DNA of 64,000 nucleotides from Dyella choica (GTDB lineage: Bacteria; Pseudomonadota; Gammaproteobacteria; Xanthomonadales; Rhodanobacteraceae): contig NZ_RYYV01000004.1 of NCBI RefSeq assembly GCF_003977665.1, positions 62,001 through 126,000 of the forward strand, read 5' to 3'. The notes under the pieces are model-generated. The model was given only the letters and a program-made list of their open reading frames with translations. It searched no databases and was not told the origin of the DNA. Below, piece by piece: positions 1 through 64,000 of the stretch. A program made the translations under genes and the position numbers. Within the stretch, counting starts at the first letter, position 1, and every line of letters starts with the position of its first letter.

Positions 1-298
1 CGTCCGTGACGGCACGCACGGTTCTCTCGTCGATGTTGCAGCCGAACTTGTTCCAGCTGTTCCACCCCATCGGCGGCGTCTTGGCCAGGCCGTTGGCGGT
101 ACGCGTCGGATCATGCGACTCCCGGAAGATCGAACGGTTCGGCCCCATCTCCATGTTGAACAACTTCTGGCTGTCCGGCTCGTTGCCCGGCGGCGTCTGC
201 GCCGAAACTCGCACAGCCGGCGCCAATAGGAGCGACAGCACCACGAGCATGCTGAGCATCCATGGGCGCCAACGGTGGCCAGAATTTGATGGGAACAT
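1..298 (-). CDS. Secreted GH27 alpha-galactosidase, N-terminal part
   Basis: Partial gene running off the left edge. The reverse strand encodes a short basic start, a hydrophobic run ([12 protein letters not shown]) and an Ala-x-Ala-like cleavage region (VSAQ). It then reads [18 protein letters not shown], the hallmark N-terminal motif of family GH27 (clan GH-D) alpha-galactosidases. The family hydrolyses terminal alpha-galactosides; export to the periplasm or outside is inferred from the signal peptide. I chose the ATG at 298 because GGAGA lies about 9 nt upstream. In-frame ATGs further upstream (near 352) and downstream (262) are possible. The catalytic Asp residues lie outside the window. 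Confidence 0.85.
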
Positions 299-714
299 TA
301 TCGATGGTCTCCGAATGCACGGCGCGAAATGCACGGCGTATTTGTCATACATTACTACCATACAAGAGACGCTCAGAAAATTGCTTTTTTGCGGCATGCG
401 GAATGCAGCACATGGCATGCGGAAAACTGCATAAGGAGAAAAATCCGAGGCATCCGAACGTTTCCCATCGGGAAGCAACGTTTAGGAAACGGCACCCTCC
501 CTTGTTTGCAGGGGAGGGCCGGGGTGGGGTTTCACGAGCTTGCGGCAGTGTTTGAGTTCAACGCGAGGTTGCTTCACCCCACCCCAGCCCTCCCCTACTA
601 CACGTAGGGGAGGGAGCCGTTGTTCGCCAGCTGAGACATAACGCTAATCAGGTGCAAGCAGGGGGAGGAGCTTGCTTCAGGCACGGGCGCTCGATAGTCC
701 GCCGCCCTCCCCCA
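299..714. other. Intergenic stretch carrying a long interspersed repeat
   Basis: No credible gene is seen. The part nearest 299 should contain the promoter of the alpha-galactosidase gene. Positions 485-664 hold copy A of the dispersed element described separately, and the remainder up to the P450 stop codon shows nothing recognisable. Confidence 0.6.
485..664 (+). repeat. Interspersed repeat element, copy A (about 180 bp)
   Basis: This stretch is nearly identical to the reverse complement of 45721-45903. It contains two GC-rich hairpins, CCCTCCC...GGGAGGG near 495-515 and CCCTCCCC...GGGGAGGG near 588-614. They flank an inner inverted pair GGGGTGGGG / CCCCACCCC. The shared ends run from GGAAACGGC to AATCAGGTGCAAGCAGGG. 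There is no ORF, so it looks like a non-autonomous (MITE-like or BIME-like) intergenic element. Confidence 0.85.
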
Positions 715-1929
715 TCATGGATCGCCCAACCTGATGCATAGCGTTTCCAGCGATCGAAACAACACGGAGCGGCGCCAGTCAGGAGGCTCGTCGACCAGTT
801 CGGCACGGCACAACACAGGCGCGAGCGACTCGAACGCGGCGCGCGCCTCATGTCGCGCCAGACCGACACCAAGGCACGTATGGATGCCCGCACCGAAAGA
901 GACATGGCGGATCTTCGGTCGGGAAGGATCGAATCGATCCGGATCGCCAACGTCCTGCGGGTCGCGATTGGCCGCCGCGAGGCAGCAGACTACCGAGTCG
1001 CCGGCGCAGAAGCGGTAGCCTTCGCATTCGATGTCCTCGCGAACTACGCGGCCCGCAAGATGGACCGGCGACTCGAAGCGAAGCGTCTCTTCGACCACTG
1101 CAGCCGACCTTTCGGCGGGGTTCGCAGCAAGCTCGACCAATGCGTCCCGATGACGCAGCAGTGAGAGCACGCCGTTGCAGATCAGGTTTCGGCTCGTTTC
1201 CTGGCCCGTAACCAGAATCAGGATGATGGAATCGATGGCTTGCTGTCGGCTCAAGCGGCCGAGCGAGATGGCATTGCCGAGCTGCGCGATCACTGTATTG
1301 GCGTCGCGATCTCCTGCAAGCTTGAGCTGGGCACCGACGTACGCCCGCAGGGTACGCGCCGCCTCTGCGGCGCATGCGTAGACGTCCGGGGAGCGTTTGA
1401 CGTCGAGCGCTTGCGCGAGCGGCTTTGCCCACATCCGTATCCACGGCGCGTCTTCCACGGGAACGCCAACGAACAGGCACAGGCAGGTGAGCACATAGGG
1501 AATCGCATAGTCAGCCATCACGTCGAGGCTCGCACGCTGCTCGATCCGCGCCGTCATGGCACAGGCAATGTCCCGGCATCGGTCGTGCATCACCTGGAGT
1601 GCATCACGCGAAAATGCATCGGCCAGCGCCGACCGCAACGTCGTGTGATACGGGGGGTCGCGAAACATGACCCAGTGGTCAACGAGGTGATAAAGCTCCT
1701 GCAATTCGGGCGGCAGCAGGCCCGGATCGGCGCTGCGATGGCTTTCGCGGCCAAAGCGGCTGTCTGCCAGGATGGCACGCGTCAAGGCATTGCCCAGCAC
1801 GTACCAGCCGCCTTCGATACCCGCATTGACCGGCTTGCCCCAATGAACCGGGGCAATGTTTCGATAGCGCGCGTAGTAGTCGTACGGCGCTTCGTGCAGC
1901 GCTTCGGCGAGTGGATCGAATCGCAGCAT
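715..1929 (-). CDS. Cytochrome P450
   Basis: A 404-residue soluble bacterial P450, normal length for the class. Visible hallmarks are the haem loop FGAGIHTCLGVGLAR with the Cys thiolate ligand near residue 352, the K-helix EETLR motif, and the I-helix stretch TGQETS, where the usual Thr pair is Thr/Ser-like. P450s mono-oxygenate a substrate using electrons from a ferredoxin or flavodoxin. No redox partner is encoded nearby. It is the last gene of a minus-strand run, 39 nt downstream of the di-iron protein gene, so it probably belongs to the same operon as the 2OG oxygenase and the PGLAG-repeat protein. The substrate is unknown. Confidence 0.93.
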   Translation of the reverse strand: MLRFDPLAEALHEAPYDYYARYRNIAPVHWGKPVNAGIEGGWYVLGNALTRAILADSRFGRESHRSADPGLLPPELQELYHLVDHWVMFRDPPYHTTLRSALADAFSRDALQVMHDRCRDIACAMTARIEQRASLDVMADYAIPYVLTCLCLFVGVPVEDAPWIRMWAKPLAQALDVKRSPDVYACAAEAARTLRAYVGAQLKLAGDRDANTVIAQLGNAISLGRLSRQQAIDSIILILVTGQETSRNLICNGVLSLLRHRDALVELAANPAERSAAVVEETLRFESPVHLAGRVVREDIECEGYRFCAGDSVVCCLAAANRDPQDVGDPDRFDPSRPKIRHVSFGAGIHTCLGVGLARHEARAAFESLAPVLCRAELVDEPPDWRRSVLFRSLETLCIRLGDP

Positions 1930-1968
1930 GGTGTCGCGCTCAGGTCGTGCAGGCGACTGCGCTGACGG

Positions 1969-2703
1969 TCACGCGGCCTGGCGCGCTCGTGCATCCCCGT
2001 TGGCAGCAGGCGCCGCATAGAGGTGTAGTTCGTGGAAATAACCACGAAATACGGCGGCAATTTCCCGAATCAGGCCCTCCAGGATTTGCATCGGGTAACG
2101 GCGCGCCTGCATGACCGAACACGCGATGTCGACCATCACATCGTAATGTCCGTCCTTGTCGTCTATGCCGGTGTGAGCGCGGGCGCCTTTGACATGGTCT
2201 TCGGAGAGCGCGGCGCCGGCACGTTCCACCACCTTGCGTGACGCGATCGAGGAATTCCATTCAACGTACAGCGAGTACGCGACAGCCGGAAGCGAGCCGA
2301 ACTCGGCGATTCGTTGCATCAGCAATTGCATCAACACGGTCGTGGCAGGCATCGGCGGCGTGCCGAGCACCGCGGTCTCGGACAAGCCATGAGCCTTCAG
2401 ATCGGCAAGATAGAGCCGGTCATGGTTCATTTCGGTCTCGACATAGTCGGCCCACCGCCTTGCCGCTTCGTAGTCCTCCTGCACCATCGCGGCGAGCGCC
2501 AACGCGTCGGTGGCTGCCGTGGCTCGGATTCGGCGGACAGTTTCGACGCGATGCCGCAGATAGTATTTGATATCGAGCTTCTCTTTCTCGTCGATGAGAT
2601 GGTTGGCGCGTGGAACGGTGGCTCCGAACGTGGACGCCTCTTCGTTCAACAGCTGCTCGATCGCTTGACGCGTAGACTTGAGGACTGATTCGGGCGTTTT
2701 CAT
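1969..2703 (-). CDS. Haem-oxygenase-like di-iron oxidase candidate
   Basis: A 244-residue all-helical protein. I read it as a haem-oxygenase-like di-iron oxidase (HDO, 'iron-containing redox enzyme') from the spacing of candidate ligands: E91 and H94 in ETEMNHD, E148 in YVEWN, then H177 followed by D182-x3-H186 (AHTGIDDKDGH). HDO-fold enzymes oxidise amino acids or alkyl chains in natural-product pathways. The assignment rests on the motif pattern, not on a clear family match. The ATG at 2703 removes an unlikely Ser/Arg-rich extension. The gene lies 52 nt after the 2OG oxygenase gene and 39 nt before the P450, suggesting one transcript. Alternative: a TenA/thiaminase-like helical protein without iron. 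Confidence 0.65.
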   Translation of the reverse strand: MKTPESVLKSTRQAIEQLLNEEASTFGATVPRANHLIDEKEKLDIKYYLRHRVETVRRIRATAATDALALAAMVQEDYEAARRWADYVETEMNHDRLYLADLKAHGLSETAVLGTPPMPATTVLMQLLMQRIAEFGSLPAVAYSLYVEWNSSIASRKVVERAGAALSEDHVKGARAHTGIDDKDGHYDVMVDIACSVMQARRYPMQILEGLIREIAAVFRGYFHELHLYAAPAANGDARARQAA

Positions 2704-2755
2704 GATGACTCGCTTTTCCTCGAATTTTGTGGATGGATTTGGTTTGTCGTAGTTC

Positions 2756-3403
2756 TCACGTTGCGACATTGAAGAAGAAATTCTGCGTGAGCCTGCCATC
2801 ATCCGAACTTCGACCGAATCCGCTCAGTCGCGCATGGAATTGGCGGCTATCGAATACGATGCATCGATTGAAGCGCATGGGTACGGCGGCCAGCTGGTCC
2901 CACTTGCTGTCGATGTCGAAGCCATCTTTCTCAAACGTTTTCAGCAACGTCTCCGGCGTCTTGTTGGTGCGAGCCATCGCTTCGCGCCAAGCGCTAGATT
3001 CGAAGTCAGGCACATCATCCCAGCCTGTCTCACGATGGCGATAGAATGCCGTGCCGCCTTCGCATTGGCTGGGCTCGTTCAAGTAGACGATCGCCGCGTA
3101 GCGCGTCACCATCGAATCGAAGTGAACCCAGGTCTTGCGATCGGGATCGTCCTGCTCTCGCTCGAAGATCAATCGAAACTCCCCAGTTGGCATATGCCAG
3201 TAGATGAGCTTGCGCAACTGGTCTGCAATCAATTCGAGCCCCACCTGGCTGAAGCCGTGTTGAGGCATGGTAAGCTGACCCTTGTAGTACGTTTTTTCCT
3301 GGCTCGATTCCATCTCCTTGAAGGGGAGCGACAGCGCGTAGCGCCGTACGAGGTCCGGATCGGGATAGAAGTTGTCAATGATGCAAAGACGAAGATTGCT
3401 CAT
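2756..3403 (-). CDS. 2OG-Fe(II) oxygenase, DUF6445-like
   Basis: A 215-residue protein with the layout of DUF6445 2-oxoglutarate/iron oxygenases. The N-terminus reads NFYPDPDLVRRYALSLPF. The iron-binding HxD is H94-x-D96 in TWVHFDS, followed by the core strands AAIVYLNEP and GGTAFYRH. The distal His is near residue 190 (QFHARLSGFG), with an Arg about 14 residues later (GRLTQNFFF) suited to bind 2-oxoglutarate. The family is expected to hydroxylate or otherwise oxidise a substrate. The start codon lies inside the end of the upstream NodU-like gene (29 nt overlap), implying translational coupling. The substrate is unknown; the neighbouring proline-rich repeat protein is an attractive but unproven candidate. 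Confidence 0.8.
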   Translation of the reverse strand: MSNLRLCIIDNFYPDPDLVRRYALSLPFKEMESSQEKTYYKGQLTMPQHGFSQVGLELIADQLRKLIYWHMPTGEFRLIFEREQDDPDRKTWVHFDSMVTRYAAIVYLNEPSQCEGGTAFYRHRETGWDDVPDFESSAWREAMARTNKTPETLLKTFEKDGFDIDSKWDQLAAVPMRFNRCIVFDSRQFHARLSGFGRSSDDGRLTQNFFFNVAT

Positions 3404-4154
3404 ATTGCCACCCATATAGTGCGGCACCAAACGCAGTGCCGTCGTGGACCGCAGGTTGGACGAACACTTCGCTTACAGGCAAGGCATGGCGGATGCGTGA
3501 GCACAACGCCTGATTCAGTGCGGGATCGCCCGCCAGGCATAGACAGGTGCAACCGGTCTTCTCCAACGCCAGCGCACTCAAACTCAACATCGTTTCCTCG
3601 AACGAGGATCGCGCGCCCGATGGGTCGAGCTGGTCGCGCGAAACCCGTGCAAGCTTGCAGATGCCACCCGCGCTGGCGTGAAAAATATCCGCCCGCTCAA
3701 GGGGCGGGACGAACGCCCCCGGCGCGCCACCCAACCGGACTGCGCCGCCTTCACTTCCACTGATAATGAGGATGGCGGCTTCATCGTATCCGGATGCGTG
3801 CAGAGCACTATATGCCTGAGCCAATGCAGGGTCCACCACCAGCATGCGCGATTGCGGCGAGCACGGCAGCCGCAACACGCAGTCCGCCACGGTCAGTCTG
3901 CGCGACCGACTCGCTGCGGGGCTTGCGTCGCAAAACACGATCACGTCGACGTCGACGTAGGCAATGCCAGCGCTCGACAGACAATATTCGACGCTTCGCT
4001 CAGGCATGCTCATGGGGTGCAAACCGTAGTCGCCGGGCAATACTTGCTCGCACTGGCCGCTCAACTGCGCCTCCTCGATCGAGACCGGACTGCCCCGCTC
4101 TCCCAGCAGGCAGGCACATGGATGATGCGAGAGAGCGACGCCAAGTGTGTACAC
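3375..4154 (-). CDS. Degenerate NodU-type carbamoyltransferase N-terminal domain
   Basis: A 259-residue protein from a GTG start preceded by AGGGAAG. It resembles only the Kae1-like N-terminal domain of NodU/CmcH O-carbamoyltransferases. It opens with VYTLGVALSHHPCACLL and ends with LCLAGDPALNQ followed by EVFVQPAVHDGTAFGAALYGW, echoing the family blocks LCLAGGVALN and QPAAGDAGGALGAAL. Family members are usually about twice as long because of a C-terminal carbamoyl-adenylate domain, absent here. The metal-binding block, normally HHxxHAASAF, reads DPALAQAYSAL, so the ligand His positions are Pro and Gln. I infer a non-catalytic or repurposed domain. An ATG at 4280 would overlap the upstream gene and lacks support. 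Confidence 0.65.
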   Translation of the reverse strand: MYTLGVALSHHPCACLLGERGSPVSIEEAQLSGQCEQVLPGDYGLHPMSMPERSVEYCLSSAGIAYVDVDVIVFCDASPAASRSRRLTVADCVLRLPCSPQSRMLVVDPALAQAYSALHASGYDEAAILIISGSEGGAVRLGGAPGAFVPPLERADIFHASAGGICKLARVSRDQLDPSGARSSFEETMLSLSALALEKTGCTCLCLAGDPALNQALCSRIRHALPVSEVFVQPAVHDGTAFGAALYGWQYEQSSSLHH

Positions 4155-4225
4155 CGTTTCTTCCCTATTTCGATGGCATGTCGATGTGTCTTCCGCAGCT
4201 CGGCCCGAAAAGTTTCCATCGTTCG

Positions 4226-4606
4226 TCAGACGCCACGGCGTATCGGACCTCCAAGCTTCGCATTCTCTCGTGCGAGGCATTCGCAGGTGTCGATCGTTGC
4301 GCGCAATACGTTTTGCATCGCCCGCATCCCCGCGCCGTGGTGTGACATCAGCTGGTCGAGCAGAGCACCTTCCTCGAATTCGAATGCATAGCGTGTCTTG
4401 GCGGTTTCCCCATAGGCAATGAGACGTTCCGCAAATGCCGGATCGAATGCCACCATCATCAGCAGCTTTTCCAGTTGCGAGAAAGAAGGATCAGCGCGCT
4501 CTTCGGCGGCCTCGGCCGGTGCGCGCGCGCCTGCAGGATCTACCGGCGCCGACGTGTCTGTTGTCGGCGTCGGTAGTGGGGTTAAGGCGCGCGCGTCTTC
4601 GCTCAT
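4226..4606 (-). CDS. Small helical protein of unknown function
   Basis: A 126-residue protein. Residues 1-40 are rich in Pro, Thr and Ala and probably disordered. Residues 41-126 look helical (SQLEKLLMMVAFDPAFAERLIAYG). The phrase FDPAFAERL followed by an acidic EFEEGALLDQL resembles the small LigA-like/Os1348 domains that occur as leaders or accessory proteins in some RiPP clusters. That is a weak resemblance by eye only. It lies 51 nt downstream of the PGLAG-repeat gene and 71 nt upstream of the NodU-like gene, so it is probably co-transcribed. No clear Shine-Dalgarno is visible before the ATG, but an in-frame stop just upstream makes this the first possible ATG. Confidence 0.6.
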   Translation of the reverse strand: MSEDARALTPLPTPTTDTSAPVDPAGARAPAEAAEERADPSFSQLEKLLMMVAFDPAFAERLIAYGETAKTRYAFEFEEGALLDQLMSHHGAGMRAMQNVLRATIDTCECLARENAKLGGPIRRGV

Positions 4607-4657
4607 TTGAAGGGAGGCTGCCTACACCCACGCAGCAGCCTTTCGTTTTTTGTCGCG

Positions 4658-5578
4658 TTACTTCACGACATCCATGGCCACCGGACCGGCAAGGCTCGGC
4701 ACATGGACCCGGAACGTCTGAGATGCCAAGCCCGGATGCTGCGCGGCGAGGCCTACATAACCCGGCGAGAGGCCCGTAACGTGGGGTTGTGCGTAGGCGA
4801 GTCCCGCCAGACCCGGCATGGGGGCAACCAGCCCAGCCAAGCCTGGAATGATCCCGGTCAGACCAGGTGCATAGACCTGTCCCGCCAGACCCGGATTGAA
4901 TCCGGCTAGACCAGGCACATAGCCAAGCCCTCCCAGGCCCGGATGGATCCCGGCTAGACCAGGCGTGTGATAGGCAAGCCCCGCCAGACCCGGGTGGAAT
5001 CCGGCCAGGCCGGGCGTAAAGCCGAGCCCCGCCAGGCCCGGATGGATTCCAGCTAGACCAGGCGTGTAATAAGCAAGCCCCGCCAGACCCGGTTGGAATC
5101 CGGCCAGGCCGGGCGTATAGCCAAGTCCTGCCAGGCCTGGATGGATGCCGGCTAGACCCGGCTGATAGGCAAGCCCCGCCAGACCCGGGTGGAATCCGGC
5201 CAGGCCGGGCGTATAGCCAAGCCCTGCCAGGCCCGGATGGATGCCGGCCAGACCAGGCGTGTGATAGGCAAGCCCCGCCAGACCCGGGTGGAATCCGGCC
5301 AGACCGGGTGTATAGCCTAGCCCTGCCAGGCCCGGATGGATTCCAGCCAGACCAGGCGTGTAATGGGCAAGCCCCGCCAGACCCGGCGCGAATCCTGCCA
5401 GACCGGGCGAGAACGTAAACCCGGGTTGTCCACCCCATCCACCCCAAGGAATGCCACCGGGCACGTTTCCAGGCACGTTTCCGGGCACGTTCCCGGGCAC
5501 ATTTCCAGGCACGTTCCCGGGCACGTTCATGTAACCAGCAAGATTGGGTTGATTGAATTCAGGAATGCCGTAATTCAT
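4658..5578 (-). CDS. PGLAG-repeat, elastin/collagen-like low-complexity protein
   Basis: A 306-residue protein with no signal peptide or membrane segment. The first 18 residues (MNYGIPEFNQPNLAGYMN) are unique sequence. Five VPGN units follow, resembling elastin VPGxG repeats. The body holds more than 20 PGLAG pentapeptides separated by two or three aromatic, His or hydrophobic residues, such as YT, FH, IH and LAYH. These form a higher-order unit of about 33 residues (about 99 bp in the DNA). The C-terminal 50 residues degenerate and end SLAGPVAMDVVK. A strong GGAGGG ribosome site precedes the ATG. It is encoded upstream of three oxygenase genes, so it may be a structural protein or the substrate of Pro, Tyr or His oxidation. 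The function is unknown. Reading frames in other phases here are by-products of the repeats. Confidence 0.82.
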   Translation of the reverse strand: MNYGIPEFNQPNLAGYMNVPGNVPGNVPGNVPGNVPGNVPGGIPWGGWGGQPGFTFSPGLAGFAPGLAGLAHYTPGLAGIHPGLAGLGYTPGLAGFHPGLAGLAYHTPGLAGIHPGLAGLGYTPGLAGFHPGLAGLAYQPGLAGIHPGLAGLGYTPGLAGFQPGLAGLAYYTPGLAGIHPGLAGLGFTPGLAGFHPGLAGLAYHTPGLAGIHPGLGGLGYVPGLAGFNPGLAGQVYAPGLTGIIPGLAGLVAPMPGLAGLAYAQPHVTGLSPGYVGLAAQHPGLASQTFRVHVPSLAGPVAMDVVK

Positions 5579-5785
5579 GTTCCCTCCGTCACATTCATAG
5601 ATGAATGGCGCAGACTGGGTTCCGCATCGGCCTTCGAGCGCCGCGCCTCACCTCGATGCCAATCGGTGAGCGGCACTCAAGAAACTAGCGGCCGCCCCAA
5701 GTTTTTCGCTCGCAGTAACTCCCCGTTGAGGATTGCCCCAGCGGAGGCGTGGCGCACAGCGACAGGTTCGGGAGCGCTTGCTTAC

Positions 5786-6235
5786 TTAGTAGAGGCAGTA
5801 CTGCATGCCGGGCATGGATCCGCCCACAGGGATCCGCATCGGGGCCGGATCTTCAATTTGCGAGACCTGGCGGGTGGCGATGTTGAAATGGACCAGAAAG
5901 CGCGGCGCGAACAAGGAAATCTTCCGTTCCGTGCAGCTGAATTCGAACACGATGCGAGCCTCGTCCGGATCGCTTTCACCGTTCAGGCAATAAGCCGTAC
6001 GAAATACTTCGGCATCGAGCAAGTGCTCGATGAAGTGACTTTGGACTTGTGGATCCTTGAGCGCCTCGATCACGTACGGCCATGACGGGTTCGACGTCGC
6101 CCCAAGCAGCCCTTGCGCATCGGCGACGGCTTTTTCCAGGGCACCGAGGAGTTCAGTTTCCGGCCCGGACGGCTTGCCTTGAAGTTCTGACTCGGGCTCT
6201 CGTGCAACAGATGGGTTTTTCGTACGCTTTTCCAT
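5786..6235 (-). CDS. Hypothetical protein, first gene of the oxygenase locus
   Basis: A 149-residue soluble protein that I do not recognise. The N-terminal 35 residues are polar and probably disordered. A helical part follows (LGALEKAVADAQGLLG, WPYVIEALKDPQVQSHFIEHLL). The C-terminal half looks beta-rich (ARIVFEFSCTERKISLFAPRFLVHFNIATRQVSQIEDP), and the tail is GGSMPGMQYCLY. A near-perfect Shine-Dalgarno (AAGGAGGTGAC) precedes the ATG, indicating high expression. It is 207 nt upstream of the PGLAG-repeat gene on the same strand, and a promoter probably sits in the 289-nt gap before it. A precursor, chaperone or recognition role is only speculation. Confidence 0.7.
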   Translation of the reverse strand: MEKRTKNPSVAREPESELQGKPSGPETELLGALEKAVADAQGLLGATSNPSWPYVIEALKDPQVQSHFIEHLLDAEVFRTAYCLNGESDPDEARIVFEFSCTERKISLFAPRFLVHFNIATRQVSQIEDPAPMRIPVGGSMPGMQYCLY

Positions 6236-6524
6236 GTCACCTCCTTATCATGGTCATGCGACGATCCGTTCGGCATTCAAGATGCGCATCTCTGCGCAAG
6301 ACGGCTATCCGATTGAACGGCCGCCAACGTCTCGCCATCGATTCGACACTGTGCCCAACGACTACGTCTGCGTTCACTACGCCCACGTTCATGACTTGGC
6401 ATGCGAAGGCTGCTAGTGCGACGCTGCTGCGGCACTGCGCCCTCCCTCGGCGTGAGCAAACATTGTCTGGGATGCCGACCGCACAATGAAGGTTCAGATT
6501 CGTATCAGATTCTCGAAATGCGAT

Positions 6525-7451
6525 TCACGCGACCGCGAGCGTGCGGCTCCATGCATGGAGTTGCTCGACACTTGCATTGACTCCGCCGCATACGATGACA
6601 ATTACATTTCTTGCACGTTGCAGCGCCGGCAGATCGGCGTCGAGTGCTGCAACCGATGCGCCACAGGCCGGCTCGACCACTACGCGGTGCTCTTCCAGCA
6701 ATTCAAGGCAGCCGGCGACCGCTGCAGCGTCGCTTACTACCGCGCTCTCGACCGGATGCTGTGTCGCCGCACGCAGCGCCGCGGACGAAACCGCGCGGGC
6801 ACCCAATGAGGTTGCTATGCTGGAAATCGCAGGCAAATTGACCACCCGATTCGCTTTCAGTGCTTGTGCGTAGGAATCCGCACCGACTGTCTCTGCCGCA
6901 ATCACCGGCACGTTGTGCCAGTCATTGCGGCGCAACCCCTCGATAACACCGCACAACAAACCTCCGCCACCCACCGACAGAATGATTGCGTCAGGTTGAG
7001 ACGCCGACCGCGCGATTTCGTCGATCATGGACGCGTGCCCCATCCAAAGCAATTCGTCGTCGAATGGATGAATGAATGCATCATTTTCATGTACAAGACT
7101 GCGTGCGAAGGCATCAGCTTCATTCCAGCTGTCGCCATGAACGATGACTTCAGCGTCTTCCCGTGCAATGAGGCGCCTTGCCCGCTCCGGCGTCGTTTTC
7201 GGTACCACGACAACAACTGGCACGCCGAGCTTGCGCCCTGCATAAGCCACGGCCAAGCCGGCATTACCGCCGGATGATGAAATGAAACGTTCCGCGCCAC
7301 GCTCGCGATAGATCGAACACGCATAGCCCATGCCGCGATTCTTGAACGAACCGGTCGGTTGCCACGCCTCCATTTTTAGAGAAATCGTTTTCATGCAACG
7401 CCTGGACAAGGCTCGTGACTCCAACAGTGGTGTTTCGAAGTGAGTAATCAT
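6525..7451 (-). CDS. PLP-dependent serine/threonine dehydratase-like enzyme
   Basis: A 308-residue fold-type II PLP enzyme. The cofactor lysine is K37 in QPTGSFKNRG. The substrate loop SSGGNAG, the phosphate-binding glycine loop SVGGGGLLCG and the C-terminal VCGG motif are all present. This matches L-serine/L-threonine ammonia-lyases, which produce pyruvate or 2-oxobutyrate plus ammonia. A beta-replacement or amino-acid-modifying role cannot be excluded. The start is set at 7451 because GAGG lies about 6 nt upstream; the 65-residue extension towards 7646 would run into the divergent regulator's promoter. It lies upstream of the oxygenase genes on the same strand but is 289 nt from them, so membership of that operon is uncertain. 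Confidence 0.82.
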   Translation of the reverse strand: MITHFETPLLESRALSRRCMKTISLKMEAWQPTGSFKNRGMGYACSIYRERGAERFISSSGGNAGLAVAYAGRKLGVPVVVVVPKTTPERARRLIAREDAEVIVHGDSWNEADAFARSLVHENDAFIHPFDDELLWMGHASMIDEIARSASQPDAIILSVGGGGLLCGVIEGLRRNDWHNVPVIAAETVGADSYAQALKANRVVNLPAISSIATSLGARAVSSAALRAATQHPVESAVVSDAAAVAGCLELLEEHRVVVEPACGASVAALDADLPALQRARNVIVIVCGGVNASVEQLHAWSRTLAVA

Positions 7452-7582
7452 GTCACCCTCGGTGTTGAATCGATCCAAATGGCTGTCGACACGAAAATTT
7501 CTGAACACCCTCTTCTGCTTTTGCTCGTGGTCTTGTAGGCGAGCGACGCGCAGTATATAAATTGTGCACTGAAAGGGGTTCG

Positions 7583-8290
7583 ATGGTTTGTGGCGCTTGT
7601 GAAACGGAAGTAACGTCAACATCTCCGCACACTTCAGGACATCCATTCGCCGTGACTACCACTGGTCGCGATACGTTTGAGGGTGCTCGCACACAAGGCC
7701 GCGTTGTTCTTGAGGCGGAGCTGCTGAAGCATTTGCGATATAGCCGCCAACTCAGCCAGGACGAATTGGCGAACGAATGTTCTCTGCGACACATCAGGGT
7801 GTCGATTTCATCGATCAAGCGAGCGGAAACCAGCAAGCCGGTCTTGTTCAGAATCGCCCGCGAACTGGCACGTTTCTTTGATGTTCCCGCTGAGCAGCTG
7901 ATCTGCAGCAATGCGCCCGAAGCGAGTAATGGCAAGGCTTTGGAGCATGGAGCGCCCCAGTTTGTCGTCCGTGAAGAACTGGCGAAAGTCAACGCGATCG
8001 ACGCACCGCACGCCTATCCAAACACCCTGGAAGCGCGCGACGAGCTGCGCAGCTATGTGGAAGCGCTTTCGCTCGCCAATAAGGCATTGCGCCCGGACTG
8101 TCCGGCCACAGTCCGTAACGAACTCGCCCGTCTCAAAGGGGTGCTCCTGAAACTGCTCGACCTGCCGGAAAATTCGATGCTCTATTTGCTCGCAATGGCC
8201 GAGCTGGCGCAGAACGACGGCGAGCACTGCGAGGCGTGGTGCGAGCTTGCCGACGCGTATCGCCATCTTGGCCTGGAGTCGTTCCAGTAA
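7583..8290 (+). CDS. XRE-family transcriptional regulator
   Basis: A 235-residue protein. An XRE-type helix-turn-helix lies at about residues 40-95 (LEAELLKHLRYSRQLSQDELANECSLRHIRVSISSIKRAE in outline). It is followed by a helical C-terminal region of about 130 residues, probably for dimerisation or ligand sensing. The ATG at 7583 has AAAGGGG at good spacing; an upstream TTG at 7562 is less likely. It is transcribed divergently from the PLP enzyme across 131 bp, so it probably controls that gene and perhaps the oxygenase locus. Confidence 0.8.
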   Translation: MVCGACETEVTSTSPHTSGHPFAVTTTGRDTFEGARTQGRVVLEAELLKHLRYSRQLSQDELANECSLRHIRVSISSIKRAETSKPVLFRIARELARFFDVPAEQLICSNAPEASNGKALEHGAPQFVVREELAKVNAIDAPHAYPNTLEARDELRSYVEALSLANKALRPDCPATVRNELARLKGVLLKLLDLPENSMLYLLAMAELAQNDGEHCEAWCELADAYRHLGLESFQ

Positions 8291-8374
8291 TGGCGGCGGC
8301 GTGCTCGACTTATAGAGCTACTGAACTACAAACTCGACTTCTCCACTTGATCCTGGAGCAAGTCCAACGGCCAA

Positions 8375-8398
8375 TACGTGCACGTGATTGCTCATCAC
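8375..8398 (-). pseudogene. Fragment of a Y1 transposase gene (HUH motif)
   Basis: These 24 bases are identical to 9551-9574 inside the intact transposase and encode the same VMSNHVHV peptide on the minus strand. The flanking bases differ at once. It looks like the relic of a second transposase copy or a gene-conversion tract, and it abuts the left repeat array. Confidence 0.55.
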
Positions 8399-8587
8399 CG
8401 GTCTTTTCTGGACGGTCTTTTCTGGTCTTTTCTGGAGGTCTTTTCTGAGGTCTTTTCTGGACATCCACTATTGGTCTTTTCTGGACATCCACTATTTGAA
8501 CCGCCTAATTCTGGACATCCACTATTTGAACCGCCTAATTCTGGACATCCACTATTTGAACAAGCCTAATTCTGGACATCCACTATT
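8399..8587 (+). repeat. Left iterated repeat array flanking the Y1 transposase
   Basis: The first part is a degenerate run of GGTCTTTTCTGG units. Five copies of CTGGACATCCACTATT follow at 8457, 8481, 8511, 8541 and 8572, with periods of 24, 30, 30 and 31 bp. The spacer in the later units reads TGAACCGCCTAATT. The core GGACATCCAC is the exact reverse complement of the GTGGATGTCC core in the array on the other side of the transposase. Confidence 0.9.
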
Positions 8588-8743
8588 TGAACTGCAAAGC
8601 ACAATCGCCTACAAGCCAGAGGCTGGCTTACATGAACTTGTATGCTTAACCCCTTCAGCGCATCTCTTCGCTGATTTCTGCCACTCAAACTCTTCTTACC
8701 GTCCCTGAAAGATTCCGTCGATTCATCTCCTTCCTGAAACCGG

Positions 8744-9772
8744 TCAAAGTATCTGCTCATTGCCACCACGGAATACTGGACGAATGCCCCGACAGCCCCA
8801 TCCGTAGTCAGGTTGCCTTGCCTTTCCTGCCCCCTTCAGCCAACACTGCCCCAAGGCTCTCGCCTTCGCCACCAGGGACTCCATTGTCCCCACCGCCCGC
8901 CAGTATTGGCTCTCGATACCCAACATTTGCGTTCGCCATTGCCGTTCGCGCAAGCCGAGCTGTGCCAGCACTGCGGGCACCTCCGCTGCGATCGAGCCCC
9001 GCTTGTCATCGCGCACCATCCGGCCACTCCAATCCACCAGTTCCACGTAATCGAGAGTTCGCAACGAAACCACAGGCGCCAGCAACATTCCGGCCAAGGG
9101 GCGCAACGCTTCACTGAGCGAGGTCGCCTTGGTCTGTACATCCTGAAGACGACGGCGAATCGACGTGTGCTCCGAGGCAGTCAGCTCGGTTGCCATGCCT
9201 GCGCGAATGGGGTTTAAATCCACATAAACCATACAAGCCAATACCGCCTGCTCATCCAGTAAGGCCTGGCATTTGAAACGCCCCTCCCAGAAACGCCCCG
9301 TGCAACCGTCCTCGCGGTTGGCCTGGCGGGCAATCGGTTCGTTCAAGCAGCGCATGAACCACGACACGCTGCCCAGCCGACTGCGCAGCTCTACCATCTG
9401 CTCCGAGTCGCCTTGCAGGCGCCGCGCCTTTTCCTGGCACAGTCGCTCGTCAATCGCATTGTCAACCCGAACCGGAAACAACCGAACCCAACGTTCGGCC
9501 ACTTCTTTGTCGGACCAGTTCTTGGACGCCATCGGATTCACATGCATCACTACGTGCACGTGATTGCTCATCACAGCATAGGCATACAGCCCGACCGCAA
9601 AGCATTCCGCCAACTCCAACAGTCGTCTTTCCACCCAAGCCTTCCGATGATCATAAGAGCGACCGTTATACGTGTCTTCCCCGCAAAGGAAAGCGCGGCG
9701 CACGCATCGGGTAACACAGTGGAAGAAGCCCTCTGTTTCCGAGTCGACGATTTGGTTGCGTGGGTAGGCCAT
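8744..9772 (-). CDS. REP/IS200-like Y1 (HUH) transposase
   Basis: A 342-residue protein of the TnpA-REP/COG1943 transposase family. The N-terminal block reads GFFHCVTRCVRRAFLCG. The HUH metal motif is H71-V-H73 within AVMSNHVHVVMHV. The downstream block is GRFWEGRFKCQALLDE, followed by MVYVDLNPIRAGMA, where the Tyr-rich helix normally sits. It is longer than typical TnpA-REP proteins because of a C-terminal extension of about 130 residues. Such enzymes cut and join single-stranded DNA at hairpin or short-repeat sites. The gene is flanked by two five-copy arrays sharing an inverted 10-bp core, which are the likely recognition sequences. It may be a domesticated, non-self-mobilising enzyme. Confidence 0.88.
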   Translation of the reverse strand: MAYPRNQIVDSETEGFFHCVTRCVRRAFLCGEDTYNGRSYDHRKAWVERRLLELAECFAVGLYAYAVMSNHVHVVMHVNPMASKNWSDKEVAERWVRLFPVRVDNAIDERLCQEKARRLQGDSEQMVELRSRLGSVSWFMRCLNEPIARQANREDGCTGRFWEGRFKCQALLDEQAVLACMVYVDLNPIRAGMATELTASEHTSIRRRLQDVQTKATSLSEALRPLAGMLLAPVVSLRTLDYVELVDWSGRMVRDDKRGSIAAEVPAVLAQLGLRERQWRTQMLGIESQYWRAVGTMESLVAKARALGQCWLKGAGKARQPDYGWGCRGIRPVFRGGNEQIL

Positions 9773-9848
9773 GACCCCACACTACGCCTCGCCACAAGCC
9801 GCTGATGTCAGTCAACGGCGCGCGCGGCTGTCGGCGAAAAGTCATTTC

Positions 9849-10007
9849 GTGGATGTCCCAATACATGCATCTCCTGTGGATGTCCCAATACATTGTGTGC
9901 CAATACACGTTTCGTGGATGTCCCAATACACCCAACACCCAATACATGTCCTATGCATCTCCTTTCGTGGATGTCCCAATACATTTTCGTGGATGTCCCA
10001 ATACATT
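9849..10007 (+). repeat. Right iterated repeat array flanking the Y1 transposase
   Basis: Five copies of GTGGATGTCCCAATACA start at 9849, 9876, 9914, 9967 and 9989. They are usually preceded by TTTC and separated by 5-36 bp. Partial CCAATACAT units occur between them and continue to about 10040. The core GTGGATGTCC is inverted relative to the left array. The array occupies the 329-bp gap between the transposase start and the autotransporter stop, and no gene is present there. Confidence 0.9.
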
Positions 10008-10101
10008 CATCCCAATACATTCACCAATACATTCAATACATCTTCACTGGTTTTAACTCATTCATGCCCGACACATCCTTGTGTCGAGGCCTGTGAACTG
10101 A

Positions 10102-13100
10102 TCAGAAGTGCTTGGCAAAGCCTACGCTCAGCGCGTTGTCGCTCAGATGATGGGCGAACTGTCCTTGGTAATTCAGGTACAGGCTCCACGATGCCCCCGC
10201 CTTAGCCGTGATACGCGCACCCAAGGTTGCCGTGCCGCGGCCCAGGTTGTCGGCAGGTATTGCGAACATCGTTCCGTCTTGCGCCGTTTCCCTTACCACC
10301 GGTGTGTTGCAGTTGCGCGTGTCGTAGCGATAACCCACTTCGAACTGCGGCAGGTAGCTCACACCTCGCGCCACAAACGCTCGAGAGAATGACACCAACG
10401 CGTAAGGCTGCATGGTGTTATACGTGGCATGCGCGCCGCTCACGGCAAATGCGGAAGCCAACGGGCTATTGCTTGGCACGGTTTCACCAAACGCATCCAG
10501 GGTCTGGTGCTGATATGTCGCACCTGCGGCTGGCGTGATCTGCCACTGCGCCGTCGTCAACGGCCACGCCACCTGCAGGGCTGCTGACGTGATTTCGCCG
10601 CTTGGCGAGGCAATACCGCGGCCCACGCCGGTCTGGCGATACATGTGGTAGCTGCTGTGCGCTTGGTCGACGGCGCCTGACAACACCACCGGACCCAAAT
10701 TGCCGAATGCATATAAACCGCCATGCACGTTGTCGATCGAGCCGTTGCCACCGTTGTGGTCAGAGCCGTTGCTGCGATCAAAACCCACTTCCACGCCGAG
10801 GTGTGCAACATCCGCCACTGCTTGATCCCAGCCACCTTGCAGGCCGAACCGGCTGCTGTTGAGGCCGTTGCTGCCGGTTAGCGAATCGCTGGTGCCACTG
10901 TATTGCACCCACAGACCACTGTCGCAGCCCGAGGTAACGGTATTGCTACGCGATGCATCAGTATTACCGCACGCTGCTTCGGTAGAGCGCAGCGTTGCAT
11001 CGATTACTGTGGCGAGCGATTGTCTGCCAGCCAGGCCAGCGTCCTGCATCAAGTTAGTGTACAGGCTGGCGTCATGCGGTGCGACCACAGTATGCGCCGT
11101 CGTTGGGGTCGTAGTGGGAGTTGGGGTCGGTGCCGGTGCCGGTGCCGGCGTTGGAGTCGGCGATGGAGTGGGCGTTGGCGTGGCTGCTGTTCCCAGCGTC
11201 AATTGAACCTGCGTCGCACTGTACGAGAGCTTCGTATCGAGCCCTGTCGGCACCGAGCCAGTCGATGTGGTCGAAGCAAACTGTCCGCTCAGCGACTTGG
11301 CCTGCACCAGCGTGAAGTTCGCGCTGTTGTAGGTGCCTGGCGCATAAATCAGGTTCAGCGCGCCTGCAAGGCTGGCGTTGCCTGTTATCACCAGTTCGGA
11401 AGCCTGCGTGGGTGTTACGTCGATCTGCAAGCTCGCATCGGCGTTCTGGGTGTAGTTGCCGTTGATGGTCAGTGCGCCGAGCGAACCACCCGGCCAGACC
11501 GAACCATCACTGGTTACGTTACCGTTGATGGTGCCGTGGCCTCGCAAGGTTCCACCTTCATCCAGCTTCACGCTACTTTGAATCGAAGCGTTGGCATGCA
11601 AGCCGTCGCCCACTTCCAAGGTGCCGGACTGAACTGTAGTACCACCGGTGTAGGTGTTCACGCCATTCATCACCAACGTGCCGACGCCGATCTGCGCCAC
11701 GCTGCCGCTGCCGCTGATCACCGAACTGTAGGTCACCGTATCCGCACGATCGAACGCCAGCGCACCGTTGTTCACAACGTTACCGACGAAGGCGCCTGCG
11801 GTGCCGCCATTACCCAACTGCAACGTGCCGGCATTGATCGTGGTGCCACCGCTGTAGCTGTTGGTCCCAGTCAATACCAAGGTCCCACTGCCTTGCTGGA
11901 CCACGCTGCCGCTGCCGGAGATTGCACCGCCAAAACTTGCGCCACCACTGCGATCGAACGCCAGCGTCCCCGTGTCGAGGACATCGCCGGCGAGGGAACC
12001 CGTCGCACCGCCATTGCCAAGCTGCAAGGTAGCGCCCGCAGTGATCAGGGTTCCGCCGGTGTAGCTGTTTGCCCCCATCAGCACTTCCTTGCCACTGGCC
12101 AGTATCAATTCGCCGTGGCCCTGGACGGTGCCGGCGAAACTTCCACTGGCGCGAGAAAGGATCAGCAGCTGGCTGCCCAGATTCACCGAGCCGATGCCGT
12201 CGAGCGACATAATGGACGCCACATTCGTTGCGCCACTGATATCCAATGCGCCGTTGACGATCACATCGCTGGAGGTGGCGATGCTGCCGCTACCGGACAA
12301 GGCGAGCGTGCCGGCATTGATCGTGGTGGTTCCGGTATAGCCGTTGGCGCCCGTGAGCGTCAGCGTGCCTGCGCCGGTCTTGGTCAACGCACCGCCGCCG
12401 GTGATCGCATTCGATACGGTAAAGTCTGCGTCGGTCTGCAAGCCGCCATTGCCAGCAAGGTTGATTGCCCGCGCGGTGGTGAATGCTGCGGTGTTCTCCA
12501 GCGTACCTCCGTTGAACGTAATACCGGCGGACGTCGCACCCAGGTTGGCGTCACTCGCCACGGACACGGTGCCACCATTGATCGTAGTGCCACCGGTGTA
12601 AGTGTTATTGCCAGCCAACACCAAGGTGCCGGCATCGGTCTTGGTCAACCCCGCGCTGCCGGTCAGTACGTTGTTGATCGTTGCACTCATGCTGGCCGCG
12701 GCACTGCTACCGTCGCCCACACGAATCACCGGCGCGCTGCCATTGCTGCCCACCAATTGCAACGCGCCACCATTCAGTACATAGCCGTTCGATGCGAACT
12801 GCAAACCCGTGGCCTGGACCCCGCCCGCACTGGCGTCCACCGTCACCGTGCCTGCGCTGCCGCCGAAAATGGCGAAGCCAGGCTGCGGCTGCTGCATGAT
12901 ATTCGGCACGCTGCCGGTCGCATTGGTCCATTGCTGCGTTGCGTTGGACCACGTGCCGGTGCCGCCCCCCATCTGCGTTGAAGACGCCTGGCCATTGGCG
13001 TTCCAGAAGTTCAGCGTCAGGCCAGTGGTATCGATCAGGTTGATTTGCTTCTGCCCTGTCAGGGTCTGCAATTGCAAAGTCTCGCCGGCTGGCGTGGTGC

Positions 13101-16100
13101 CCAGCGTCAGGCCGCCGTTGGTTTCACTCAACGTGCCGCCATAAGTGAGTACGTTGTACAAGCCCGGCCCCATGCCGCCGGCATCGGTGACGTTGAGCGT
13201 GGCTCCATTGAGCGAAAGGTTGCCGCCGACATGCACGCTGTCGCCGGTACCGGTGGTCTGAAAGTTCGCACCCGGCGCGCCGAACTCGTAGTTCAGCCCG
13301 CCGCCTTGGGCCAGGTTGAGGTCGCCATCGACGGTAAGCGTGCTGATGGAATAGCCTGGAGCCAGGTAGCCGCCGCCCAACACATTGACGCTACCTCCGA
13401 TGGTGCCATGACCGCGCAGCGTCGCGCCGCCGTCCACCGTCACGTTGCCGCCCAAGGCCGCGCCATTGCCGGCCGCGCTGCCGACGACCAAGGTACCGCT
13501 CGCCACCGTCGTGCTGCCGGAGAAGGCGTTGCTGTTGCCCTCAAGTATCAGCGATCCGCTGCCGGTGTGGCTCAACGAACCGTTGCCACTGACCACGCCG
13601 AAATAAACGCTGTTGCTGTTGTCCGTGATCTGCAGCGTGGTACCGTTGAGCTGAAGCGTACCGGCGCCATTGAGCGATGTAATCTGTTGCGACGCGTTGG
13701 CGAAGACAACTTGCGAACCGTCGGCGATGGACAAATCGCCGGTGCCGAGGCTGCCGCCGGACACCACCGACAGATTTCCGCTGTTCACCCAGGTGCCGCC
13801 GGTATAGCCGTTGGCCTGGCTCAAGGTCAGGGTGCCCGTGCCTTCCTGGATCAATGCGCCGCTGCCGTTGATCGACCATCCCGCAGTGGCCTGGTCGGAA
13901 TGGTTCCACACCAACGTGCCGTTGTCGTTCATGCCACCGAACGGACCGCCGAAGGAACCCAAGTTGATGGCGTCGGACGTGCCGCCACTGCCCACCCGGA
14001 ACGTCGCACCGTTGGCGATCGTCATGCCGAACAGGTTGCTGGCGCTTCCGGTGTCGAGCAGCGTGCCGCTGCCGGTCACGGTAAGCGTACCTTCCCCGTA
14101 GAAGCCCTGCTGAAGATTCAGCGTTGCGCCGTGGCCGACCGAAATCGTGCCTGATCCATTGAACCCGGCTTGAGTATTGATGACCGCGCTCGTCGTCACG
14201 TCCAGTTCGCCGCTGACGTCGAAGGTGGACGTCGGCGCGGTATTGATGGTTCCGTTCACCGTAAGCACGCCGTTGTGGGCCACGCTCAATTCGGCCATGC
14301 CATTGACGTTGAGGTTGCCGACCACCACGCCAGCCGCGTTGCGGCCATCACCGATTTGCACGATGCCGTTGTCGGCGGTAAGGGTGCTGACCGCTTGCTT
14401 GCCCGTGCCGCCGCTGAACAGGACGTAGCCATTCGTGCTCGCTGGATCGGCGTTGAGCACCAGTTCGCCGCCGCCGCTGATCGCGCCGGTGAGGGCGACT
14501 TCGTTGCTGGCGAAGTTCATGGGGTTGCCCCCATCGGAGTTGAGCGTCCCACCGGCAGCACCGACCACGATGCTTCCAGCGTAAGTCGCTGCACTGCTGT
14601 TGGTGAAATTGAGCGTGCCGCCGTTGAACGTCACCGAGGGACCGAGTTCGGCGCCGTTGGTCGATGACACCGACAACACGCCAGAATTGAGCAACCATCC
14701 TGTCCCACTGCTGTTGGTACCCGTGACCGTCCAGACGGCCGAACCGGATTCCTGCAACGTGCTGAACCCGATGTACTGCGCGCCGCCGAGGCTGCCGGAT
14801 GGCGTGGAAACCACGTTGGTCACGTTAAAGCTGCCGTTTACCGTACCGCCCAGCTTCAACGTGTCGCCACCGGTACTGACGGCATTGCCGCTCAAGCTGG
14901 AGCCCGCTTCCAGCAACAGCGTGTTGCCGCCGCCGGTGAAATTCACCGCGGCAGCCTGGGCGCCGGCCCCGCCATTGCCAAAGCCACCGGAGATGGTGCC
15001 GGCGTTGATGACGGTCGAGTTGCCCGACGCAACGACGCCCGAGCCACCGGCGCCCGCCGCACCACCAACGCCACTACCGGCAGCGCCGCCACTACCCCCA
15101 TTGCCACCGGTGATGGTGCCGGTATTCGACACGGTTATGGCCGATCCCGAAACACCGTTGCCGCCTGTGCCTCCGTTGCCGCCAGTCGCTCCACCACCCC
15201 CTGCCGCACCACCAGCGCCACCATTGCCGCCTGTGATGTTGCCCTGATTGGTCAGGGCGAAAGCGGAGCCACCCACACCATCGCCGCCATTGCCACCGAG
15301 CCCTCCGACCCCTCCAATGCCCCCCGTCGCACCGGCGCCACCACTCGATCCGCCGTTACCACCATTGCCGCCGACACTCGCTCCCCCGGACGACACGGTG
15401 AGGTTGAACGCGCTACCGACCGCTCCGTCGCCACCCGAGCCACCACTTCCCCCTGATGCCGTCGAGAAGCCGCTGTCGGCATTGCCACCGGCACCGCCAG
15501 CGCCACCTACATATTGGTCGGTTCCGCCGATGAACATCGGCGAGGAGAATGCCGTTCCGAGGTACTCACCGGCATAACCGCCGCCACCGCCGCCACCACC
15601 ACCACCGCCGGCGCCGCCCGTACCGCCCGCACCACCGGCTGCCCAACCTTGATAGGCGCTGCCACCCGCACCGCCCGCATAGAGATTGAACGGGGTGTAA
15701 GAACCGCCGCCGCCACCGCCGCCGCCGCCGGCGGTACCTTGGCCGCCGACCTCGTACATATCCCCACCCAATCCCCCCGCAGAGGGCGAAGTCCCGTTTT
15801 GCGCCGCCGCCCCGCCACCGTTCCCCCCAACGCCCCAGTCGCCTGGGGGCACATTGCGCGCGGTACCGGTCGAACCGCCAAGCCCAGCCGCACCGGTATA
15901 GGTTGTCGCCCAGGCCGAGCCAGGCATGCCGGCCGTCACGGCAAACGCTGCCGTGATCGCGATGGCGATGCGCCCCATCCGGTGCGCGCATCCGCAACGG
16001 GCGCGACGGCCGTCACAGCTGATCCGTGCATTACGGCCTAATTCCGAGACCACCTGCGTTATGCCAAGATGCTGGTTGAAAACGATTCGATAGACGCGGT

Positions 16101-16104
16101 TCAT
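10102..16104 (-). CDS. Giant type Va autotransporter adhesin
   Basis: A 2000-residue autotransporter. It starts with an extended signal peptide region (MNRVYRIVFNQHLG, then VSELGRNA), a hydrophobic core and AWA cleavage. The next 250 residues are extremely Gly-rich (GGAGGAGG runs). The passenger then holds many passenger-associated repeats of the type GTLVLTGTNSYSGGTTINAG, predicted to form a beta-helix. A Pro-Thr linker of the form TPTPSPTPTPAP lies near residue 1650. A beta-barrel of about 280 residues (from LWVQYSGTSDS) ends in the terminal Phe (VGFAKHF) needed for outer-membrane insertion. It probably mediates adhesion or aggregation at the cell surface. The start at 16104 is chosen for the ESPR. 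It is divergent from the BTAD regulator across 102 bp, its probable controller. Confidence 0.93.
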   Translation of the reverse strand: MNRVYRIVFNQHLGITQVVSELGRNARISCDGRRARCGCAHRMGRIAIAITAAFAVTAGMPGSAWATTYTGAAGLGGSTGTARNVPPGDWGVGGNGGGAAAQNGTSPSAGGLGGDMYEVGGQGTAGGGGGGGGGSYTPFNLYAGGAGGSAYQGWAAGGAGGTGGAGGGGGGGGGGGYAGEYLGTAFSSPMFIGGTDQYVGGAGGAGGNADSGFSTASGGSGGSGGDGAVGSAFNLTVSSGGASVGGNGGNGGSSGGAGATGGIGGVGGLGGNGGDGVGGSAFALTNQGNITGGNGGAGGAAGGGGATGGNGGTGGNGVSGSAITVSNTGTITGGNGGSGGAAGSGVGGAAGAGGSGVVASGNSTVINAGTISGGFGNGGAGAQAAAVNFTGGGNTLLLEAGSSLSGNAVSTGGDTLKLGGTVNGSFNVTNVVSTPSGSLGGAQYIGFSTLQESGSAVWTVTGTNSSGTGWLLNSGVLSVSSTNGAELGPSVTFNGGTLNFTNSSAATYAGSIVVGAAGGTLNSDGGNPMNFASNEVALTGAISGGGELVLNADPASTNGYVLFSGGTGKQAVSTLTADNGIVQIGDGRNAAGVVVGNLNVNGMAELSVAHNGVLTVNGTINTAPTSTFDVSGELDVTTSAVINTQAGFNGSGTISVGHGATLNLQQGFYGEGTLTVTGSGTLLDTGSASNLFGMTIANGATFRVGSGGTSDAINLGSFGGPFGGMNDNGTLVWNHSDQATAGWSINGSGALIQEGTGTLTLSQANGYTGGTWVNSGNLSVVSGGSLGTGDLSIADGSQVVFANASQQITSLNGAGTLQLNGTTLQITDNSNSVYFGVVSGNGSLSHTGSGSLILEGNSNAFSGSTTVASGTLVVGSAAGNGAALGGNVTVDGGATLRGHGTIGGSVNVLGGGYLAPGYSISTLTVDGDLNLAQGGGLNYEFGAPGANFQTTGTGDSVHVGGNLSLNGATLNVTDAGGMGPGLYNVLTYGGTLSETNGGLTLGTTPAGETLQLQTLTGQKQINLIDTTGLTLNFWNANGQASSTQMGGGTGTWSNATQQWTNATGSVPNIMQQPQPGFAIFGGSAGTVTVDASAGGVQATGLQFASNGYVLNGGALQLVGSNGSAPVIRVGDGSSAAASMSATINNVLTGSAGLTKTDAGTLVLAGNNTYTGGTTINGGTVSVASDANLGATSAGITFNGGTLENTAAFTTARAINLAGNGGLQTDADFTVSNAITGGGALTKTGAGTLTLTGANGYTGTTTINAGTLALSGSGSIATSSDVIVNGALDISGATNVASIMSLDGIGSVNLGSQLLILSRASGSFAGTVQGHGELILASGKEVLMGANSYTGGTLITAGATLQLGNGGATGSLAGDVLDTGTLAFDRSGGASFGGAISGSGSVVQQGSGTLVLTGTNSYSGGTTINAGTLQLGNGGTAGAFVGNVVNNGALAFDRADTVTYSSVISGSGSVAQIGVGTLVMNGVNTYTGGTTVQSGTLEVGDGLHANASIQSSVKLDEGGTLRGHGTINGNVTSDGSVWPGGSLGALTINGNYTQNADASLQIDVTPTQASELVITGNASLAGALNLIYAPGTYNSANFTLVQAKSLSGQFASTTSTGSVPTGLDTKLSYSATQVQLTLGTAATPTPTPSPTPTPAPAPAPTPTPTTTPTTAHTVVAPHDASLYTNLMQDAGLAGRQSLATVIDATLRSTEAACGNTDASRSNTVTSGCDSGLWVQYSGTSDSLTGSNGLNSSRFGLQGGWDQAVADVAHLGVEVGFDRSNGSDHNGGNGSIDNVHGGLYAFGNLGPVVLSGAVDQAHSSYHMYRQTGVGRGIASPSGEITSAALQVAWPLTTAQWQITPAAGATYQHQTLDAFGETVPSNSPLASAFAVSGAHATYNTMQPYALVSFSRAFVARGVSYLPQFEVGYRYDTRNCNTPVVRETAQDGTMFAIPADNLGRGTATLGARITAKAGASWSLYLNYQGQFAHHLSDNALSVGFAKHF

Positions 16105-16145
16105 TGGATTTCCCTGTTTTTGGCGGCGCGGATTGTCAAAGCGGG

Positions 16146-16164
16146 GCGTCACAGAGGCGTCACA
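16146..16164 (+). promoter_or_regulatory. Direct repeat with 11-bp period, SARP-type operator candidate
   Basis: GCGTCACA occurs at 16146-16153 and again at 16157-16164, exactly 11 bp apart, between the divergent autotransporter and SARP-like regulator genes. Regulators with OmpR-like wHTH plus BTAD domains are known to bind direct repeats with 11-bp periodicity. The link to this regulator is inference. Confidence 0.5.
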
Positions 16165-16206
16165 GGGATTTGCGAAGACAGGCAGGGAGACAGGGGCCCT
16201 GTGGAC

Positions 16207-19200
16207 ATGCAAGAGACAAAGCCTCAGGCGCGGTTGTGGGTATTGGGTGGATGGCGAATGGAGATCGACGGTGCGCCCGTCGGCGGCCCCTCCTATCGCA
16301 AAGGCTGGGGCCTGCTGGCCTACCTCGCCCTGGAAAACGGATGGCACACGCGGGAAAAGCTGGGCGAGCTGTTCACGGCCCGCTCGGCCGGCTATCTGCG
16401 CCAGCTCGTGTCCAACCTGCGCTCCAGCCTGGAACAGGCCGGCCATGCGACTGCGGTGATCGCCCAGCGCAATTTGCTACGGCTCAATCCGTGCTACAGC
16501 TTGTGGCTGGACACCGAAGCGTTCCTGTCGGCAGCCCATGGCCGGGTTGTTCCGCACGACACCGACTACGAATCGGCCATCACGCGCATGGAGCAAGCCG
16601 CCGCCCTTTATCAAGGCGAGTTCCTCAGCGGCTTGTCCCTCCCTGATTGTCCCGAGTTCGAGGATTGGCTGGAGGTGCGGCGCCAACATATGTTGCAACA
16701 GGCGCTGGCACTGCTGGACCGGCTGCGTCACTACTGCGAGACGGCCGGCCAGCTCGATCGGGCGCTGATGCACGCCAGGCGCATGCTGGATTGGGATGCC
16801 TGGAACGAAGCCGCCCATCGTCATGTGATGCGGCTGCTGGCAGCGAGCGGCCGCACCGCCGCAGCGCTCGCGCACTACGAAACCTGCCGCTGGACGCTTG
16901 ATCGGGAATTGGGGCTGGCGCCGGAAGCCGAGACGCAGCAATTGCACGCTTTGATCCAAAGCGGCTCGCTCGCCACGATGGCAACTCCCGTGCACGAACT
17001 GCCGGTCAAGGCCATGGCGGAACGGCGACTGGTCACCATCCTGTGCTGCGAACTGGAAGTGCCTGGCGAAGAAGACGTCGAAGCCATCGCCGATGCCTCG
17101 GTGCAACCCCGCCTGCGCTGTCATGCCACTTTGGCGTCCGCGTCGGGCCATAGGGTGATAGCACATGGCAATCGGCTGCTCGCCTATTTCGGGCTGCCGC
17201 TGGCGCGCGAGAACGCCGCACGAACAGCAGTGCGCACCGCCTTGTCCATGCTCAGCCAGATCGAAGCTCCGGTCGCGGCACGGATCGGCATTCACACCGG
17301 CATCGTCATCACCCACACGCAATCCGATGAACCCGACGCCGCCGGCATCGCTTCCGGCCACGCAATTGGCTTGACCGAGAAGGCCCTGGCCGGCCAAGTC
17401 GTGGTCAGCGAACCTACCCAGCATTTGATCCTCGGCTACTTCCATCTTTCATCACAAGGAACGCTCGGTCGCGCGGACACCGATAAATCGATTGCGATCT
17501 TTCGCGTAGAAGGAGCAACCGGTGCCGACAATCGCCTGGATTCAGCGATCCGCCTCAGCCCCTTGATAGGTCGCGAAACGGAATTGGCGACGCTGTTCAA
17601 CCTGTGGCAAGAAGCCAGGCAAGGCCACCGCTCCAGCCTGCTGATCCGGGGCGATGCGGGCATCGGCAAATCACGCCTGGTCCGCAGCCTCCTCGATCGC
17701 TTGGCCAACGAATCTCTGGCCATTTTCGAATTGCGCTGCCTGCCCGAGTTCAGCAGTACGCCCTTCCACCCTCTGTTGACACTGTTCACGACGCTAGCCG
17801 ACTTTGCCGACGACGACACGCTGCCGCAAAAGCGCGACAAGACGATGGATGTCCTGCGCACGTTATCTACCCTCCCCAACGCCGTGCCGGCGCGGGAAGC
17901 GCTATCGCTGCTGACCGATGTGCTGCATCTGGGTGAAGGTGAAGCCGGCTGCGAACTCACCCTGACACCGCTCAAACAACGCGAGAAGACCTTTCAACTG
18001 CTGCTTGCCTTGCTTGAGACTCTAGGGCATGACAAGCCAACACTGTTGGTCGTGGAAGATTTGCATTGGTGCGATCCGTCCACGCTCGATGTACTGGCTT
18101 CGCATGTCCAGCAAGGTACCGCCGCCCCCATGCTGACCTTGCTGACCAGCCGGCCGGATTGCGGGTGGCAGCACACGAAGGCGACGCTGGATTTGCCACC
18201 GTTGTCGACTGCGCAGGCGATGGACCTTGTGTGTCAACTTGAAGCCGATCTGGCACCCAAGGCCGTCGAGCAGATCGTGGCGTGGTCCGATGGCATCCCC
18301 CTGTATGTGGAAGAAATGGCGCGCATGAATGCGCAAACCCAAGCGCACGCGCCGGTTCCACAGGCATCGCTGTCTCTGCAGGAATTGCTTGCGGCCCGCA
18401 TGGACAGTAAAGGCCCCGACGCCAAGGCCACGGCGCAACTGGCCGCCACCTTGGGGCGGGATTTCAGCCTGAGCCTGCTGCAATGGCTATCCCCACTTCA
18501 AGCTACCAGCCTGCAGCAGGCATTGCATGCCTTGCAGCAAGCCGGGCTGGTCCTGAGCACCGGCAACGGCACGTATCAGTTCAAGCATGCGCTGATCCAG
18601 GATGCCGCTTACCAGTCGCTGACACGCAATGGCCGGGTTGCCAATCACAAGCGCATCGTGCAGGGTCTTCGCTCAGCGTTCTCCGCGTTAGTGGAAAACC
18701 AACCCGAAGTTCTTGCGCGGCACCTTGCCCTGGCGGACGAAGCGCGCGAAGCGATCGAGTTGTGGCTCAAGGCCGGGCGCTGGGCGGCACGCCGCTCCGC
18801 CGACCGTGAAGCTGCGCATCATTTCCAGGCCGGCCTGGCGCTGCTTCCGCAATTGCGCGACGAACGCGAGCAAGCACGGCTGGAACTCGCGCTGCAGGCG
18901 GGTTTCGGCAGCGTGTGCGTCACCTTGAAGGGCTACGGCTCCCAGGAGGCGAAACAGGCATTCACGCGTGCCGTGGCATTGATGCACGACGTCGAGGACG
19001 ATGCGACCACTTTTCCGGTGATATTTGGCCTGTGGCAAGGCGGCATTGGCGAGCGCGTCACTTCGGCACCGATCGAGCTGGCCGAGCGGCTGGAGCGCAT
19101 CGCACGCGCATCGGGCGACCCATCCCAGCAGCTGGTGGCGGACTACGCCTACAGCAACAACCTGTTCTGGCTGGGGCGCCATGACGATGCCGCCCGCCAC

Positions 19201-20094
19201 GCGGAGCGCGCAATTGCGACGCCGGCCAGCGTACAAGGCGAGCAGCTTGTCGCCCGGTACGGTGAAGACTGCCGCATTTCCAGTCGCTGCTTCCTGGCCT
19301 GGACGCTTTGCTTTCGAGGGCGACCCGACGAGGCTCGCAAACAGATGGCACAGGCTGTGGCCGATGCTCGCCGATTGGGCCATTCACATTCGCTTGCCTT
19401 CGCGCTGGCGTTCGCCGCGCAACTGCAGCGCCACATCGGCGACGCCGAAGAAGCCGAGCGCGTGCTGCTGGAATTGGTGCAGCTGGCCGATGAGCATGCC
19501 ATGGCACTGTGGGCCGCCGTCGCTGTCGGCACGCTAGGCTGGGTGCGCGCCGTCCGCGGTGACGAACAGGCCCTGCACGATATTCACGGCAGCGTTCAGG
19601 CTGCCATGATCGCCATGCCACTGGTGGTGGTCACTTTCCGCTCCTACTTGACCGATGCCCTATTCCGCCTGGGCCGCTTCGCCGAAGCGATAAGCTGCAT
19701 CGAAGAAACGATCGCCCGCGCCGAAGCGTACGAAGACTTCCACATGCTGCCGGAATTCCTGCGCCAGCAGGCTGCCTGCATCATGACGCTGGACCCTAGG
19801 CGAGAAGACGACGCAAAAGCGCTGCTGGTTCGCGCACTCGCCTTGGCGCAACAGCAAAACGCTCTGCTGCTTGAGCTGCGCGTAGCCGCCGATCTAGCCC
19901 TATTGCCAAGTGAACGGACTGATACGTCGCTCGCGTTGCTTCAACGTACCTACGCCCGCTGCCACGAAGGCTTTGATACGCCGGATGTCATGCGCGTTGC
20001 CTGCTTGCTGGAAGCACTAAAAGGCAGCAACGACGAGCCGGTGGCCACTGAGGAAGAAGAGACACACTCTTGGAAGATAGGATTGGTCTGTTGA
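16207..20094 (+). CDS. SARP-like regulator: wHTH-BTAD-cyclase-like-AAA-TPR
   Basis: A 1295-residue multidomain regulator. Residues 1-100 form an OmpR-like winged helix (LWVLGGWRMEIDGAPV...YRKGWGLLAYLALENG). Residues about 100-250 are a bacterial transcriptional activation domain (DYESAITRMEQAAALYQGEFL, ELGLAPEAETQQLHALI). A class III cyclase-like domain follows at about 270-420 (ERRLVTILCCELE, ARIGIHTGIVIT) but appears to lack catalytic Asp pairs. An AAA ATPase has Walker A GDAGIGKSRL near 481 and Walker B LLVVEDLHW near 612. The last 450 residues look like TPR helices. It should sense a signal and activate transcription by ATP-dependent assembly. ATG 16207 and GTG 16201 are both possible starts after AGGGG. 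The neighbouring divergent autotransporter is the obvious target. Confidence 0.88.
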   Translation: MQETKPQARLWVLGGWRMEIDGAPVGGPSYRKGWGLLAYLALENGWHTREKLGELFTARSAGYLRQLVSNLRSSLEQAGHATAVIAQRNLLRLNPCYSLWLDTEAFLSAAHGRVVPHDTDYESAITRMEQAAALYQGEFLSGLSLPDCPEFEDWLEVRRQHMLQQALALLDRLRHYCETAGQLDRALMHARRMLDWDAWNEAAHRHVMRLLAASGRTAAALAHYETCRWTLDRELGLAPEAETQQLHALIQSGSLATMATPVHELPVKAMAERRLVTILCCELEVPGEEDVEAIADASVQPRLRCHATLASASGHRVIAHGNRLLAYFGLPLARENAARTAVRTALSMLSQIEAPVAARIGIHTGIVITHTQSDEPDAAGIASGHAIGLTEKALAGQVVVSEPTQHLILGYFHLSSQGTLGRADTDKSIAIFRVEGATGADNRLDSAIRLSPLIGRETELATLFNLWQEARQGHRSSLLIRGDAGIGKSRLVRSLLDRLANESLAIFELRCLPEFSSTPFHPLLTLFTTLADFADDDTLPQKRDKTMDVLRTLSTLPNAVPAREALSLLTDVLHLGEGEAGCELTLTPLKQREKTFQLLLALLETLGHDKPTLLVVEDLHWCDPSTLDVLASHVQQGTAAPMLTLLTSRPDCGWQHTKATLDLPPLSTAQAMDLVCQLEADLAPKAVEQIVAWSDGIPLYVEEMARMNAQTQAHAPVPQASLSLQELLAARMDSKGPDAKATAQLAATLGRDFSLSLLQWLSPLQATSLQQALHALQQAGLVLSTGNGTYQFKHALIQDAAYQSLTRNGRVANHKRIVQGLRSAFSALVENQPEVLARHLALADEAREAIELWLKAGRWAARRSADREAAHHFQAGLALLPQLRDEREQARLELALQAGFGSVCVTLKGYGSQEAKQAFTRAVALMHDVEDDATTFPVIFGLWQGGIGERVTSAPIELAERLERIARASGDPSQQLVADYAYSNNLFWLGRHDDAARHAERAIATPASVQGEQLVARYGEDCRISSRCFLAWTLCFRGRPDEARKQMAQAVADARRLGHSHSLAFALAFAAQLQRHIGDAEEAERVLLELVQLADEHAMALWAAVAVGTLGWVRAVRGDEQALHDIHGSVQAAMIAMPLVVVTFRSYLTDALFRLGRFAEAISCIEETIARAEAYEDFHMLPEFLRQQAACIMTLDPRREDDAKALLVRALALAQQQNALLLELRVAADLALLPSERTDTSLALLQRTYARCHEGFDTPDVMRVACLLEALKGSNDEPVATEEEETHSWKIGLVC

Positions 20095-20570
20095 TGCAGC
20101 ACAAGCGAAGTCTATGGAGGGGTGCGCTCATTTCTCCGTGGGTGGTGCCCGTAGGTCTGGCGCTACTCCTCGGGGCCATCGGGCTCGTCGGCGGCATTAT
20201 CGGTGCAAACGACCACAACCGGTCACCACCAGGCGCCGTTGTGGGAGTCCTTCTGTTGATCATACTTTTCGGCGTGCCATTCACTTATCTGGTCACGTTC
20301 GTGTGCGTTGTTCCGATGGCAGTCTTGCTCCGGGCTCGGCAAGCGCTTTCAACCGCAAGGCTTTGCCTTTGGTGTGCTCTTTTAGGCCCAGTGACCATGT
20401 ATGCCTACGCGCGGTTTCTGAGCGGTCAGCCGGACAAGGTTCTGAATCCTCTCGGCATCACCATGGCGGCCAGCTATGGCCTGATCTCCGGTGCAGCTTT
20501 CTGTGTGGCCTCCGGCGTGCGGCTATTTGCTGGTCGTCGGAATGCGCAACAAGTAGAGGCAGAGCGATAG
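20094..20570 (+). CDS. Small multi-spanning membrane protein, unknown
   Basis: A 158-residue inner-membrane protein with about four hydrophobic segments (VVPVGLALLLGAIGLVGGIIGA, AVVGVLLLIILFGVPFTYLVTF in outline, then two more). No family is recognised. Its ATG overlaps the stop codon of the SARP-like regulator (TGATG), so translation is probably coupled and the two proteins may work together, for example in signal sensing at the membrane. An upstream TTG at 20070 would extend it inside the regulator gene and is less likely. Confidence 0.7.
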   Translation: MQHKRSLWRGALISPWVVPVGLALLLGAIGLVGGIIGANDHNRSPPGAVVGVLLLIILFGVPFTYLVTFVCVVPMAVLLRARQALSTARLCLWCALLGPVTMYAYARFLSGQPDKVLNPLGITMAASYGLISGAAFCVASGVRLFAGRRNAQQVEAER

Positions 20571-20605
20571 AACCCGCCATTCGCCGTGATGCTTGATAGT
20601 TCGTC

Positions 20606-20625
20606 GTCCCGGCGAAGGCCGGGAC
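20606..20625. repeat. Short GC-rich intergenic hairpin
   Basis: Palindrome GTCCCGGCGAAGGCCGGGAC between two convergent genes. It resembles the hairpin at 33456-33481 (both have a CCGGCGAAGGCCGG centre). It may act as a bidirectional terminator or be a member of a dispersed palindrome family. Confidence 0.6.
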
Positions 20626-20679
20626 CCAGCGACAACGCGCCCTGACTACCGGGATGCCGTCGCTAGCGAAGCGATCGCA

Positions 20680-21666
20680 TCAAGCCTTCCATTCCTCGGT
20701 GTAGGCAAAACGCGTGGGCCGCAGCGACATGTATTGCACGACGCGTGGTCGTTGTGCGCGGTTCGGGCTGCTGCCATGCGGCAACAGGTGATGCCAGATG
20801 ATCATGTCGCCGCGCTTGGCGGCAATCGGCTTCATCGTCAACGTGCGATGCGCATGATCCTGCGCAGTCACGCCTTCGGGAAGGCTTTTCAGCCATTGCT
20901 TCAGCGTACGATGAAAGCCCGGTACGCAGCTGAATGCCCCCTGGTCTTCGGCAACGTCGGCCAGATACAGGATGCCCTGCAGCTCAAGGCAGTGCGGTTC
21001 GGCGAGCGTGGCATCCCAGTGCAAATGCGGTCCGGGGAAAAGCCAGTTATTGCGCTCCGGCGGATTGAATCCGCCTTGGTCGATGGTGACCCAAAGGTCT
21101 TCGCGCCCCCACAGTTGGGCATGAGCCTTATGAATACGCGGCGAGAGACGATTGGCTACCAGCGCCGGATGCCGCAGCAGCGGCACCCAGATCGAATGGC
21201 CCAGCGATGCGCGATACCAGGACTCCGTGTCGTCGCGGTCCATCCCCAAAAAATCGTAGATGGCCCTCTCCGCGGTTTCCGCCGCTTGCGGGCTGATCGC
21301 GTTGCGCAGGATGACGTAGCCATGCTCGTCCCAGTGCGCAAGGTCGTCCGCGCTCAGGCCTTCGACATGGTCGAGATTGCCGACTTCGGCACCGACGGCC
21401 TCGCCTGCCAACGCACGCCGCAAGCGATCCAGCGAGTCTTCTTTCAATTCGCCGCCATTGCATTCGCCAATCCAGGCTTCGAATTGCGCAAAACTTGGCT
21501 GCTGCTGGTGCAGATAACGCAGGGTTTCCAGCACGTTGAGACGCAAGCCTGCCAGTAACGTCTTCACGACATCCTGCGGTAGCGGTGCAGCAGATCCGGG
21601 CGCGCACTGGCAAGCCCAGTAGGTATGCAGCTCCTCGATACCTAGACTCGTCGCCGTCTCGACCAT
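20680..21666 (-). CDS. Phytanoyl-CoA dioxygenase (PhyH) family 2OG oxygenase
   Basis: A 328-residue 2-oxoglutarate/Fe(II) oxygenase of the PhyH family. It has the central block WDEHGYVILRNAIS, the iron-binding H-x-D in HLHWDATL, and the distal His in LLPHGSSPNRAQRPRVVQYMS with the 2OG-binding Arg. Family members hydroxylate small molecules including fatty acyl chains, betaines and secondary metabolites; the substrate here cannot be told. An N-terminal helical region of about 90 residues precedes the catalytic domain. ATG 21666 has GTGAGG upstream; ATG 21687 is an alternative. It stands alone, followed by a convergent gene. Confidence 0.85.
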   Translation of the reverse strand: MVETATSLGIEELHTYWACQCAPGSAAPLPQDVVKTLLAGLRLNVLETLRYLHQQQPSFAQFEAWIGECNGGELKEDSLDRLRRALAGEAVGAEVGNLDHVEGLSADDLAHWDEHGYVILRNAISPQAAETAERAIYDFLGMDRDDTESWYRASLGHSIWVPLLRHPALVANRLSPRIHKAHAQLWGREDLWVTIDQGGFNPPERNNWLFPGPHLHWDATLAEPHCLELQGILYLADVAEDQGAFSCVPGFHRTLKQWLKSLPEGVTAQDHAHRTLTMKPIAAKRGDMIIWHHLLPHGSSPNRAQRPRVVQYMSLRPTRFAYTEEWKA

Positions 21667-21708
21667 CGTGCGCCTCACTGCTTCCATAGTTTTTCAACCC
21701 CGGCCAGG

Positions 21709-22044
21709 CTAATGGCCTTCCACGTCAATGGATTCGCAAATATCTTCCTTGCCCCAGCCGATGATGCGTAACTTCCCCACCTTCCACTCCAGCATGAATC
21801 GGCCGAAATCGAGCCCGGAATAGCGATAGTTTCTGCCAAGTGCCTGCACCAGGTTCTCCATCGGCTGGCCCGTGAATGAGCCACGATTCGCCAGCAAGGC
21901 CAAAACCTTCGACTCCTGTTCCGCCTGCTGGCGCTGCGTGTGCAATGCGACACGCGTACCCCAGCGCAGCAAGAGCAGCAAAAGCACGAGGCCGGCGACA
22001 AGCGCGGATATCAAGATCATGATCCAGGTTTGAAGCGTGGCCAT
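21709..22044 (-). CDS. Small membrane-anchored hypothetical protein
   Basis: A 111-residue protein with one N-terminal transmembrane helix (WIMILISALVAGLVLLLLLL) followed by a charged helix (QRQQAEQESKVLALLANRG) and a cytoplasmic beta-rich domain (FTGQPMENLVQALGRNYRYSGLDFGRF in outline). I do not recognise a family. It is 42 nt upstream of the PhyH gene on the same strand and may be co-transcribed. The ATG at 22044 precedes the hydrophobic segment directly and no better start is seen. Confidence 0.6.
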   Translation of the reverse strand: MATLQTWIMILISALVAGLVLLLLLLRWGTRVALHTQRQQAEQESKVLALLANRGSFTGQPMENLVQALGRNYRYSGLDFGRFMLEWKVGKLRIIGWGKEDICESIDVEGH

Positions 22045-22130
22045 TCCCAGGCCATGATGTTCTCATAAAAGTTGACGTCAGCACTCTGGATTACCTTTAC
22101 CGCCCACGCGGCGAACCTTCATGCCATGAT

Positions 22131-23072
22131 CTACGCGGCCTTGTCTACCCGATGCGCATAGTACGGCCGCGGCCGATCATCCAGGATGGCGTAGCACGCG
22201 GCCAGATCACCGGGGTTCGGGTTCAACCACGCGTCAAGGTTTTCCGGCTTGATCGGGATGATGCACCGATCGTGGCCTGCGGCGATGACTTCGGCTGGCG
22301 GCTCGTCGGTGATCGCCGCGAACGACCATAGATCCGCACCGTCCTTGTTGCGGGTTTTCGACCATAGGCATGCGATCAGCATGTCTTGGGGAGGGTCTGG
22401 CGTGAATTCCAGGACCACGTTTTCGCCGCCGCGATCCACGTTCTCGTAGAACTTGCTGACGATCATGATGCCGTGCTGGTGTCCGAACAGCTGGAACCAG
22501 GTTTCTTCGAGCTTGTCACGACGGGCATTGTAGGTGCCCGGGTACTTCCGCTCGATCGCTTCGGTCCAGCCCGGTAACCGGCATTGGTAGCGCATCGGCA
22601 CGACGGTCCGCGCGAGCGCCTTCGGGTCACGGATCATCACCGGCGCAAAGCTGCCTGGGTAAATGCGACTGTCCTTAGGATCGGGCGACTGCCGGCGCAG
22701 GTCATCGAGGTTGCGGCGAGCCGCTTTGATTTTGTTGCTGGCGATGCGCTTGTCTTCCACCGCTTTCTTCGTGGGCTTGGGGCTGGCAAGCACCGACTCG
22801 GCCTTGGCGTGGCGTTGCTCCTGGGCTGCCAGCTCAGCTTCCAGCGCCGCTTCCAGCTCACGGTCACCCTCGGCGACGAGTTTGGCCAGCTCAAAGCCCG
22901 CCTCCCCTTGCGGACGCCGAAACGCGTCGCGCATCCCTTTCGGAAGCCTGGCCCAGCCTCCGTCCGCCCGCTTCCTGACGAACAGCTGGACGAACTCATG
23001 GATATCGAGGATCGCGCCGAATTCGCGCACGAATCGCTCGTAGCTAGCCACCACCTGCGCGGAATAACACAT
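22131..23072 (-). CDS. SRAP-domain (YedK/HMCES-like) protein with coiled-coil insert
   Basis: A 313-residue SOS response-associated peptidase/HMCES-like protein. The mature N-terminus MCYSAQ exposes Cys2, which in this family forms a covalent adduct with abasic sites in single-stranded DNA. Family blocks NARRDK (usually NARSET), the WFQLFGH block and the C-terminal GHDRCIIPI block are visible. It is longer than typical YedK (about 220 aa) because about 70 charged residues, probably coiled coil (ELEAALEAELAAQEQRHAKAE to RRNLDDLRRQ), lie between the N-terminal Cys region and the core. The start at 23072 is forced by the Cys2 requirement. An upstream ATG at 23108 would bury the catalytic Cys. 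Confidence 0.82.
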   Translation of the reverse strand: MCYSAQVVASYERFVREFGAILDIHEFVQLFVRKRADGGWARLPKGMRDAFRRPQGEAGFELAKLVAEGDRELEAALEAELAAQEQRHAKAESVLASPKPTKKAVEDKRIASNKIKAARRNLDDLRRQSPDPKDSRIYPGSFAPVMIRDPKALARTVVPMRYQCRLPGWTEAIERKYPGTYNARRDKLEETWFQLFGHQHGIMIVSKFYENVDRGGENVVLEFTPDPPQDMLIACLWSKTRNKDGADLWSFAAITDEPPAEVIAAGHDRCIIPIKPENLDAWLNPNPGDLAACYAILDDRPRPYYAHRVDKAA

Positions 23073-23314
23073 GGCAGCGCTCCGCAGGGTAACGTCATGA
23101 GAGTACACCCGCGTGCGCCGTCTAGCGCTTCAAGGGAGTGAGGCAAGCGAGTCGTCATTTCGGCACAGGCCGAGGCGCTTCGTCGGAATGACGAGCAGTA
23201 ACGTTCGGCATCTGGCAGCGTACGCACTCGTCTCAAAGCGGGCCGCACTGACCCTGGCATAGACCGATCCGTTCGTATACCGTCGCCTCTCGCCGTTTCC
23301 CGCAGCAGAGACTC

Positions 23315-24325
23315 ATGAATCCAGACAACGTGTTGCCGCCGCTGCCGAAGATTCCCGGTCTGGTACCTCAAGACACCGCCAACCCTTACGCGAAACCCGG
23401 CGCGCAGGTCACGTTCAAGGAATTCGCCAGCGATTTCATGCTGTTCGTGAAGAAGCACTGCCGGATTCAGAGCGCCGCGGAGTCCGACGCGCTGGCACAA
23501 ACCCGCACCAGCTTCCGCAAGGAAAGCATTACGCGCGCGGGCGACGGCGCTCCCGCGGGCAGCCAGGTGCTCAAATTGCATGAAACGACGCGCGTGACAT
23601 ACCACGATGCGCCGGCAACACCGAATCTCAACCCGAAGGGTCTGGAGGCGCTCGGCATCATCAACGCGATGCGCCGGGAGTCAGGCGGATCGCGCGAGGC
23701 CGATTGGTGGCTGACATTCAGCCCAGCGCCGGATACCGAAGACGGCTGGCGGTTCGAATACGCCGAGGTACAGGAGGCGACGGCCGAGGAAGAAGATCCC
23801 ACTCCACGCGAACGCGTCGACGATTGCGAGTGGATCCTGGACGTGCTCGCCGCGCGCAAGGAAATCGCGATGGTCTTCGACGTGGCTTATGAGCACCATT
23901 ACGGCACCTCAAGCGGAGGCAAGATCGACCTCGCCAAAGCGGTCATGTGGTATCACCGCGCCGCCGCGCTAACGCCAGGTCCGGGCCCCTACGTCGATAA
24001 ATACCGCGACGGCTTTTCGTTCCGTTTGCACGCGATGTTCGTCAACGGCTCCGCCGCCAAGTGCAACCTCGCCGACAAATACGAGCACGGCAAGGGTGTA
24101 CCGCAGGACTATCAACGAGCGCTCTTCTGGTACAACGAATCGGCCAAGCAGGACAATGGCGTGGCCGAGGACAGCCTGGCCCACATGTTCGCCGATGGTC
24201 GAGGCGTTGCGCGCGACATTGATGCAGCCATCGCATTGTTCCAGCGCGCGATAGCTCACGGTTATGCACGTGGCGGCGAGCGACTGGCCCAATTGCGCAA
24301 GGAGAAGGCACGGAGCGGGACGTAG
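23315..24325 (+). CDS. Sel1-repeat protein
   Basis: A 336-residue protein. The N-terminal 180 residues are unrecognised and probably globular. The C-terminal part contains Sel1-like (SLR/TPR) repeats: DLAKAVMWYHRAAA, GKGVPQDYQRALFWYNESA and GRGVARDIDAAIALFQRAI. Such repeats mediate protein-protein contacts. There is no signal peptide. A decayed copy of the last repeats is present at 27887-27975, showing a duplication in this locus. The neighbours give no clear functional link. Confidence 0.8.
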   Translation: MNPDNVLPPLPKIPGLVPQDTANPYAKPGAQVTFKEFASDFMLFVKKHCRIQSAAESDALAQTRTSFRKESITRAGDGAPAGSQVLKLHETTRVTYHDAPATPNLNPKGLEALGIINAMRRESGGSREADWWLTFSPAPDTEDGWRFEYAEVQEATAEEEDPTPRERVDDCEWILDVLAARKEIAMVFDVAYEHHYGTSSGGKIDLAKAVMWYHRAAALTPGPGPYVDKYRDGFSFRLHAMFVNGSAAKCNLADKYEHGKGVPQDYQRALFWYNESAKQDNGVAEDSLAHMFADGRGVARDIDAAIALFQRAIAHGYARGGERLAQLRKEKARSGT

Positions 24326-24451
24326 CGCTTCAGTGTGGGCTTTGAAGTAGAGCCCGGGACCTGCCGAGTCCCGGGCCACCTCGCACCTGACAGGCCGCCA
24401 TCAAGTGCCTACATGAGCGCAATCAAACTCCTTGCCGAACTGGCCCAGGAT

Positions 24452-25252
24452 CTACTTCATGCCAGCGGCTTGCTCGATGACCGTGGCCACCACATCAGGA
24501 TGCGAAAGCATCGGAACGTGGCTGGAGGAGATGGTTGTGGTGGTTGCATGAATCTTGCCGGCCATGGCGGCCTCGAGCTCGGGCGGAATCGCGCGATCCT
24601 TGGAAGCGACGATGTACCAGGAAGGCTTGCTGTGCCAAGCCGCATTGCTGACGGCCCCACCTAATGATTTTGCATGGGTTGGCGCTTGTGCCGCATACAA
24701 AATGGCTTTCTCGGGCGCGCTCAGGTCCTGGGCAAAACTCTCGAAAATGCCGTCCTTGGTGAGCTTCAGGAACCCTTCGCCATCCGGCTTGATCTCAGCA
24801 GCCAAGGGAGGGGGCGCAACGGTTGCTCCCAGGGAGCCTGCCGACTGACCGTTGTCTGGCGCGAAAGCGGCGACGTACACAAGCCCCTGCACTTTTGGAT
24901 CATTGCCGGCTTCGGTAATGACCGCTCCACCGTAGGAATGTCCGACCAAAAGGATCGGGCCATCCTCAAGGGCAATGGCTCGCTTGACGGTCGCGGCGTC
25001 GTCAGCCAGCGACGTGAGGGGAAGTTGTACGGCAACGACGTTCATCCCCTTTGCGTTGAGCAGAGGAATGATTTTGGACCAACTTGTGCCGTCAGCCCAT
25101 GCGCCGTGCACGAGAATGACGTTCTTCACCTGTGGTCGTACGGCGGAACCTGCTTCTGCGGATGGGCTGCTCATGGCTAGGCACATGCTGAATAGTAAAA
25201 AAGGAGCTGTGACAAGCGTCGAGCACCGGGTGAATGTGGATCTGGTTTTCAT
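24452..25252 (-). CDS. Exported alpha/beta hydrolase
   Basis: A 266-residue alpha/beta hydrolase with an N-terminal signal sequence (LVTAPFLLFSMCLAMSSPSAEA). Core features are the oxyanion block VILVHGAWADGTSW, the nucleophile elbow GHSYGG, a late Asp region (ASKDRAIPPELE) and the catalytic His in SSSHVPMLSHPDVV. This resembles the salicylate-esterase/hydroxynitrile-lyase-like subgroup found in many soil proteobacteria. The substrate is unknown. ATG 25252 has AGGA at good spacing. The divergent AraC gene lies on the same strand further up and may or may not regulate it. Confidence 0.85.
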   Translation of the reverse strand: MKTRSTFTRCSTLVTAPFLLFSMCLAMSSPSAEAGSAVRPQVKNVILVHGAWADGTSWSKIIPLLNAKGMNVVAVQLPLTSLADDAATVKRAIALEDGPILLVGHSYGGAVITEAGNDPKVQGLVYVAAFAPDNGQSAGSLGATVAPPPLAAEIKPDGEGFLKLTKDGIFESFAQDLSAPEKAILYAAQAPTHAKSLGGAVSNAAWHSKPSWYIVASKDRAIPPELEAAMAGKIHATTTTISSSHVPMLSHPDVVATVIEQAAGMK

Positions 25253-25435
25253 GATGGAAAGTCCTGCGCTTAAGGGTAGACAAGATGGCCGGCAACGCAT
25301 CTTGCTTACTCGAAGCGCGTGCATTCCTGAATAGGGCTGCGGATTTTTGGACAAAACCACGACGAACCACCAGGCAAAGAATTCATCCGATCGCTATGCG
25401 AGGGCATGTACGAGGTCGCGCGCCGTTCGACACGA

Positions 25436-26332
25436 TCAACTCCGGCACAGCCGCCGCCATCGACTCGGGGGCTGGCCTTCGATACGCAGAAAAACTCGGG
25501 TCAAATGACTCTGATCGGAGAATCCGCAAGCAAGCGCGATATCGGCCAGCCTCAACCGGCCGCTCCTGAGTAATCGTTTGGCCTGATTGACTCGCTCGTT
25601 CATCAGCCAGCGGTGAGGAGGCATGCCTGCCGTTCGGCGAAACGCGGCCGCAAAATGGCTTGCCGATAGCTCGCAAGCCATCGCCAGATCAGCGATTCCC
25701 ATATCCCCTCCCAGGTTTGCGGCCATCATTTCGCACGCACGCCTAAATTGCCAAGGAGCGAGACCACCACGCCAGCTGGCCTCCCCTCGAATATCCGCGT
25801 ACGTCTTAATGAGGTGCGCGTGCATGGCTAGTGCCAGGTAGTCGAGGAAAAGCTGGTCATCCGGCCCGTACGTGTTGAAGCGGGCGATCAGGGCGCAACC
25901 AAGGCCATACAGCACCTGATCTTCGCCATCCAGGACCTGTTGAAAGCGTGGGATTCGCCGTTGTCCGTGGTCGTATGACAGTTCATCGAGCGTTCGCTGG
26001 CTGAAATTCAAGCGAATGAACTCGATGTCCGACTCGATATGCGCATAAGGGCTCGTGCTCATGTCCAGAATACGAATGGAGCACGGCCCCTGTATGGGCA
26101 ACCTTCGTGGCCTGCCATCGACATATAGTTCCGCCTTCGCCGACGAACTGACCTGGATATGGATAGTAAAAGCATCCTCGGGGGGCACCCGCTCAGTCCA
26201 GGTTGGTGCCGCTATGACACGCGAGATGGCGATCGGATCCGCCGAGGTAAGGCGCGCAAACACCGTCTCAATGGTGGGAGAGCGGAAGCGCTGGCGCACG
26301 GATTCAGAGAATGTCAATAAGTCCACGCTCAT
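25436..26332 (-). CDS. AraC-family transcriptional regulator (CFA/I-like cupin N-terminus)
   Basis: A 298-residue regulator. The C-terminal 100 residues form the two-HTH AraC domain (DMGIADLAMACELSASHFAAAFRRT, then LRLADIALACGFSDQSHLTRVFLR in outline). The N-terminal 190 residues are a beta-rich sensory part with the FTIHIQV and SIRILDMS blocks seen in AraC regulators of catabolic or stress genes. It lies 183 nt upstream of the exported hydrolase gene on the same strand, so that gene is a plausible target. The ATG at 26332 is the first good start. Confidence 0.88.
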   Translation of the reverse strand: MSVDLLTFSESVRQRFRSPTIETVFARLTSADPIAISRVIAAPTWTERVPPEDAFTIHIQVSSSAKAELYVDGRPRRLPIQGPCSIRILDMSTSPYAHIESDIEFIRLNFSQRTLDELSYDHGQRRIPRFQQVLDGEDQVLYGLGCALIARFNTYGPDDQLFLDYLALAMHAHLIKTYADIRGEASWRGGLAPWQFRRACEMMAANLGGDMGIADLAMACELSASHFAAAFRRTAGMPPHRWLMNERVNQAKRLLRSGRLRLADIALACGFSDQSHLTRVFLRIEGQPPSRWRRLCRS

Positions 26333-26367
26333 GCCTGCCTATCGGAAGACGCCTTTGCTTCGTCGAA

Positions 26368-26940
26368 CTAGATACGCTCGAAGTAGCCGTCCAGTCGCGC
26401 ACGGGCGATCACCTTCCCACTCAAGGCACCGGGTAGCCCTTTACGACGTGCACCCCAAGCCAGCCCGGAAGGCTGCTTCAATGCAAATAGTTGGAATACA
26501 TAGCGATGCGGTCCGTGCCCAGCTAGGGCACGTGGCCCGCTATAGCCGGGTTTTCCGAAAGTGGTCAGGCCCAGAATGATCCGTGTATCGCTACGTTGGC
26601 CATCAAGCGCGCCTTCAGCCATCTGTGGACCGTCGGGTGCGATGCCGGCGGCAATGAGATGTACGAATGGTCGACGCAGTGGCGCGTCCGGATCTTCCAT
26701 GACAAGCACAAGTTCGGCAGTACCGTCCGGCACGCCCGTCCAGTGGAGCGGAGGCGACACATTGTCCCCTACGCCATCTCCGGCATACCGACGGGGAATC
26801 GTCGTACCGTGAGCGAAGGCCGCACATTTCAACTCCATCGAGCCATCTCCGTGAGCGGCGGTAGGGAGTTCGTTCCACAGCAGCCAGCGCTCGCCTGCAT
26901 GGCGATCGCGCAAAAGCCGTCCAAGAATGCGGCCGATCAT
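26368..26940 (-). CDS. YbhB/YbcL (PEBP) family protein
   Basis: A 190-residue phosphatidylethanolamine-binding-protein-like protein. Family blocks are visible: the SPPLHWTGVPDGTAELVLVMEDPDAP motif region (ligand pocket DPDAP), a GLTTFGKPGYSGP-like loop and GPHRYVFQLFAL. Bacterial YbhB proteins bind small anions but their role is unsettled. The usual GxxxxP... His block is present as FVHLIAAGI. I prefer ATG 26940 to GTG 26976. It is divergent from the GntR regulator, with a perfect inverted repeat between them, suggesting it may be a GntR target. Confidence 0.85.
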   Translation of the reverse strand: MIGRILGRLLRDRHAGERWLLWNELPTAAHGDGSMELKCAAFAHGTTIPRRYAGDGVGDNVSPPLHWTGVPDGTAELVLVMEDPDAPLRRPFVHLIAAGIAPDGPQMAEGALDGQRSDTRIILGLTTFGKPGYSGPRALAGHGPHRYVFQLFALKQPSGLAWGARRKGLPGALSGKVIARARLDGYFERI

Positions 26941-27012
26941 AGGTGCGATGCTCTCGATGGCTGAGCCGGCTGGCACTCCCCATGAGTGCCGCCGGCCGCC
27001 TCGGGTCGTGAT

Positions 27013-27034
27013 GTTGTTATATCAACATAACAAC
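27013..27034. promoter_or_regulatory. Inverted repeat, GntR operator candidate
   Basis: Perfect 8-bp arms GTTGTTAT (27013-27020) and ATAACAAC (27027-27034) are separated by ATCAAC. They lie between the divergent PEBP and GntR genes, 43 bp before the GntR start. The placement suits autoregulation and control of the PEBP gene. This is inferred from symmetry and position only. Confidence 0.55.
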
Positions 27035-27076
27035 GGATCGATAGGCAAGTGAGCGCAGACTGGGTAAGATCCCCCC

Positions 27077-27871
27077 ATGCCTGAGCCATCTCCTCCTTCC
27101 GCACAGAAACTACTTCGCGCCAGAGGCACCGCCCTTCATCATCAACTGTTCCTGGCCCTGCGCACCCGAATTTTGGATGGCAGCTACGGAGCGGGCGACA
27201 TGCTGCCCACCGAAGACGAGCTGTGCTCGCGCTTTGGGGTGTCACGCATCACCGTGCGGCGTGCCCTTTACGATCTTGAGGCACAGGGGCTAGTCGAACG
27301 CCGCCAGGGGCGTGGCACTTTCGTACTTGCCAATTCAGTACTGACACGACCTGCGGCTACGGTCGACCTTATCGACTCCTTGCGCCGGACCGCTGATGTG
27401 ACCAAGGTGACCGTGCTGCAGTTGGAGCAGCAGGAACCTCCGGCTGCGATAGCCGAGCTTTTAGGCATCGCCCCCCAGGTCGCTGCCACGCATGCCATCC
27501 GTGTGCGTCGTTTTTCTGGCACGCCAGTCATGGTGACCGACGCATGGTTGCCGAATAGCCTCGGTCTTCGTCTGACGCGCACCGTGCTACAGAAAACGCC
27601 GCTGCATAAATTGCTGATGCAACACGGCGTGAAGGTCGGGCGAGCCGTCCAGGAAGTCACGGCGATAGCGGCTGACGCGGCGCACGCGGACCTTCTGCAA
27701 GTAGGCCTGGGAGTTCCGTTGTTGAAACTCACGCGCCTGCTATACGACGCCAAGGCCAAGCCAATACAACATATGACAGTTGTGATCGTTCCTGAGCGCA
27801 GCCGTTTGTTGATGGATGCGCCCATCGCCGACGCAAGCATGTCGTCAGCCGGCTACATTGTGCACGGCTGA
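27077..27871 (+). CDS. GntR/HutC-family regulator with UTRA domain
   Basis: A 264-residue regulator. The N-terminal winged HTH shows LPTEDELCSRFGVSRITVRRALYDLEAQGLVERRQGRGTFV in outline. A UTRA ligand-binding domain follows (TPVMVTDAWLPNSLG, IQHMTVVIVPERSRL). UTRA-type GntR repressors respond to sugars phosphates, histidine intermediates or similar small molecules; the ligand is not evident. The start ATG is 15 nt after a GTAAGA stretch. The perfect inverted repeat just upstream is the probable binding site. Confidence 0.88.
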   Translation: MPEPSPPSAQKLLRARGTALHHQLFLALRTRILDGSYGAGDMLPTEDELCSRFGVSRITVRRALYDLEAQGLVERRQGRGTFVLANSVLTRPAATVDLIDSLRRTADVTKVTVLQLEQQEPPAAIAELLGIAPQVAATHAIRVRRFSGTPVMVTDAWLPNSLGLRLTRTVLQKTPLHKLLMQHGVKVGRAVQEVTAIAADAAHADLLQVGLGVPLLKLTRLLYDAKAKPIQHMTVVIVPERSRLLMDAPIADASMSSAGYIVHG

Positions 27872-27886
27872 TACAGGGCCTCTGCG

Positions 27887-27975
27887 TGGTGGCCGAGGAC
27901 AGCTTGGCCCATATGTTCGCCAATGGCCGGGGAGTTGCGCGCGACATTGATGCAGCCGTCACGTTGCTTATGGAT
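27887..27975 (+). pseudogene. Remnant of a Sel1-repeat gene
   Basis: About 85 bp match 24160-24245 within the intact Sel1-repeat gene with roughly ten mismatches. The same residues (VAEDSLAHMF, GRGVARDIDAA) are readable, but there is no start codon and the similarity stops abruptly. It is therefore a fragment left by a past duplication or recombination across the 24-28 kb interval. Confidence 0.7.
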
Positions 27976-28003
27976 CGAAAGCGGACGTTGCCCTGCAAAA
28001 GAA

Positions 28004-28468
28004 CTATGGCGACTCTACATACTTCTTAAAGGCGCCGATCGTTCCCATCCAATAGAAGCGTAAATGCCTGTAGATGGCTGTCGTGGGAAATCCGGAGGCC
28101 TTGAATTTGAGAATCGTTTGGTCCCCATCGGCGTCGAGCACGAAGCTAAGCTTCGTATAGCTCGAGGACTGATCCGGGAGACGTGACAACGAGCTCAGAT
28201 GGGTGAAGCTCAGCTCTTTGCATGGGCGGAATGCAAGAACTACCCCCCTGTTTTCAAATGGCAGGTGGTGTACGCCACGAACGACAATTGCGCTTCCTAA
28301 CGCCCAAGTCGTATCCACCTCGACCGCATAATCGTCGCCGCCAAGCCATTCGCGCATGCTTTGAGGGCGAACAAGATGCTCCCAAACCACCGAAACGGGC
28401 CGCTCCAAAACCACTTCTTCGCTGAAATGGCCAGGAATATCGCTGGCATCGTTGAGTGAGAGATTCAT
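28004..28468 (-). CDS. SRPBCC/AHSA1-like domain protein
   Basis: A 154-residue single-domain protein of the START/SRPBCC superfamily. It begins with the typical first strand and helix (EEVVLERPVSVVWEHLVRPQSMREWLGG). A central strand block follows (GSAIVVRGVHHLPFENRGVVLAFRPCKELSFTH in outline), then the long C-terminal helix (RFYWMGTIGAFKKYVE). Members bind hydrophobic ligands or act as AHSA1-like factors; no specific role can be assigned. It is transcribed towards the Sel1 remnant and has no operon partner. Confidence 0.75.
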   Translation of the reverse strand: MNLSLNDASDIPGHFSEEVVLERPVSVVWEHLVRPQSMREWLGGDDYAVEVDTTWALGSAIVVRGVHHLPFENRGVVLAFRPCKELSFTHLSSLSRLPDQSSSYTKLSFVLDADGDQTILKFKASGFPTTAIYRHLRFYWMGTIGAFKKYVESP

Positions 28469-28526
28469 TACTGGAAATCCACGCCGCCGCGCATTGGTAA
28501 TGCCAAGAGTATCTCACTTCGGGATG

Positions 28527-28559
28527 GTCTGAAAAAATCCGTCCTGGATTTTTTCAGAC
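28527..28559. terminator. Strong hairpin with A/T-rich stem
   Basis: A perfect 14-bp stem (GTCTGAAAAAATCC / GGATTTTTTCAGAC) with a 5-base loop. The T-run lies inside the stem. It may be a bidirectional terminator or part of a dispersed element. Confidence 0.6.
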
Positions 28560-28581
28560 GCGTGTGCATCCTTGCACCGCG

Positions 28582-28606
28582 GAAGCTCTGAATAAATCAG
28601 AGCTTC
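28582..28606 (+). terminator. Second hairpin, 10-bp stem followed by T-rich sequence
   Basis: GAAGCTCTGA and TCAGAGCTTC pair perfectly around an ATAAA loop and are followed by TTTC. It is only 22 bp from the preceding hairpin, and the two may act together as a double terminator or insulator. Confidence 0.55.
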
Positions 28607-28878
28607 TTTCGACGCCCCATTCTTCACCAAAACATGCCGTCGCGACGGGCGATCCATGACGATCGAGGCGCATGGTGCGGCTCCCCGCTTCCCGAATCGA
28701 TTGCAGACTGTGCATTCATGGCCTGGGTTGTGACTTCCCTCGTAACGCTGCTTTGGGTCATGCGTGCCGCGTCAGTCTGCGCAAGAGAGTGCGCGCAGAC
28801 CACCGATGGCGTCCCAGCCCTGAGCCTGCACCGGCGCCAGCTCGGCCTTGACGCTTTCCACCCATGCTGCGCCACGAC

Positions 28879-28894
28879 TTGACACCGGTGTCAA
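28879..28894. promoter_or_regulatory. Perfect palindrome, LacI-type operator candidate
   Basis: TTGACACCGGTGTCAA is a perfect 16-bp palindrome with the central CG typical of LacI-family operators. It lies 90 bp upstream of the glucokinase start, at the head of a locus that contains a LacI-family regulator gene (37632-38639). Binding by that regulator is inferred. Confidence 0.6.
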
Positions 28895-28984
28895 TTACGG
28901 TGGAGGCTGATAAACAGTTCCAATGCCGGGGGTGCGCTGGACGTGGCAGTTGACCATTCGGATCGATATGCGGGGGGCGCGGCA

Positions 28985-30001
28985 ATGCTATTTCTGGCCG
29001 CAGACATTGGCGGCACGCACGCGCGAGTGGCGTTGATGCGCGCGTCGCTCGACGGCAGCCGAGTAGTTGAAACACTCGGCTATCGCGTGTTCGTGTGTGC
29101 GCAGTTCCCCACCCTGCCGAAACTGCTGCAAACCTTTATCGACGCCGATGTGCGAGCCCCATTGAAGCACTGCGTGCTCGCTTGCGCCGGCCAGATCGTG
29201 GGCGACGAGGTCGTCAACGACAATCTCGCCTGGCCCATCCATCTGAGGCAGCTGCGCAACGCGCTGGGCTTGGATGAGGTTGCCGTACTCAACGACTTCG
29301 AAGCGCTGGCCTACGCGCTCGACGGCTCGCTCGCTCATGGTGGCCGCCACCTGTGTGGACCGGGCGCACCTCCTTCCCGTGGCCCGACCCTGGTGATCGG
29401 GCCTGGCACGGGCCTAGGCGCGGCGGTGCATGTTCCCAGTCCGGCCGGCGGTTTCGTGTTGCCGACCGAAGCCGGCCAGATGGATTTCGCATCGAATTCG
29501 GTGCGTGAGCGCGAAATTCTCGCGCACCTCGCGCCGGATGGCGGCTATGTGGCATTTGAACACCTCGTGTCAGGGCCAGGCCTGCTCACCCTCTACACGA
29601 GCCTGTGCACCCTGCACGGGGAGTCGCCAAAGTTGGCGACGCCCGAAGCCGTCACTACGGCAGCCATCGGGGGCAGCGATATGCATGCCTTGGAGGCCGT
29701 GGAAATTTTCTGTGCCGCGCTGGGCAGCTTCACCGGCAATCTTGCGATGACCTTCATGGCCACGAGCGTGTATCTGGCTGGCGGCTTCCTCTCTTCCGTG
29801 TTCGAGCTGCTCAAGCACAGCACCTTTGAGGAGCGATTCCTGCACGGTCGCAGCGCGCGCACGCTGCTGGCGCAAGTACCGGTGTGGGTAACCGAGCATG
29901 GCCGGCACGGCGTGCAGGGTGCGGCCCAGTGGTACCTCGAGCGTGGCATGTCAGGAACAGCAACGTTGCGACACGCCGCAGCAAGTGGCGTACGCGCATG
30001 A
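28985..30001 (+). CDS. glk: Glucokinase
   Basis: A 338-residue glucokinase of the proteobacterial Glk (ROK-unrelated) family, which phosphorylates glucose with ATP. The ATP/phosphate-1 motif is LAADIGGTHARVAL. Sugar-binding and catalytic residues appear in LNDFEALAYAL. The phosphate-2 block is VIGPGTGLGAAV, followed by LPTEAGQMDF and the adenosine-site LAGGF. ATG 28985 follows a GGGGGG run; GTG 28943 is an upstream alternative. A LacI-type palindrome lies just upstream. As the first gene of the glycan locus it would feed released sugars into central metabolism. Confidence 0.92.
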   Translation: MLFLAADIGGTHARVALMRASLDGSRVVETLGYRVFVCAQFPTLPKLLQTFIDADVRAPLKHCVLACAGQIVGDEVVNDNLAWPIHLRQLRNALGLDEVAVLNDFEALAYALDGSLAHGGRHLCGPGAPPSRGPTLVIGPGTGLGAAVHVPSPAGGFVLPTEAGQMDFASNSVREREILAHLAPDGGYVAFEHLVSGPGLLTLYTSLCTLHGESPKLATPEAVTTAAIGGSDMHALEAVEIFCAALGSFTGNLAMTFMATSVYLAGGFLSSVFELLKHSTFEERFLHGRSARTLLAQVPVWVTEHGRHGVQGAAQWYLERGMSGTATLRHAAASGVRA

Positions 30002-30205
30002 GCCACATAGCAGGACCGCGGGGCGTGCGTCCCGCGCAGTAACACCCAATGGTTGACCTGGGCTCACCAAGCCTTGGTTGGGGACAAAAGAGAAGTTGCA
30101 TCACGACGGCGTGCGAACCCGCAGGCACCGCCGGGCTACACGCTTTTTCTTGAATTCCATGCAGCACCAGAGGTTCGACAGGCAACAGCAACGAGGTTAG
30201 AGCCC

Positions 30206-33200
30206 ATGTCCACCGTATTTCGCAAGCATCCATTGTCATTTGCCGTCAGCATGTCGCTGTTCGCGGTCGTGTCGACGTCCGCTGCAGCGTCGAAATTCGT
30301 CTATAGCCCGTCGGACGGCCAGGCTACGCAGGCCAGCACGACGCAGTCCTCACCACCGGCGTCTCCTGACGCCAAAAAGGCCGACACCAAGAAAACCGAC
30401 GGCAGCGCCGGCCAGAAAAACGCGGTGATGCTGTCGGCCGTGTCCGTCTCCGGCGTGCGTGCTTCGCAGATGCGCGCCATCGACCTGAAACGCGACGCGG
30501 CAAACATCCAGGACAGCATCACGGCGGAAAACATCGGCGCGCTGCCGGACACCACCATCACCGACTCGTTGCAGCGTGTCACCGGCGTGCAGATCAACCG
30601 CGACGCTGGCGTGGGCACTTCGGTAGACGTGCGTGGCCTGCCCCAGGTCGGCACCATGTTGAATGGCGAAGTGTTCATCACGGCGGACCAGATCGATTCG
30701 CAGCAGCCCGACTTCACCATGCTGCCTTCCACGCTGTTCCACGGTGTCGACGTGGTCAAATCGTCCACCGCCAACGAGACCGATGGCGGCATCAGTGGCG
30801 CCATCGACCTGCATACCTACCGCCCCTGGGATCTTCCCAGCGGATTCACCTACAGCTATTCGGCCAATGGAGAACGCGGCAGAACCACCCACCATTTGGG
30901 GCCCGAGGCCAACGGCCTTGTTTCCTACAACGACCATGGCCGTTGGGGCCTGCTTATCTCCGCTGACTTCTCCAACACCACGCGGACGAACTCCACCGAG
31001 GGTCTCGATCAGTATGGCGTAGTGCTCAACGGCGAGAATGCCGCCAGCGCGGGTGGCTACAACGGCTTCCTCACGCCATGGAACGGTGCGCCGATCCCGT
31101 CGAGGATCGTGCAGAACCCCGATGGCAGCGTGGACGTCAATGGCGACGGCAAGTCCAACGGCGTCTTCATGGGCAGCCAGGACATCGGCATCAATGAGAT
31201 CACCACCCAGCGCAAACGCAAGTCCGGCAATGCGTCGTTTCAGATGGATCTCGGCGATGGCTTCAGCGTGACCAGCGACTACTTCTACTCGCAACAGCGC
31301 CAGTACGATCGCAATTTCGGCATCCAGTTCAACTCCACCAACTGGCAGGGCGCAACCTATGTGCCGCTGCAATCGCGCGATACCGGAAGCCCCGCCCTCG
31401 GCGCCTACGGCACGCCGCAGCCCGGCTGGCAGGGCTCGCAGATATTCACCACGCAGGTGTACGAGAAGTGGCCGGGCGACGTGGAGTCGTACTCGCAGAT
31501 CATCCAGAAAAGCTCCAATGCGAAGAACTTCAATCTCCAGCTGGACTACGACGACGGCGGACCTTTCACGGCGAGCCTGCGCGGCATCCGTGACACGGCG
31601 TTCCAGTCGAACGTCGAAACCGACATCAACGTGTCCGACTCCGATGGCGCACTGTGGCCCAACGTGTTGATGCCCGGCGTACCCGCCGGCGCCGTGCCGC
31701 CCGGTACCTTCGTCTACCCGGCGCAATTGGGCGGCAACCGTGTGTTCAACGCCAACGGCGTGCCCCAGAACACGATCCCGATCATCGCGAACTTCGCCGG
31801 CCGCTACATCACGGTCAGCATGCCTTCCTCGCTGGCGGCCGATTTCGCCAACCCCAACGGCTGGACGATGAAAACGCTGGAATCCTCCGGCGACTACGAT
31901 CGCAAGGTGGCGCTGAACGCCTTGCGTTTCGACGGGCAATACGACTTCCAGGACGGCATCAAGCTCGAATTCGGCGTGCGCAACAGTATCCGCAGCGCCA
32001 GGAACGTCGGCTGGACGCTGGAAACGCCGGTCTATGCAGGCATCGGCGCCACCGACCCGAACGGCTGCCTCGTACGCTATGTCGGCGCCGACGTGATCAT
32101 GGATAGCGGCTCCTGCACCGCAGGCAATGCGCTGGGCTACTACCGCGCAGGCCCGCTGTCCGCCATATCGATGCCCAATACCGCGGCACCGCTGTCGGGC
32201 AATTTCAAAAAATACACCAACCTGCTCGGCTCGGGCATCAATTTCTGGGCGGTCGATCCCAACGCCCTGATCAATCCGGTTTCGTACTGGAAATCGCTCT
32301 ACCCCGATACCGTCCAGGTGGGCGAGCCGGGAACGACCTGGGGCGTGGGGCTGAAGGAGCTGTCGGGCTATATGCAGGGCGATTTCAACGGCACCCTCGG
32401 CGACATGCCGTACAGCGGCAACGTGGGCGTGCGCGTGATCCACACCAATCTGGACGTTACCCAGCACTTGAGTGGCGCTCCGGGTTCGTATGGCGACGAG
32501 CCCGCGGACGCAGGCACCGCCGTCACCAGGCGCAGCTACAACGACGTTCTACCGTCGCTGAATTTTTCGCTGGACCTGACCGACGCCCTGAAGTTCCGGC
32601 TGGCCTATTCCAAGAACATGATGCCGCTTGATCTCAGTACCTGGGCGGGCGGCTTGCAGTTGAACTACTCGCTGGCGGAGACACCGCAGGGGCCGATCTT
32701 CCGTGTCTCCAACGGCACCTCGACGGGCAACCCGAACCTCAAGCCGTGGCGCTCCACCAACTATGGCGCATCCCTGGAGTACTACATCAATCCCACCAGC
32801 ATGCTCAGCCTGGCGTTCTTCCGCATCAACGTGGAAAGTTTCATCAAGAACGGCAGCGTGACCAACTGCACCCTGCCCGACGAGGACGGCGTGGTGCGCA
32901 ATCACTGCATCGTGATCACCGAACCCGTGCAGGGCACCGGCAACAGCATCAAGGGCGCGGAGTTCGATTATCGCCAGGGCTTTACCTTCCTGCCGGGCTT
33001 TCTGTCCAAGACGGGCATGGAGGTGAACGCCACTTACGCGCCAAGTAACTCGGGCGAAAGGGACCTGTCCGGCCAGAAGATTCCCTTCCAGGACAACTCC
33101 ACCAAGTCCGGCAATTTCATCCTGTGGTACCAGGACGGCCACTTCCAGGCTCGCCTCGCCTACAACTACCGTTCGCGGCGAGCCGTGATGGACAGCGTGG

Positions 33201-33412
33201 GCGGCATCACGGGCATGGAGATGTACGAAGCGCCGCAGAAATATCTGGATGCGTCGATTTCCTACAAGATCAACAAATACGCCGAAATATTCCTGGATGG
33301 AACCAACCTCACCAACGAGTACCAGCACTACTACCTGGTGTGGCCCGATCAGCCGGCGCACTCGACTTTCTCCGAGCGCATGTTCATGTTTGGCATACGC
33401 GGCCAGTGGTAG
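30206..33412 (+). CDS. TonB-dependent receptor, Xanthomonas/Caulobacter glycan type
   Basis: A 1068-residue outer-membrane transporter. A signal peptide (FAVSMSLFAVVSTSAAA) precedes a spacer. The plug domain shows the subfamily block IQDSITAENIGALPDTTITD and LQRVTGVQINRDAG. The barrel ends in MFMFGIRGQW with a terminal aromatic residue. This subfamily imports oligosaccharides in Xanthomonads and Caulobacter. ATG 30206 has GAGG upstream; the 51-residue extension to 30053 has no signal-peptide character. Its place between glucokinase and the GH2 enzyme suggests uptake of a glucosamine-containing glycan. A large antisense ORF here is a coding shadow. Confidence 0.93.
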   Translation: MSTVFRKHPLSFAVSMSLFAVVSTSAAASKFVYSPSDGQATQASTTQSSPPASPDAKKADTKKTDGSAGQKNAVMLSAVSVSGVRASQMRAIDLKRDAANIQDSITAENIGALPDTTITDSLQRVTGVQINRDAGVGTSVDVRGLPQVGTMLNGEVFITADQIDSQQPDFTMLPSTLFHGVDVVKSSTANETDGGISGAIDLHTYRPWDLPSGFTYSYSANGERGRTTHHLGPEANGLVSYNDHGRWGLLISADFSNTTRTNSTEGLDQYGVVLNGENAASAGGYNGFLTPWNGAPIPSRIVQNPDGSVDVNGDGKSNGVFMGSQDIGINEITTQRKRKSGNASFQMDLGDGFSVTSDYFYSQQRQYDRNFGIQFNSTNWQGATYVPLQSRDTGSPALGAYGTPQPGWQGSQIFTTQVYEKWPGDVESYSQIIQKSSNAKNFNLQLDYDDGGPFTASLRGIRDTAFQSNVETDINVSDSDGALWPNVLMPGVPAGAVPPGTFVYPAQLGGNRVFNANGVPQNTIPIIANFAGRYITVSMPSSLAADFANPNGWTMKTLESSGDYDRKVALNALRFDGQYDFQDGIKLEFGVRNSIRSARNVGWTLETPVYAGIGATDPNGCLVRYVGADVIMDSGSCTAGNALGYYRAGPLSAISMPNTAAPLSGNFKKYTNLLGSGINFWAVDPNALINPVSYWKSLYPDTVQVGEPGTTWGVGLKELSGYMQGDFNGTLGDMPYSGNVGVRVIHTNLDVTQHLSGAPGSYGDEPADAGTAVTRRSYNDVLPSLNFSLDLTDALKFRLAYSKNMMPLDLSTWAGGLQLNYSLAETPQGPIFRVSNGTSTGNPNLKPWRSTNYGASLEYYINPTSMLSLAFFRINVESFIKNGSVTNCTLPDEDGVVRNHCIVITEPVQGTGNSIKGAEFDYRQGFTFLPGFLSKTGMEVNATYAPSNSGERDLSGQKIPFQDNSTKSGNFILWYQDGHFQARLAYNYRSRRAVMDSVGGITGMEMYEAPQKYLDASISYKINKYAEIFLDGTNLTNEYQHYYLVWPDQPAHSTFSERMFMFGIRGQW

Positions 33413-33455
33413 CCGTATAAATCAGCGCCATGTAGCCGTTGCTTCAAGGCAAATC

Positions 33456-33481
33456 GTCATTCCGGCGAAGGCCGGAATGAC
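33456..33481. repeat. Short hairpin between receptor and permease genes
   Basis: The arms GTCATTCCGG and CCGGAATGAC flank CGAAGG. The element shares its centre with 20606-20625 and is of a type widely dispersed in proteobacterial intergenic DNA. It could attenuate or protect the upstream transcript. Confidence 0.65.
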
Positions 33482-33519
33482 AAGTAAAGACATTCGTATC
33501 CCACCACAACAAGGCAAGC

Positions 33520-34908
33520 ATGCAGGACTCCAGCGCGCCCCCGCCCGTTCGCGACCACGCCTTCCATCGCTCCATCGGCCTGTTCTCGGGAACGGCCATC
33601 AACATGACCCAGATGTGCGGCATCGGGCCATTCATCACCATTCCCATCATGGTCGCCACAATGGGTGGTCCGCAGGCCGTCATCGGCTGGATCGCGGGCG
33701 CCATCCTGGCCGTGGCCGACGGCCTGGTCTGGGCCGAACTCGGGGCGGCCATGCCAGGTTCCGGGGGAACCTACGTCTACCTGCGCGAAGCGTTCCAGTA
33801 TCGCACCGGCAAACTGATGCCGTTCCTGTTCATCTGGACGATGCTGCTGGCGATCCCCTTGCTGATGTCCACCGGCATCATCGGCATGGTGGAGTATCTG
33901 GAGTTCTTCTTCCCCCACCTGGGCTGGTGGCCGGTGCACCTCATCGGCCTGGTGGCGACCGCCCTCGTCACCTGGCTGCTGTACCGGCGCATCGAATCGG
34001 TTCGCGCGATCACCATTGCGCTGTGGGTGATCATGTTGGTCTCCGTCGTCGGCGTGGCGGCGGCGGGCTTCTCCCACTTCCATGCGGGCTTCGCCTTTAC
34101 CTACCCGGCCGGAACCTTCGGCAGCCACTTCTTCGTGGGATTGGGCGCGGGATTGATCATCGGCATCTACGACTACCTCGGCTACAACACCACCGCCTAC
34201 ATCGGCGACGAGTTGCGCCGTCCGGGCCGGACGATGCCCGGTTCCATCATTGTCTCGGTGATCGCGATGATGGTTGTCTACCTGCTCCTCAACATCAGCG
34301 TGCTTGGCGTGGCGCCGTGGCAGGACATTGCCCAGTCCAAATCGGTGGCTTCGCTGGTGGTGGAGCGTAGTTGGGGGCACTTCGCCGCCGCCGTCATGAC
34401 CGTTCTCATCATCGTGACCGCGTTCGCCTCGGTGTTCACCGGCCTGCTGGGTGGTTCGCGCGTGCCGTTCCAGGCGGCGCAGGACAAAGTATTCCTGTCC
34501 GTGTTCGCACGCCTGCACGCCAGGCACGCCTTCCCGCACGTGGCGCTGCTCACCATGGGCGTGGTAACGGCCATCGGCACGTTCTTTGATCTGACCGAAG
34601 TGATCAACATGCTGCTGGCCGCAACCATCGTCGTGCAGTCCATCGCGCAAATCGCCGCGCTGGTGGTGCTGCGCAAGCGCCAGCCGAAGCTTGAGCGCCC
34701 GTATCGGCAATGGCTTTATCCCGTCCCCTGCGTGATCGCATTGCTAGGCTGGATCTATGTGTACGTGTCCGCCTCCACGCTGTCGCTGATCCTGTCCGGC
34801 CTATGGATCATCGTGGGCCTGGTGGTGTTTGCGATTTGGGCCAGGCTCAACCGGTCCTGGCCGTTCGCGCCGGTTGAAATACGCGAAACCTATCTTGGGA
34901 ATCAGTGA
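33520..34908 (+). CDS. APC-superfamily permease
   Basis: A 462-residue inner-membrane permease with about 12 hydrophobic segments. The APC signature appears in the first helices (GLFSGTAINMTQMCGIGPFITIP, then GWIAGAILAVADGLVWAELGAAMPGSGGTY in outline). The family exchanges or imports amino acids and amines by proton or substrate coupling. Its position between a TonB receptor and an exo-glucosaminidase, only 4 nt before the latter, suggests it takes up a product of that pathway, perhaps an amino sugar or glycan-linked amino acid. That is inference. Confidence 0.87.
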   Translation: MQDSSAPPPVRDHAFHRSIGLFSGTAINMTQMCGIGPFITIPIMVATMGGPQAVIGWIAGAILAVADGLVWAELGAAMPGSGGTYVYLREAFQYRTGKLMPFLFIWTMLLAIPLLMSTGIIGMVEYLEFFFPHLGWWPVHLIGLVATALVTWLLYRRIESVRAITIALWVIMLVSVVGVAAAGFSHFHAGFAFTYPAGTFGSHFFVGLGAGLIIGIYDYLGYNTTAYIGDELRRPGRTMPGSIIVSVIAMMVVYLLLNISVLGVAPWQDIAQSKSVASLVVERSWGHFAAAVMTVLIIVTAFASVFTGLLGGSRVPFQAAQDKVFLSVFARLHARHAFPHVALLTMGVVTAIGTFFDLTEVINMLLAATIVVQSIAQIAALVVLRKRQPKLERPYRQWLYPVPCVIALLGWIYVYVSASTLSLILSGLWIIVGLVVFAIWARLNRSWPFAPVEIRETYLGNQ

Positions 34909-34912
34909 CGTC

Positions 34913-37615
34913 ATGCAGACTCCAGCCAGGCACGTGTTTGGGATGATGGCGGCGATGGCGGTCTCGGCCGTGCACGCCCAAACGGCCTACGCACCCACCC
35001 AGGTAGCCGTCGATGCCGGCTCCACCACCGCCATCGGTCATTGGCGGATTCAAGACAGCGCGAAGGCACAGCAAAGGGGCGCCGACATCTCTTCGGCGGG
35101 CTTCTCCACCGAAGGCTGGTACCCGGTGACCGGCCAGGCGACCGTCATGGCCGGACTGTTGGAAAACGGCGTATACAAGAACGACGTGTTCTACAGCGAC
35201 AATCTGCGCGCGGTGCAGGTGCCGGATTCGAGCGGCAACCTCTTCGTGACGCCCTGGTGGTACCGCAGCGAATTCACGTTGCCGAAGAACCGGGCGGGAA
35301 TGCACACGCTGCTGCGTGCCAACGGCATGATCGCGAGCGCCGACGTCTGGGTGAACGGGCACCTGGTCGCCGACCACGGCGAGGTCGCCGGCGCCTATCC
35401 CGTGCGCGGATTCGACGTGACGCCATGGGTACACGCAGGCGCCAACGTCCTCGCCATGCGCGTGCATCCAGCCGATCCAAGAATGAGCCTGTCGATCGGC
35501 TGGGTGGATTGGAACCCTACCCCGCCCGACAACAACATGGGCCCGTGGCGCGGCGTGGACATCGTGCAGACCGGACCGGTCGAGTTGAGCTTTCCACAGG
35601 TACTCTCGACACTGTCGTTGCCCGATCTCGCGCACGCCACGCTGACTGTAAAGGTGAGTGCAAAGAATCTTGACGCTGTGGCGCATGACACAACGATCAC
35701 CGGCACCGTGGCTGGCGTTCCCATGCAACAGACTGTCCACCTCGCGCCCGGACAGACGCAAGTCGTTTCGTTCTCACCCGCGACAACGCCTGGCCTCGCG
35801 CTGAATCACCCGAAGATCTGGTGGCCGGTCGGCATGGGCGAACATCCGCTGTATCAGCTGGAGATGACCGCTGCGGTCGATGGCGCCGCCTCCGACCGGG
35901 CTACGGCAACGTTTGGCGTACGCAGCGTCAGTTCGAATCTGACCCAACAGGGCTACCGCCAGTTCTTCATCAATGGGAAGCCCGTGCTGATCCGCGGTGC
36001 GGGCTGGGCGCCGGACCTGTTCATGCGCGACAACCCCGCGCGCATGGAGGCCGAGTTCGACTACGTCGTCAACCTGGGGCTCAACACCCTGCGCAGTGAA
36101 GGCAAGTTGGAGAACCAGCGCTTTTACGATCTCGCCGACCGCAACGGCATCCTGATCCTGGCGGGCTGGGAATGCTGCGACAAATGGGAGTCGGCCGCCA
36201 AGACCGGCGGCGAACCCTGGCATGCCGCCGACGAAAAAATCGCCGAAGACTCCATGGCCAGCGAGGCACGCCTGCTGCGCAACCATCCTTCCGTGATCGG
36301 CTTCCTGATCGGCAGCGACAATGCGCCCGCGCCACGCATCGCAAAGCTCTACGCCGATGCGCTCCACGCCGCGGATTGGTCGTTGCCCATCGTCTCGGCG
36401 GCGGCTGACCAGGCGACCGCCGAAACCGGACCTTCCGGCATGAAGATGGCCGGCCCGTATGACTGGATACCACCTGCCTATTGGTATGCCGACAAACTGG
36501 GCGGCGCATTCGGCTTCGACTCCGAGGTCAGTGCGGGCGCCGACATCCCGCGCCTGGAAGACCTCGTGCGCATGCTGTCTCCGCAGGAGCAGGAGGCCCT
36601 GTGGAAATACCCGGAGGCAAGGCAATACCACGCCTCCGCGGACTGGTCGCCATTCGCGGTGCTGACGCCGTTCGACCGGGCGCTGGCCCATCGCTATGGC
36701 ACGCCCACGAGTCTTGCCGACTATGTCGCCAAAGCGCAGCTCGACAACTACGACAACGTCCGTGCGCAGTTCGAGGCGTTCAATGCGCACATGGATGCCG
36801 ACAAGCCGGCGACCGGTGTCATCTACTGGATGCTCAACAACGCGTGGCCCTCGCTGCACTGGCATCTGTACGACTACTTCATGAATCCCGCCGGCGCTTA
36901 TTTCGGCGCCAAGAAAGCCAACGAGCGGGTGCACATCCAGTATTCGTATGACTCCAACGGCATCGTGCTGGTGAACCACTCGCTTGACGATATTCGCGGC
37001 CTGCAAGCGAACATCCGCGTGCGCAACCTGGACGGCAGCGTGCGTTACGAAAAGCACCTGCAAGACATCGACGCGGCAGGAAACCACACGCGGCAGTTGG
37101 CGGCACTGCCCGCCGTCGCGGGCTTGTCGACCGTTTACTTCATCGAACTCGACCTGGCCTCTTCCGACAGCAAGCCGGTCAGCCGCAACGTCTATTGGCT
37201 GTCCACCCGGCCGGATGCGCTGGATTGGGCGCATTCGAACTGGTACCTCACTCCGGTAACGCAGTACGCGGACCTGACCATGCTGCAGTCCTTGCCGGCC
37301 GCGACGAGCGAGATCCACGCAACCACACGGCACGAGGGCAATGACGACGTCACCACGGTCACGCTGTCGGTGCCCGCATCGTCCAGGGCGGTGGCGCTGT
37401 TCCAACACCTGTCGATCAAGCGCGGCGCACACGGCGACCTTGCGCTGCCGATACAGTGGAATGACAATGACATCACGCTTTGGCCCGGCGAGCAGATGAC
37501 CCTGACCGCACGCTACGAAGCGCGGGGAACGGCAGCAACGGTCGTCGAAGTGAGCGGATGGAACGTTCCGGCCCAAAGTGTTCCGGCGGCCGCCGCGCAG
37601 GGAACGGATCATTGA
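34913..37615 (+). CDS. GH2 exo-beta-D-glucosaminidase-like enzyme, exported
   Basis: A 900-residue glycoside hydrolase family 2 protein with signal peptide (FGMMAAMAVSAVHAQ). A jelly-roll N-domain (WWYRSEFTLP, ADVWVNGHLVADH), immunoglobulin-like domain, TIM barrel and C-terminal beta domains follow in order. The barrel carries ILAGWECCDKWE, LRNHPSVIGFLIGSDNAPAP and FGFDSEVSAG. The Asp in GSDNAP and the Glu in DSEVSAG match the acid/base and nucleophile positions of the CsxA-type exo-glucosaminidase subfamily. Beta-mannosidase-type activity is an alternative. It would release terminal glucosamine or related residues in the periplasm. It starts 4 nt after the permease stop, so the two are co-transcribed. 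Confidence 0.87.
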   Translation: MQTPARHVFGMMAAMAVSAVHAQTAYAPTQVAVDAGSTTAIGHWRIQDSAKAQQRGADISSAGFSTEGWYPVTGQATVMAGLLENGVYKNDVFYSDNLRAVQVPDSSGNLFVTPWWYRSEFTLPKNRAGMHTLLRANGMIASADVWVNGHLVADHGEVAGAYPVRGFDVTPWVHAGANVLAMRVHPADPRMSLSIGWVDWNPTPPDNNMGPWRGVDIVQTGPVELSFPQVLSTLSLPDLAHATLTVKVSAKNLDAVAHDTTITGTVAGVPMQQTVHLAPGQTQVVSFSPATTPGLALNHPKIWWPVGMGEHPLYQLEMTAAVDGAASDRATATFGVRSVSSNLTQQGYRQFFINGKPVLIRGAGWAPDLFMRDNPARMEAEFDYVVNLGLNTLRSEGKLENQRFYDLADRNGILILAGWECCDKWESAAKTGGEPWHAADEKIAEDSMASEARLLRNHPSVIGFLIGSDNAPAPRIAKLYADALHAADWSLPIVSAAADQATAETGPSGMKMAGPYDWIPPAYWYADKLGGAFGFDSEVSAGADIPRLEDLVRMLSPQEQEALWKYPEARQYHASADWSPFAVLTPFDRALAHRYGTPTSLADYVAKAQLDNYDNVRAQFEAFNAHMDADKPATGVIYWMLNNAWPSLHWHLYDYFMNPAGAYFGAKKANERVHIQYSYDSNGIVLVNHSLDDIRGLQANIRVRNLDGSVRYEKHLQDIDAAGNHTRQLAALPAVAGLSTVYFIELDLASSDSKPVSRNVYWLSTRPDALDWAHSNWYLTPVTQYADLTMLQSLPAATSEIHATTRHEGNDDVTTVTLSVPASSRAVALFQHLSIKRGAHGDLALPIQWNDNDITLWPGEQMTLTARYEARGTAATVVEVSGWNVPAQSVPAAAAQGTDH

Positions 37616-37631
37616 AGACACAAAGGCTTCC

Positions 37632-38639
37632 ATGTCACGCGTGACCATCAACGATGTCGCCCGCGCGTCCGGCACTTCGAAAAAGACCGTGTCGCGCGTG
37701 CTCAACAACGAGCCGAATGTACGCGACGCAGTGCGCGAACGCGTACATGCGGCCATTGCGCAACTCAACTACCGGCCGCTGACCTCGGCACGCAGCCTGG
37801 CGACGGACCGCTCCTTCATGATCGGCCTGCTCTACGACAACCTGTCGCCCAGCTACATCATGGAAGTCCAGGCCGGCGTGCTGGAGGCATGCGAAGCAAG
37901 GCAATACAGCATGATGGTGCAGCCGCTGGTCTCGACGGCGCCGGACTTCGTCGAGCGCGTCGAGGGGATCCTCTCGCGGCACCGGCCCGATGGATTGATC
38001 CTTACTCCCCCCATCACCGACCATCCGAAACTGCTCAATCACCTGCGCAAGAACGAGCTTCCGTTTGCCTCGATCGCCCCGCGCCAACCCAAGAACTGCA
38101 TCGGTGTGATGCTGCGTGAGCGCGAAGCCGCCGCAGCGATGGTGGCGCACCTTGCATCCCTGGGCCACCGGCGCATCGCCCACATCCTCGGTGACCCCAA
38201 GCACGGCGCAGGCATCTGGCGCCTTGCCGGTTACCGCGACGGCCTGAAGCGAGCGGGCTTGAAGGAAATCCCCGCCTACCTGGTCGAGGGCCGGTTTTCC
38301 TTCGAGTCCGGCGTTGCCGCAGCCCGCCAGCTGCTTGCATTGAAGCAGCGGCCCACCGCCATTTTCGCGGCCGACGACGACATGGCCGTCGGCGCGATCT
38401 GGGCCGCCGCGGAGGCCGGGGTGGCGGTGCCCGGCGAGATTTCCATTTGCGGCTTCGACGACACCAACATCGCGACGCAGGTGTGGCCAACACTGACCAC
38501 CGTTCACCAGCCCGTGCGCGAAATGGGCAAGCGCGCCACCGAGGAGCTGCTGCTGCGCGTGCTGGGCAAGGGCGAAGCCCGCATGGTCGAGGTCGGCTAC
38601 GAAATGCGCATGCGCGCATCGACCGCGCCTGCGCCCTGA
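37632..38639 (+). CDS. LacI-family transcriptional regulator
   Basis: A 335-residue LacI-type regulator. The N-terminal HTH is VTINDVARASGTSKKTVSRVLNNEP in outline, with the hinge helix region SARSLAT. A periplasmic-binding-like sensor domain follows (GLLYDNLSPSYIMEVQ, DGLILTPP, GLRRAG-type loops, FDDTNIATQVWPTLTTV). ATG 37632 lies 17 nt after the GH2 stop, so it is in the same operon and likely controls it. The palindrome at 28879-28894 is a candidate site. Confidence 0.9.
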   Translation: MSRVTINDVARASGTSKKTVSRVLNNEPNVRDAVRERVHAAIAQLNYRPLTSARSLATDRSFMIGLLYDNLSPSYIMEVQAGVLEACEARQYSMMVQPLVSTAPDFVERVEGILSRHRPDGLILTPPITDHPKLLNHLRKNELPFASIAPRQPKNCIGVMLREREAAAAMVAHLASLGHRRIAHILGDPKHGAGIWRLAGYRDGLKRAGLKEIPAYLVEGRFSFESGVAAARQLLALKQRPTAIFAADDDMAVGAIWAAAEAGVAVPGEISICGFDDTNIATQVWPTLTTVHQPVREMGKRATEELLLRVLGKGEARMVEVGYEMRMRASTAPAP

Positions 38640-38704
38640 ACCGGGCGCCATCTTGTAGCTGATGCCCTTGCAACCCAAGCCACCGATCGAGAGGAAACCG
38701 CCCC

Positions 38705-39553
38705 ATGTCAGCCACGCCAGCCGCCGGCAACCCGGCGCGGAAGTTCCATTTCATTTCCGGGCTGCCGCGCTCCGGCACGACCCTGCTGGCCGCCATCCTC
38801 AACCAGAATCCTCGCTTCCGCGCAGGCATGACCAGTCCTCTGGCGGACATCATGGGCGTGGTGATGGCGGAAGCGAGCAGCAAGAACGATTTTTCGTTCG
38901 ATGTGTCCGACGCGCAGCGCGTCGCGCTGTTGCGCGGGCTGGTCGAGAACTTCTACTCGTTGCAGGACGCCGATGCCGGCGTGGTGTTCGACACCAGCCG
39001 GCTGTGGTGCAGCCGAATGCAGTTGCTCCATACGCTGTTCCCCAGCGTGAAAGTCATTGCATGCGTGCGCCAGCTGGCATGGGTGCTGGACAGCATGGAA
39101 CGATTGGTGCAGCGGCAGCCGGTCAGCGTCAGCAAGGTGTTCCGTTTCGACACCAACACCACGGTGTACTCGCGCGTTGAGGCGTTGACCGATCCACGCG
39201 GCATGGTGGGCTTCGCCTACCAGGCCACCAAGGAAGCGTTTTACGGCCAGTATGCGCAAAACCACCTGCTGATGCTGACCTACGAAAGCCTCGTGAGCGA
39301 TCCGGCTGCAGCCATGCGCGCGGTCTACCGATTCCTGGACGAACCCTGGTTCGAGCACGACTTCGACCACATCGCCTACAACGCCGACGAGTTCGATGCC
39401 CGCGTCGGCATGCCCGGCCTGCATGCCGTCCGGCCGAAGGTGCAGTCCATCGAACGCCAGCCGGTGCTGCCGCGCGAAGTCTTTGGACGCTTTGCGAACG
39501 AAGCGTTCTGGAAGGACCCCAAGAACAACGTCAACCAGGTACCGATCGTGTAA
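38705..39553 (+). CDS. Sulfotransferase family protein
   Basis: A 282-residue P-loop sulfotransferase. The PAPS-binding loop is FISGLPRSGTTLLAAIL, and the 3'-phosphate site is suggested by the KVIACVRQLAWVLDS block. AGAGGAAA lies upstream of the ATG. The family transfers sulfate from PAPS to hydroxyls or amines on small molecules, glycans or proteins; the acceptor is unknown. It follows the LacI gene by 65 nt on the same strand and may belong to the glycan locus, as similar sulfotransferase genes often accompany TonB receptor loci in Xanthomonads. Confidence 0.85.
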   Translation: MSATPAAGNPARKFHFISGLPRSGTTLLAAILNQNPRFRAGMTSPLADIMGVVMAEASSKNDFSFDVSDAQRVALLRGLVENFYSLQDADAGVVFDTSRLWCSRMQLLHTLFPSVKVIACVRQLAWVLDSMERLVQRQPVSVSKVFRFDTNTTVYSRVEALTDPRGMVGFAYQATKEAFYGQYAQNHLLMLTYESLVSDPAAAMRAVYRFLDEPWFEHDFDHIAYNADEFDARVGMPGLHAVRPKVQSIERQPVLPREVFGRFANEAFWKDPKNNVNQVPIV

Positions 39554-39564
39554 GGGTGCTCATC

Positions 39565-39746
39565 GCATTCAAAAAGGGATCACGTCAATCGTGCAGCGTG
39601 GAGCGCGGCGTGGGGCAGCGCGTAGGCTGGGATGGTAATCCCAGCACCAGGGTGCCGCGCGGAAGCTGGGATTATCATCCCAGCCTACGCGCTCAGCGCA
39701 TTCAAAATGGATCGCGTTAATCGTGCAGCGTGGAGCGCGGCGTGGG
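39565..39746. repeat. 50-bp direct duplication bracketing a REP element
   Basis: Positions 39565-39615 and 39698-39746 match at about 46 of 50 bases. The second copy includes the last codons and stop of the NIPSNAP gene. The first is a displaced copy on the other side of the REP palindrome, so the palindrome appears to have arrived with, or later been trapped within, a local duplication. Confidence 0.75.
39618..39692. repeat. REP element, full double-hairpin copy 1
   Basis: Two inverted REP units with GTAG feet. The left unit is GTAG followed by GCTGGGAT / ATCCCAGC, and the right is its mirror image ending CCTAC. The outer arms extend to GCGC. The same family occurs at 51788-51855 and as a half copy at 58221-58244. 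Confidence 0.9.
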
Positions 39747-40499
39747 GGTCAGGCGCATGGATTGAGTCTGGCCCGTCAACCAAGCGTCGAGGGCCGGGGT
39801 GATCAACCGATCCCAGGCGCTCGATGTGATGAACGCATCGTATTGCTGCGCGTCGCGAAACACGGCCACGCCGACCAGCACGTTCTCGCCAGTCCGAACC
39901 GGTAGCCGGGGAAAATTGTTGGGCGCGTCCTCGGTTATGTACCAGGCGACGACGTGTGCGCCAGCGTGCTCAAGAACGCGCGTCATATCCTGTCTGCAGA
40001 AGTCCAGCAAGCGCTGATCGGCCGCCGACTTCAATGAGAACACCGTAATGTCGACCAGCCCCGGGGGATCGATCCGGCTGCCGGCGGCGGCACGGTTGAG
40101 CGGCTGGTGCCCCAGGCCGGAGCCCGCCCAAGCCGGCTTCAACAGCAGTACGTTGTCCGAATCGACCATCGTTTCATTGGCGGCATTTCGATTCGCCATC
40201 CAGACCGGACCGGTGTAGAACCCGGTCAGTCCGGCCTGGCGCGACGGCATGTCCTTGAACCCGCGCAGCCAGACGAATTTGTCGGGATCGTCCAGGTCAC
40301 GAAACTGCCCGAGCAGGCGCATGCCCAAAGCCTCCTGGGATTCGACGAACTCGCGCTCGAACAGTTCGATCAGGACGTCTCGCCGGCCTGGGTGAAGAGT
40401 GTATTGCCGCAGCTCGACGACCGTGCACTCGGCATTGTCGCCATCGGAACACGGGGCGGCGCTACCGAAAGGCGAGACGGTCGTGGGCACTGAATTCAT
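39717..40499 (-). CDS. NIPSNAP-domain protein
   Basis: A 260-residue protein with two tandem ferredoxin-like (dimeric alpha/beta-barrel) NIPSNAP domains. The first shows TVVELRQYTLHPGRRDVLIELFE and FVWLRGFKDM. The second shows VDITVFSLKSAADQRLLDFC and FVDAQQYDAF-type blocks. The biochemical role of bacterial NIPSNAP proteins is unknown. It lies downstream of the ABM-nitroreductase gene on the same strand, separated by 83 nt that contain an inverted repeat. Both neighbours carry the same alpha/beta-barrel fold type, hinting at a common small-molecule function. Confidence 0.82.
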   Translation of the reverse strand: MNSVPTTVSPFGSAAPCSDGDNAECTVVELRQYTLHPGRRDVLIELFEREFVESQEALGMRLLGQFRDLDDPDKFVWLRGFKDMPSRQAGLTGFYTGPVWMANRNAANETMVDSDNVLLLKPAWAGSGLGHQPLNRAAAGSRIDPPGLVDITVFSLKSAADQRLLDFCRQDMTRVLEHAGAHVVAWYITEDAPNNFPRLPVRTGENVLVGVAVFRDAQQYDAFITSSAWDRLITPALDAWLTGQTQSMRLTPTPRSTLHD

Positions 40500-40536
40500 G
40501 GGGAGGTCCGGCAGGTGGAAAGGCCGAGCTCAACCT

Positions 40537-40574
40537 AAGCGAGATATAGGACGTTTTGAGCCCTATATCTGCTT
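40537..40574. promoter_or_regulatory. Intergenic inverted repeat
   Basis: AGATATAGG (40542-40550) and CCTATATCT (40562-40570) are perfect arms, extended by AAGC/GCTT with one unpaired base. It lies between the ABM-nitroreductase stop and the NIPSNAP start and could be an operator for NIPSNAP or a terminator. Confidence 0.5.
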
Positions 40575-40582
40575 GACTGAGC

Positions 40583-41527
40583 TCACGGCTGACCGGGCAC
40601 TCGCTCGTGGAACACGTTGAATGCCGCCGGACGGCGTCCAGGCGGCAGCGGCTGTTCCGCGGCATGGCCCAGCGAAACCAGCAGGGCGACAGCGAGATCG
40701 TTGCGATGCTCGGCGCCGATGGCGCGCTTGACCAGCGCCTCGTCCCAACCGTTCATGGGCGAGGTGGCCAAGCCATGGCTCTGTGCGGCGAGCATGAAGA
40801 AACTTGCCGCGATCATGGCGTCTTTGATCGCGTATTCGCGCAGGGCACCGCGCGCGGCCAAAGCTTCCTGGAACTCCTGCGATGCCGTAGCGAAGTTTGT
40901 GGCGAAGTCCGCGCTCCAGGCTCCGTTGGCGCGGGCCTGCTGCCAGATATCGCTGCGATCACGCGTATGCGCAAGGCAATCAGCCAGGAACACCACGACC
41001 ACCGGCGCCTCCTGCGGCTGCGGCTGGCCACCGGTCGCCAGGGTCAGGGCGGCGCGGCCTTCCGGGCTGGTCACCACCACCAGCTGGCGATCCTGCAGAT
41101 TCCAGCTTGATGGGGCTGCCAAGGTCAGTCCGATCAGCTCATCGAGAATGTGTGAATCGACGGGATCCGGCCGGTAGTGCCGAACCGCGCGGCGCTGGCG
41201 GATGGCCGACGAGACGGACAATTCGGTGCTACTGGCCGGCAGCGCGGCCTTTTCCGCATAGCTGGACAGCGTCAGTGGCGCCTGCAGCAATAGCGGGAGA
41301 CGGTCCAGCGCGGCCTTTACGTACGGGCTGGCCAAATGGTTTTCCCATGCGTTGCTGTCGCGATAGTGTTCGCTGACCTGGAAGCGCGAGGGGTCGTCCA
41401 GGTGCTGCCGCACGCTATAGGCAAGCACACCCTCCTCGGTGGCGGTATGGACGGCAAGCTCGCTGAGCAGATCATGCACGGCATCGATCGCGTCCGCGCG
41501 GGCCTGCAGGTCGGCAACGAAGATCAT
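40583..41527 (-). CDS. ABM monooxygenase domain fused to nitroreductase
   Basis: A 314-residue two-domain protein. Residues 1-95 resemble an antibiotic-biosynthesis-monooxygenase (ABM) domain (IDAVHDLLSELAVHTATEEGVLAYSV, RFQVSEHYRDSNAWENHLASPYVKA in outline). Residues 105-314 form an FMN nitroreductase (SAIRQRRAVRHYRPDPVDSHILDELI, AAPSSWNLQDRQLVVV, GLATSPMNGWDEALVKRAI). The nitroreductase half resembles the NfnB/YdgI group that reduces quinones or nitro compounds with NAD(P)H. AGGAG precedes the ATG. Both domains are normally separate proteins, so the fusion may couple ring oxidation with flavin-dependent reduction. It follows an AraC gene on the same strand. Confidence 0.85.
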   Translation of the reverse strand: MIFVADLQARADAIDAVHDLLSELAVHTATEEGVLAYSVRQHLDDPSRFQVSEHYRDSNAWENHLASPYVKAALDRLPLLLQAPLTLSSYAEKAALPASSTELSVSSAIRQRRAVRHYRPDPVDSHILDELIGLTLAAPSSWNLQDRQLVVVTSPEGRAALTLATGGQPQPQEAPVVVVFLADCLAHTRDRSDIWQQARANGAWSADFATNFATASQEFQEALAARGALREYAIKDAMIAASFFMLAAQSHGLATSPMNGWDEALVKRAIGAEHRNDLAVALLVSLGHAAEQPLPPGRRPAAFNVFHERVPGQP

Positions 41528-41563
41528 GGCTGGACTCCTGGGATGGGGAGCCCTCAGCTTCGA

Positions 41564-42376
41564 TCATCGCGGCCAGGGGCGATTGTAGAAATGCGAATAG
41601 GTGGGCGCGGCGCGGCGTAGTTCGCCCGGGCTGAAGCCGGTGAGCTCGCGGAATTCGCGCACTTGCTGGGCCTGGTCGAAGTAAGCCGGATCGATCAGTT
41701 CGGTAAGAAGCGAGTCAGGCGGTGCCAGCAGCAGTTCGCGCAGTGAGCGGCGCAGGCGAGCCAGGCGCCGGAAGCGTGCTGGGGAAATGCCGGTGGCGTC
41801 GTGGAAGCGGTTTTCCAAGTGCCGCGTGCTTATCCCAATCTCGTTGGCCAAGGTTTCGACCCGAAGAGCCTGCTGCAGCAGGCGGCTGATGGCATGCTGG
41901 ACGTTGACCCCCTGCCCTGCGGGCTGCAGGCGTGCGGACAGGAAACGATCGAGTATGGCGGCGCGCACATTCATATCGGCCGCTTCAGCCAATTGTTGCA
42001 GCAGCGTATGGACTGCCGGCCCCCAGATGTCTGCCGCATCCGTGAAGCGGTCGCAGAGCAGCGCCGTCGGCATGCCGGTAAGCCGCTGCCCCGCACCCGC
42101 CCGCACGCGCACGGCGACGAAACCGAGTGGGCCATGCTGGAATAGTTCGACCGGCCGGCTGCGCACACACACAACATGCGCATGCGGCAGGGTTTGCATC
42201 TGCGTATCCGTACCGACGGCGAACGGTGTGGCGTAGTGGAAGAAGATCTCCAATCCACCGGGGCTGGGCATCAGCGGCAGCAGTCGCAGCAGCGCACCGC
42301 CGTCGCTCTCCCAGCTCCAATAGCGGTCGACGAACAAACTTAACGAGGGGGCCGGGAGACGGTGGGCAATGCGCAT
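41564..42376 (-). CDS. AraC-family regulator with DUF6597-like N-terminus
   Basis: A 270-residue regulator. The N-terminus (LSLFVDRYWSWESDGG, HVVCVRSRPVELFQHGPLGFVAVRVRAGAG in outline) matches the cupin-like sensory part common to this AraC subgroup. The C-terminal AraC domain shows VETLANEIGISTRHLENRFHDATGISPARFRR in outline and TELIDPAYFDQAQQVREFRELTGFSP. It lies 36 nt upstream of the ABM-nitroreductase gene on the same strand and is probably its activator in an operon with the NIPSNAP gene. Confidence 0.87.
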   Translation of the reverse strand: MRIAHRLPAPSLSLFVDRYWSWESDGGALLRLLPLMPSPGGLEIFFHYATPFAVGTDTQMQTLPHAHVVCVRSRPVELFQHGPLGFVAVRVRAGAGQRLTGMPTALLCDRFTDAADIWGPAVHTLLQQLAEAADMNVRAAILDRFLSARLQPAGQGVNVQHAISRLLQQALRVETLANEIGISTRHLENRFHDATGISPARFRRLARLRRSLRELLLAPPDSLLTELIDPAYFDQAQQVREFRELTGFSPGELRRAAPTYSHFYNRPWPR

Positions 42377-43032
42377 TGCATTATTCGGAAAAGATCGCGT
42401 CGGGTGGGGGCATCATAAATGCGATAAGAGCGGTCTATCGTCCTTGGTCATCCGGAGAAGGCACTCTGCGGTAACCGCAATGCCGGCGTGGTACCGAAAT
42501 ACGCTCAGATCCCGTTCGACGGCTGGAAAAGGCCGAAATACCTGCCTTCGACGTCAGGTTCACGCATGCTAACGGGTACCCCCGTACCTATACCGGAAAT
42601 CCACAGAAGCGCGACTAAGATCACACTACCGCCCGGTACCTGCCAATGGGGAGATGCACCAACTGCGATGTCTCGCATCGCAATGCTGGGTTTATTCCCT
42701 ATGGCGCACTAGCGTAACGCGGCGCGGGAGTGCCTTTATGTCCTATCGAAGGGTCATGGGCGGTGCGAAGGCAACGAGCCGCTCCGCGGCTTCGATGCTC
42801 CTCGGGAATCAGGCAACTCGACCAGGAAGCACCGATGCCGGTGCGCGCAGCGGCATCCTGTTTTCGATGCGCGCCCACGATCGCTCAAGCTGTGAATTCG
42901 GTTGCCGGCAAGAAGCGTGGTCCGGCAGAGGTGCTGCCGGCTCATGATCTCGGCCACTCCGTCGAACATTGCGGCGCCGGCAACCTCGACCGCAGCCAAG
43001 GTAACCGAAGAAGCGGGTCAAGGTTTCGAGCC
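42377..43032. other. Intergenic stretch, no confirmed gene
   Basis: It contains promoters for the divergent AraC and asparagine-synthetase-like genes. A 69-codon ORF at 42738-42947 with GGGAG ahead of its ATG is the only candidate; it has no recognisable features and I do not call it. Nothing else stands out. Confidence 0.5.
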
Positions 43033-44547
43033 ATGAAAGATTCCCAGATAGACGAGAGCTCCATTCAAGCAACGAGCTTTGCCTTGAGCTCCGGAACCCC
43101 CGGCCAATTGAACATTCAGATCGCCACCTCGCCTTATCTTAGCGAAATCGATTTCTCACCGCTCGAGCGGTTCCAGGGCGGCGAGGTCTCGCTGGACCTC
43201 GTGTCACTCGCCGACCTGCTACGCAATTCGATCGTCTATCCGCCGCATTCCATTTATCGGAATGTGAAACTTGCCGGTACCGGTTTCGACCCGGCGCAGG
43301 ACATGCACGCCACTCCGCAGTACCACTACGCGTTTCAGTCGGCGTTGGCTCATTCGCGCCCAACGTCTGGAACGGTCGACGAAAACCAGCTGCTGGAGAC
43401 GTATCACCGTCTGCTGTGCAATTCGATCGCACGCACCACGGCACGCATGCACGCCCCATGGCTGCTTCAAAGTGGCGGCAAGGATTCCACGACGTTGGCC
43501 ATCGCGCTGGCCGAGACGCGCCCCGACACGACCTGCTTCACTTATCTGGGCGGCAGCGAGGAGAATGAAATTCCATCCGCGAAGTTCGTCGCAAAGAAGC
43601 TTGGGCTGCGTCACGAGGCGCTGGCGTGCAATCCGGAGCGCGCCTACGATCGCTATCTCGCCATGCTCCCGCGCATCCCTTTGCTGACCGCCGATTTCGC
43701 CGCGCTGTCCTACGCCGATTTGGTGACGGAAGTTCACGCACAGAGCGGCGACGGCATCATCGACGGCCTTGGCACAGACGAATATTTCGGCACGCCTATG
43801 CACAACACGGACCGATTGCTTGCGCTGTTGGCGTGCGGCATTCGTTTGCCGCAGGCGCTGTTCACATCGAAATGGGTCAGCCGCAGCTTCAAGCTTTGCT
43901 TTGTGCTGTCGACACTGCAGATGAATATTTTCGAGCGACTCCTTCCCGGCTCGCGTTTCAGCGATGCGGAAGTGGATGCCCTGCTCGGGTGCGACATATC
44001 AATTCTCTCACGGCGACGCCTCGAACAGTTTTACCCTGACATCGATGCGGCTCGATCCAAGGAAGCGGTGCGCCGCATTACGTGCACCATCTATGAATCA
44101 GGGATGCTCGCCAAAGGCATGTACATGGCCAGGGCCGTGGCGCTCCGGCTGGTCTATCCCTACTGCGACGAACAGTTGCGCGACTGGGTTTTCCATCATG
44201 TTCCCGATGAATACCTGATCGGCCCCGGCGGCGTGAACAAGGTGCTGATGCGCAAGTACATCGCGCGACACTTCAAGGACCTGCCCTACGTGCAATCCAA
44301 GGGCAGCTTTCGCTTCGACCTGCGTGGCCTGGCCAGCCGCCGCTTCGACCAGGTGCGCACCTTTGCCGAACAGGCTCGCGACGTGATGCCGGGTGCTCCG
44401 GCCTGGCTGGACGCGAACCGCCGGTTTTTGGGCAACAAGTACTTCGCGTCCAAGTTCTATCTGCTCGCTGTCACCCTACCCTGGTTGCTCAACCGCACAC
44501 ATGGTGCCGGAGCTGCCGCTCAAGCCGAAAGCGAGCGTAAATCATAA
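43033..44547 (+). CDS. Asparagine-synthetase-like (PP-loop) enzyme without glutaminase domain
   Basis: A 504-residue protein. The C-terminal-type asparagine synthetase domain is clear: PP-loop LLQSGGKDSTTLAIAL, then TCFTYLGGSEENEIPSAKFVAKKLGL in outline, and DGLGTDEYFG. The N-terminal glutaminase (Cys1 Ntn) domain is absent and replaced by about 120 unrecognised residues. Such stand-alone domains activate a carboxylate by adenylation, as in lasso-peptide cyclases and beta-lactam synthetases. No lasso-peptide B protein is present. ATG 43033 follows AAGG and removes a non-conserved extension. It is convergent with the hydrolase gene and about 1.7 kb from the lanthipeptide genes, so a link is uncertain. 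Confidence 0.78.
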   Translation: MKDSQIDESSIQATSFALSSGTPGQLNIQIATSPYLSEIDFSPLERFQGGEVSLDLVSLADLLRNSIVYPPHSIYRNVKLAGTGFDPAQDMHATPQYHYAFQSALAHSRPTSGTVDENQLLETYHRLLCNSIARTTARMHAPWLLQSGGKDSTTLAIALAETRPDTTCFTYLGGSEENEIPSAKFVAKKLGLRHEALACNPERAYDRYLAMLPRIPLLTADFAALSYADLVTEVHAQSGDGIIDGLGTDEYFGTPMHNTDRLLALLACGIRLPQALFTSKWVSRSFKLCFVLSTLQMNIFERLLPGSRFSDAEVDALLGCDISILSRRRLEQFYPDIDAARSKEAVRRITCTIYESGMLAKGMYMARAVALRLVYPYCDEQLRDWVFHHVPDEYLIGPGGVNKVLMRKYIARHFKDLPYVQSKGSFRFDLRGLASRRFDQVRTFAEQARDVMPGAPAWLDANRRFLGNKYFASKFYLLAVTLPWLLNRTHGAGAAAQAESERKS

Positions 44548-44572
44548 CGGCAAAGCCCAATGGACTCAGCTC

Positions 44573-45601
44573 CTAGCGCGTACCGGCTGCTAATCCCCGC
44601 AAGGCAGATGAAAGATCGGCCGTGAATGCGTGCGAGTCGTCGATCCAACTGTAGTGACACGCCTGCTTGATGACCGACACATGCACGACGGGCAGCGAAT
44701 GGCTTATCGCCTGCCAACGTGACGCGCCGGGATCGACGAAGTCCTGATCGCCCTGAATGACTTCGACGGGCACGGGGCTTTGTCGCAGGGTGCTGACAAA
44801 ATCGTATTGCTCAGGATCGCTGTTGCCGATGGCTTGGGATACGGCGGTGTTGTAGTAGACCCCGCCACCTTTCCATGTGCGCCAGTTCTTCAGGCGGCAT
44901 ACGTTGATGGAGGCCCAATCCACGAGCTTGGTTCGCTGCCACCTCAATCGAGGGCTCAATGCATCCGGGCGACCGTCGTCAGGGATGCCCGCCTCCTGCA
45001 TGAGCCTGGCGACCTCCGGACGCCCCTGCAATGCCTTGAGTCGAGCGGTCACCGGTTTCCATAGGTCGTCCAGGGTCATGCCCGGGTCCGTGGCGGGCGG
45101 AAACGCCCCGGTGAGTATCAGCCGGGAAACCCGTTGCGGAAATTTTTGATAGTAGCTGAGGGCCAGCAGCGTGCCTTCGGAGTGGCCAAGCAGAACAAGC
45201 TTTGGTTCGCCCAAGGCGTTGCGCAAGGCTTCCAGATCGTCCACCAGTTGGGCAAGAGAGAGGCTCTTGAGTTTTTCTTCCGGCACGGGGGACAGCAGGC
45301 TGCCTCGCTGATCGAACAGAATGAACCGGTATCGGTTGGCGAGCGGCCGAACGGCATCGACGAGATAGCTGAAGTCTCCGCCGGGCCCGCCGTGCAGCAC
45401 CACCACGGCGGGGCCATGGCCAAGCTCGGTGACGTAGATCCCGTCATGCGTTCCCGGCGCAGGCAGATACCATCCATTTTCCTGCAGTTGGTCGAAGACA
45501 TCCTCTGTGTTGGCGGTGGCTTCAGCGATGGGCGACACGAGCCATGCGAGAAGAAATAGGTGGGCGATAAGAAAGCGAGCCGTTCGACGCAATATGGACA
45601 T
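44573..45601 (-). CDS. Exported alpha/beta hydrolase, proline-iminopeptidase-like
   Basis: A 342-residue alpha/beta hydrolase with signal sequence (FLIAHLFLLAWLVSPIAEA). It has the oxyanion motif VVLHGGPGGDFSYL, the FDQRG block typical of proline iminopeptidases, nucleophile elbow GHSEGT, and a late catalytic His region (KQACHYSWIDDSHAF). This S33-like layout suggests an aminopeptidase or esterase in the periplasm. The start at 45601 is chosen to begin at the signal peptide. Its proximity to the lanthipeptide precursor could suggest a leader-trimming role, but it is transcribed away from it and the idea is speculative. Confidence 0.82.
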   Translation of the reverse strand: MSILRRTARFLIAHLFLLAWLVSPIAEATANTEDVFDQLQENGWYLPAPGTHDGIYVTELGHGPAVVVLHGGPGGDFSYLVDAVRPLANRYRFILFDQRGSLLSPVPEEKLKSLSLAQLVDDLEALRNALGEPKLVLLGHSEGTLLALSYYQKFPQRVSRLILTGAFPPATDPGMTLDDLWKPVTARLKALQGRPEVARLMQEAGIPDDGRPDALSPRLRWQRTKLVDWASINVCRLKNWRTWKGGGVYYNTAVSQAIGNSDPEQYDFVSTLRQSPVPVEVIQGDQDFVDPGASRWQAISHSLPVVHVSVIKQACHYSWIDDSHAFTADLSSALRGLAAGTR

Positions 45602-46253
45602 CGGGGCATCATCCCTAACCAAAACGCGACCACTTCGCGCAGGGAGGCTGGATATCAGTTCGTCCTGCTGGTTTCCAGTGCCTATCGCTAGGCACTACTG
45701 ACAACCATGCCGTCATTCCGGCCCCTGCTTGCACCTGATTAGCGCCATGTCTCAACTGGCGGGCATCGGCTCCCTCCCCTACGTGTAGTAGGGGAGGGCT
45801 GGGGTGGGGTGAAGCAAGCTCGCGATGAACTCAAACAGTGCGGCAAGCTCGTACAACTCCACCCCAACCCTCCCCTGTGTACAGGGGAGAAAGGCCGTTT
45901 CCGGTTAGCTCTTCGATCTCGCCTTGAACTCACTATTAAGGCGCTTGTTACCTGGATTCACGCGAAGGCATCGAACATCAAGTGTTTGCCACGGCGTTTA
46001 GGCCGTGTCCCGCCCAGGCCTCGGAACGGGATGACGGCGTCTACACGCCATCTACACATTTGTCGACTCATCGTTACGAAGCGGCGTCCGCCCCAGGGGA
46101 GCAATGGTGCAAGCGTCATGAATCCCGGCTTGGGATAGGGGCCGCTGCGTACATTTTGAACGCTAGCATTCGGCAGCGGCTTTTCGGTGCCTGCGGGTAT
46201 CGAAAAAATCGCGACCGAATTCCTTTCTTCATGACCTACGAAGGAGTTCAGCT
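45602..46253. other. Intergenic stretch with interspersed repeat and lanA promoter region
   Basis: Positions 45721-45903 hold copy B of the interspersed element. The remaining 350 bp before the lanthipeptide precursor show no gene and should include its promoter. Confidence 0.6.
45721..45903 (-). repeat. Interspersed repeat element, copy B (about 180 bp)
   Basis: Inverted copy of 485-664, with the same two hairpins (CTCCCCTACGTG.../GGGGAGGG and CCCTCCCC...GGGGAG) and the same end sequences. The best-conserved block is the inner GCAAGCTCG...ACTCAAACAGTGCGGCAAGCTCG region. It is non-coding. Confidence 0.85.
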
Positions 46254-46448
46254 ATGCAGCAGAATGATAATGTCGTTTCCGCTTGGCTCGAAGGCGCCGA
46301 TAGCATCAGCGGCTTGGGCAACCCGGCCGGCCCGCTCTTTGTGGATGGCTCCACCGAGAAAAAAATGACCACTCGGGCGAGTGCCGAGAGGATCGACACC
46401 ATGTTTAGGACAACGCAGTCCTGCGCTTCCGGCTGCAGTTGTTGCTGA
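46254..46448 (+). CDS. lanA: Class II lanthipeptide precursor (LanA)
   Basis: A 64-residue precursor peptide. The ATG is preceded by GAAGGAG. The leader resembles type-2 lantibiotic leaders: an acidic/aliphatic VVSAWLEGAD region and NPAG, as in the mersacidin/plantaricin group. The C-terminal 12 residues (TTQSCASGCSCC, 53-64) hold four Cys and four Ser/Thr, ready for dehydration and thioether closure. No GG or GA protease site lies right before this core, so the cleavage point is not clear; it may be longer than 12 residues. LanM is encoded 92 bp downstream. No transporter-protease is visible. Confidence 0.83.
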   Translation: MQQNDNVVSAWLEGADSISGLGNPAGPLFVDGSTEKKMTTRASAERIDTMFRTTQSCASGCSCC

Positions 46449-46458
46449 TTTTCCACCG

Positions 46459-46496
46459 AGGCCAACACACCGCTGAATCCGGTCGTGTGTTGGCCT
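46459..46496 (+). terminator. Hairpin between lanA and lanM
   Basis: A 12-bp stem (AGGCCAACACAC / GTGTGTTGGCCT) with a 14-base loop, followed by TTTTCC. As at other lanA-lanM junctions, it could partly terminate or stabilise the short precursor transcript, giving more precursor than enzyme. Confidence 0.7.
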
Positions 46497-46540
46497 TTTC
46501 CATGTCCCCTCGCCTCATCATAAGGAAGGCGCCGAATCGA

Positions 46541-49363
46541 ATGATGGCCGAGACTCGTACTGCCGACGCCTTCGCACCGATCATTGACCACTTCACCGCT
46601 TCCGCACGCGCTGCTTTGGAGCAGTGTCTTACCGCAGTCACCGGGCTGGATGCCGGCGAAGTGTCGCTGATCCGCAAGACCGCTGACGAAGCGCTGCGTT
46701 CCAACGCACGCCTCAAGCTAAACCGCGTGCTATTGCTGGAATTGCACGCGGCCAATCGATGCGGTTGGCTCACCGCGGAAAGCGACGCGGACCGTCACGA
46801 TCAATTTGTCGAAATCGCGCAGCAAGCCGAATTCACCGCTCATCTGGATCGACGCTACCCGTCGCTACATAGTCGCCTGCAACGATCCCTTGATCAGCAA
46901 GCCCGCGCGATCCAAACGCTCGCAACCCGCTTTGCCGCCGATCGCAGCCTGTTGGCGTGCTTCTTCGAACGCCCTGCAGGACGCCTCACCGCTCTGAGCC
47001 TGGGACAAGGCGATCTGCATGCCGGCGGCCAGGCCGTCGCGCGGCTGTCTCTGGAAGCGGGCGAAGTCATGTACAAACCGCGCTCGCTGCGAGTCGACCT
47101 TGCATTGGATAGGTTTTTGCAGCGCGTGTTCGGCGAGACCGCCGAACGCATCTGCGTGCCCAAGGTGGTCGACCAGGGCGACTACGGTTGGGCGTCGTTC
47201 GTGGTCCATCGCTATTGCGAGGGCGAAGAGGAGCTGCGCGCGTTCTATCTGCGGCTTGGCCATTGGCTGGCGGTGCTGCGCCTGCTCGGCGGCACCGATA
47301 TTCATCACGAGAACCTTATCGCTGCCGGCCCTGTGCCGGTGGTCATCGACGCTGAAAGCCTGTTCGCCGTCATTCCCAAACCCGCCGCTTCGGGAGGCGG
47401 ACAAGCCCACGATGCGGCACAGGCGCTGATCGCCGGCTCGGTCTTGCGCACTGGCATAGTGCCGTTTCGTGCGTCGGGCGAAGGCTTCGACGGGGCCGAC
47501 CTTTCGGCAGCCGGGGCGCTGCCTGACCAGCAACCGAAGGTGCAGATTCCCGTTATCGTCGATGCAGGCACGACCGAGGCTCGACTGAAGCTGGTCGACA
47601 CCGACATCGTCCATTCCCAGAACCATCCCAGCGCCCTTCCCCAGGTTTCCACGTACTGGAACCAGATCAGCGAAGGATTCCTGGCCGCCTCCAACAGCTT
47701 GCGCGAACTCGACGCAAAAGGCGTGCTTGAAGCATGGCTGCTCGACTTCGAAGGCTGCCCGGTGCGCGATCTTCGTCTTCCGACCCAGTCTTATGCGGAG
47801 ATTGGCCGCATGTTGTGGCATCCGGCGTCGCTGCACGATGAGGCCAAGGCGATCGAACGCGCCCGCGACCTTTTCACCCGCAACGCCGCCCTCACCTCGG
47901 TGACCTCATCCACCCCCGAGGAAATAAGCGGCGCGATCGACGATCTGCTGTACGGCGATATTCCGGTTTTCGTCGCCCCGCTGGCCCGCACGCGGATCAA
48001 CGCCGCCCTGGCGGATTGGCGCGTGATGCGTATCGATCTGGAAGAGCTGACCATACGCAGCGCGCTGGTTACGACCGAACTCAACCGGCGCGGCAATCTG
48101 CCGGACCCGATCAGTGACGACCGCCTTTGCCGTGCGCAAGCACCGCATGGCGAACAGCTGGATGCACGTCGCCGCCAACTGGCGGCGGATGTGGTGGAAC
48201 GCCTGCTGAGGCTCGCCGTGCCCGGTGCCGACGGCTCGATGACATGGATTACGCCGGAAACCACCAGCGAAGGCTGGTTCATTCAACCCCTGCAAGGCGA
48301 TCTCTACTTCGGGCTTGGCGGCGTCACGGTGGCGCTCGCGGGTTATTTGCGCGAAGTCGAAGACGGCCGCGCGAACCCGGTGCCGGGTACCGAAGAGGCG
48401 CTGGACGGCGCGCTGCGCACCCTCGTGTCGCTTGAAGCCATCCAGCCGCCAAGAAGCATCGGCGGTTTTGAGGGCTACGGCGCGCAAATCTGGACGTGGC
48501 TGACCTTGCGCGACCTGCTGCGGCGCCCGGAGCTGATCGCACGCGCGGTGGCCAGCGCCGAAGCACTGGAAGCAAGGGGATTTCGCGCTGAGGATGGCTT
48601 CGACGTCATCGACGGTGCGGCCGGCGTTATCGTACCGCTGCTGAGCTTGGCTGAGGCCACCCGTGATACGCGCTGGCTGGCGCTGGCCGCATGCGCTGGA
48701 CAGCACCTGGAAAAAACCGCGGTCGTCGATGCGATCGGCGCGCGCTGGATGACCCGTTTTGAGCAGGCGATAGGCGGGTTTTCCCACGGCGCCACCGGCA
48801 TCGGCTGGGCGCTCGCGCGCCTTGCCTCATCGCAAGCGGGCAGCGAAGACGAGCGCGCCCGCTGGGGCGTGCTGGCTGACGCGGCGTTCGCGTTCGAAGA
48901 TTCGCTTTACGAGGAAAGCTGCGGCAACTGGATCGACAAACGTTACCCGCAACTCAATAAGAGCCATGACACATGGTGCAATGGCAGCGTTGGCATCGGC
49001 CTCGCCTCAGCGGATCTGTATGCCCGCGTCGGCGATGCGCACCACTTGCACAGGCTGCGGCGCGCGATTGCCGCCGCACGCGGCAAGTGGGGCATCAGCC
49101 ACACCTTGTGCCATGGGGATTTTTCGCTGTGGGAGCTGCAGTTGCGCGCTGCCGCACTGGACCCGGTTGCTTGTGCCGAAGATCTGAACGAATCGGTGGC
49201 GCAGATCGTTTCGTCGATCGAAGAGAATCGCGGGATAGTCACCGGCCGGGCACGCGCTGCCTTCACCCCGGGCCTGATGAATGGGCTTGCTGGTGCGGTC
49301 CACGGCCTGAGCCGATTGCATCGGCAATGCACCCTGCCCTCGCCGCTGCTATTGGAGCGATGA
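46541..49363 (+). CDS. lanM: Class II lanthipeptide synthetase LanM
   Basis: A 940-residue bifunctional LanM, normal for the family. The N-terminal DUF4135 dehydratase shows VMYKPRSLRVDLALDRFL and the kinase-like GGTDIHHENLIAAG...VVIDAESLF, which phosphorylates Ser/Thr and eliminates phosphate. The C-terminal LanC-like cyclase has HGATGIGWALA and the zinc ligands C813 (WCNG) and C857-H858 (LCHGD), which guide Cys addition. ATG 46541 follows GGAAGG; the upstream ATG 46502 lacks a ribosome site. It is directly downstream of lanA across a hairpin. No LanT or immunity gene follows in the window. Confidence 0.93.
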   Translation: MMAETRTADAFAPIIDHFTASARAALEQCLTAVTGLDAGEVSLIRKTADEALRSNARLKLNRVLLLELHAANRCGWLTAESDADRHDQFVEIAQQAEFTAHLDRRYPSLHSRLQRSLDQQARAIQTLATRFAADRSLLACFFERPAGRLTALSLGQGDLHAGGQAVARLSLEAGEVMYKPRSLRVDLALDRFLQRVFGETAERICVPKVVDQGDYGWASFVVHRYCEGEEELRAFYLRLGHWLAVLRLLGGTDIHHENLIAAGPVPVVIDAESLFAVIPKPAASGGGQAHDAAQALIAGSVLRTGIVPFRASGEGFDGADLSAAGALPDQQPKVQIPVIVDAGTTEARLKLVDTDIVHSQNHPSALPQVSTYWNQISEGFLAASNSLRELDAKGVLEAWLLDFEGCPVRDLRLPTQSYAEIGRMLWHPASLHDEAKAIERARDLFTRNAALTSVTSSTPEEISGAIDDLLYGDIPVFVAPLARTRINAALADWRVMRIDLEELTIRSALVTTELNRRGNLPDPISDDRLCRAQAPHGEQLDARRRQLAADVVERLLRLAVPGADGSMTWITPETTSEGWFIQPLQGDLYFGLGGVTVALAGYLREVEDGRANPVPGTEEALDGALRTLVSLEAIQPPRSIGGFEGYGAQIWTWLTLRDLLRRPELIARAVASAEALEARGFRAEDGFDVIDGAAGVIVPLLSLAEATRDTRWLALAACAGQHLEKTAVVDAIGARWMTRFEQAIGGFSHGATGIGWALARLASSQAGSEDERARWGVLADAAFAFEDSLYEESCGNWIDKRYPQLNKSHDTWCNGSVGIGLASADLYARVGDAHHLHRLRRAIAAARGKWGISHTLCHGDFSLWELQLRAAALDPVACAEDLNESVAQIVSSIEENRGIVTGRARAAFTPGLMNGLAGAVHGLSRLHRQCTLPSPLLLER

Positions 49364-49429
49364 GCCAAACATCGGCTTGATTGGTTTATTCGCTATCATG
49401 GCCAGGCTTGAAACATCTGAGGTGGCGCC

Positions 49430-51715
49430 ATGGCCGATAAACAGATTCCAGGCATTCGCCCCTACGACAATCCCGCCGGCGGCTGGGGCGCTTTACGCGC
49501 AACGGCCCGGGCCGTACGCGAGCAAATGGAAGCCGGCGAAGCGACCGCAACCTTGCTGCGCACCAACAAGCCGGAGGGATTCGACTGCCCCGGCTGTGCG
49601 TGGCCGGACAAGAAGTACACGTCGACCTTCCAGTTCTGCGAGAACGGCGCCAAGGCCGTCACCTGGGAAGCCACCACCAAGCGCGCGCCGCCGACCTTCT
49701 TCGCCAGGAACACCGTCACTTCGCTACGTGCATGGAGCGATTATCAATTGGAAGACCAGGGGCGCCTGACGCATCCCATGGTCTACAACGCGCAGAAGGA
49801 CATCTACGAGGCGATCGGCTGGGACGAGGCCTTTGCGCGCATCGGCGAAATCCTGCGCGGCATGACGGAGCCGGATACGGTCGAGTTCTATACCTCGGGA
49901 CGGGCCTCCAACGAGGCGGCCTTCCTCTATCAGATCTTTGCGCGCGAATACGGCACGAACAATTTCCCGGATTGCTCGAACATGTGCCATGAAGCGACGA
50001 GCGTGGGCTTGCCGCAATCGATCGGCATCGGCAAGGGCACGGTGTCGCTGGATGATTTCGATCATTGCGAACTGATCATCGCCATGGGTCACAACCCCGG
50101 CACCAACCATCCGCGCATGATGGGCACGCTGCACGAAGTGGCGCGCCGGGGCGCGCCCATCATCGTGTTCAATCCGCTGCGCGAGCGCGCGCTGGAACGC
50201 TTTGCCGATCCGCAGGACCCGCTTGAGATGGCCACGCTCGGGTCGACGCCGATTGCATCGACCTATCTGCAGGTCAAGGTCGGCGGGGATGCGGCCGCTC
50301 TCAAGGGCATCATGAAAGCGCTGCTGGAGATGGACGCGGCAGCGGATCCCGGCTCGACCGTGCTCGATCACGCTTTCATCAAGACGCACACCCACGGTTT
50401 TGAAGCCCTTGCTGCCGATCTGCGCGCAACAACCTGGCCGGCCATCGTGGCCACGTCGGGCCTGAGCGAATCCGAATTGCGCGCCGTCGCCGATGCCTAC
50501 GCCCAATCGAACGCGACCATCGTCACCTACGGCATGGGCATGACCCAGCACAGCATGGGAACGCAGAACGTGCAGCAGATTGCCAATCTGTTGCTGTTGC
50601 GCGGCAATTTCGGCAAGCCAGGCGCCGGTATTTGTCCGTTACGCGGGCATTCGAATGTGCAAGGCGATCGCACGGTCGGCATCACCGAAAAGCCCACGGC
50701 CGGCCTGCTGGATAGGATCGAAAAAACCTTTGGCTTCCGCCCGCCGGCCAGGCACGGTCATGATGCGGTCGCGGCCATGCAGGCGATCGTCGATGGCCGT
50801 TCGAAGGCATTGATCTGCCTGGGCGGGAATCTTGCCGTGGCCTTGCCCGATGCGCAGGCGTGCTTTCCCGCGATGCGTCGCCTGGAGCTCTCGGTGCATA
50901 TCGCCACCAAGCTCAACCGCTCGCACCTGCTCACCGGCAAGCACACTTTCCTGTTGCCTTGCCTGGGACGTACCGAGCGGGACATGCAAGCGAGCGGTCC
51001 GCAGGCGGTGACGGTGGAAGATTCGATGTCGATGGTGCATGCGTCGCGCGGCAAGCTGACGCCTGCGTCGGAAGCGCTGCGCTCGGAACCCGCCATCGTC
51101 GCCGGCCTGGCCGCCGCCACGCTGCCGGACAGCCGCGTGGCATGGATGGAGCTGATCGCCGATTACGACCGGATTCGCGACGCCATCGAATCGGTCTTTC
51201 CCGATTTTGAAAACTACAACGAACGTATCCGTCATCCGGGCGGATTCAGGCTGCCGCTGCCGCCCACCGAACGCATCTGGAACACGCCCTCGGGCAAAGC
51301 TGAATTCCTGCTCTTCCGTGGCCTGGAAGAAGATCCCGCCCGCACCGATCCGACCATCCTGAAGCTCACCACCATCCGCAGCCACGACCAGTACAACACC
51401 ACCATCTACAGCCTCGACGACCGCTATCGCGGCGTTTTCGGGCGACGCGACGTCGTGTTCATGAACGAGGCCGACCTCGCCGAACGGGGCATCGCGGAGG
51501 GCGACGAAATCCGCGTGGAAACCGCCTTCGGCCAGGGCCAGGAACGTTGCCTGAGCAAGGTCATCGCCGTTGCCTACAAGATCGCCCGCGGTGCGGTGGC
51601 CACCTACTACCCGGAAGGCAATTGCCTGGTGCCGCTTAGCTACATCGACAAAGTGAGCGGCACGCCCTCCTACAAGTCGATTCCGGTTCGCGTGTCACGC
51701 GTAGCAGGCGCGTAA
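49430..51715 (+). CDS. FdhF/YdeP-family molybdopterin oxidoreductase
   Basis: A 761-residue molybdenum or tungsten bis-MGD enzyme of the YdeP group. The N-terminal FDCPGCAWPD motif is typical. The molybdenum-site region reads CSNMCHEATSVGLPQSIGIG. The pterin-binding GHNPGTNHPRMMG and C-terminal molydopterin-dinucleotide domain (TTIYSLDDRYRGVFGRRDVVFMN in outline) complete the layout. YdeP is linked to acid resistance in E. coli; its substrate is unknown. There is no twin-arginine signal, so it should be cytoplasmic. It begins 66 nt after lanM but is probably an unrelated transcription unit. Confidence 0.9.
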   Translation: MADKQIPGIRPYDNPAGGWGALRATARAVREQMEAGEATATLLRTNKPEGFDCPGCAWPDKKYTSTFQFCENGAKAVTWEATTKRAPPTFFARNTVTSLRAWSDYQLEDQGRLTHPMVYNAQKDIYEAIGWDEAFARIGEILRGMTEPDTVEFYTSGRASNEAAFLYQIFAREYGTNNFPDCSNMCHEATSVGLPQSIGIGKGTVSLDDFDHCELIIAMGHNPGTNHPRMMGTLHEVARRGAPIIVFNPLRERALERFADPQDPLEMATLGSTPIASTYLQVKVGGDAAALKGIMKALLEMDAAADPGSTVLDHAFIKTHTHGFEALAADLRATTWPAIVATSGLSESELRAVADAYAQSNATIVTYGMGMTQHSMGTQNVQQIANLLLLRGNFGKPGAGICPLRGHSNVQGDRTVGITEKPTAGLLDRIEKTFGFRPPARHGHDAVAAMQAIVDGRSKALICLGGNLAVALPDAQACFPAMRRLELSVHIATKLNRSHLLTGKHTFLLPCLGRTERDMQASGPQAVTVEDSMSMVHASRGKLTPASEALRSEPAIVAGLAAATLPDSRVAWMELIADYDRIRDAIESVFPDFENYNERIRHPGGFRLPLPPTERIWNTPSGKAEFLLFRGLEEDPARTDPTILKLTTIRSHDQYNTTIYSLDDRYRGVFGRRDVVFMNEADLAERGIAEGDEIRVETAFGQGQERCLSKVIAVAYKIARGAVATYYPEGNCLVPLSYIDKVSGTPSYKSIPVRVSRVAGA

Positions 51716-51787
51716 CTATTTGCAGAACGACTACAACGCAAGATGCGAGACCATCAGCCCATGCGGGCGCCTTGCCCGAGTGTGGGC

Positions 51788-51855
51788 GTAGGCTGGGATG
51801 ATATTCCCAGCTCTCCGTGCGGAGCCCCGATGCTGGGATTGCCATCCCAGCCTAC
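51788..51855. repeat. REP element, full double-hairpin copy 2
   Basis: GTAG foot plus GCTGGGATGATATTCCCAGC-type hairpin, a 12-bp GC-rich centre, and the mirrored unit ending CCTAC. It belongs to the same family as 39618-39692 and lies between the YdeP-like gene and the pilus operon. Confidence 0.9.
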
Positions 51856-51997
51856 ACCTCGGGGCATCGCCAGGCGATACTTGACCTTGCATTTAAATGC
51901 GAGAAAGATAAAGCCGTTCATGCCCAGGAAGCGGTGTGGAAGTTGTGCGTGACGGGCATGCTGCTTGATCATTCCGCAACTTGAGGGGGGGCTCTCC

Positions 51998-52522
51998 ATG
52001 AAGCGCCACTGGCTAGGCTTTGCGCTGGCTGCGGCTGTGATCGCAGGAACGTTGCCGACACCGATTGCTGCAACCGTTTACAGCAACGGCACCAGTACCT
52101 CGACCTTCAATGTCACTCTGACCCTGCAGGCCAATTGCAGCATCACCGCCAATCCGCTGAATTTCGGCAGCACGGGTGTACTGACAGCCGCCATCAATCA
52201 GCAGACGACGCTGTCGGTCACATGCAGCAACACCACGCCCTACAACGTCGGCTTGGATGCAGGCACAGTGACGGGTTCGACGGTTACTGCCCGGTTGATG
52301 GCAGGCACGGCGACCGGCAACACGGGCACCACCGTTAACTTCGATCTCTACCAGGACAGCGGCCACACGACTACATGGGGTAATACACAAGGCACCAACA
52401 CAGTAGGTGGCACCGGAACGGGCTCCGCGCAGTCCATCACGGTGTACGGCCAGGTGCCTGTGCAATCGACCCCCAAACCCGATACGTACCAAACCACCGT
52501 TACCGCAACGGTCTATTTCTGA
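51998..52522 (+). CDS. Csu-type pilin, spore coat U (SCPU) domain
   Basis: A 174-residue secreted pilin. A signal peptide (WLGFALAAAVIAGTLPTPIAA) precedes a SCPU domain with the first Cys in LQANCSITANPLNFGSTGVL, a second in LSVTCSNTTPYNVGLD, and the C-terminal strand YQTTVTATVYF. In archaic chaperone-usher pili the main subunit has this form and is polymerised by donor-strand exchange. GAGGGGGG precedes the ATG. It is the first gene of the operon, 15 nt before the chaperone. Confidence 0.88.
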   Translation: MKRHWLGFALAAAVIAGTLPTPIAATVYSNGTSTSTFNVTLTLQANCSITANPLNFGSTGVLTAAINQQTTLSVTCSNTTPYNVGLDAGTVTGSTVTARLMAGTATGNTGTTVNFDLYQDSGHTTTWGNTQGTNTVGGTGTGSAQSITVYGQVPVQSTPKPDTYQTTVTATVYF

Positions 52523-52536
52523 GTACGGGCGCGCCT

Positions 52537-53256
52537 GTGCGACGCCTGCTGCTTGCGGTGGGGATGCTGACGCTTTGCGGTATCGGGCGAGCGTCGTCGC
52601 TGCAGATTTCCCCCGTGATGATCGAGCTGCGGCACAGCGAAGGGGCCGCCATCCTTACTCTGCGCAACCCTGGCGACCAGTCTTTGTACGGGCAGGTGCG
52701 CGTTTTTCGTTGGGAACAGGGTGGCAGTCAGGACAACTTGTCCGCCACCCAGGAGCTGGTGGCCAGCCCGCCGCTGATCGAAATTCCTGCGCACGGCGAG
52801 CAGTACGTCCGGCTGGTACGAAGCGAGCAGGGAAATCCCATCGAAGAGCAAAGCTACCGCCTTTTGATCGATGAGCTGCCTGCTGCCGATAACGCCGGCG
52901 AAAATGGCGTGACGATACGGCTGCGCTACTCCGTGCCGGTGTTCGTCGAACCGGAGGGCATGACGGGGGCACCGACACTGAGCTGGCATGTGCGACATGG
53001 CGCAGACGGCTGGTGGTTGCGAGTCACCAATACCGGAAGGCGCAGGGCACGCATCAGCATGGTGCAGTTCATAGCTGCCGATGGCAAAGCCAGCACGGTG
53101 GACAAGGGCTTGCTCGGCTACGCACTGGCCGGCCGGTCGATGCAGTGGCGGGTAAATCTGGACAGCCAGGGTGCGCTCAAGACACCTATCGTCATCCGCG
53201 CCAACGTCAACGCATTAGCGGTTGAAGACCATGCCGTCATCGACACGTCACCCTGA
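52537..53256 (+). CDS. Archaic pilus chaperone (CsuC-like)
   Basis: A 239-residue periplasmic chaperone from a GTG start. Signal peptide (LLLAVGMLTLCGIGRASS), then two immunoglobulin domains. The first contains LQISPVMIELRHSEGAAILTLRN, with the PhoD/FimC-like IELRHSEGAA strand, and the RLVRSEQ block typical of the edge strand that binds subunits. It holds pilin subunits before delivery to the usher. It starts 15 nt after the pilin and ends 3 nt before the usher GTG, so all are in one transcript. Confidence 0.87.
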   Translation: MRRLLLAVGMLTLCGIGRASSLQISPVMIELRHSEGAAILTLRNPGDQSLYGQVRVFRWEQGGSQDNLSATQELVASPPLIEIPAHGEQYVRLVRSEQGNPIEEQSYRLLIDELPAADNAGENGVTIRLRYSVPVFVEPEGMTGAPTLSWHVRHGADGWWLRVTNTGRRRARISMVQFIAADGKASTVDKGLLGYALAGRSMQWRVNLDSQGALKTPIVIRANVNALAVEDHAVIDTSP

Positions 53257-53259
53257 CGC

Positions 53260-55596
53260 GTGGCCGATCACCGAGCCCGCTGCGAAGCGTTGCTGGGTAT
53301 GGCGTTGGCCGGCGCGCTCATGGCGCTCCCAGGACGGGCAGCCGTTCCCGCCACCTACCTGGCGGACATGCAACAGACCCAGGACGTTTTCCTGGAGGTG
53401 GAGGTGAACGGAGAAGGGATTCCATTCATCGTGCACTTTCGGGCGAGCGGAGCCAAATTGTCCGCCACGGGTGCCGAACTAGCGCGTATCGGCATAGCGA
53501 TCGACAAGCTGGGCATCGCCGGATCAGACCAGGTGGCACTCGATGCCCTGGCGGGGGTTCGCTATCGCTACGACAAAACGCACCAGCGTGTCGCCATAAC
53601 GCTACCGGACGACGTGCGCAAACCCTTCGTGGTCGATTCACGGCAATTACCGCAAGCGATGCCGGCGACATCAGGACGCGGCGTAGTGCTCAACTATGAT
53701 GCCGTTGCCCAAAACGAAACAGGCAATCGCTACGCACTCTGGCTGGAACAGCGCTATTTCGATCCGGATGGCGTGTTCAGCAACACCGGCATTGCGTATC
53801 TCGACGCCGCATCGCGACGCTATCTGCGGTATGACACGTCATGGAGCCGGTCCGACCCCGCTACGTTGCGCACCGTCCAATGGGGTGACGCCATTACGTC
53901 GTCCTTGGCCTGGTCACGCTCGATCCGTTTCGCCGGCTTTCAGTGGCGCAGCAACTTCGCCCTGCGTCCGGACCTGGTCACCTTCCCTCTTCCCGTCCTG
54001 ACCGGGTCAGCCGTGGTGCCGTCATCGCTCGACCTGTACGTGAACAACATGCAGCATTTCAACGTGCAGGTGCCGAGCGGCCCCTTTGTGGTCAATGAAG
54101 TACCCGGTATCACCGGCGGTGGCAATGCCACGCTGATAACGCGCAACGCACTAGGGCAAACCGTTACGCTGGCGATGCCCATCTACATCGATACCCAGAT
54201 GCTGGCGACAGGACTGTCGAGCTATTCGCTTGAGGCTGGTTTTTTGCGGCGCGACTACGGCGCCGCTTCGTTCCACTACGACCCGCACCTCGCCGGCAGC
54301 GGGTCCTGGCGCCGCGGCATCAGCGATGCGCTTACCGTCGAAGCGCATGGCGAGGCGACCGATCATCTGTTCAATGCGGGCACCGGCGCCTTGGTCAGGC
54401 TCGGCACCGACGGTGTCCTCAATGGTGCGATCGGCTTCAGTGCCGGGCGCTGGGCAGGCACCCAACTCAGCCTGGGATATCAATGGATCGAACCGCACTA
54501 CGCCATCGATGCACAGAGCATTCGTACGTTTGGCCACTATGGCGATCTTGCCTCACGCGACGGCGCCCCTGTTCCCACGCACACCGATCGGCTGACGGTA
54601 TCCCTGCCTTTTTTCGGCAACCAGAATTTCGCCCTGAGCTACATCGGGACGAAACTTCCGCAGGTCGAAGCATCGCGTATCGCATCACTGTCCTACGGCC
54701 TGAGTTTGCGTCACGCTCTGTCGCTGAATCTGAGCGCTTACCGGGATATTGACCGGCACCGTTCACGCGGGGTGTTTCTAAACGTCAGCCTTGGACTGGA
54801 AAACAACGTGTCGTTGAACGCGGTGGCGGGAAGCCAGGGCGGACGCGCGTACAACAACCTGCAAGCCTTGCGTCCGGCCGACTACGCCGGCGGTTGGGGC
54901 TGGGGTCTGCAGACCGGCCAATTCAACCAGCTTGGATTTCACCAGGCGCAGCTGCAGTACCTGGGCAGCGCCGGCCAGCTTACCGGCCTCGTGCAGAATT
55001 ATGCCGGACACACCACCGCATCGTTCGACGCACTTGGCTCCATCGTGCTGATGGACGGCGACATTCAATTCTCCCGCCGCATCTATGATGGCTTCGCGCT
55101 TGTTTCGACCAACGGCGTGGCGGGCGTGCCGGTCCTTCATGAGAATCGCCTGCTCGGCCGTACCGACGATCACGGGCACCTGCTCGTCCCGGACCTGAAT
55201 GCCTATCAGGACAACCATATATCGATCGACCCCTCCAGGCTGCCGGTCGACATGCGCATCGATGCCACGGCCATGGTCGTTGTGCCGCAAGTGCAATCGG
55301 GTGTGCTGGGGCGATTTTCGATCACGCGATATGCCGCGGCTTCGGTTCTGCTACATGATGCATCAGGCAAGCCGATAGCGGCGGGAACGCGGGTCCATCA
55401 CGTTGAAAGCGGCGCGGACACCATTGTCGGCTACGACGGTCTTACGTTCATCAATGACCTGCAAGCCACCAATCATCTTCAGCTCGACGGCCCCGCATGG
55501 CATTGTACCGTCACTTTCTCGTACACGCCCCCGACGAATCATGCCCTGCCGTCGATAGGGCCATTCATCTGTCGCCGCGAAGCCATGCAGCCATGA
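53260..55596 (+). CDS. Archaic pilus outer-membrane usher (CsuD-like)
   Basis: A 778-residue FimD/PapC-family usher. After a signal peptide (LLGMALAGALMALPGRAA) the N-terminal domain (FLEVEVNGEGIPFIVHFRASGAKL) receives chaperone-subunit complexes. The 24-stranded barrel includes FRWRSNFALRPDLVTFPLP-type strands and a plug region (VPSSLDLYVNN to PFVVNEVPGITGGGNA). C-terminal domains follow (GVPVLHENRLLGRTDDHGHLLVPDLNAYQ in outline). The GTG start at 53260 lies 3 nt after the chaperone stop. It secretes and assembles the pilus. Confidence 0.92.
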   Translation: MADHRARCEALLGMALAGALMALPGRAAVPATYLADMQQTQDVFLEVEVNGEGIPFIVHFRASGAKLSATGAELARIGIAIDKLGIAGSDQVALDALAGVRYRYDKTHQRVAITLPDDVRKPFVVDSRQLPQAMPATSGRGVVLNYDAVAQNETGNRYALWLEQRYFDPDGVFSNTGIAYLDAASRRYLRYDTSWSRSDPATLRTVQWGDAITSSLAWSRSIRFAGFQWRSNFALRPDLVTFPLPVLTGSAVVPSSLDLYVNNMQHFNVQVPSGPFVVNEVPGITGGGNATLITRNALGQTVTLAMPIYIDTQMLATGLSSYSLEAGFLRRDYGAASFHYDPHLAGSGSWRRGISDALTVEAHGEATDHLFNAGTGALVRLGTDGVLNGAIGFSAGRWAGTQLSLGYQWIEPHYAIDAQSIRTFGHYGDLASRDGAPVPTHTDRLTVSLPFFGNQNFALSYIGTKLPQVEASRIASLSYGLSLRHALSLNLSAYRDIDRHRSRGVFLNVSLGLENNVSLNAVAGSQGGRAYNNLQALRPADYAGGWGWGLQTGQFNQLGFHQAQLQYLGSAGQLTGLVQNYAGHTTASFDALGSIVLMDGDIQFSRRIYDGFALVSTNGVAGVPVLHENRLLGRTDDHGHLLVPDLNAYQDNHISIDPSRLPVDMRIDATAMVVVPQVQSGVLGRFSITRYAAASVLLHDASGKPIAAGTRVHHVESGADTIVGYDGLTFINDLQATNHLQLDGPAWHCTVTFSYTPPTNHALPSIGPFICRREAMQP

Positions 55597-56561
55597 ACAG
55601 GCGTAACGGATGGCATCTGCTGCTGGCCGCCCTGCTCCTGCTCATCGGGCAAATGGCGCATGCGCAAACCTGCTCGGCTGCGATCACGACCATCAATTTC
55701 GGCAATGTGAATCCCATCAACGGCGCCGCCGTGTCAGCCAGCGGCTCCATCACCGTGACCTGCAACTGGACCCTGGTTTCCTTGTCGCCCAACGCGCAGG
55801 CCTGCCTCAACCTCAATGCAACCACACCGCTCAGCATGACCAACGGCGGCAATGCCTTGCAGTATGGCCTGTACCAGGATGCCGCCGATTCCGTAGCCTG
55901 GGGATCGATCTCCGCAGGGACGTCGCCGATATCCGTCACGCTGGCCAAACCGCTGATTGGCACCTCGGCAAACCAGACGGTTTCGTTCTATGGCCTCATC
56001 ACAGCCAACCAGCCGCTGGTACCGACCGTCAGCGACAGCAGTACGGTCTATAGCCAAGCCTTCAGCGGCGCTCAGACTGCGCTCGACTATGCCTACTATT
56101 TGCTCACTCCTCCGGGTTGTGCGGCCATCTCCACGCCGGCCACGGCGTTTCCCTTTACGGTCAGTGCCACGGTCGTCAACGATTGCCTGATCAACGCCAG
56201 CAACCTCAGTTTCGGTACGACCGGCCTGCTGAGCAGCGGCATCAATGCCACGACATCGATCTCGGTAACCTGCACCAACAACGATGCTTATCGCATCGCG
56301 CTCAATGGCGGCGGCAGCGGCAATGTGAGTGCTCGCAGCATGGCTCAACAAGGAGGGGGTGGTGGCGCGGTGTCCTATCAGCTCTACCTGGATGCCGCAC
56401 ACGGCACGCCATGGGGCGACGGCACCGCGGGAACCAGCATGTATACAAGCACGGGCACCGGCAATGCTCAAACCGCAACCGTCTACGGCCTCGTACCTGC
56501 GCAAACGACACCGGCACCCGGCAATTACAGCGATACCGTCACGGCGACTGTTGCGTTCTGA
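55593..56561 (+). CDS. Two-domain SCPU tip adhesin (CsuE-like)
   Basis: A 322-residue protein with signal peptide (LLAALLLLIGQMAHAQ) and two SCPU domains. The first begins TCSAAITTINFGNVNPINGAA. The second begins NDCLINASNLSFGTTGLLSSG and ends YSDTVTATVAF. The two-domain layout is that of the pilus tip adhesin: the N-terminal domain binds surfaces and the C-terminal domain joins the rod. Its ATG overlaps the usher stop (ATGA), indicating coupling. It closes the four-gene operon; typical Csu operons carry additional minor pilins that are absent here. Confidence 0.87.
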   Translation: MNRRNGWHLLLAALLLLIGQMAHAQTCSAAITTINFGNVNPINGAAVSASGSITVTCNWTLVSLSPNAQACLNLNATTPLSMTNGGNALQYGLYQDAADSVAWGSISAGTSPISVTLAKPLIGTSANQTVSFYGLITANQPLVPTVSDSSTVYSQAFSGAQTALDYAYYLLTPPGCAAISTPATAFPFTVSATVVNDCLINASNLSFGTTGLLSSGINATTSISVTCTNNDAYRIALNGGGSGNVSARSMAQQGGGGGAVSYQLYLDAAHGTPWGDGTAGTSMYTSTGTGNAQTATVYGLVPAQTTPAPGNYSDTVTATVAF

Positions 56562-56567
56562 AGGCGC

Positions 56568-56867
56568 TCAAAATTCGACTAGCCATAGCCCTTCCGTGGG
56601 CTTTCCCTGATAAGTCGCATCGGGCGAGATCGAATCGGCATCCTGCATTCCTGGCGCACGCCGAAACAGACGGTAGGACGTTTCGTGCCGGCATTGCACC
56701 ACAGGGGATTCCTTCACTCGTAAGTCGATTCGCGTAGTGACCTGACAAAGCTCCTCAATCCTCAGGCTGACCTGCATCAAGGCCGACCGATTGGACGCGA
56801 TAGAGACATCGGCAACGGTTGAAAGAAGAAGAACGGCAATTCCGGTATGCAACCAACGTGATGACAT
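56568..56867 (-). CDS. Small exported hypothetical protein
   Basis: A 99-residue protein with an N-terminal signal sequence (WLHTGIAVLLLSTVADVSIAS), two Cys (EELCQVTT and VVQCRHE) and a short C-terminal stretch. The family is not known. It overlaps nothing and lies convergent to the pilus tip gene, 6 nt from its stop. The Cys pair could form a disulfide like that of pilins, but no assembly motif is seen. The ATG at 56867 follows AAAGCGGG. Confidence 0.6.
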   Translation of the reverse strand: MSSRWLHTGIAVLLLSTVADVSIASNRSALMQVSLRIEELCQVTTRIDLRVKESPVVQCRHETSYRLFRRAPGMQDADSISPDATYQGKPTEGLWLVEF

Positions 56868-57071
56868 AACCCGCTTTACATGACAGTAGACGACACCCGC
56901 ATCACCAACACGGGGCACTTCACGGGGTATCGGCCAGCGGCAGCAAAAATGGAGGACGCACCACTAAGCCTAAGCACCTTTCACCTGACAAGCGCTCCAT
57001 CGAAGAGCCACGCGTGGCCATTTGTAACAGCAAGCACATGAAGTCCGGGGCAAAGGGCCGAACTTGTGCGT

Positions 57072-57100
57072 CATATATGAAACATATATGATTCATATAT
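57072..57100 (+). promoter_or_regulatory. Three CATATAT repeats at 11-bp spacing, RHH operator candidate
   Basis: CATATAT at 57072, 57083 and 57094. The first two copies sit inside the palindromes TCATATATGA and CATATATG. They lie 21 bp before the ParD-like start. Ribbon-helix-helix proteins typically bind tandem short sites spaced about one helical turn apart, so autoregulation is likely. Confidence 0.6.
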
Positions 57101-57120
57101 CTTCCACAAAGAGCACCCCC

Positions 57121-57333
57121 ATGGGCATCGTCAACATAGATGACGACTTGCACGACCAGCTGCGACGCGCCTGCAGCGTGACCAGTCGATCGATCAACGC
57201 GCAAGCCAACTTCTGGATCAAGGTCGGCATGCTTTGCGAGTTGAACCCGGAGCTCAGCTTCCAGCAAATCGTCGCCAAGGAATTGCGCGCGGCCGGGGTG
57301 CAGCCCCAGCCATTGCGGTCGGGGCGGGCGTGA
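57121..57333 (+). CDS. ParD-like RHH antitoxin-type protein
   Basis: A 70-residue protein of the ParD_like family (MGIVNIDDDLHDQLRRACSV, then SINAQANFWIKVGMLCELNPELSFQQIV in outline). The N-terminal strand and helices fit a ribbon-helix-helix DNA-binding fold. It overlaps the downstream methionine aminopeptidase gene (GTGA), so the two are coupled. No ParE-type toxin is present. ATG 57121 is chosen because the upstream extension to 57064 runs through the operator-like repeats. Confidence 0.8.
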   Translation: MGIVNIDDDLHDQLRRACSVTSRSINAQANFWIKVGMLCELNPELSFQQIVAKELRAAGVQPQPLRSGRA

Positions 57334-58103
57334 TCAAAAGCGCCGCCGAGGTCGCCTTGATGGCAGAAGCCGGTTCACTGCTGGCTGAAGTGTTCCATGC
57401 GCTTGGTCAGCTTGAGCTGGAAGGCAAAAGCACGCTTGATATCAACGATTTCGTTGAGCGGATGATCATTGATGATCTTCACGCACGCCCGGCAAGCAAA
57501 GGACAGTACGAATTTCCCTATGTGCTGAATGCCTCGATCGACGATGTGGTCTGCCATGGCATGCCTTCGGCCAAGGACGTGCTGCGCCGCGGCCAGATCG
57601 TCAACTTTGACATCACGCTGGAGAAGAACGGCTACATCGCCGATTCCAGCACCACCTATCTGGTCGGTGAAGTGGCTTATCCGGCACGGCGGTTGGTCTC
57701 CGCCACTTACAACGCCATGTGGAAGGGCATCGCAGCGGTACGCCCTGGAGCGCGCTTGGGAGACATCGGTCATGCCATCGCGCATTACGCGCGCGCTCAC
57801 GGCTACAGTGTCGTCAAGGAGTACTGCGGACACGGGATCGGTCGCCAGATGCACGAAGAACCGCAGATCCTGCATTACGGCTGGCCAGGTACCGGGCTTG
57901 AACTCAAAGAAGGCATGGTTTTCACCATCGAGCCCATGCTCAATCAAGGCAAGGCTGCGGTTCGCTCCGCCCCTGATCAGTGGCCGGTGTATACCCGCGA
58001 CGGCAAGCTGTCGGCCCAGTTTGAGCACACAGTCGCCGTCACCCGTACAGGCGCGCGGGTGCTGACCATGCGGCCTGGAGAGAAGCCGCTTTTGGGCGCA
58101 TAA
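57330..58103 (+). CDS. map: Type I methionine aminopeptidase, ParD-associated
   Basis: A 257-residue Map-family enzyme from a GTG start overlapping the ParD-like stop. The five metal ligands of the family are present: Asp in FDITLEKNG and ADSST, His in YCGHGIGRQ, Glu in FTIEPM and Glu in SAQFEHTV. MHEEP supplies the substrate His. It should remove initiator Met or a related N-terminal residue. It is probably a second Map besides the housekeeping enzyme. Pairing with a DNA-binding antitoxin-like protein suggests a specialised, autoregulated role. Confidence 0.9.
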   Translation: MIKSAAEVALMAEAGSLLAEVFHALGQLELEGKSTLDINDFVERMIIDDLHARPASKGQYEFPYVLNASIDDVVCHGMPSAKDVLRRGQIVNFDITLEKNGYIADSSTTYLVGEVAYPARRLVSATYNAMWKGIAAVRPGARLGDIGHAIAHYARAHGYSVVKEYCGHGIGRQMHEEPQILHYGWPGTGLELKEGMVFTIEPMLNQGKAAVRSAPDQWPVYTRDGKLSAQFEHTVAVTRTGARVLTMRPGEKPLLGA

Positions 58104-58448
58104 CCGAATTTCATGGGCTCTAGCAGTTAAAACGTAACGCCGACCGGCAATATGCCTTCTCCACGATGGGCTCGTGAAGGGTTGAGAAACCCAGCATTGG
58201 CTTGCCTACCGCCGCGTGATGCTGGGATTGCCATCCCAGCCTACGTTCGGCAAGACGCGCATACAGAGCCGCCCCAAAGCGTCATGGGGAAAACCGTGCG
58301 AATACCGCCATGACCGGGCGGCTCGTCTTGTCAAAAAAATCACACGACTGCGTGCATATTACGTGCACAAAATGTTGCATCGCAACGTAATCGGTACGAT
58401 ACCAAGACAATTCCAAACGCGTGAACTGCCACATTGACGGGGGAAGCA
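58104..58448. other. Intergenic stretch with a REP half-copy and Wsp promoter
   Basis: Contains the half REP at 58221-58244 and the promoter region of the Wsp operon. No gene is seen. Confidence 0.6.
58221..58244 (-). repeat. REP element, half copy 3
   Basis: A single unit GCTGGGAT / ATCCCAGC with the CCTAC foot, matching the right halves of the copies at 39622 and 51788. Its partner arm is absent or decayed. Confidence 0.85.
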
Positions 58449-60089
58449 ATGAAGCAGCTCGACAAGCTGAAGGTCCTGCATCGGCTGGTTATCGCTTTTG
58501 GCGCAGCGCTCCTGCTTACTTGCCTGGTCGCCGGCAGCGCACTGTGGCGCCTGTCTTCCATGCATGCGGAATTCGAAGATCTCAGCGTCACGAAGCTTTC
58601 GAATCTGATGACGTCCGGCGACTGGGTCATCGAGCAACTACAGGCTGCACGACATACCCACAACATTCTTATTCTCGAAACACCCGGGGAAATTCAAAGC
58701 GAGATCGCAGCGGTCTATAAAAGCCAGGCCAAGCGTAGCCAATTTCGAGAGCAGCTGAAGGCCCGCATTGTTACGCCGCAAGGTAGGGCGGCGCTTGCCG
58801 AGGTCATCGCAGCCGATGAAGCCTATCTTCCGCTGGAGCGGGAATACCTGCATCTGGCCGAGACGGGGCAAATCCAAACCGAAAAATCCAAACTTCTTGG
58901 GGAAATCCGTCCTGCGCAGTTGAAGGTGATCGACAAGCTATACAACTTGACCAATGTCGAAACCGCCGTCGTTCAGAACGAACGGGGCTTGGTCGATCAG
59001 GCCTACGACAACACCCGAACCAACATCTGGTCGCTGGTTGCGCTGAGCCTTGCGATCAGCGTGATGCTGATCCTTTGGATTACACGCTCCATCAATACGC
59101 CACTGGCCCAATTGCTGCGGTCAGTCGAAAGAATCCGAGTCGGCGATCTTTCCAGTCGAGTGCACTTGAAGGGCAAGGATGAATTCGGTGAACTGGCGGA
59201 CGGCTTCAATCGCATGAGTGAAGATCTCTCTTCACTGGTTGGCCAGGTGCAAGCCTCCGGCATCCTGCTGAACACATCCGCCACCGAAATTGCTTCAACG
59301 GCCAAGGAGCAGCAGGCTACCGCCAGCGAAATTGCCGCCACCACCGTCGAAATAGGCGCCACCTCAAAGGAGATATCCGCAACCTCGAGGGAATTGGTCA
59401 CGACCCTCGGCGAGGTGGCCGATGTCGCGGAGGCATCGGCGCAATTGGCGGGCGAAGGTCACGAAGGTCTCGTGCAAATGGAAGAGACCATGCATAACGT
59501 GATGGACGCGGCCAAGACGATCAACGGAAAGCTTGCCGTATTGAGCGAGAAGGCGAGCAACATCAATCAGGTCGTCACCACCATTACCAAGGTCGCCGAT
59601 CAAACCAACCTGCTTTCGCTGAACGCTGCCATCGAGGCGGAGAAAGCCGGCGAATATGGCCGCGGCTTCTCGGTGGTAGCCACCGAAGTTCGCCGGCTTG
59701 CCGACCAGACGGCGGTGGCGACCTACGATATCGAGCTGATGGTCAAGGAGATTCAGTCCGCCGTGTCGGCAGGCGTCATGGGCATGGACAAGTTCTCCGA
59801 AGAAGTGCGGCGCGGCATGCACGAAGTTCAGCGGGTAAGCGGTCAACTCATGCAGATCATCCAGCAGGTGCAGGCGCTCGCACCGCGCATCGAAGCTGTC
59901 AACGAAGGCATGCAGGCGCAGTCCAATGGCGCCGAGCAGATTACGCAGGCACTGACTCAACTGAGCGAGGCCGCGCAACAGACCGTGGAATCCCTACGCC
60001 AGTCAAACACGGCCATCGATGGACTGAATCAAACCTCGCACACCTTGCGTAACGGCATTTCGCGCTTCAAGCTGGCCGTCGCGGATTGA
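58449..60089 (+). CDS. wspA: Methyl-accepting chemotaxis protein, WspA-like
   Basis: A 546-residue receptor. TM1 ([21 protein letters not shown]) and TM2 ([19 protein letters not shown]) flank a helical periplasmic domain of about 150 residues. A HAMP domain ([22 protein letters not shown] in outline) and a signalling hairpin with tip [24 protein letters not shown] follow. The tip matches WspA, which senses surface contact and drives c-di-GMP production. GGGGAAGC precedes the ATG. It heads an operon with the WspB-E gene order. Confidence 0.92.
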
Positions 60090-60135
60090 ACGACCATGCT
60101 CTCCATTTGCCATTGAGTTCGATCGGGAAGGTGCC

Positions 60136-60597
60136 ATGCTCTTCCTCCTGTTTCGCATTGGGCAAGATCGATACGTTCTGGAAACCGCTCGGATCGCCGA
60201 AGTCATCCCTCTTGTCAGGATGAAACAGGTGCCTCATGGGCCGTTCGGTATCGCCGGTTTGATCGATTATCGAGGGTGGCCTGTGCCCGTATTCGACGTG
60301 AGCCAGTTGGCTCTGCGGCAACCGGCCGCGATCAGGCTGAGCACCCGCATCGTTCTCGTGCGCTATGCGCCCATGGGCGACGATCGATTGCTCGGCCTGC
60401 TGGTGGAACACGCCACTAAAACGCTGCAGCGAGACCCTGCGGATTTCGTGTCGGCCGGTATTCGCCAGGATGGCGCCAGCTATCTTGGCCCGGTCTGTTC
60501 GGACGACGACGGGCTCATCCAATGGGTCGAGCCGAACCGCTTGCTTTCCGAAGAGGCGCGAAGCCGGTTGTTCACGCAAGGAGCGCCGGCGCCATGA
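60136..60597 (+). CDS. wspB: CheW-like adaptor, WspB
   Basis: A 153-residue CheW-fold protein (LFLLFRIGQDRYVLETARIAEVIPL, GIAGLIDYRGWPVPVFDVSQL in outline) that couples the receptor to the histidine kinase. Good GGAAGG ribosome site. Its stop overlaps the next start (ATGA). Confidence 0.88.
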   Translation: MLFLLFRIGQDRYVLETARIAEVIPLVRMKQVPHGPFGIAGLIDYRGWPVPVFDVSQLALRQPAAIRLSTRIVLVRYAPMGDDRLLGLLVEHATKTLQRDPADFVSAGIRQDGASYLGPVCSDDDGLIQWVEPNRLLSEEARSRLFTQGAPAP

Positions 60598-61859
60598 CGC
60601 TTGAGGCGATCGAGCAATTGCTGAAGGACACCATGGGTCTGGACGCTGCATCGATCGGGCGCTCGGCTGTCGCACGGGCCACGCAGGAACGCATGTCGGC
60701 AAGCGGGCTCTCGGACCACCAAGTGTATTGGGCACAGCTCAATGCGTCTGCCCATGAACTGCAGGAATTGATCGAAGCCGTGGTGGTGCCCGAGACGTGG
60801 TTCTTCCGCGACAAGGAAGTCTATCGAGCGTTGGCCAGCGTGGTCCGCGACGGCCATCTGCAAAATGCCATCCAGTGCGATACGTTGCGACTGCTGAGCC
60901 TGCCCTGCTCGACCGGGGAAGAGCCCTACTCGATCGCCATGACGTTGCTTGAGTGTGGCTTTCCCCTCGATCGATTTGTCATCGATGCGGTCGACATCAG
61001 CACGCGATCGCTCGCCTTGGCCAGGTCCGCGGTGTACGGAGCCAACTCTTTCCGCAGCGGCGACCTGGGCTTTCGACAGACTCATTTCGAGCAGGTCGGC
61101 ACCTTTTGGCATCTGCACGATCGAATTCGCCAGGCCGTGCGTTTTCAGCTGGGTAACGTGCTGGGCTCCGACTTTTTTCCAGGCGAGGCAATCTACCACG
61201 TCATCTTCTGCCGTAACCTACTCATCTATTTCGATCGTGCAACGCAGGAAGCCTGTATCAAAGTGCTGCTGCGCCTGCTCAAGCCGGAAGGCTATCTTTT
61301 CATCGGCCCTGCCGAAAGCGGAGTGTTGCTCAGCCACCGTTTCATTTCCGCGAAGATCGCCAACGCCTTTGTGTTCCGGCCGCCCTCCTCCATGCCAGCC
61401 GCCAAGGCGCCAGTTGCGGTAAGCAAGTCGATGGACGACCTCGTTCGACAACGCGCAGCACCGGCTGCGACCAGGCCGTCGATACCATCGCGACACGCTC
61501 CCGCCACGCGGCCAACCATTGAGCGGCAGCCAGCGGTGTCGATGCCGCCGGACAGCAGGGATGCCATCACACGCCTTGCGGATCAAGGTCATTTGGACGA
61601 AGCGTCAAAAGCATGCGAGGCGCATATTCAGGCGCACGGCCTGTCCGCATGGACCTGTCACCTGATGGGCCTGATACGGCAAGCGGCCGGTAACGCCAGG
61701 GATGCCATACCTTACTTTCGCAAAGCGCTCTATCTGGACCCCAACCATTACGAAGCCATGACGCATCTGGCCCTGCTGCTGGAGAAGCAGGGTGATGCCA
61801 CGGGCGCGCAAGCCATGCAACGACGACTGAAACGTCTGACTCGTCAACCGGGGCGATGA
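60594..61859 (+). CDS. wspC: CheR-type methyltransferase with TPR, WspC
   Basis: A 421-residue MCP glutamate methyltransferase. It shows the CheR blocks VVVPETWFFRDKEVYRAL and LLSLPCSTGEEPYSIAM (SAM-binding), then YHVIFCRNLLIYFD. A linker of low complexity is followed by a TPR pair (ACEAHIQAHGLSAWTCHLMGLIRQAAGNARDAIPYFRKALYLDP in outline). The C-terminal TPR is characteristic of WspC. It methylates the receptor to tune the pathway. The ATG at 60594 overlaps the wspB stop. Confidence 0.9.
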   Translation: MTLEAIEQLLKDTMGLDAASIGRSAVARATQERMSASGLSDHQVYWAQLNASAHELQELIEAVVVPETWFFRDKEVYRALASVVRDGHLQNAIQCDTLRLLSLPCSTGEEPYSIAMTLLECGFPLDRFVIDAVDISTRSLALARSAVYGANSFRSGDLGFRQTHFEQVGTFWHLHDRIRQAVRFQLGNVLGSDFFPGEAIYHVIFCRNLLIYFDRATQEACIKVLLRLLKPEGYLFIGPAESGVLLSHRFISAKIANAFVFRPPSSMPAAKAPVAVSKSMDDLVRQRAAPAATRPSIPSRHAPATRPTIERQPAVSMPPDSRDAITRLADQGHLDEASKACEAHIQAHGLSAWTCHLMGLIRQAAGNARDAIPYFRKALYLDPNHYEAMTHLALLLEKQGDATGAQAMQRRLKRLTRQPGR

Positions 61860-61860
61860 G

Positions 61861-62571
61861 ATGGTCACGGACACCGAAGCACCCGTTATGCGACGCGCCG
61901 ATATCGACGCATGCTGGAACAGCATCGGCGTTCGCGGCGACCACAGTTGCGCGGCTTTGGTGCAGCACGTGCATTGTCGCAATTGCCCGGTCTACGCCGC
62001 CGCCGCCGCCGAACTGCTCGATGCGCCCTTGCCGAACGACCACCTGTCGTTCTGGACACCGCTGGTTGCGCAGGCGCCCACGTCGACGGAAGAAGCGGAA
62101 GTTCTCTCACTGGTGATATTTCGTGCCGGCGGCGAACTGCTGGCCTTGCCAACGAGGACGTTCAAGGAAGTAGTCGGGCACCGGATGATCCATGCCATTC
62201 CTCATCGACGCGATGGCGTCATTCTTGGAATCACCAATATCCGTGGTGAATTGGTGGTCTGCGCTTCGCTGCTGCATTTGCTCGGCCTGGAGGCGACCCC
62301 GAAGAAAAAAGGCGACAAGCAGAACATGCTGAACGAACGAATGCTGGTGATCGAACACAAAGGAACGCACACCGCTTTTCCCGTGGATGAAATTCACGAA
62401 GTGGGACGCTTCCGGGTGGCGGACTTCGGTGATGTGCCATCGACGCTGGCCAAAGCGGCATCCACTTATGTCAAGGCCATTGTTACGTGGCAGGGCCGAT
62501 CCGCCGGCCTGCTTGACGATCAGCTGCTGCTCTTCACCATCAACCGGAGCCTGACATTAGCCACGACCTGA
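61861..62571 (+). CDS. wspD: CheW-like adaptor, WspD
   Basis: A 236-residue CheW-family protein. An N-terminal extension of about 70 residues contains a Cys cluster (CSAALVQHVHCRNCPVY) and is followed by a CheW core (LVIFRAGGELLALPTRTFKEVVGHR, IPHRRDGVILGITNIRGELVVC in outline). It starts 1 nt after the wspC stop. It is the second adaptor of the Wsp signalling array. The Cys-rich extension is a recognisable feature of WspD. Confidence 0.88.
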   Translation: MVTDTEAPVMRRADIDACWNSIGVRGDHSCAALVQHVHCRNCPVYAAAAAELLDAPLPNDHLSFWTPLVAQAPTSTEEAEVLSLVIFRAGGELLALPTRTFKEVVGHRMIHAIPHRRDGVILGITNIRGELVVCASLLHLLGLEATPKKKGDKQNMLNERMLVIEHKGTHTAFPVDEIHEVGRFRVADFGDVPSTLAKAASTYVKAIVTWQGRSAGLLDDQLLLFTINRSLTLATT

Positions 62572-62582
62572 GCCAGCTGTCG

Positions 62583-64000
62583 ATGATGGATCTGTTCCGC
62601 CTGGAGACCGAAAGCCAGGTACAGGTTCTTACTTCCGGACTGCTTGCGTTGGAGCGCGACTCGAGCGCACCCGAGCAGTTGGAGGCCTGCATGCGTGCCG
62701 CCCATTCCCTGAAGGGAGCGGCGCGCATTGTCGACATCGCCGCGGGCGTCAATGTAGCGCATGCGATGGAAGACATCTTCGTAGCCGCACAGCACGGCAC
62801 GCTGCGCTTGAAGCAGCCGCACATTGACGTGCTGTTGCGGGGCCTGGATCTTTTCAATCGTATCGCCAATACCGCCGAGTCCCATCTCGTTCGCTGGACC
62901 AGCGAGCTTCATGCGGAAGTCGATGCTCATTTGGCCGACTCGCGCGGCCTACTCACCTCATCCTTCATCGCCGACGAAGCGATCACGGCAGCGCCACAGG
63001 AACCTGCCGCTGAAAGCCAATCCAACGCGATCGCTCCGTCTGCCGTGGCAACCGCTGCCGGCGATGCACGGGATTCGCGTGAGCAAGCACTGCGCATTAC
63101 CGCCAATCACTTGAACCGGCTGCTCGGCCTAGCCGGCGAAGCGCTGGTGGATTCGCGCCAGCTAAGGCCCTTCGTCGATTCGCTGCTCAAGCTTAAGCGG
63201 CTTCACTATGGCGCGCGCAAGGCCATGGAAGAACTTCATCACTCCCTGCCTACGCAGATGCTGAACGAGCGTGACGCACAAGTCTTGGAGACCTTGCACG
63301 ATCATATCGCGCGTTCTCAAGAGTTGCTCGCCGATAACCTCGTCGGATTGGAGAACTTCGCCTACCGGTCCTCCGACCTGGCCAATCGTCTGTATCACGA
63401 AGCTGTGACCTGCCGAATGCTGCCCTTCGCCGATGGTGTGCGTGGCTTGCCACGCATGGCGCGCGATGTGGCGCGCGGGCTTGGCAAGCAGGTGCACTTG
63501 GAGATCGTCGGCGAATCGACCCAGGTGGATCGCGAAGTGCTGGAAAAACTGGAAGCACCCTTGGGACACCTCATCCGCAATGCGATCGATCACGGCATCT
63601 GCCTGCCGGACGAGCGCATTGCGCTTGGCAAAGCCGCCGAAGGCACCATCCGCCTGGAAGCGCGCCACAACAACGGCATGCTGATGATCAGTGTGTCAGA
63701 CGATGGCCGCGGCATCAGCCTGCCGGGACTGCGCGAGGCGATAGTACGGCGCAATTTGACCACAGCCGAAATGGCAGGGCGGCTCTCCGACGAAGAGTTG
63801 CTGGAATTCCTGTTCCTTCCCGGCTTCACCATGCGGGACAGCGTCACCGAGATATCCGGCCGTGGCGTCGGGCTGGATGTGGTGCAGGACATGGTGAAGC
63901 GCTTGCGGGGCAAGGTGCACATTTCCACCTCTTCCGGCGAAGGGGCGCGCTTCCAGCTGCAGTTGCCATTGAGCCTTTCCGTGGTGCGGGCATTGCTGGT
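62583..64000 (+). CDS. wspE: CheA-type hybrid histidine kinase, WspE, partial
   Basis: At least 472 residues, cut by the right edge. The Hpt domain carries the phosphorylated H41 in RAAHSLKGAAR. A P2-less linker is followed by the dimerisation helices, the ATPase N-box HLIRNAIDHGI, G-boxes DDGRGIS and GRGVGLDVV, and the start of the CheW-like domain (FQLQLPLSLSVVRALLV). A receiver domain would be expected further on. Its ATG lies 11 nt after the wspD stop. WspE phosphorylates WspR (a diguanylate cyclase) and the methylesterase WspF, both probably just outside the window. Confidence 0.9.
   Translation, partial: MMDLFRLETESQVQVLTSGLLALERDSSAPEQLEACMRAAHSLKGAARIVDIAAGVNVAHAMEDIFVAAQHGTLRLKQPHIDVLLRGLDLFNRIANTAESHLVRWTSELHAEVDAHLADSRGLLTSSFIADEAITAAPQEPAAESQSNAIAPSAVATAAGDARDSREQALRITANHLNRLLGLAGEALVDSRQLRPFVDSLLKLKRLHYGARKAMEELHHSLPTQMLNERDAQVLETLHDHIARSQELLADNLVGLENFAYRSSDLANRLYHEAVTCRMLPFADGVRGLPRMARDVARGLGKQVHLEIVGESTQVDREVLEKLEAPLGHLIRNAIDHGICLPDERIALGKAAEGTIRLEARHNNGMLMISVSDDGRGISLPGLREAIVRRNLTTAEMAGRLSDEELLEFLFLPGFTMRDSVTEISGRGVGLDVVQDMVKRLRGKVHISTSSGEGARFQLQLPLSLSVVRALL

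Follow-up and report, generated by a model that had tools for sequence, protein, structure and literature searches.

A conserved C-terminal tail encoded upstream of MboA-like di-iron oxidases points to a probable RiPP-like pathway in Dyella choica

Which molecule is the substrate at a locus that combines several oxygenases with a low-complexity repeat protein? In the window, i.e. the 64-kb stretch of Dyella choica DNA analysed here, eight co-directional ORFs on the minus strand span positions 715–7451, with intergenic gaps of −29 to 289 nt. These ORFs and their Pfam matches bear out the eight-gene, one-strand oxygenase locus of a preliminary description; families were matched for the P450, HDO (haem-oxygenase-like di-iron oxidase), DUF6445, NodU and PALP proteins and for none of the three other proteins. 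The further statement that no such system had been described holds for the combination, as no whole eight-gene set was found in the open-access literature, but not for the HDO, whose family has described members (MboA and VarO). None of the eight genes was recognised as coding for a protease, an exporter or a redox partner, and YcaO and TfuA are absent from these eight (Pfam and NCBIfam). ATP-grasp proteins were not found in window frames of at least 80 codons (phmmer, three ATP-grasp queries, whole window); 51 of 76 other HDO loci have an ATP-grasp gene within 3 kb. A divergent HTH protein encoded next to the cluster (7562–8290, plus strand; HTH_31 at 3.7e-4, below the cut-off) is a possible cluster regulator, and Rfam gave no match in positions 1–12000. 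A defence function was considered and dropped, PADLOC having returned just one weak generic 2OG match.

The preliminary description had put forward the repeat protein (4658–5578, minus strand, 306 aa) as a substrate. Its 25 PGL[AGT]G units are reflected in its composition (75 Gly, 42 Leu, 41 Pro and 39 Ala), and it contains a single Lys, Asp, Arg and Glu each, with both the Lys and the Asp located within the last five residues, MDVVK (4658–4675 including the stop codon), the proposed core. Between the five-codon PGLAG units, pS (0.541) is far above pN (0.017), so selection maintains PGLAG. When units were compared more crudely, with the offset fixed at 66 residues, pS (0.594) and pN (0.584) did not contrast in this way; the units differ in length, and a fixed offset probably loses register with them. 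The protein has no Pfam or NCBIfam match at E ≤ 1, and none of 7,996 scored candidates from 5.8 billion proteins was a relative at E ≤ 0.001, in a search that did not recover the query itself either and so carries no information. A family search in 197 genomes yielded two out-of-frame self-matches and weak matches (1.4e-5 to 3.1e-4) in three other genomes, whose loci lack the tail motif.

The tail, [MLF]-D-[VIL]-[VI]-K followed by a stop codon, is encoded upstream of the HDO gene and on the same strand in eight of eight loci, namely the window, Chloroflexi, Rhodobacteraceae and Mariprofundaceae MAGs, Paraburkholderia mimosarum, P. caribensis, Burkholderia stagnalis, and one further genome, and it is absent from the 76 other HDO loci scanned. 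In 83 sequences translated in six frames (1,560,566 bases), we found seven motif matches, one per locus at seven tail loci and none elsewhere, compared to a mean of 0.15 in shuffled sequences (1.56 Mb). A second set of 50 loci, each either new or fetched again (359,277 bases), gave 15 matches, comprising 14 copies of known places and the eighth locus (L127/L133), whose tail, FDIVK, reaches 3 nt into an overlap with the HDO start. The wording of the motif was widened as loci came in: the first five fit [ML]D[VI][VI]K, P. caribensis required Leu at the third place and B. stagnalis Phe at the first, and these two loci and L127/L133 entered after the motif had already been noticed. Looser patterns also matched Arg-ending frames in L013/L018, L056, L082, and L094, which were set aside as unrelated. 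The 5.49-Mb genome to which the window belongs contains a single match to a related nucleotide pattern, and likewise a single match to the reversed control. Of 144 genomes from the genus of P. mimosarum, 27 contain some HDO match (E ≤ 1e-20), and among the 20 loci listed the motif is present in two and absent in 18; sets of 198, 161, and 78 further genomes (E ≤ 1e-30) added L127 as the sole new locus. The scan of genome contigs used two peptide patterns and returned 80 of 91 confirmed loci. Across the sequences scanned, the tail is conserved in sequence and position and restricted to these eight loci. Its distance from the HDO gene is 1,954 nt in the window, with three genes between, and 402 nt in L016; in B. 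stagnalis and L133 the precursor stop overlaps the HDO start (ATGA).

What carries the tail differs between loci. PGLAG repeats and a second kind of repeat occur as carriers, as do small proteins, and the tail is also found without a carrier, as a free gene of five codons that has its own ribosome-binding site. The two repeat carriers are rich in 5-mer self-repeats (157/302 in the window, 172/286 in L019), and values for other carriers are 0/60 (L116), 0/60 (L131), 0/130 (L016), and 2/314 (the transporter frame of L018). The absence of repeats from the L133 carrier (69 aa) was judged by reading, and L017 has the five-codon frame MDIIK alone, preceded by TAGGAGG; the five-codon frame of L018 is preceded by AAAGGAGG. 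In L019, L116, L131, and L133, by contrast, the tail begins with CTC or TTC instead of a start codon and terminates a longer frame. The carriers of L116, L131, and L133 are related to each other. BLASTP among five carriers (10 pairs) gave no match for four pairs, weak matches ending at the C-terminus for five, and a match over the last 34 residues for L116 and L016 (1e-4). Such a combination of a tail shared by all eight loci with several kinds of carrier corresponds to an encoded RiPP precursor in which the core is conserved and the leader varies. The earlier proposal that the repeats themselves are hydroxylated or cross-linked loses ground here because conservation between loci does not extend to the repeats: six of the eight have no repeat protein upstream of the HDO, and the repeat of P. 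mimosarum differs from PGLAG. Homologous loci thus lack the repeats but retain the tail, and since MDVVK is matched ahead of the HDO in all eight, the repeat protein is still the strongest candidate for a substrate of at least one of the oxygenases. Both repeat proteins have a sole Lys, which is their last residue.

The HDO (1969–2703, minus strand; 244 aa from the ATG at 2703, versus the 237-aa version starting at 2682 that was used in searches) matches PF14518 at 5.9e-6, its 26.6 bits being slightly below the cut-off of 28.9. Its closest solved relative is MboA (sequence match 7.7e-16), which oxidises the C-terminal residue of Leu-Ala-Arg with the substrate carboxylate bound to Fe1 (PMC13185094; PDB 9ypi/9ypl/9ypm). 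An AF2 model (mean pLDDT 90.3) had three PDB matches at E ≤ 0.001, and the best 50 PDB matches are nearly all TenA, UndA, CADD, PqqC, BesC, HrmI, PolF, FlcD or AetD. Two chains of 3bjd among the listed matches carry another title. The 3 His/3 carboxylate di-iron ligands (E86, H89, E143, H172, D176, and H181) are all conserved in the window HDO, as are Tyr82 and Asp90 of MboA. The six ligands and Tyr82 are also kept in all 40 tabulated rows, so the metal ligands do not single out tail-associated HDOs. Among the residues contacting Arg in MboA, Asp61 is kept in the window, Asn57 is replaced by Thr and Asp139 by Ser; position 57 is Thr in seven of the eight tail-locus HDOs and Phe in L133. This set is a trait of substrate specificity, not of the fold.

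In trees that included 32 of the 76 other scan loci and two Paraburkholderia loci, seven tail-locus HDOs form one clade among 41 sequences (support 100/96). The eighth (32% identical) sits on a long branch outside this clade, and a grouping of all eight is not rejected (AU p 0.187); the window, L016, L019, and L127 have long branches. HDO relatives are nearly absent from the order and class of the window (1 other of 398 and 0 others of 369; 2 others of 398 in a draw from the phylum), which first suggested an orphan locus, an idea later dropped. Tail loci occur in distant bacteria. The HDO group was not found in viral contigs, nor was one of its relatives found in phages.

Taken together, we consider a RiPP-like pathway likely, in which the HDO oxidises the C-terminal Lys of a ribosomally made tail and the repeats act as leader or carrier and not as core. 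The PGLAG-repeat protein would be the precursor and MDVVK the modified part. By analogy with MboA and VarO, the HDO may bind the free C-terminus, with the carboxylate on Fe1, and oxidise the side chain of the terminal Lys, with C-beta/C-gamma desaturation as the most likely reaction. Subsequent modification of the same tail or of a released product would fall to the 2OG enzyme and the P450. The chain end may be released as a short peptide or as a small non-canonical amino acid, which could in turn be a substrate of the serine-dehydratase-like PLP enzyme, and the repeats could serve as leader, scaffold or protector. The order of the steps, the release, and the roles of the P450, DUF6445, PLP, NodU-like, 149-aa and 126-aa proteins are putative. 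A broader version, whose chances we see as evenly balanced, treats [MLF]D[VIL][VI]K-COOH as a portable tag that the HDO would recognise on carriers of nearly every kind (repeat proteins, small proteins, possibly the end of a membrane transporter) or on none, with an oxidised, perhaps olefinic or acetylenic, Lys released as a non-canonical amino acid.

The DUF6445 protein (2756–3403, minus strand, 215 aa; PF20043 at 6.4e-19) matches 2OG-FeII_Oxy_3 below the cut-off (7e-4), and the HxD...H...R motif of 2OG-Fe(II) oxygenases is readable in it as H-F-D and a distal H. Scans of seven proteins in L016 and of four in L133 gave no 2OG enzyme. The P450 (715–1929, minus strand, 404 aa; PF00067 at 2.4e-17) has the biotin-biosynthesis P450 3ejb as its best PDB match, and the PLP fold-type II enzyme (6525–7451, minus strand, 308 aa; PF00291 at 5.5e-70) resembles L-serine/threonine dehydratases, its nearest PDB relatives being L-serine dehydratases (4.7e-79). 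As previously described, the NodU-type domain is degenerate: the 259-aa protein (3375–4154, minus strand) matches the PF02543 N-domain (8.7e-9) in a 62-residue stretch close to its C-terminal end and, compared to two full-length copies, lacks the C-terminal half and the HxxxH pair, the metal site of NodU/TobZ carbamoyltransferases. Judged from its sequence, it is probably non-catalytic; in its close family, six of ten members, the window protein counted, are merely 149–155 aa long. The 126-aa protein (4226–4606, minus strand) and the 149-aa protein (5786–6235, minus strand) have no Pfam or NCBIfam match at E ≤ 1.

Several points count against the proposed Lys oxidation. Among them are the gene distances in the window and L016, the protease, exporter and redox partner that were not recognised, the long branches, the 2OG enzyme not found in L016 and L133, the two possible times of VarO action and the widened motif wording; moreover, a carrier of ~300 aa for one pentapeptide is costly and unusual. 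The tail could also be a recognition tag instead of the oxidation site. In that case, the DxxK tail would be used for docking of the HDO or another enzyme, and, for example, Tyr, His or Pro of the repeats, or a small metabolite, would be oxidised. The 15 Tyr and 14 His of the PGLAG protein, the purifying selection on PGLAG, and the three oxygen-activating enzymes of the cluster are compatible with this reading, but we judge it unlikely given the six loci without a repeat carrier, the precursor frame of only five codons, the 1 Tyr and 2 His of the other repeat carrier, and the fact that MboA both binds and oxidises the residue with the free carboxylate.

The 149-aa protein, which ends in ...PGMQYCLY, is a possible partner protein or second precursor. 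It has 12 relatives (51–90%) in 5.8 billion proteins, all 13 family members share a C-terminal YxLY, and PMC13192836 describes a RiPP P450 that links two Tyr within a YLY motif. In an alternative reading, the 149-aa protein is the actual precursor, which the P450 cross-links at Y-x-x-Y, and the repeat protein is an accessory. This appears improbable, as conservation covers the whole domain and not the tail alone, the profile that recovers the genome of the window finds nothing in three genomes with HDO and tail, and the family was not found in the genome contigs, viral contigs or plasmids searched. Its AF2 model (mean pLDDT 65.7) had no PDB fold match at E ≤ 0.001. A role of the five-codon frame as an attenuator, i.e. 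a regulatory leader of the HDO gene, is hardly credible, since strong hairpins follow it in L017 (z −4.25) and L018 (z −3.52) but are not significant in the other four of six folded loci (window −1.14, L016 −0.50, L116 −0.25, L019 +0.96), so that a hairpin was rejected as a general feature, and the tail ends a longer frame in the four loci named above.

If the proposed Lys oxidation is correct, HDO oxidation of a C-terminal Lys would join ribosomal peptide chemistry, and a further case of 18-bp precursor genes would be known outside the P450 biarylitides. It would also explain why such clusters escape detection, their core being invisible to annotation. Under the broader, portable-tag version, MboA-type HDOs would have switched from ligase-made to ribosome-made peptides, and the C-terminus of an arbitrary protein could be oxidisable via a five-residue tag, a potential handle for protein labelling. 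The rule of an HDO of this kind plus the tail is testable in any genome.

Among known systems, crocagin also has a very small C-terminal core, and its cluster encodes a carbamoyltransferase and a 2OG-type oxygenase, but the crocagin core is Ile-Tyr-Trp, the pathway has the peptide-binding proteins CgnB/CgnE, and the NodU-like protein is truncated here; a crocagin-type pathway, considered from PMC10070186, gained no support. Five-codon (18 bp) precursor genes are also found in biarylitides and ribosomal pentapeptide nitration (PMC13417212). Their P450 chemistry acts on aromatic residues, whereas here an HDO, a C-terminal Lys, and large optional carriers are involved, and the [MLF]D[VIL][VI]K pentapeptides lack the aromatic cross-link positions. 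Thiovarsolins likewise combine a repetitive ribosomal precursor (VarA) with an HDO-type protein, VarO (~30% identical to MboA), which is required for a C-beta/C-gamma double bond in Arg and may have either the precursor or its proteolysis products as substrate (PMC6511847). However, their core, APR, lies inside the repeats and is thioamidated by YcaO/TfuA, while the repeat protein studied here lacks an APR core, has a single Arg, and has its sole Lys outside the repeats at the C-terminus. Finally, the mangotoxin pathway differs in that its peptide is made by ATP-grasp ligases, which were not matched in the window, ends in Arg, and is served by a dedicated reductase, MboB. Still, the target of MboA is the last residue of a short peptide, and the six Fe ligands, Tyr82, and Asp90 of MboA are all conserved in the HDO described here.

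The oxygenase locus proposed in the preliminary description was confirmed as a cluster of eight co-directional genes on the minus strand of the window (715-7451), with intergenic gaps of -29 to 289 nt. In the direction of transcription, these encode a serine-dehydratase-like PLP enzyme, a 149-aa protein, the PGLAG-repeat protein, a 126-aa protein, a truncated NodU-like protein, a DUF6445 oxygenase, a haem-oxygenase-like di-iron oxidase (HDO; 1969-2703), and a P450; for five of these genes, any assigned role is conjectural. An HTH protein gene (7562-8290) is divergent from the cluster. Nearby, a transposase-like ORF (8744-9772) with no Pfam match at 0.01 is flanked by short direct repeats of the CCAGAAAAGACC and GGATGTCC types, recognized by eye (8300-10100), and a Gly-rich ORF of 2114 aa (10102-16446) looks by eye like an autotransporter adhesin. 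The PGLAG-repeat protein (306 aa) is dominated by G, L, P, and A and contains one residue each of Lys, Asp, Arg, and Glu, with the sole Lys and sole Asp both within the last five residues, MDVVK (4658-4675), hereafter the tail. Variation among its 25 PGL[AGT]G units is nearly all synonymous (pS 0.541, pN 0.017); no such contrast emerged when positions were compared at a constant offset of 66 residues, probably because the unit lengths vary.

Related HDOs are rare among sampled genomes, being found in one other of 398 genomes drawn from the order (30% identical, different context), in none of the others in a class draw of 369 genomes, and in two others of 398 genomes from the phylum. A pattern-based scan of species genomes, built on a four-row alignment, confirmed 91 HDO relatives, and 80 of these loci were listed. 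Four of the 80 encode HDOs 45-51% identical to that of the window, namely those of a Chloroflexi MAG (L016), a Rhodobacteraceae MAG (L017), a Mariprofundaceae MAG (L018, also L013), and Paraburkholderia mimosarum (L019). Three later loci come from Paraburkholderia caribensis (L116 and L132, identical across precursor and HDO), Burkholderia stagnalis (L131, HDO 49% identical), and a host in the same family as the Rhodobacteraceae MAG (L127/L133, HDO 32% identical).

The P. mimosarum repeat protein preceding the HDO ends in GLDVIK and that of the window in AMDVVK, and because of this common ending the loci were scanned for the tail. A first, tighter pattern had five matches in 1,522,920 bases, at five loci. 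In six frames of 83 sequences (80 of the 91 scan loci, the window, L116, and L131; 1,560,566 bases), [MLF]D[VIL][VI]K-stop was matched seven times, once at each of seven loci, always upstream of the HDO on the same strand and nowhere else, compared to a mean of 0.15 matches in shuffled sequence. Fifty loci that were new or retrieved again (359,277 bases) yielded 15 matches, comprising 14 copies of known places and the eighth locus, L127, where a longer stretch (19 kb) confirmed the tail and contained no second match. Among open frames with 100 codons or more in the 80 listed loci (6,530 in total), three terminate with D[VIL][VIL]K, and each of these is a tail carrier. A related nucleotide pattern occurs once in the window's own genome (5.49 Mb), at the repeat-protein gene; its reversed control pattern likewise has one match there. 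The tail stop lies -4 to 86 nt from the HDO start in six loci, and 402 nt in the Chloroflexi MAG; in the window, with three intervening genes, the distance is 1,954 nt. The tail occurs at eight loci in all, two of which (L016 and L018) are approximately 2 kb or less from contig ends.

The proteins carrying the tail differ considerably. The P. mimosarum carrier (290 aa) has a quite different repeat of the LRDEELRAELADRAARS type, and those of L116, L131, and L133 are small (64, 64, and 69 aa, respectively) and mutually related, with the carrier stop overlapping the HDO start (ATGA) in the latter two. The Chloroflexi carrier (134 aa) has a weak, below-cut-off resemblance to NIPSNAP (0.0028), and its end resembles the small carriers (L116, 1e-4 over 34 residues; L133, 3.5e-5 over 20). 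In the Mariprofundaceae MAG, an EamA-like transporter frame has MDIIK at its 3' end, but the pentapeptide has its own AAAGGAGG. In the Rhodobacteraceae MAG, ATG GAT ATC ATC AAG TAA follows a stop codon and TAGGAGG, so that the frame comprises five codons. BLASTP of ten carrier pairs (window, L016, L018, L019, and L116) gave no match for four, weak matches for five, all ending at the C-terminus, and the L116/L016 match. Strong hairpins directly follow the five-codon frames (L017:6931-6962, z -4.25; L018:9891-9922, z -3.52) and possibly set the precursor-to-enzyme ratio.

In a tree of 41 HDOs, the seven closest tail-bearing HDOs form a single clade (support 100/96), and six of them grouped in a 40-row tree (99/97). 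When added, the L127 HDO fell outside this clade on an end branch of 4.18, with the seven retaining 100/97; a topology uniting all eight was not rejected (AU test, p 0.187). Among proteins of solved structure, MboA from the mangotoxin pathway is the nearest in sequence (7.7e-16). By the ligand positions published in PMC13185094, the window HDO retains the full set of six iron ligands, together with Tyr82, the proposed base, and Asp90, an additional ligand. The six ligands and Tyr82 are kept in 40 of 40 tabulated HDOs and Asp90 in 36. The AlphaFold model of the window HDO is confident (pLDDT 90.3), and a Foldseek search with this predicted structure points to haem-oxygenase-fold proteins, with MboA absent from the best 50 rows. 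MboA Asn57 and Asp61 contact the substrate Arg side chain. The corresponding pair is Thr/Asp in seven of the eight tail-locus HDOs and Phe/Asp in L133; the other 34 tree rows (32 of the 76 other scan loci and two Paraburkholderia loci) have Lys/Asp (16), Leu/Glu (10), Ser/His (4), or Asn/Asp (4). Another group of MboA-like HDOs, with the Lys/Asp pair, occurs near DUF2817 proteins (L015:7467-13696, L029:7468-12816, and L021:5699-6796), in L015 also near two look-alike proteins of 366-398 aa without a Pfam family, and may represent a further peptide pathway.

By Pfam or annotation, six of the eight tail loci encode a 2OG-type enzyme from one of four families: DUF6445 (window), Cupin_8/JmjC (P. 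mimosarum), PhyH (L116 and L131), and TauD (L018/L013 and L017, in the latter approximately 8 kb from the HDO); the seven proteins scanned in L016 and the four in L133 included no such enzyme. Amino-acid-type enzymes recur as a serine dehydratase (window), an ornithine cyclodeaminase (L019), octopine dehydrogenases (L116, L131, and L133), and a class-III aminotransferase (L017), which suggests a small, amino-acid-like end product. An ATP-grasp frame lies within 1.5 kb of the HDO in 45 of 76 other loci (51 within 3 kb), about 1 kb away in L018, and 9 kb away in L017; the same test found none in the 64-kb window, L016, or L019, and L016 has a weak MvdD-like pre-ATP-grasp match. The Rhodobacteraceae and Mariprofundaceae clusters have two HDOs each, the second domain forming the C-terminus of a 720-736-aa protein (L017:9414-11576, PF14518 7.2e-19; L013:11508-13718, 4.5e-19). 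Approximately 6 kb from the HDO precursor, B. stagnalis additionally has a DUF692 (MNIO) gene accompanied by one for a small hypothetical protein (L131:1226-3138), a common RiPP arrangement.

The 149-aa protein has 12 database relatives (51-90% identical), one from a Paraburkholderia MAG and the remainder taken to be mostly metagenomic. The family is conserved along its whole length, with a YxLY ending, and its profile had no match in three genomes holding HDO and tail. One relative (P0008) and a NodU-like relative (P0017) are both on contigs with a length of 23,052 nt, and hence these genes probably travel as a pair. Compared with full-length copies, the window's NodU-like protein (3375-4154) is missing the HxxxH pair and the entire C-terminal half; six of ten close family members have only 149-155 aa, and the six short relatives (P0018-P0023) lack the middle. 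Judging from these sequences, the enzyme domain is apparently shrinking in place, and the protein is probably a scaffold rather than a carbamoyltransferase.

By analogy with MboA and VarO, the HDO would act on the PGLAG-repeat protein by oxidising the Lys that ends MDVVK, with desaturation as the likeliest outcome and hydroxylation or alkyne formation as possible ones. The MboA substrate is Leu-Ala-Arg, in which the C-terminal Arg binds Fe1 through its carboxylate and is oxidised (PMC13185094). Among the matches listed from the open-access literature, including passages of a 2026 HDO review (PMC13108848), no C-terminal Lys or portable tail was found with an HDO, and thiovarsolin was the one ribosomal HDO case. 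There, a C-beta/C-gamma double bond in Arg depends on VarO, and this Arg likewise derives from a ribosomal, repetitive precursor, with the timing of VarO unclear (PMC6511847). A precedent for the release of a modified residue is the nitrotyrosine pathway, in which a ribosomal pentapeptide supplies this amino acid as a building block (PMC13417212). The proposed product would be an HDO-modified ribosomal peptide, already known in kind, with the C-terminal Lys tail as an apparently new feature and an outside chance that tail and HDO form a class of their own.
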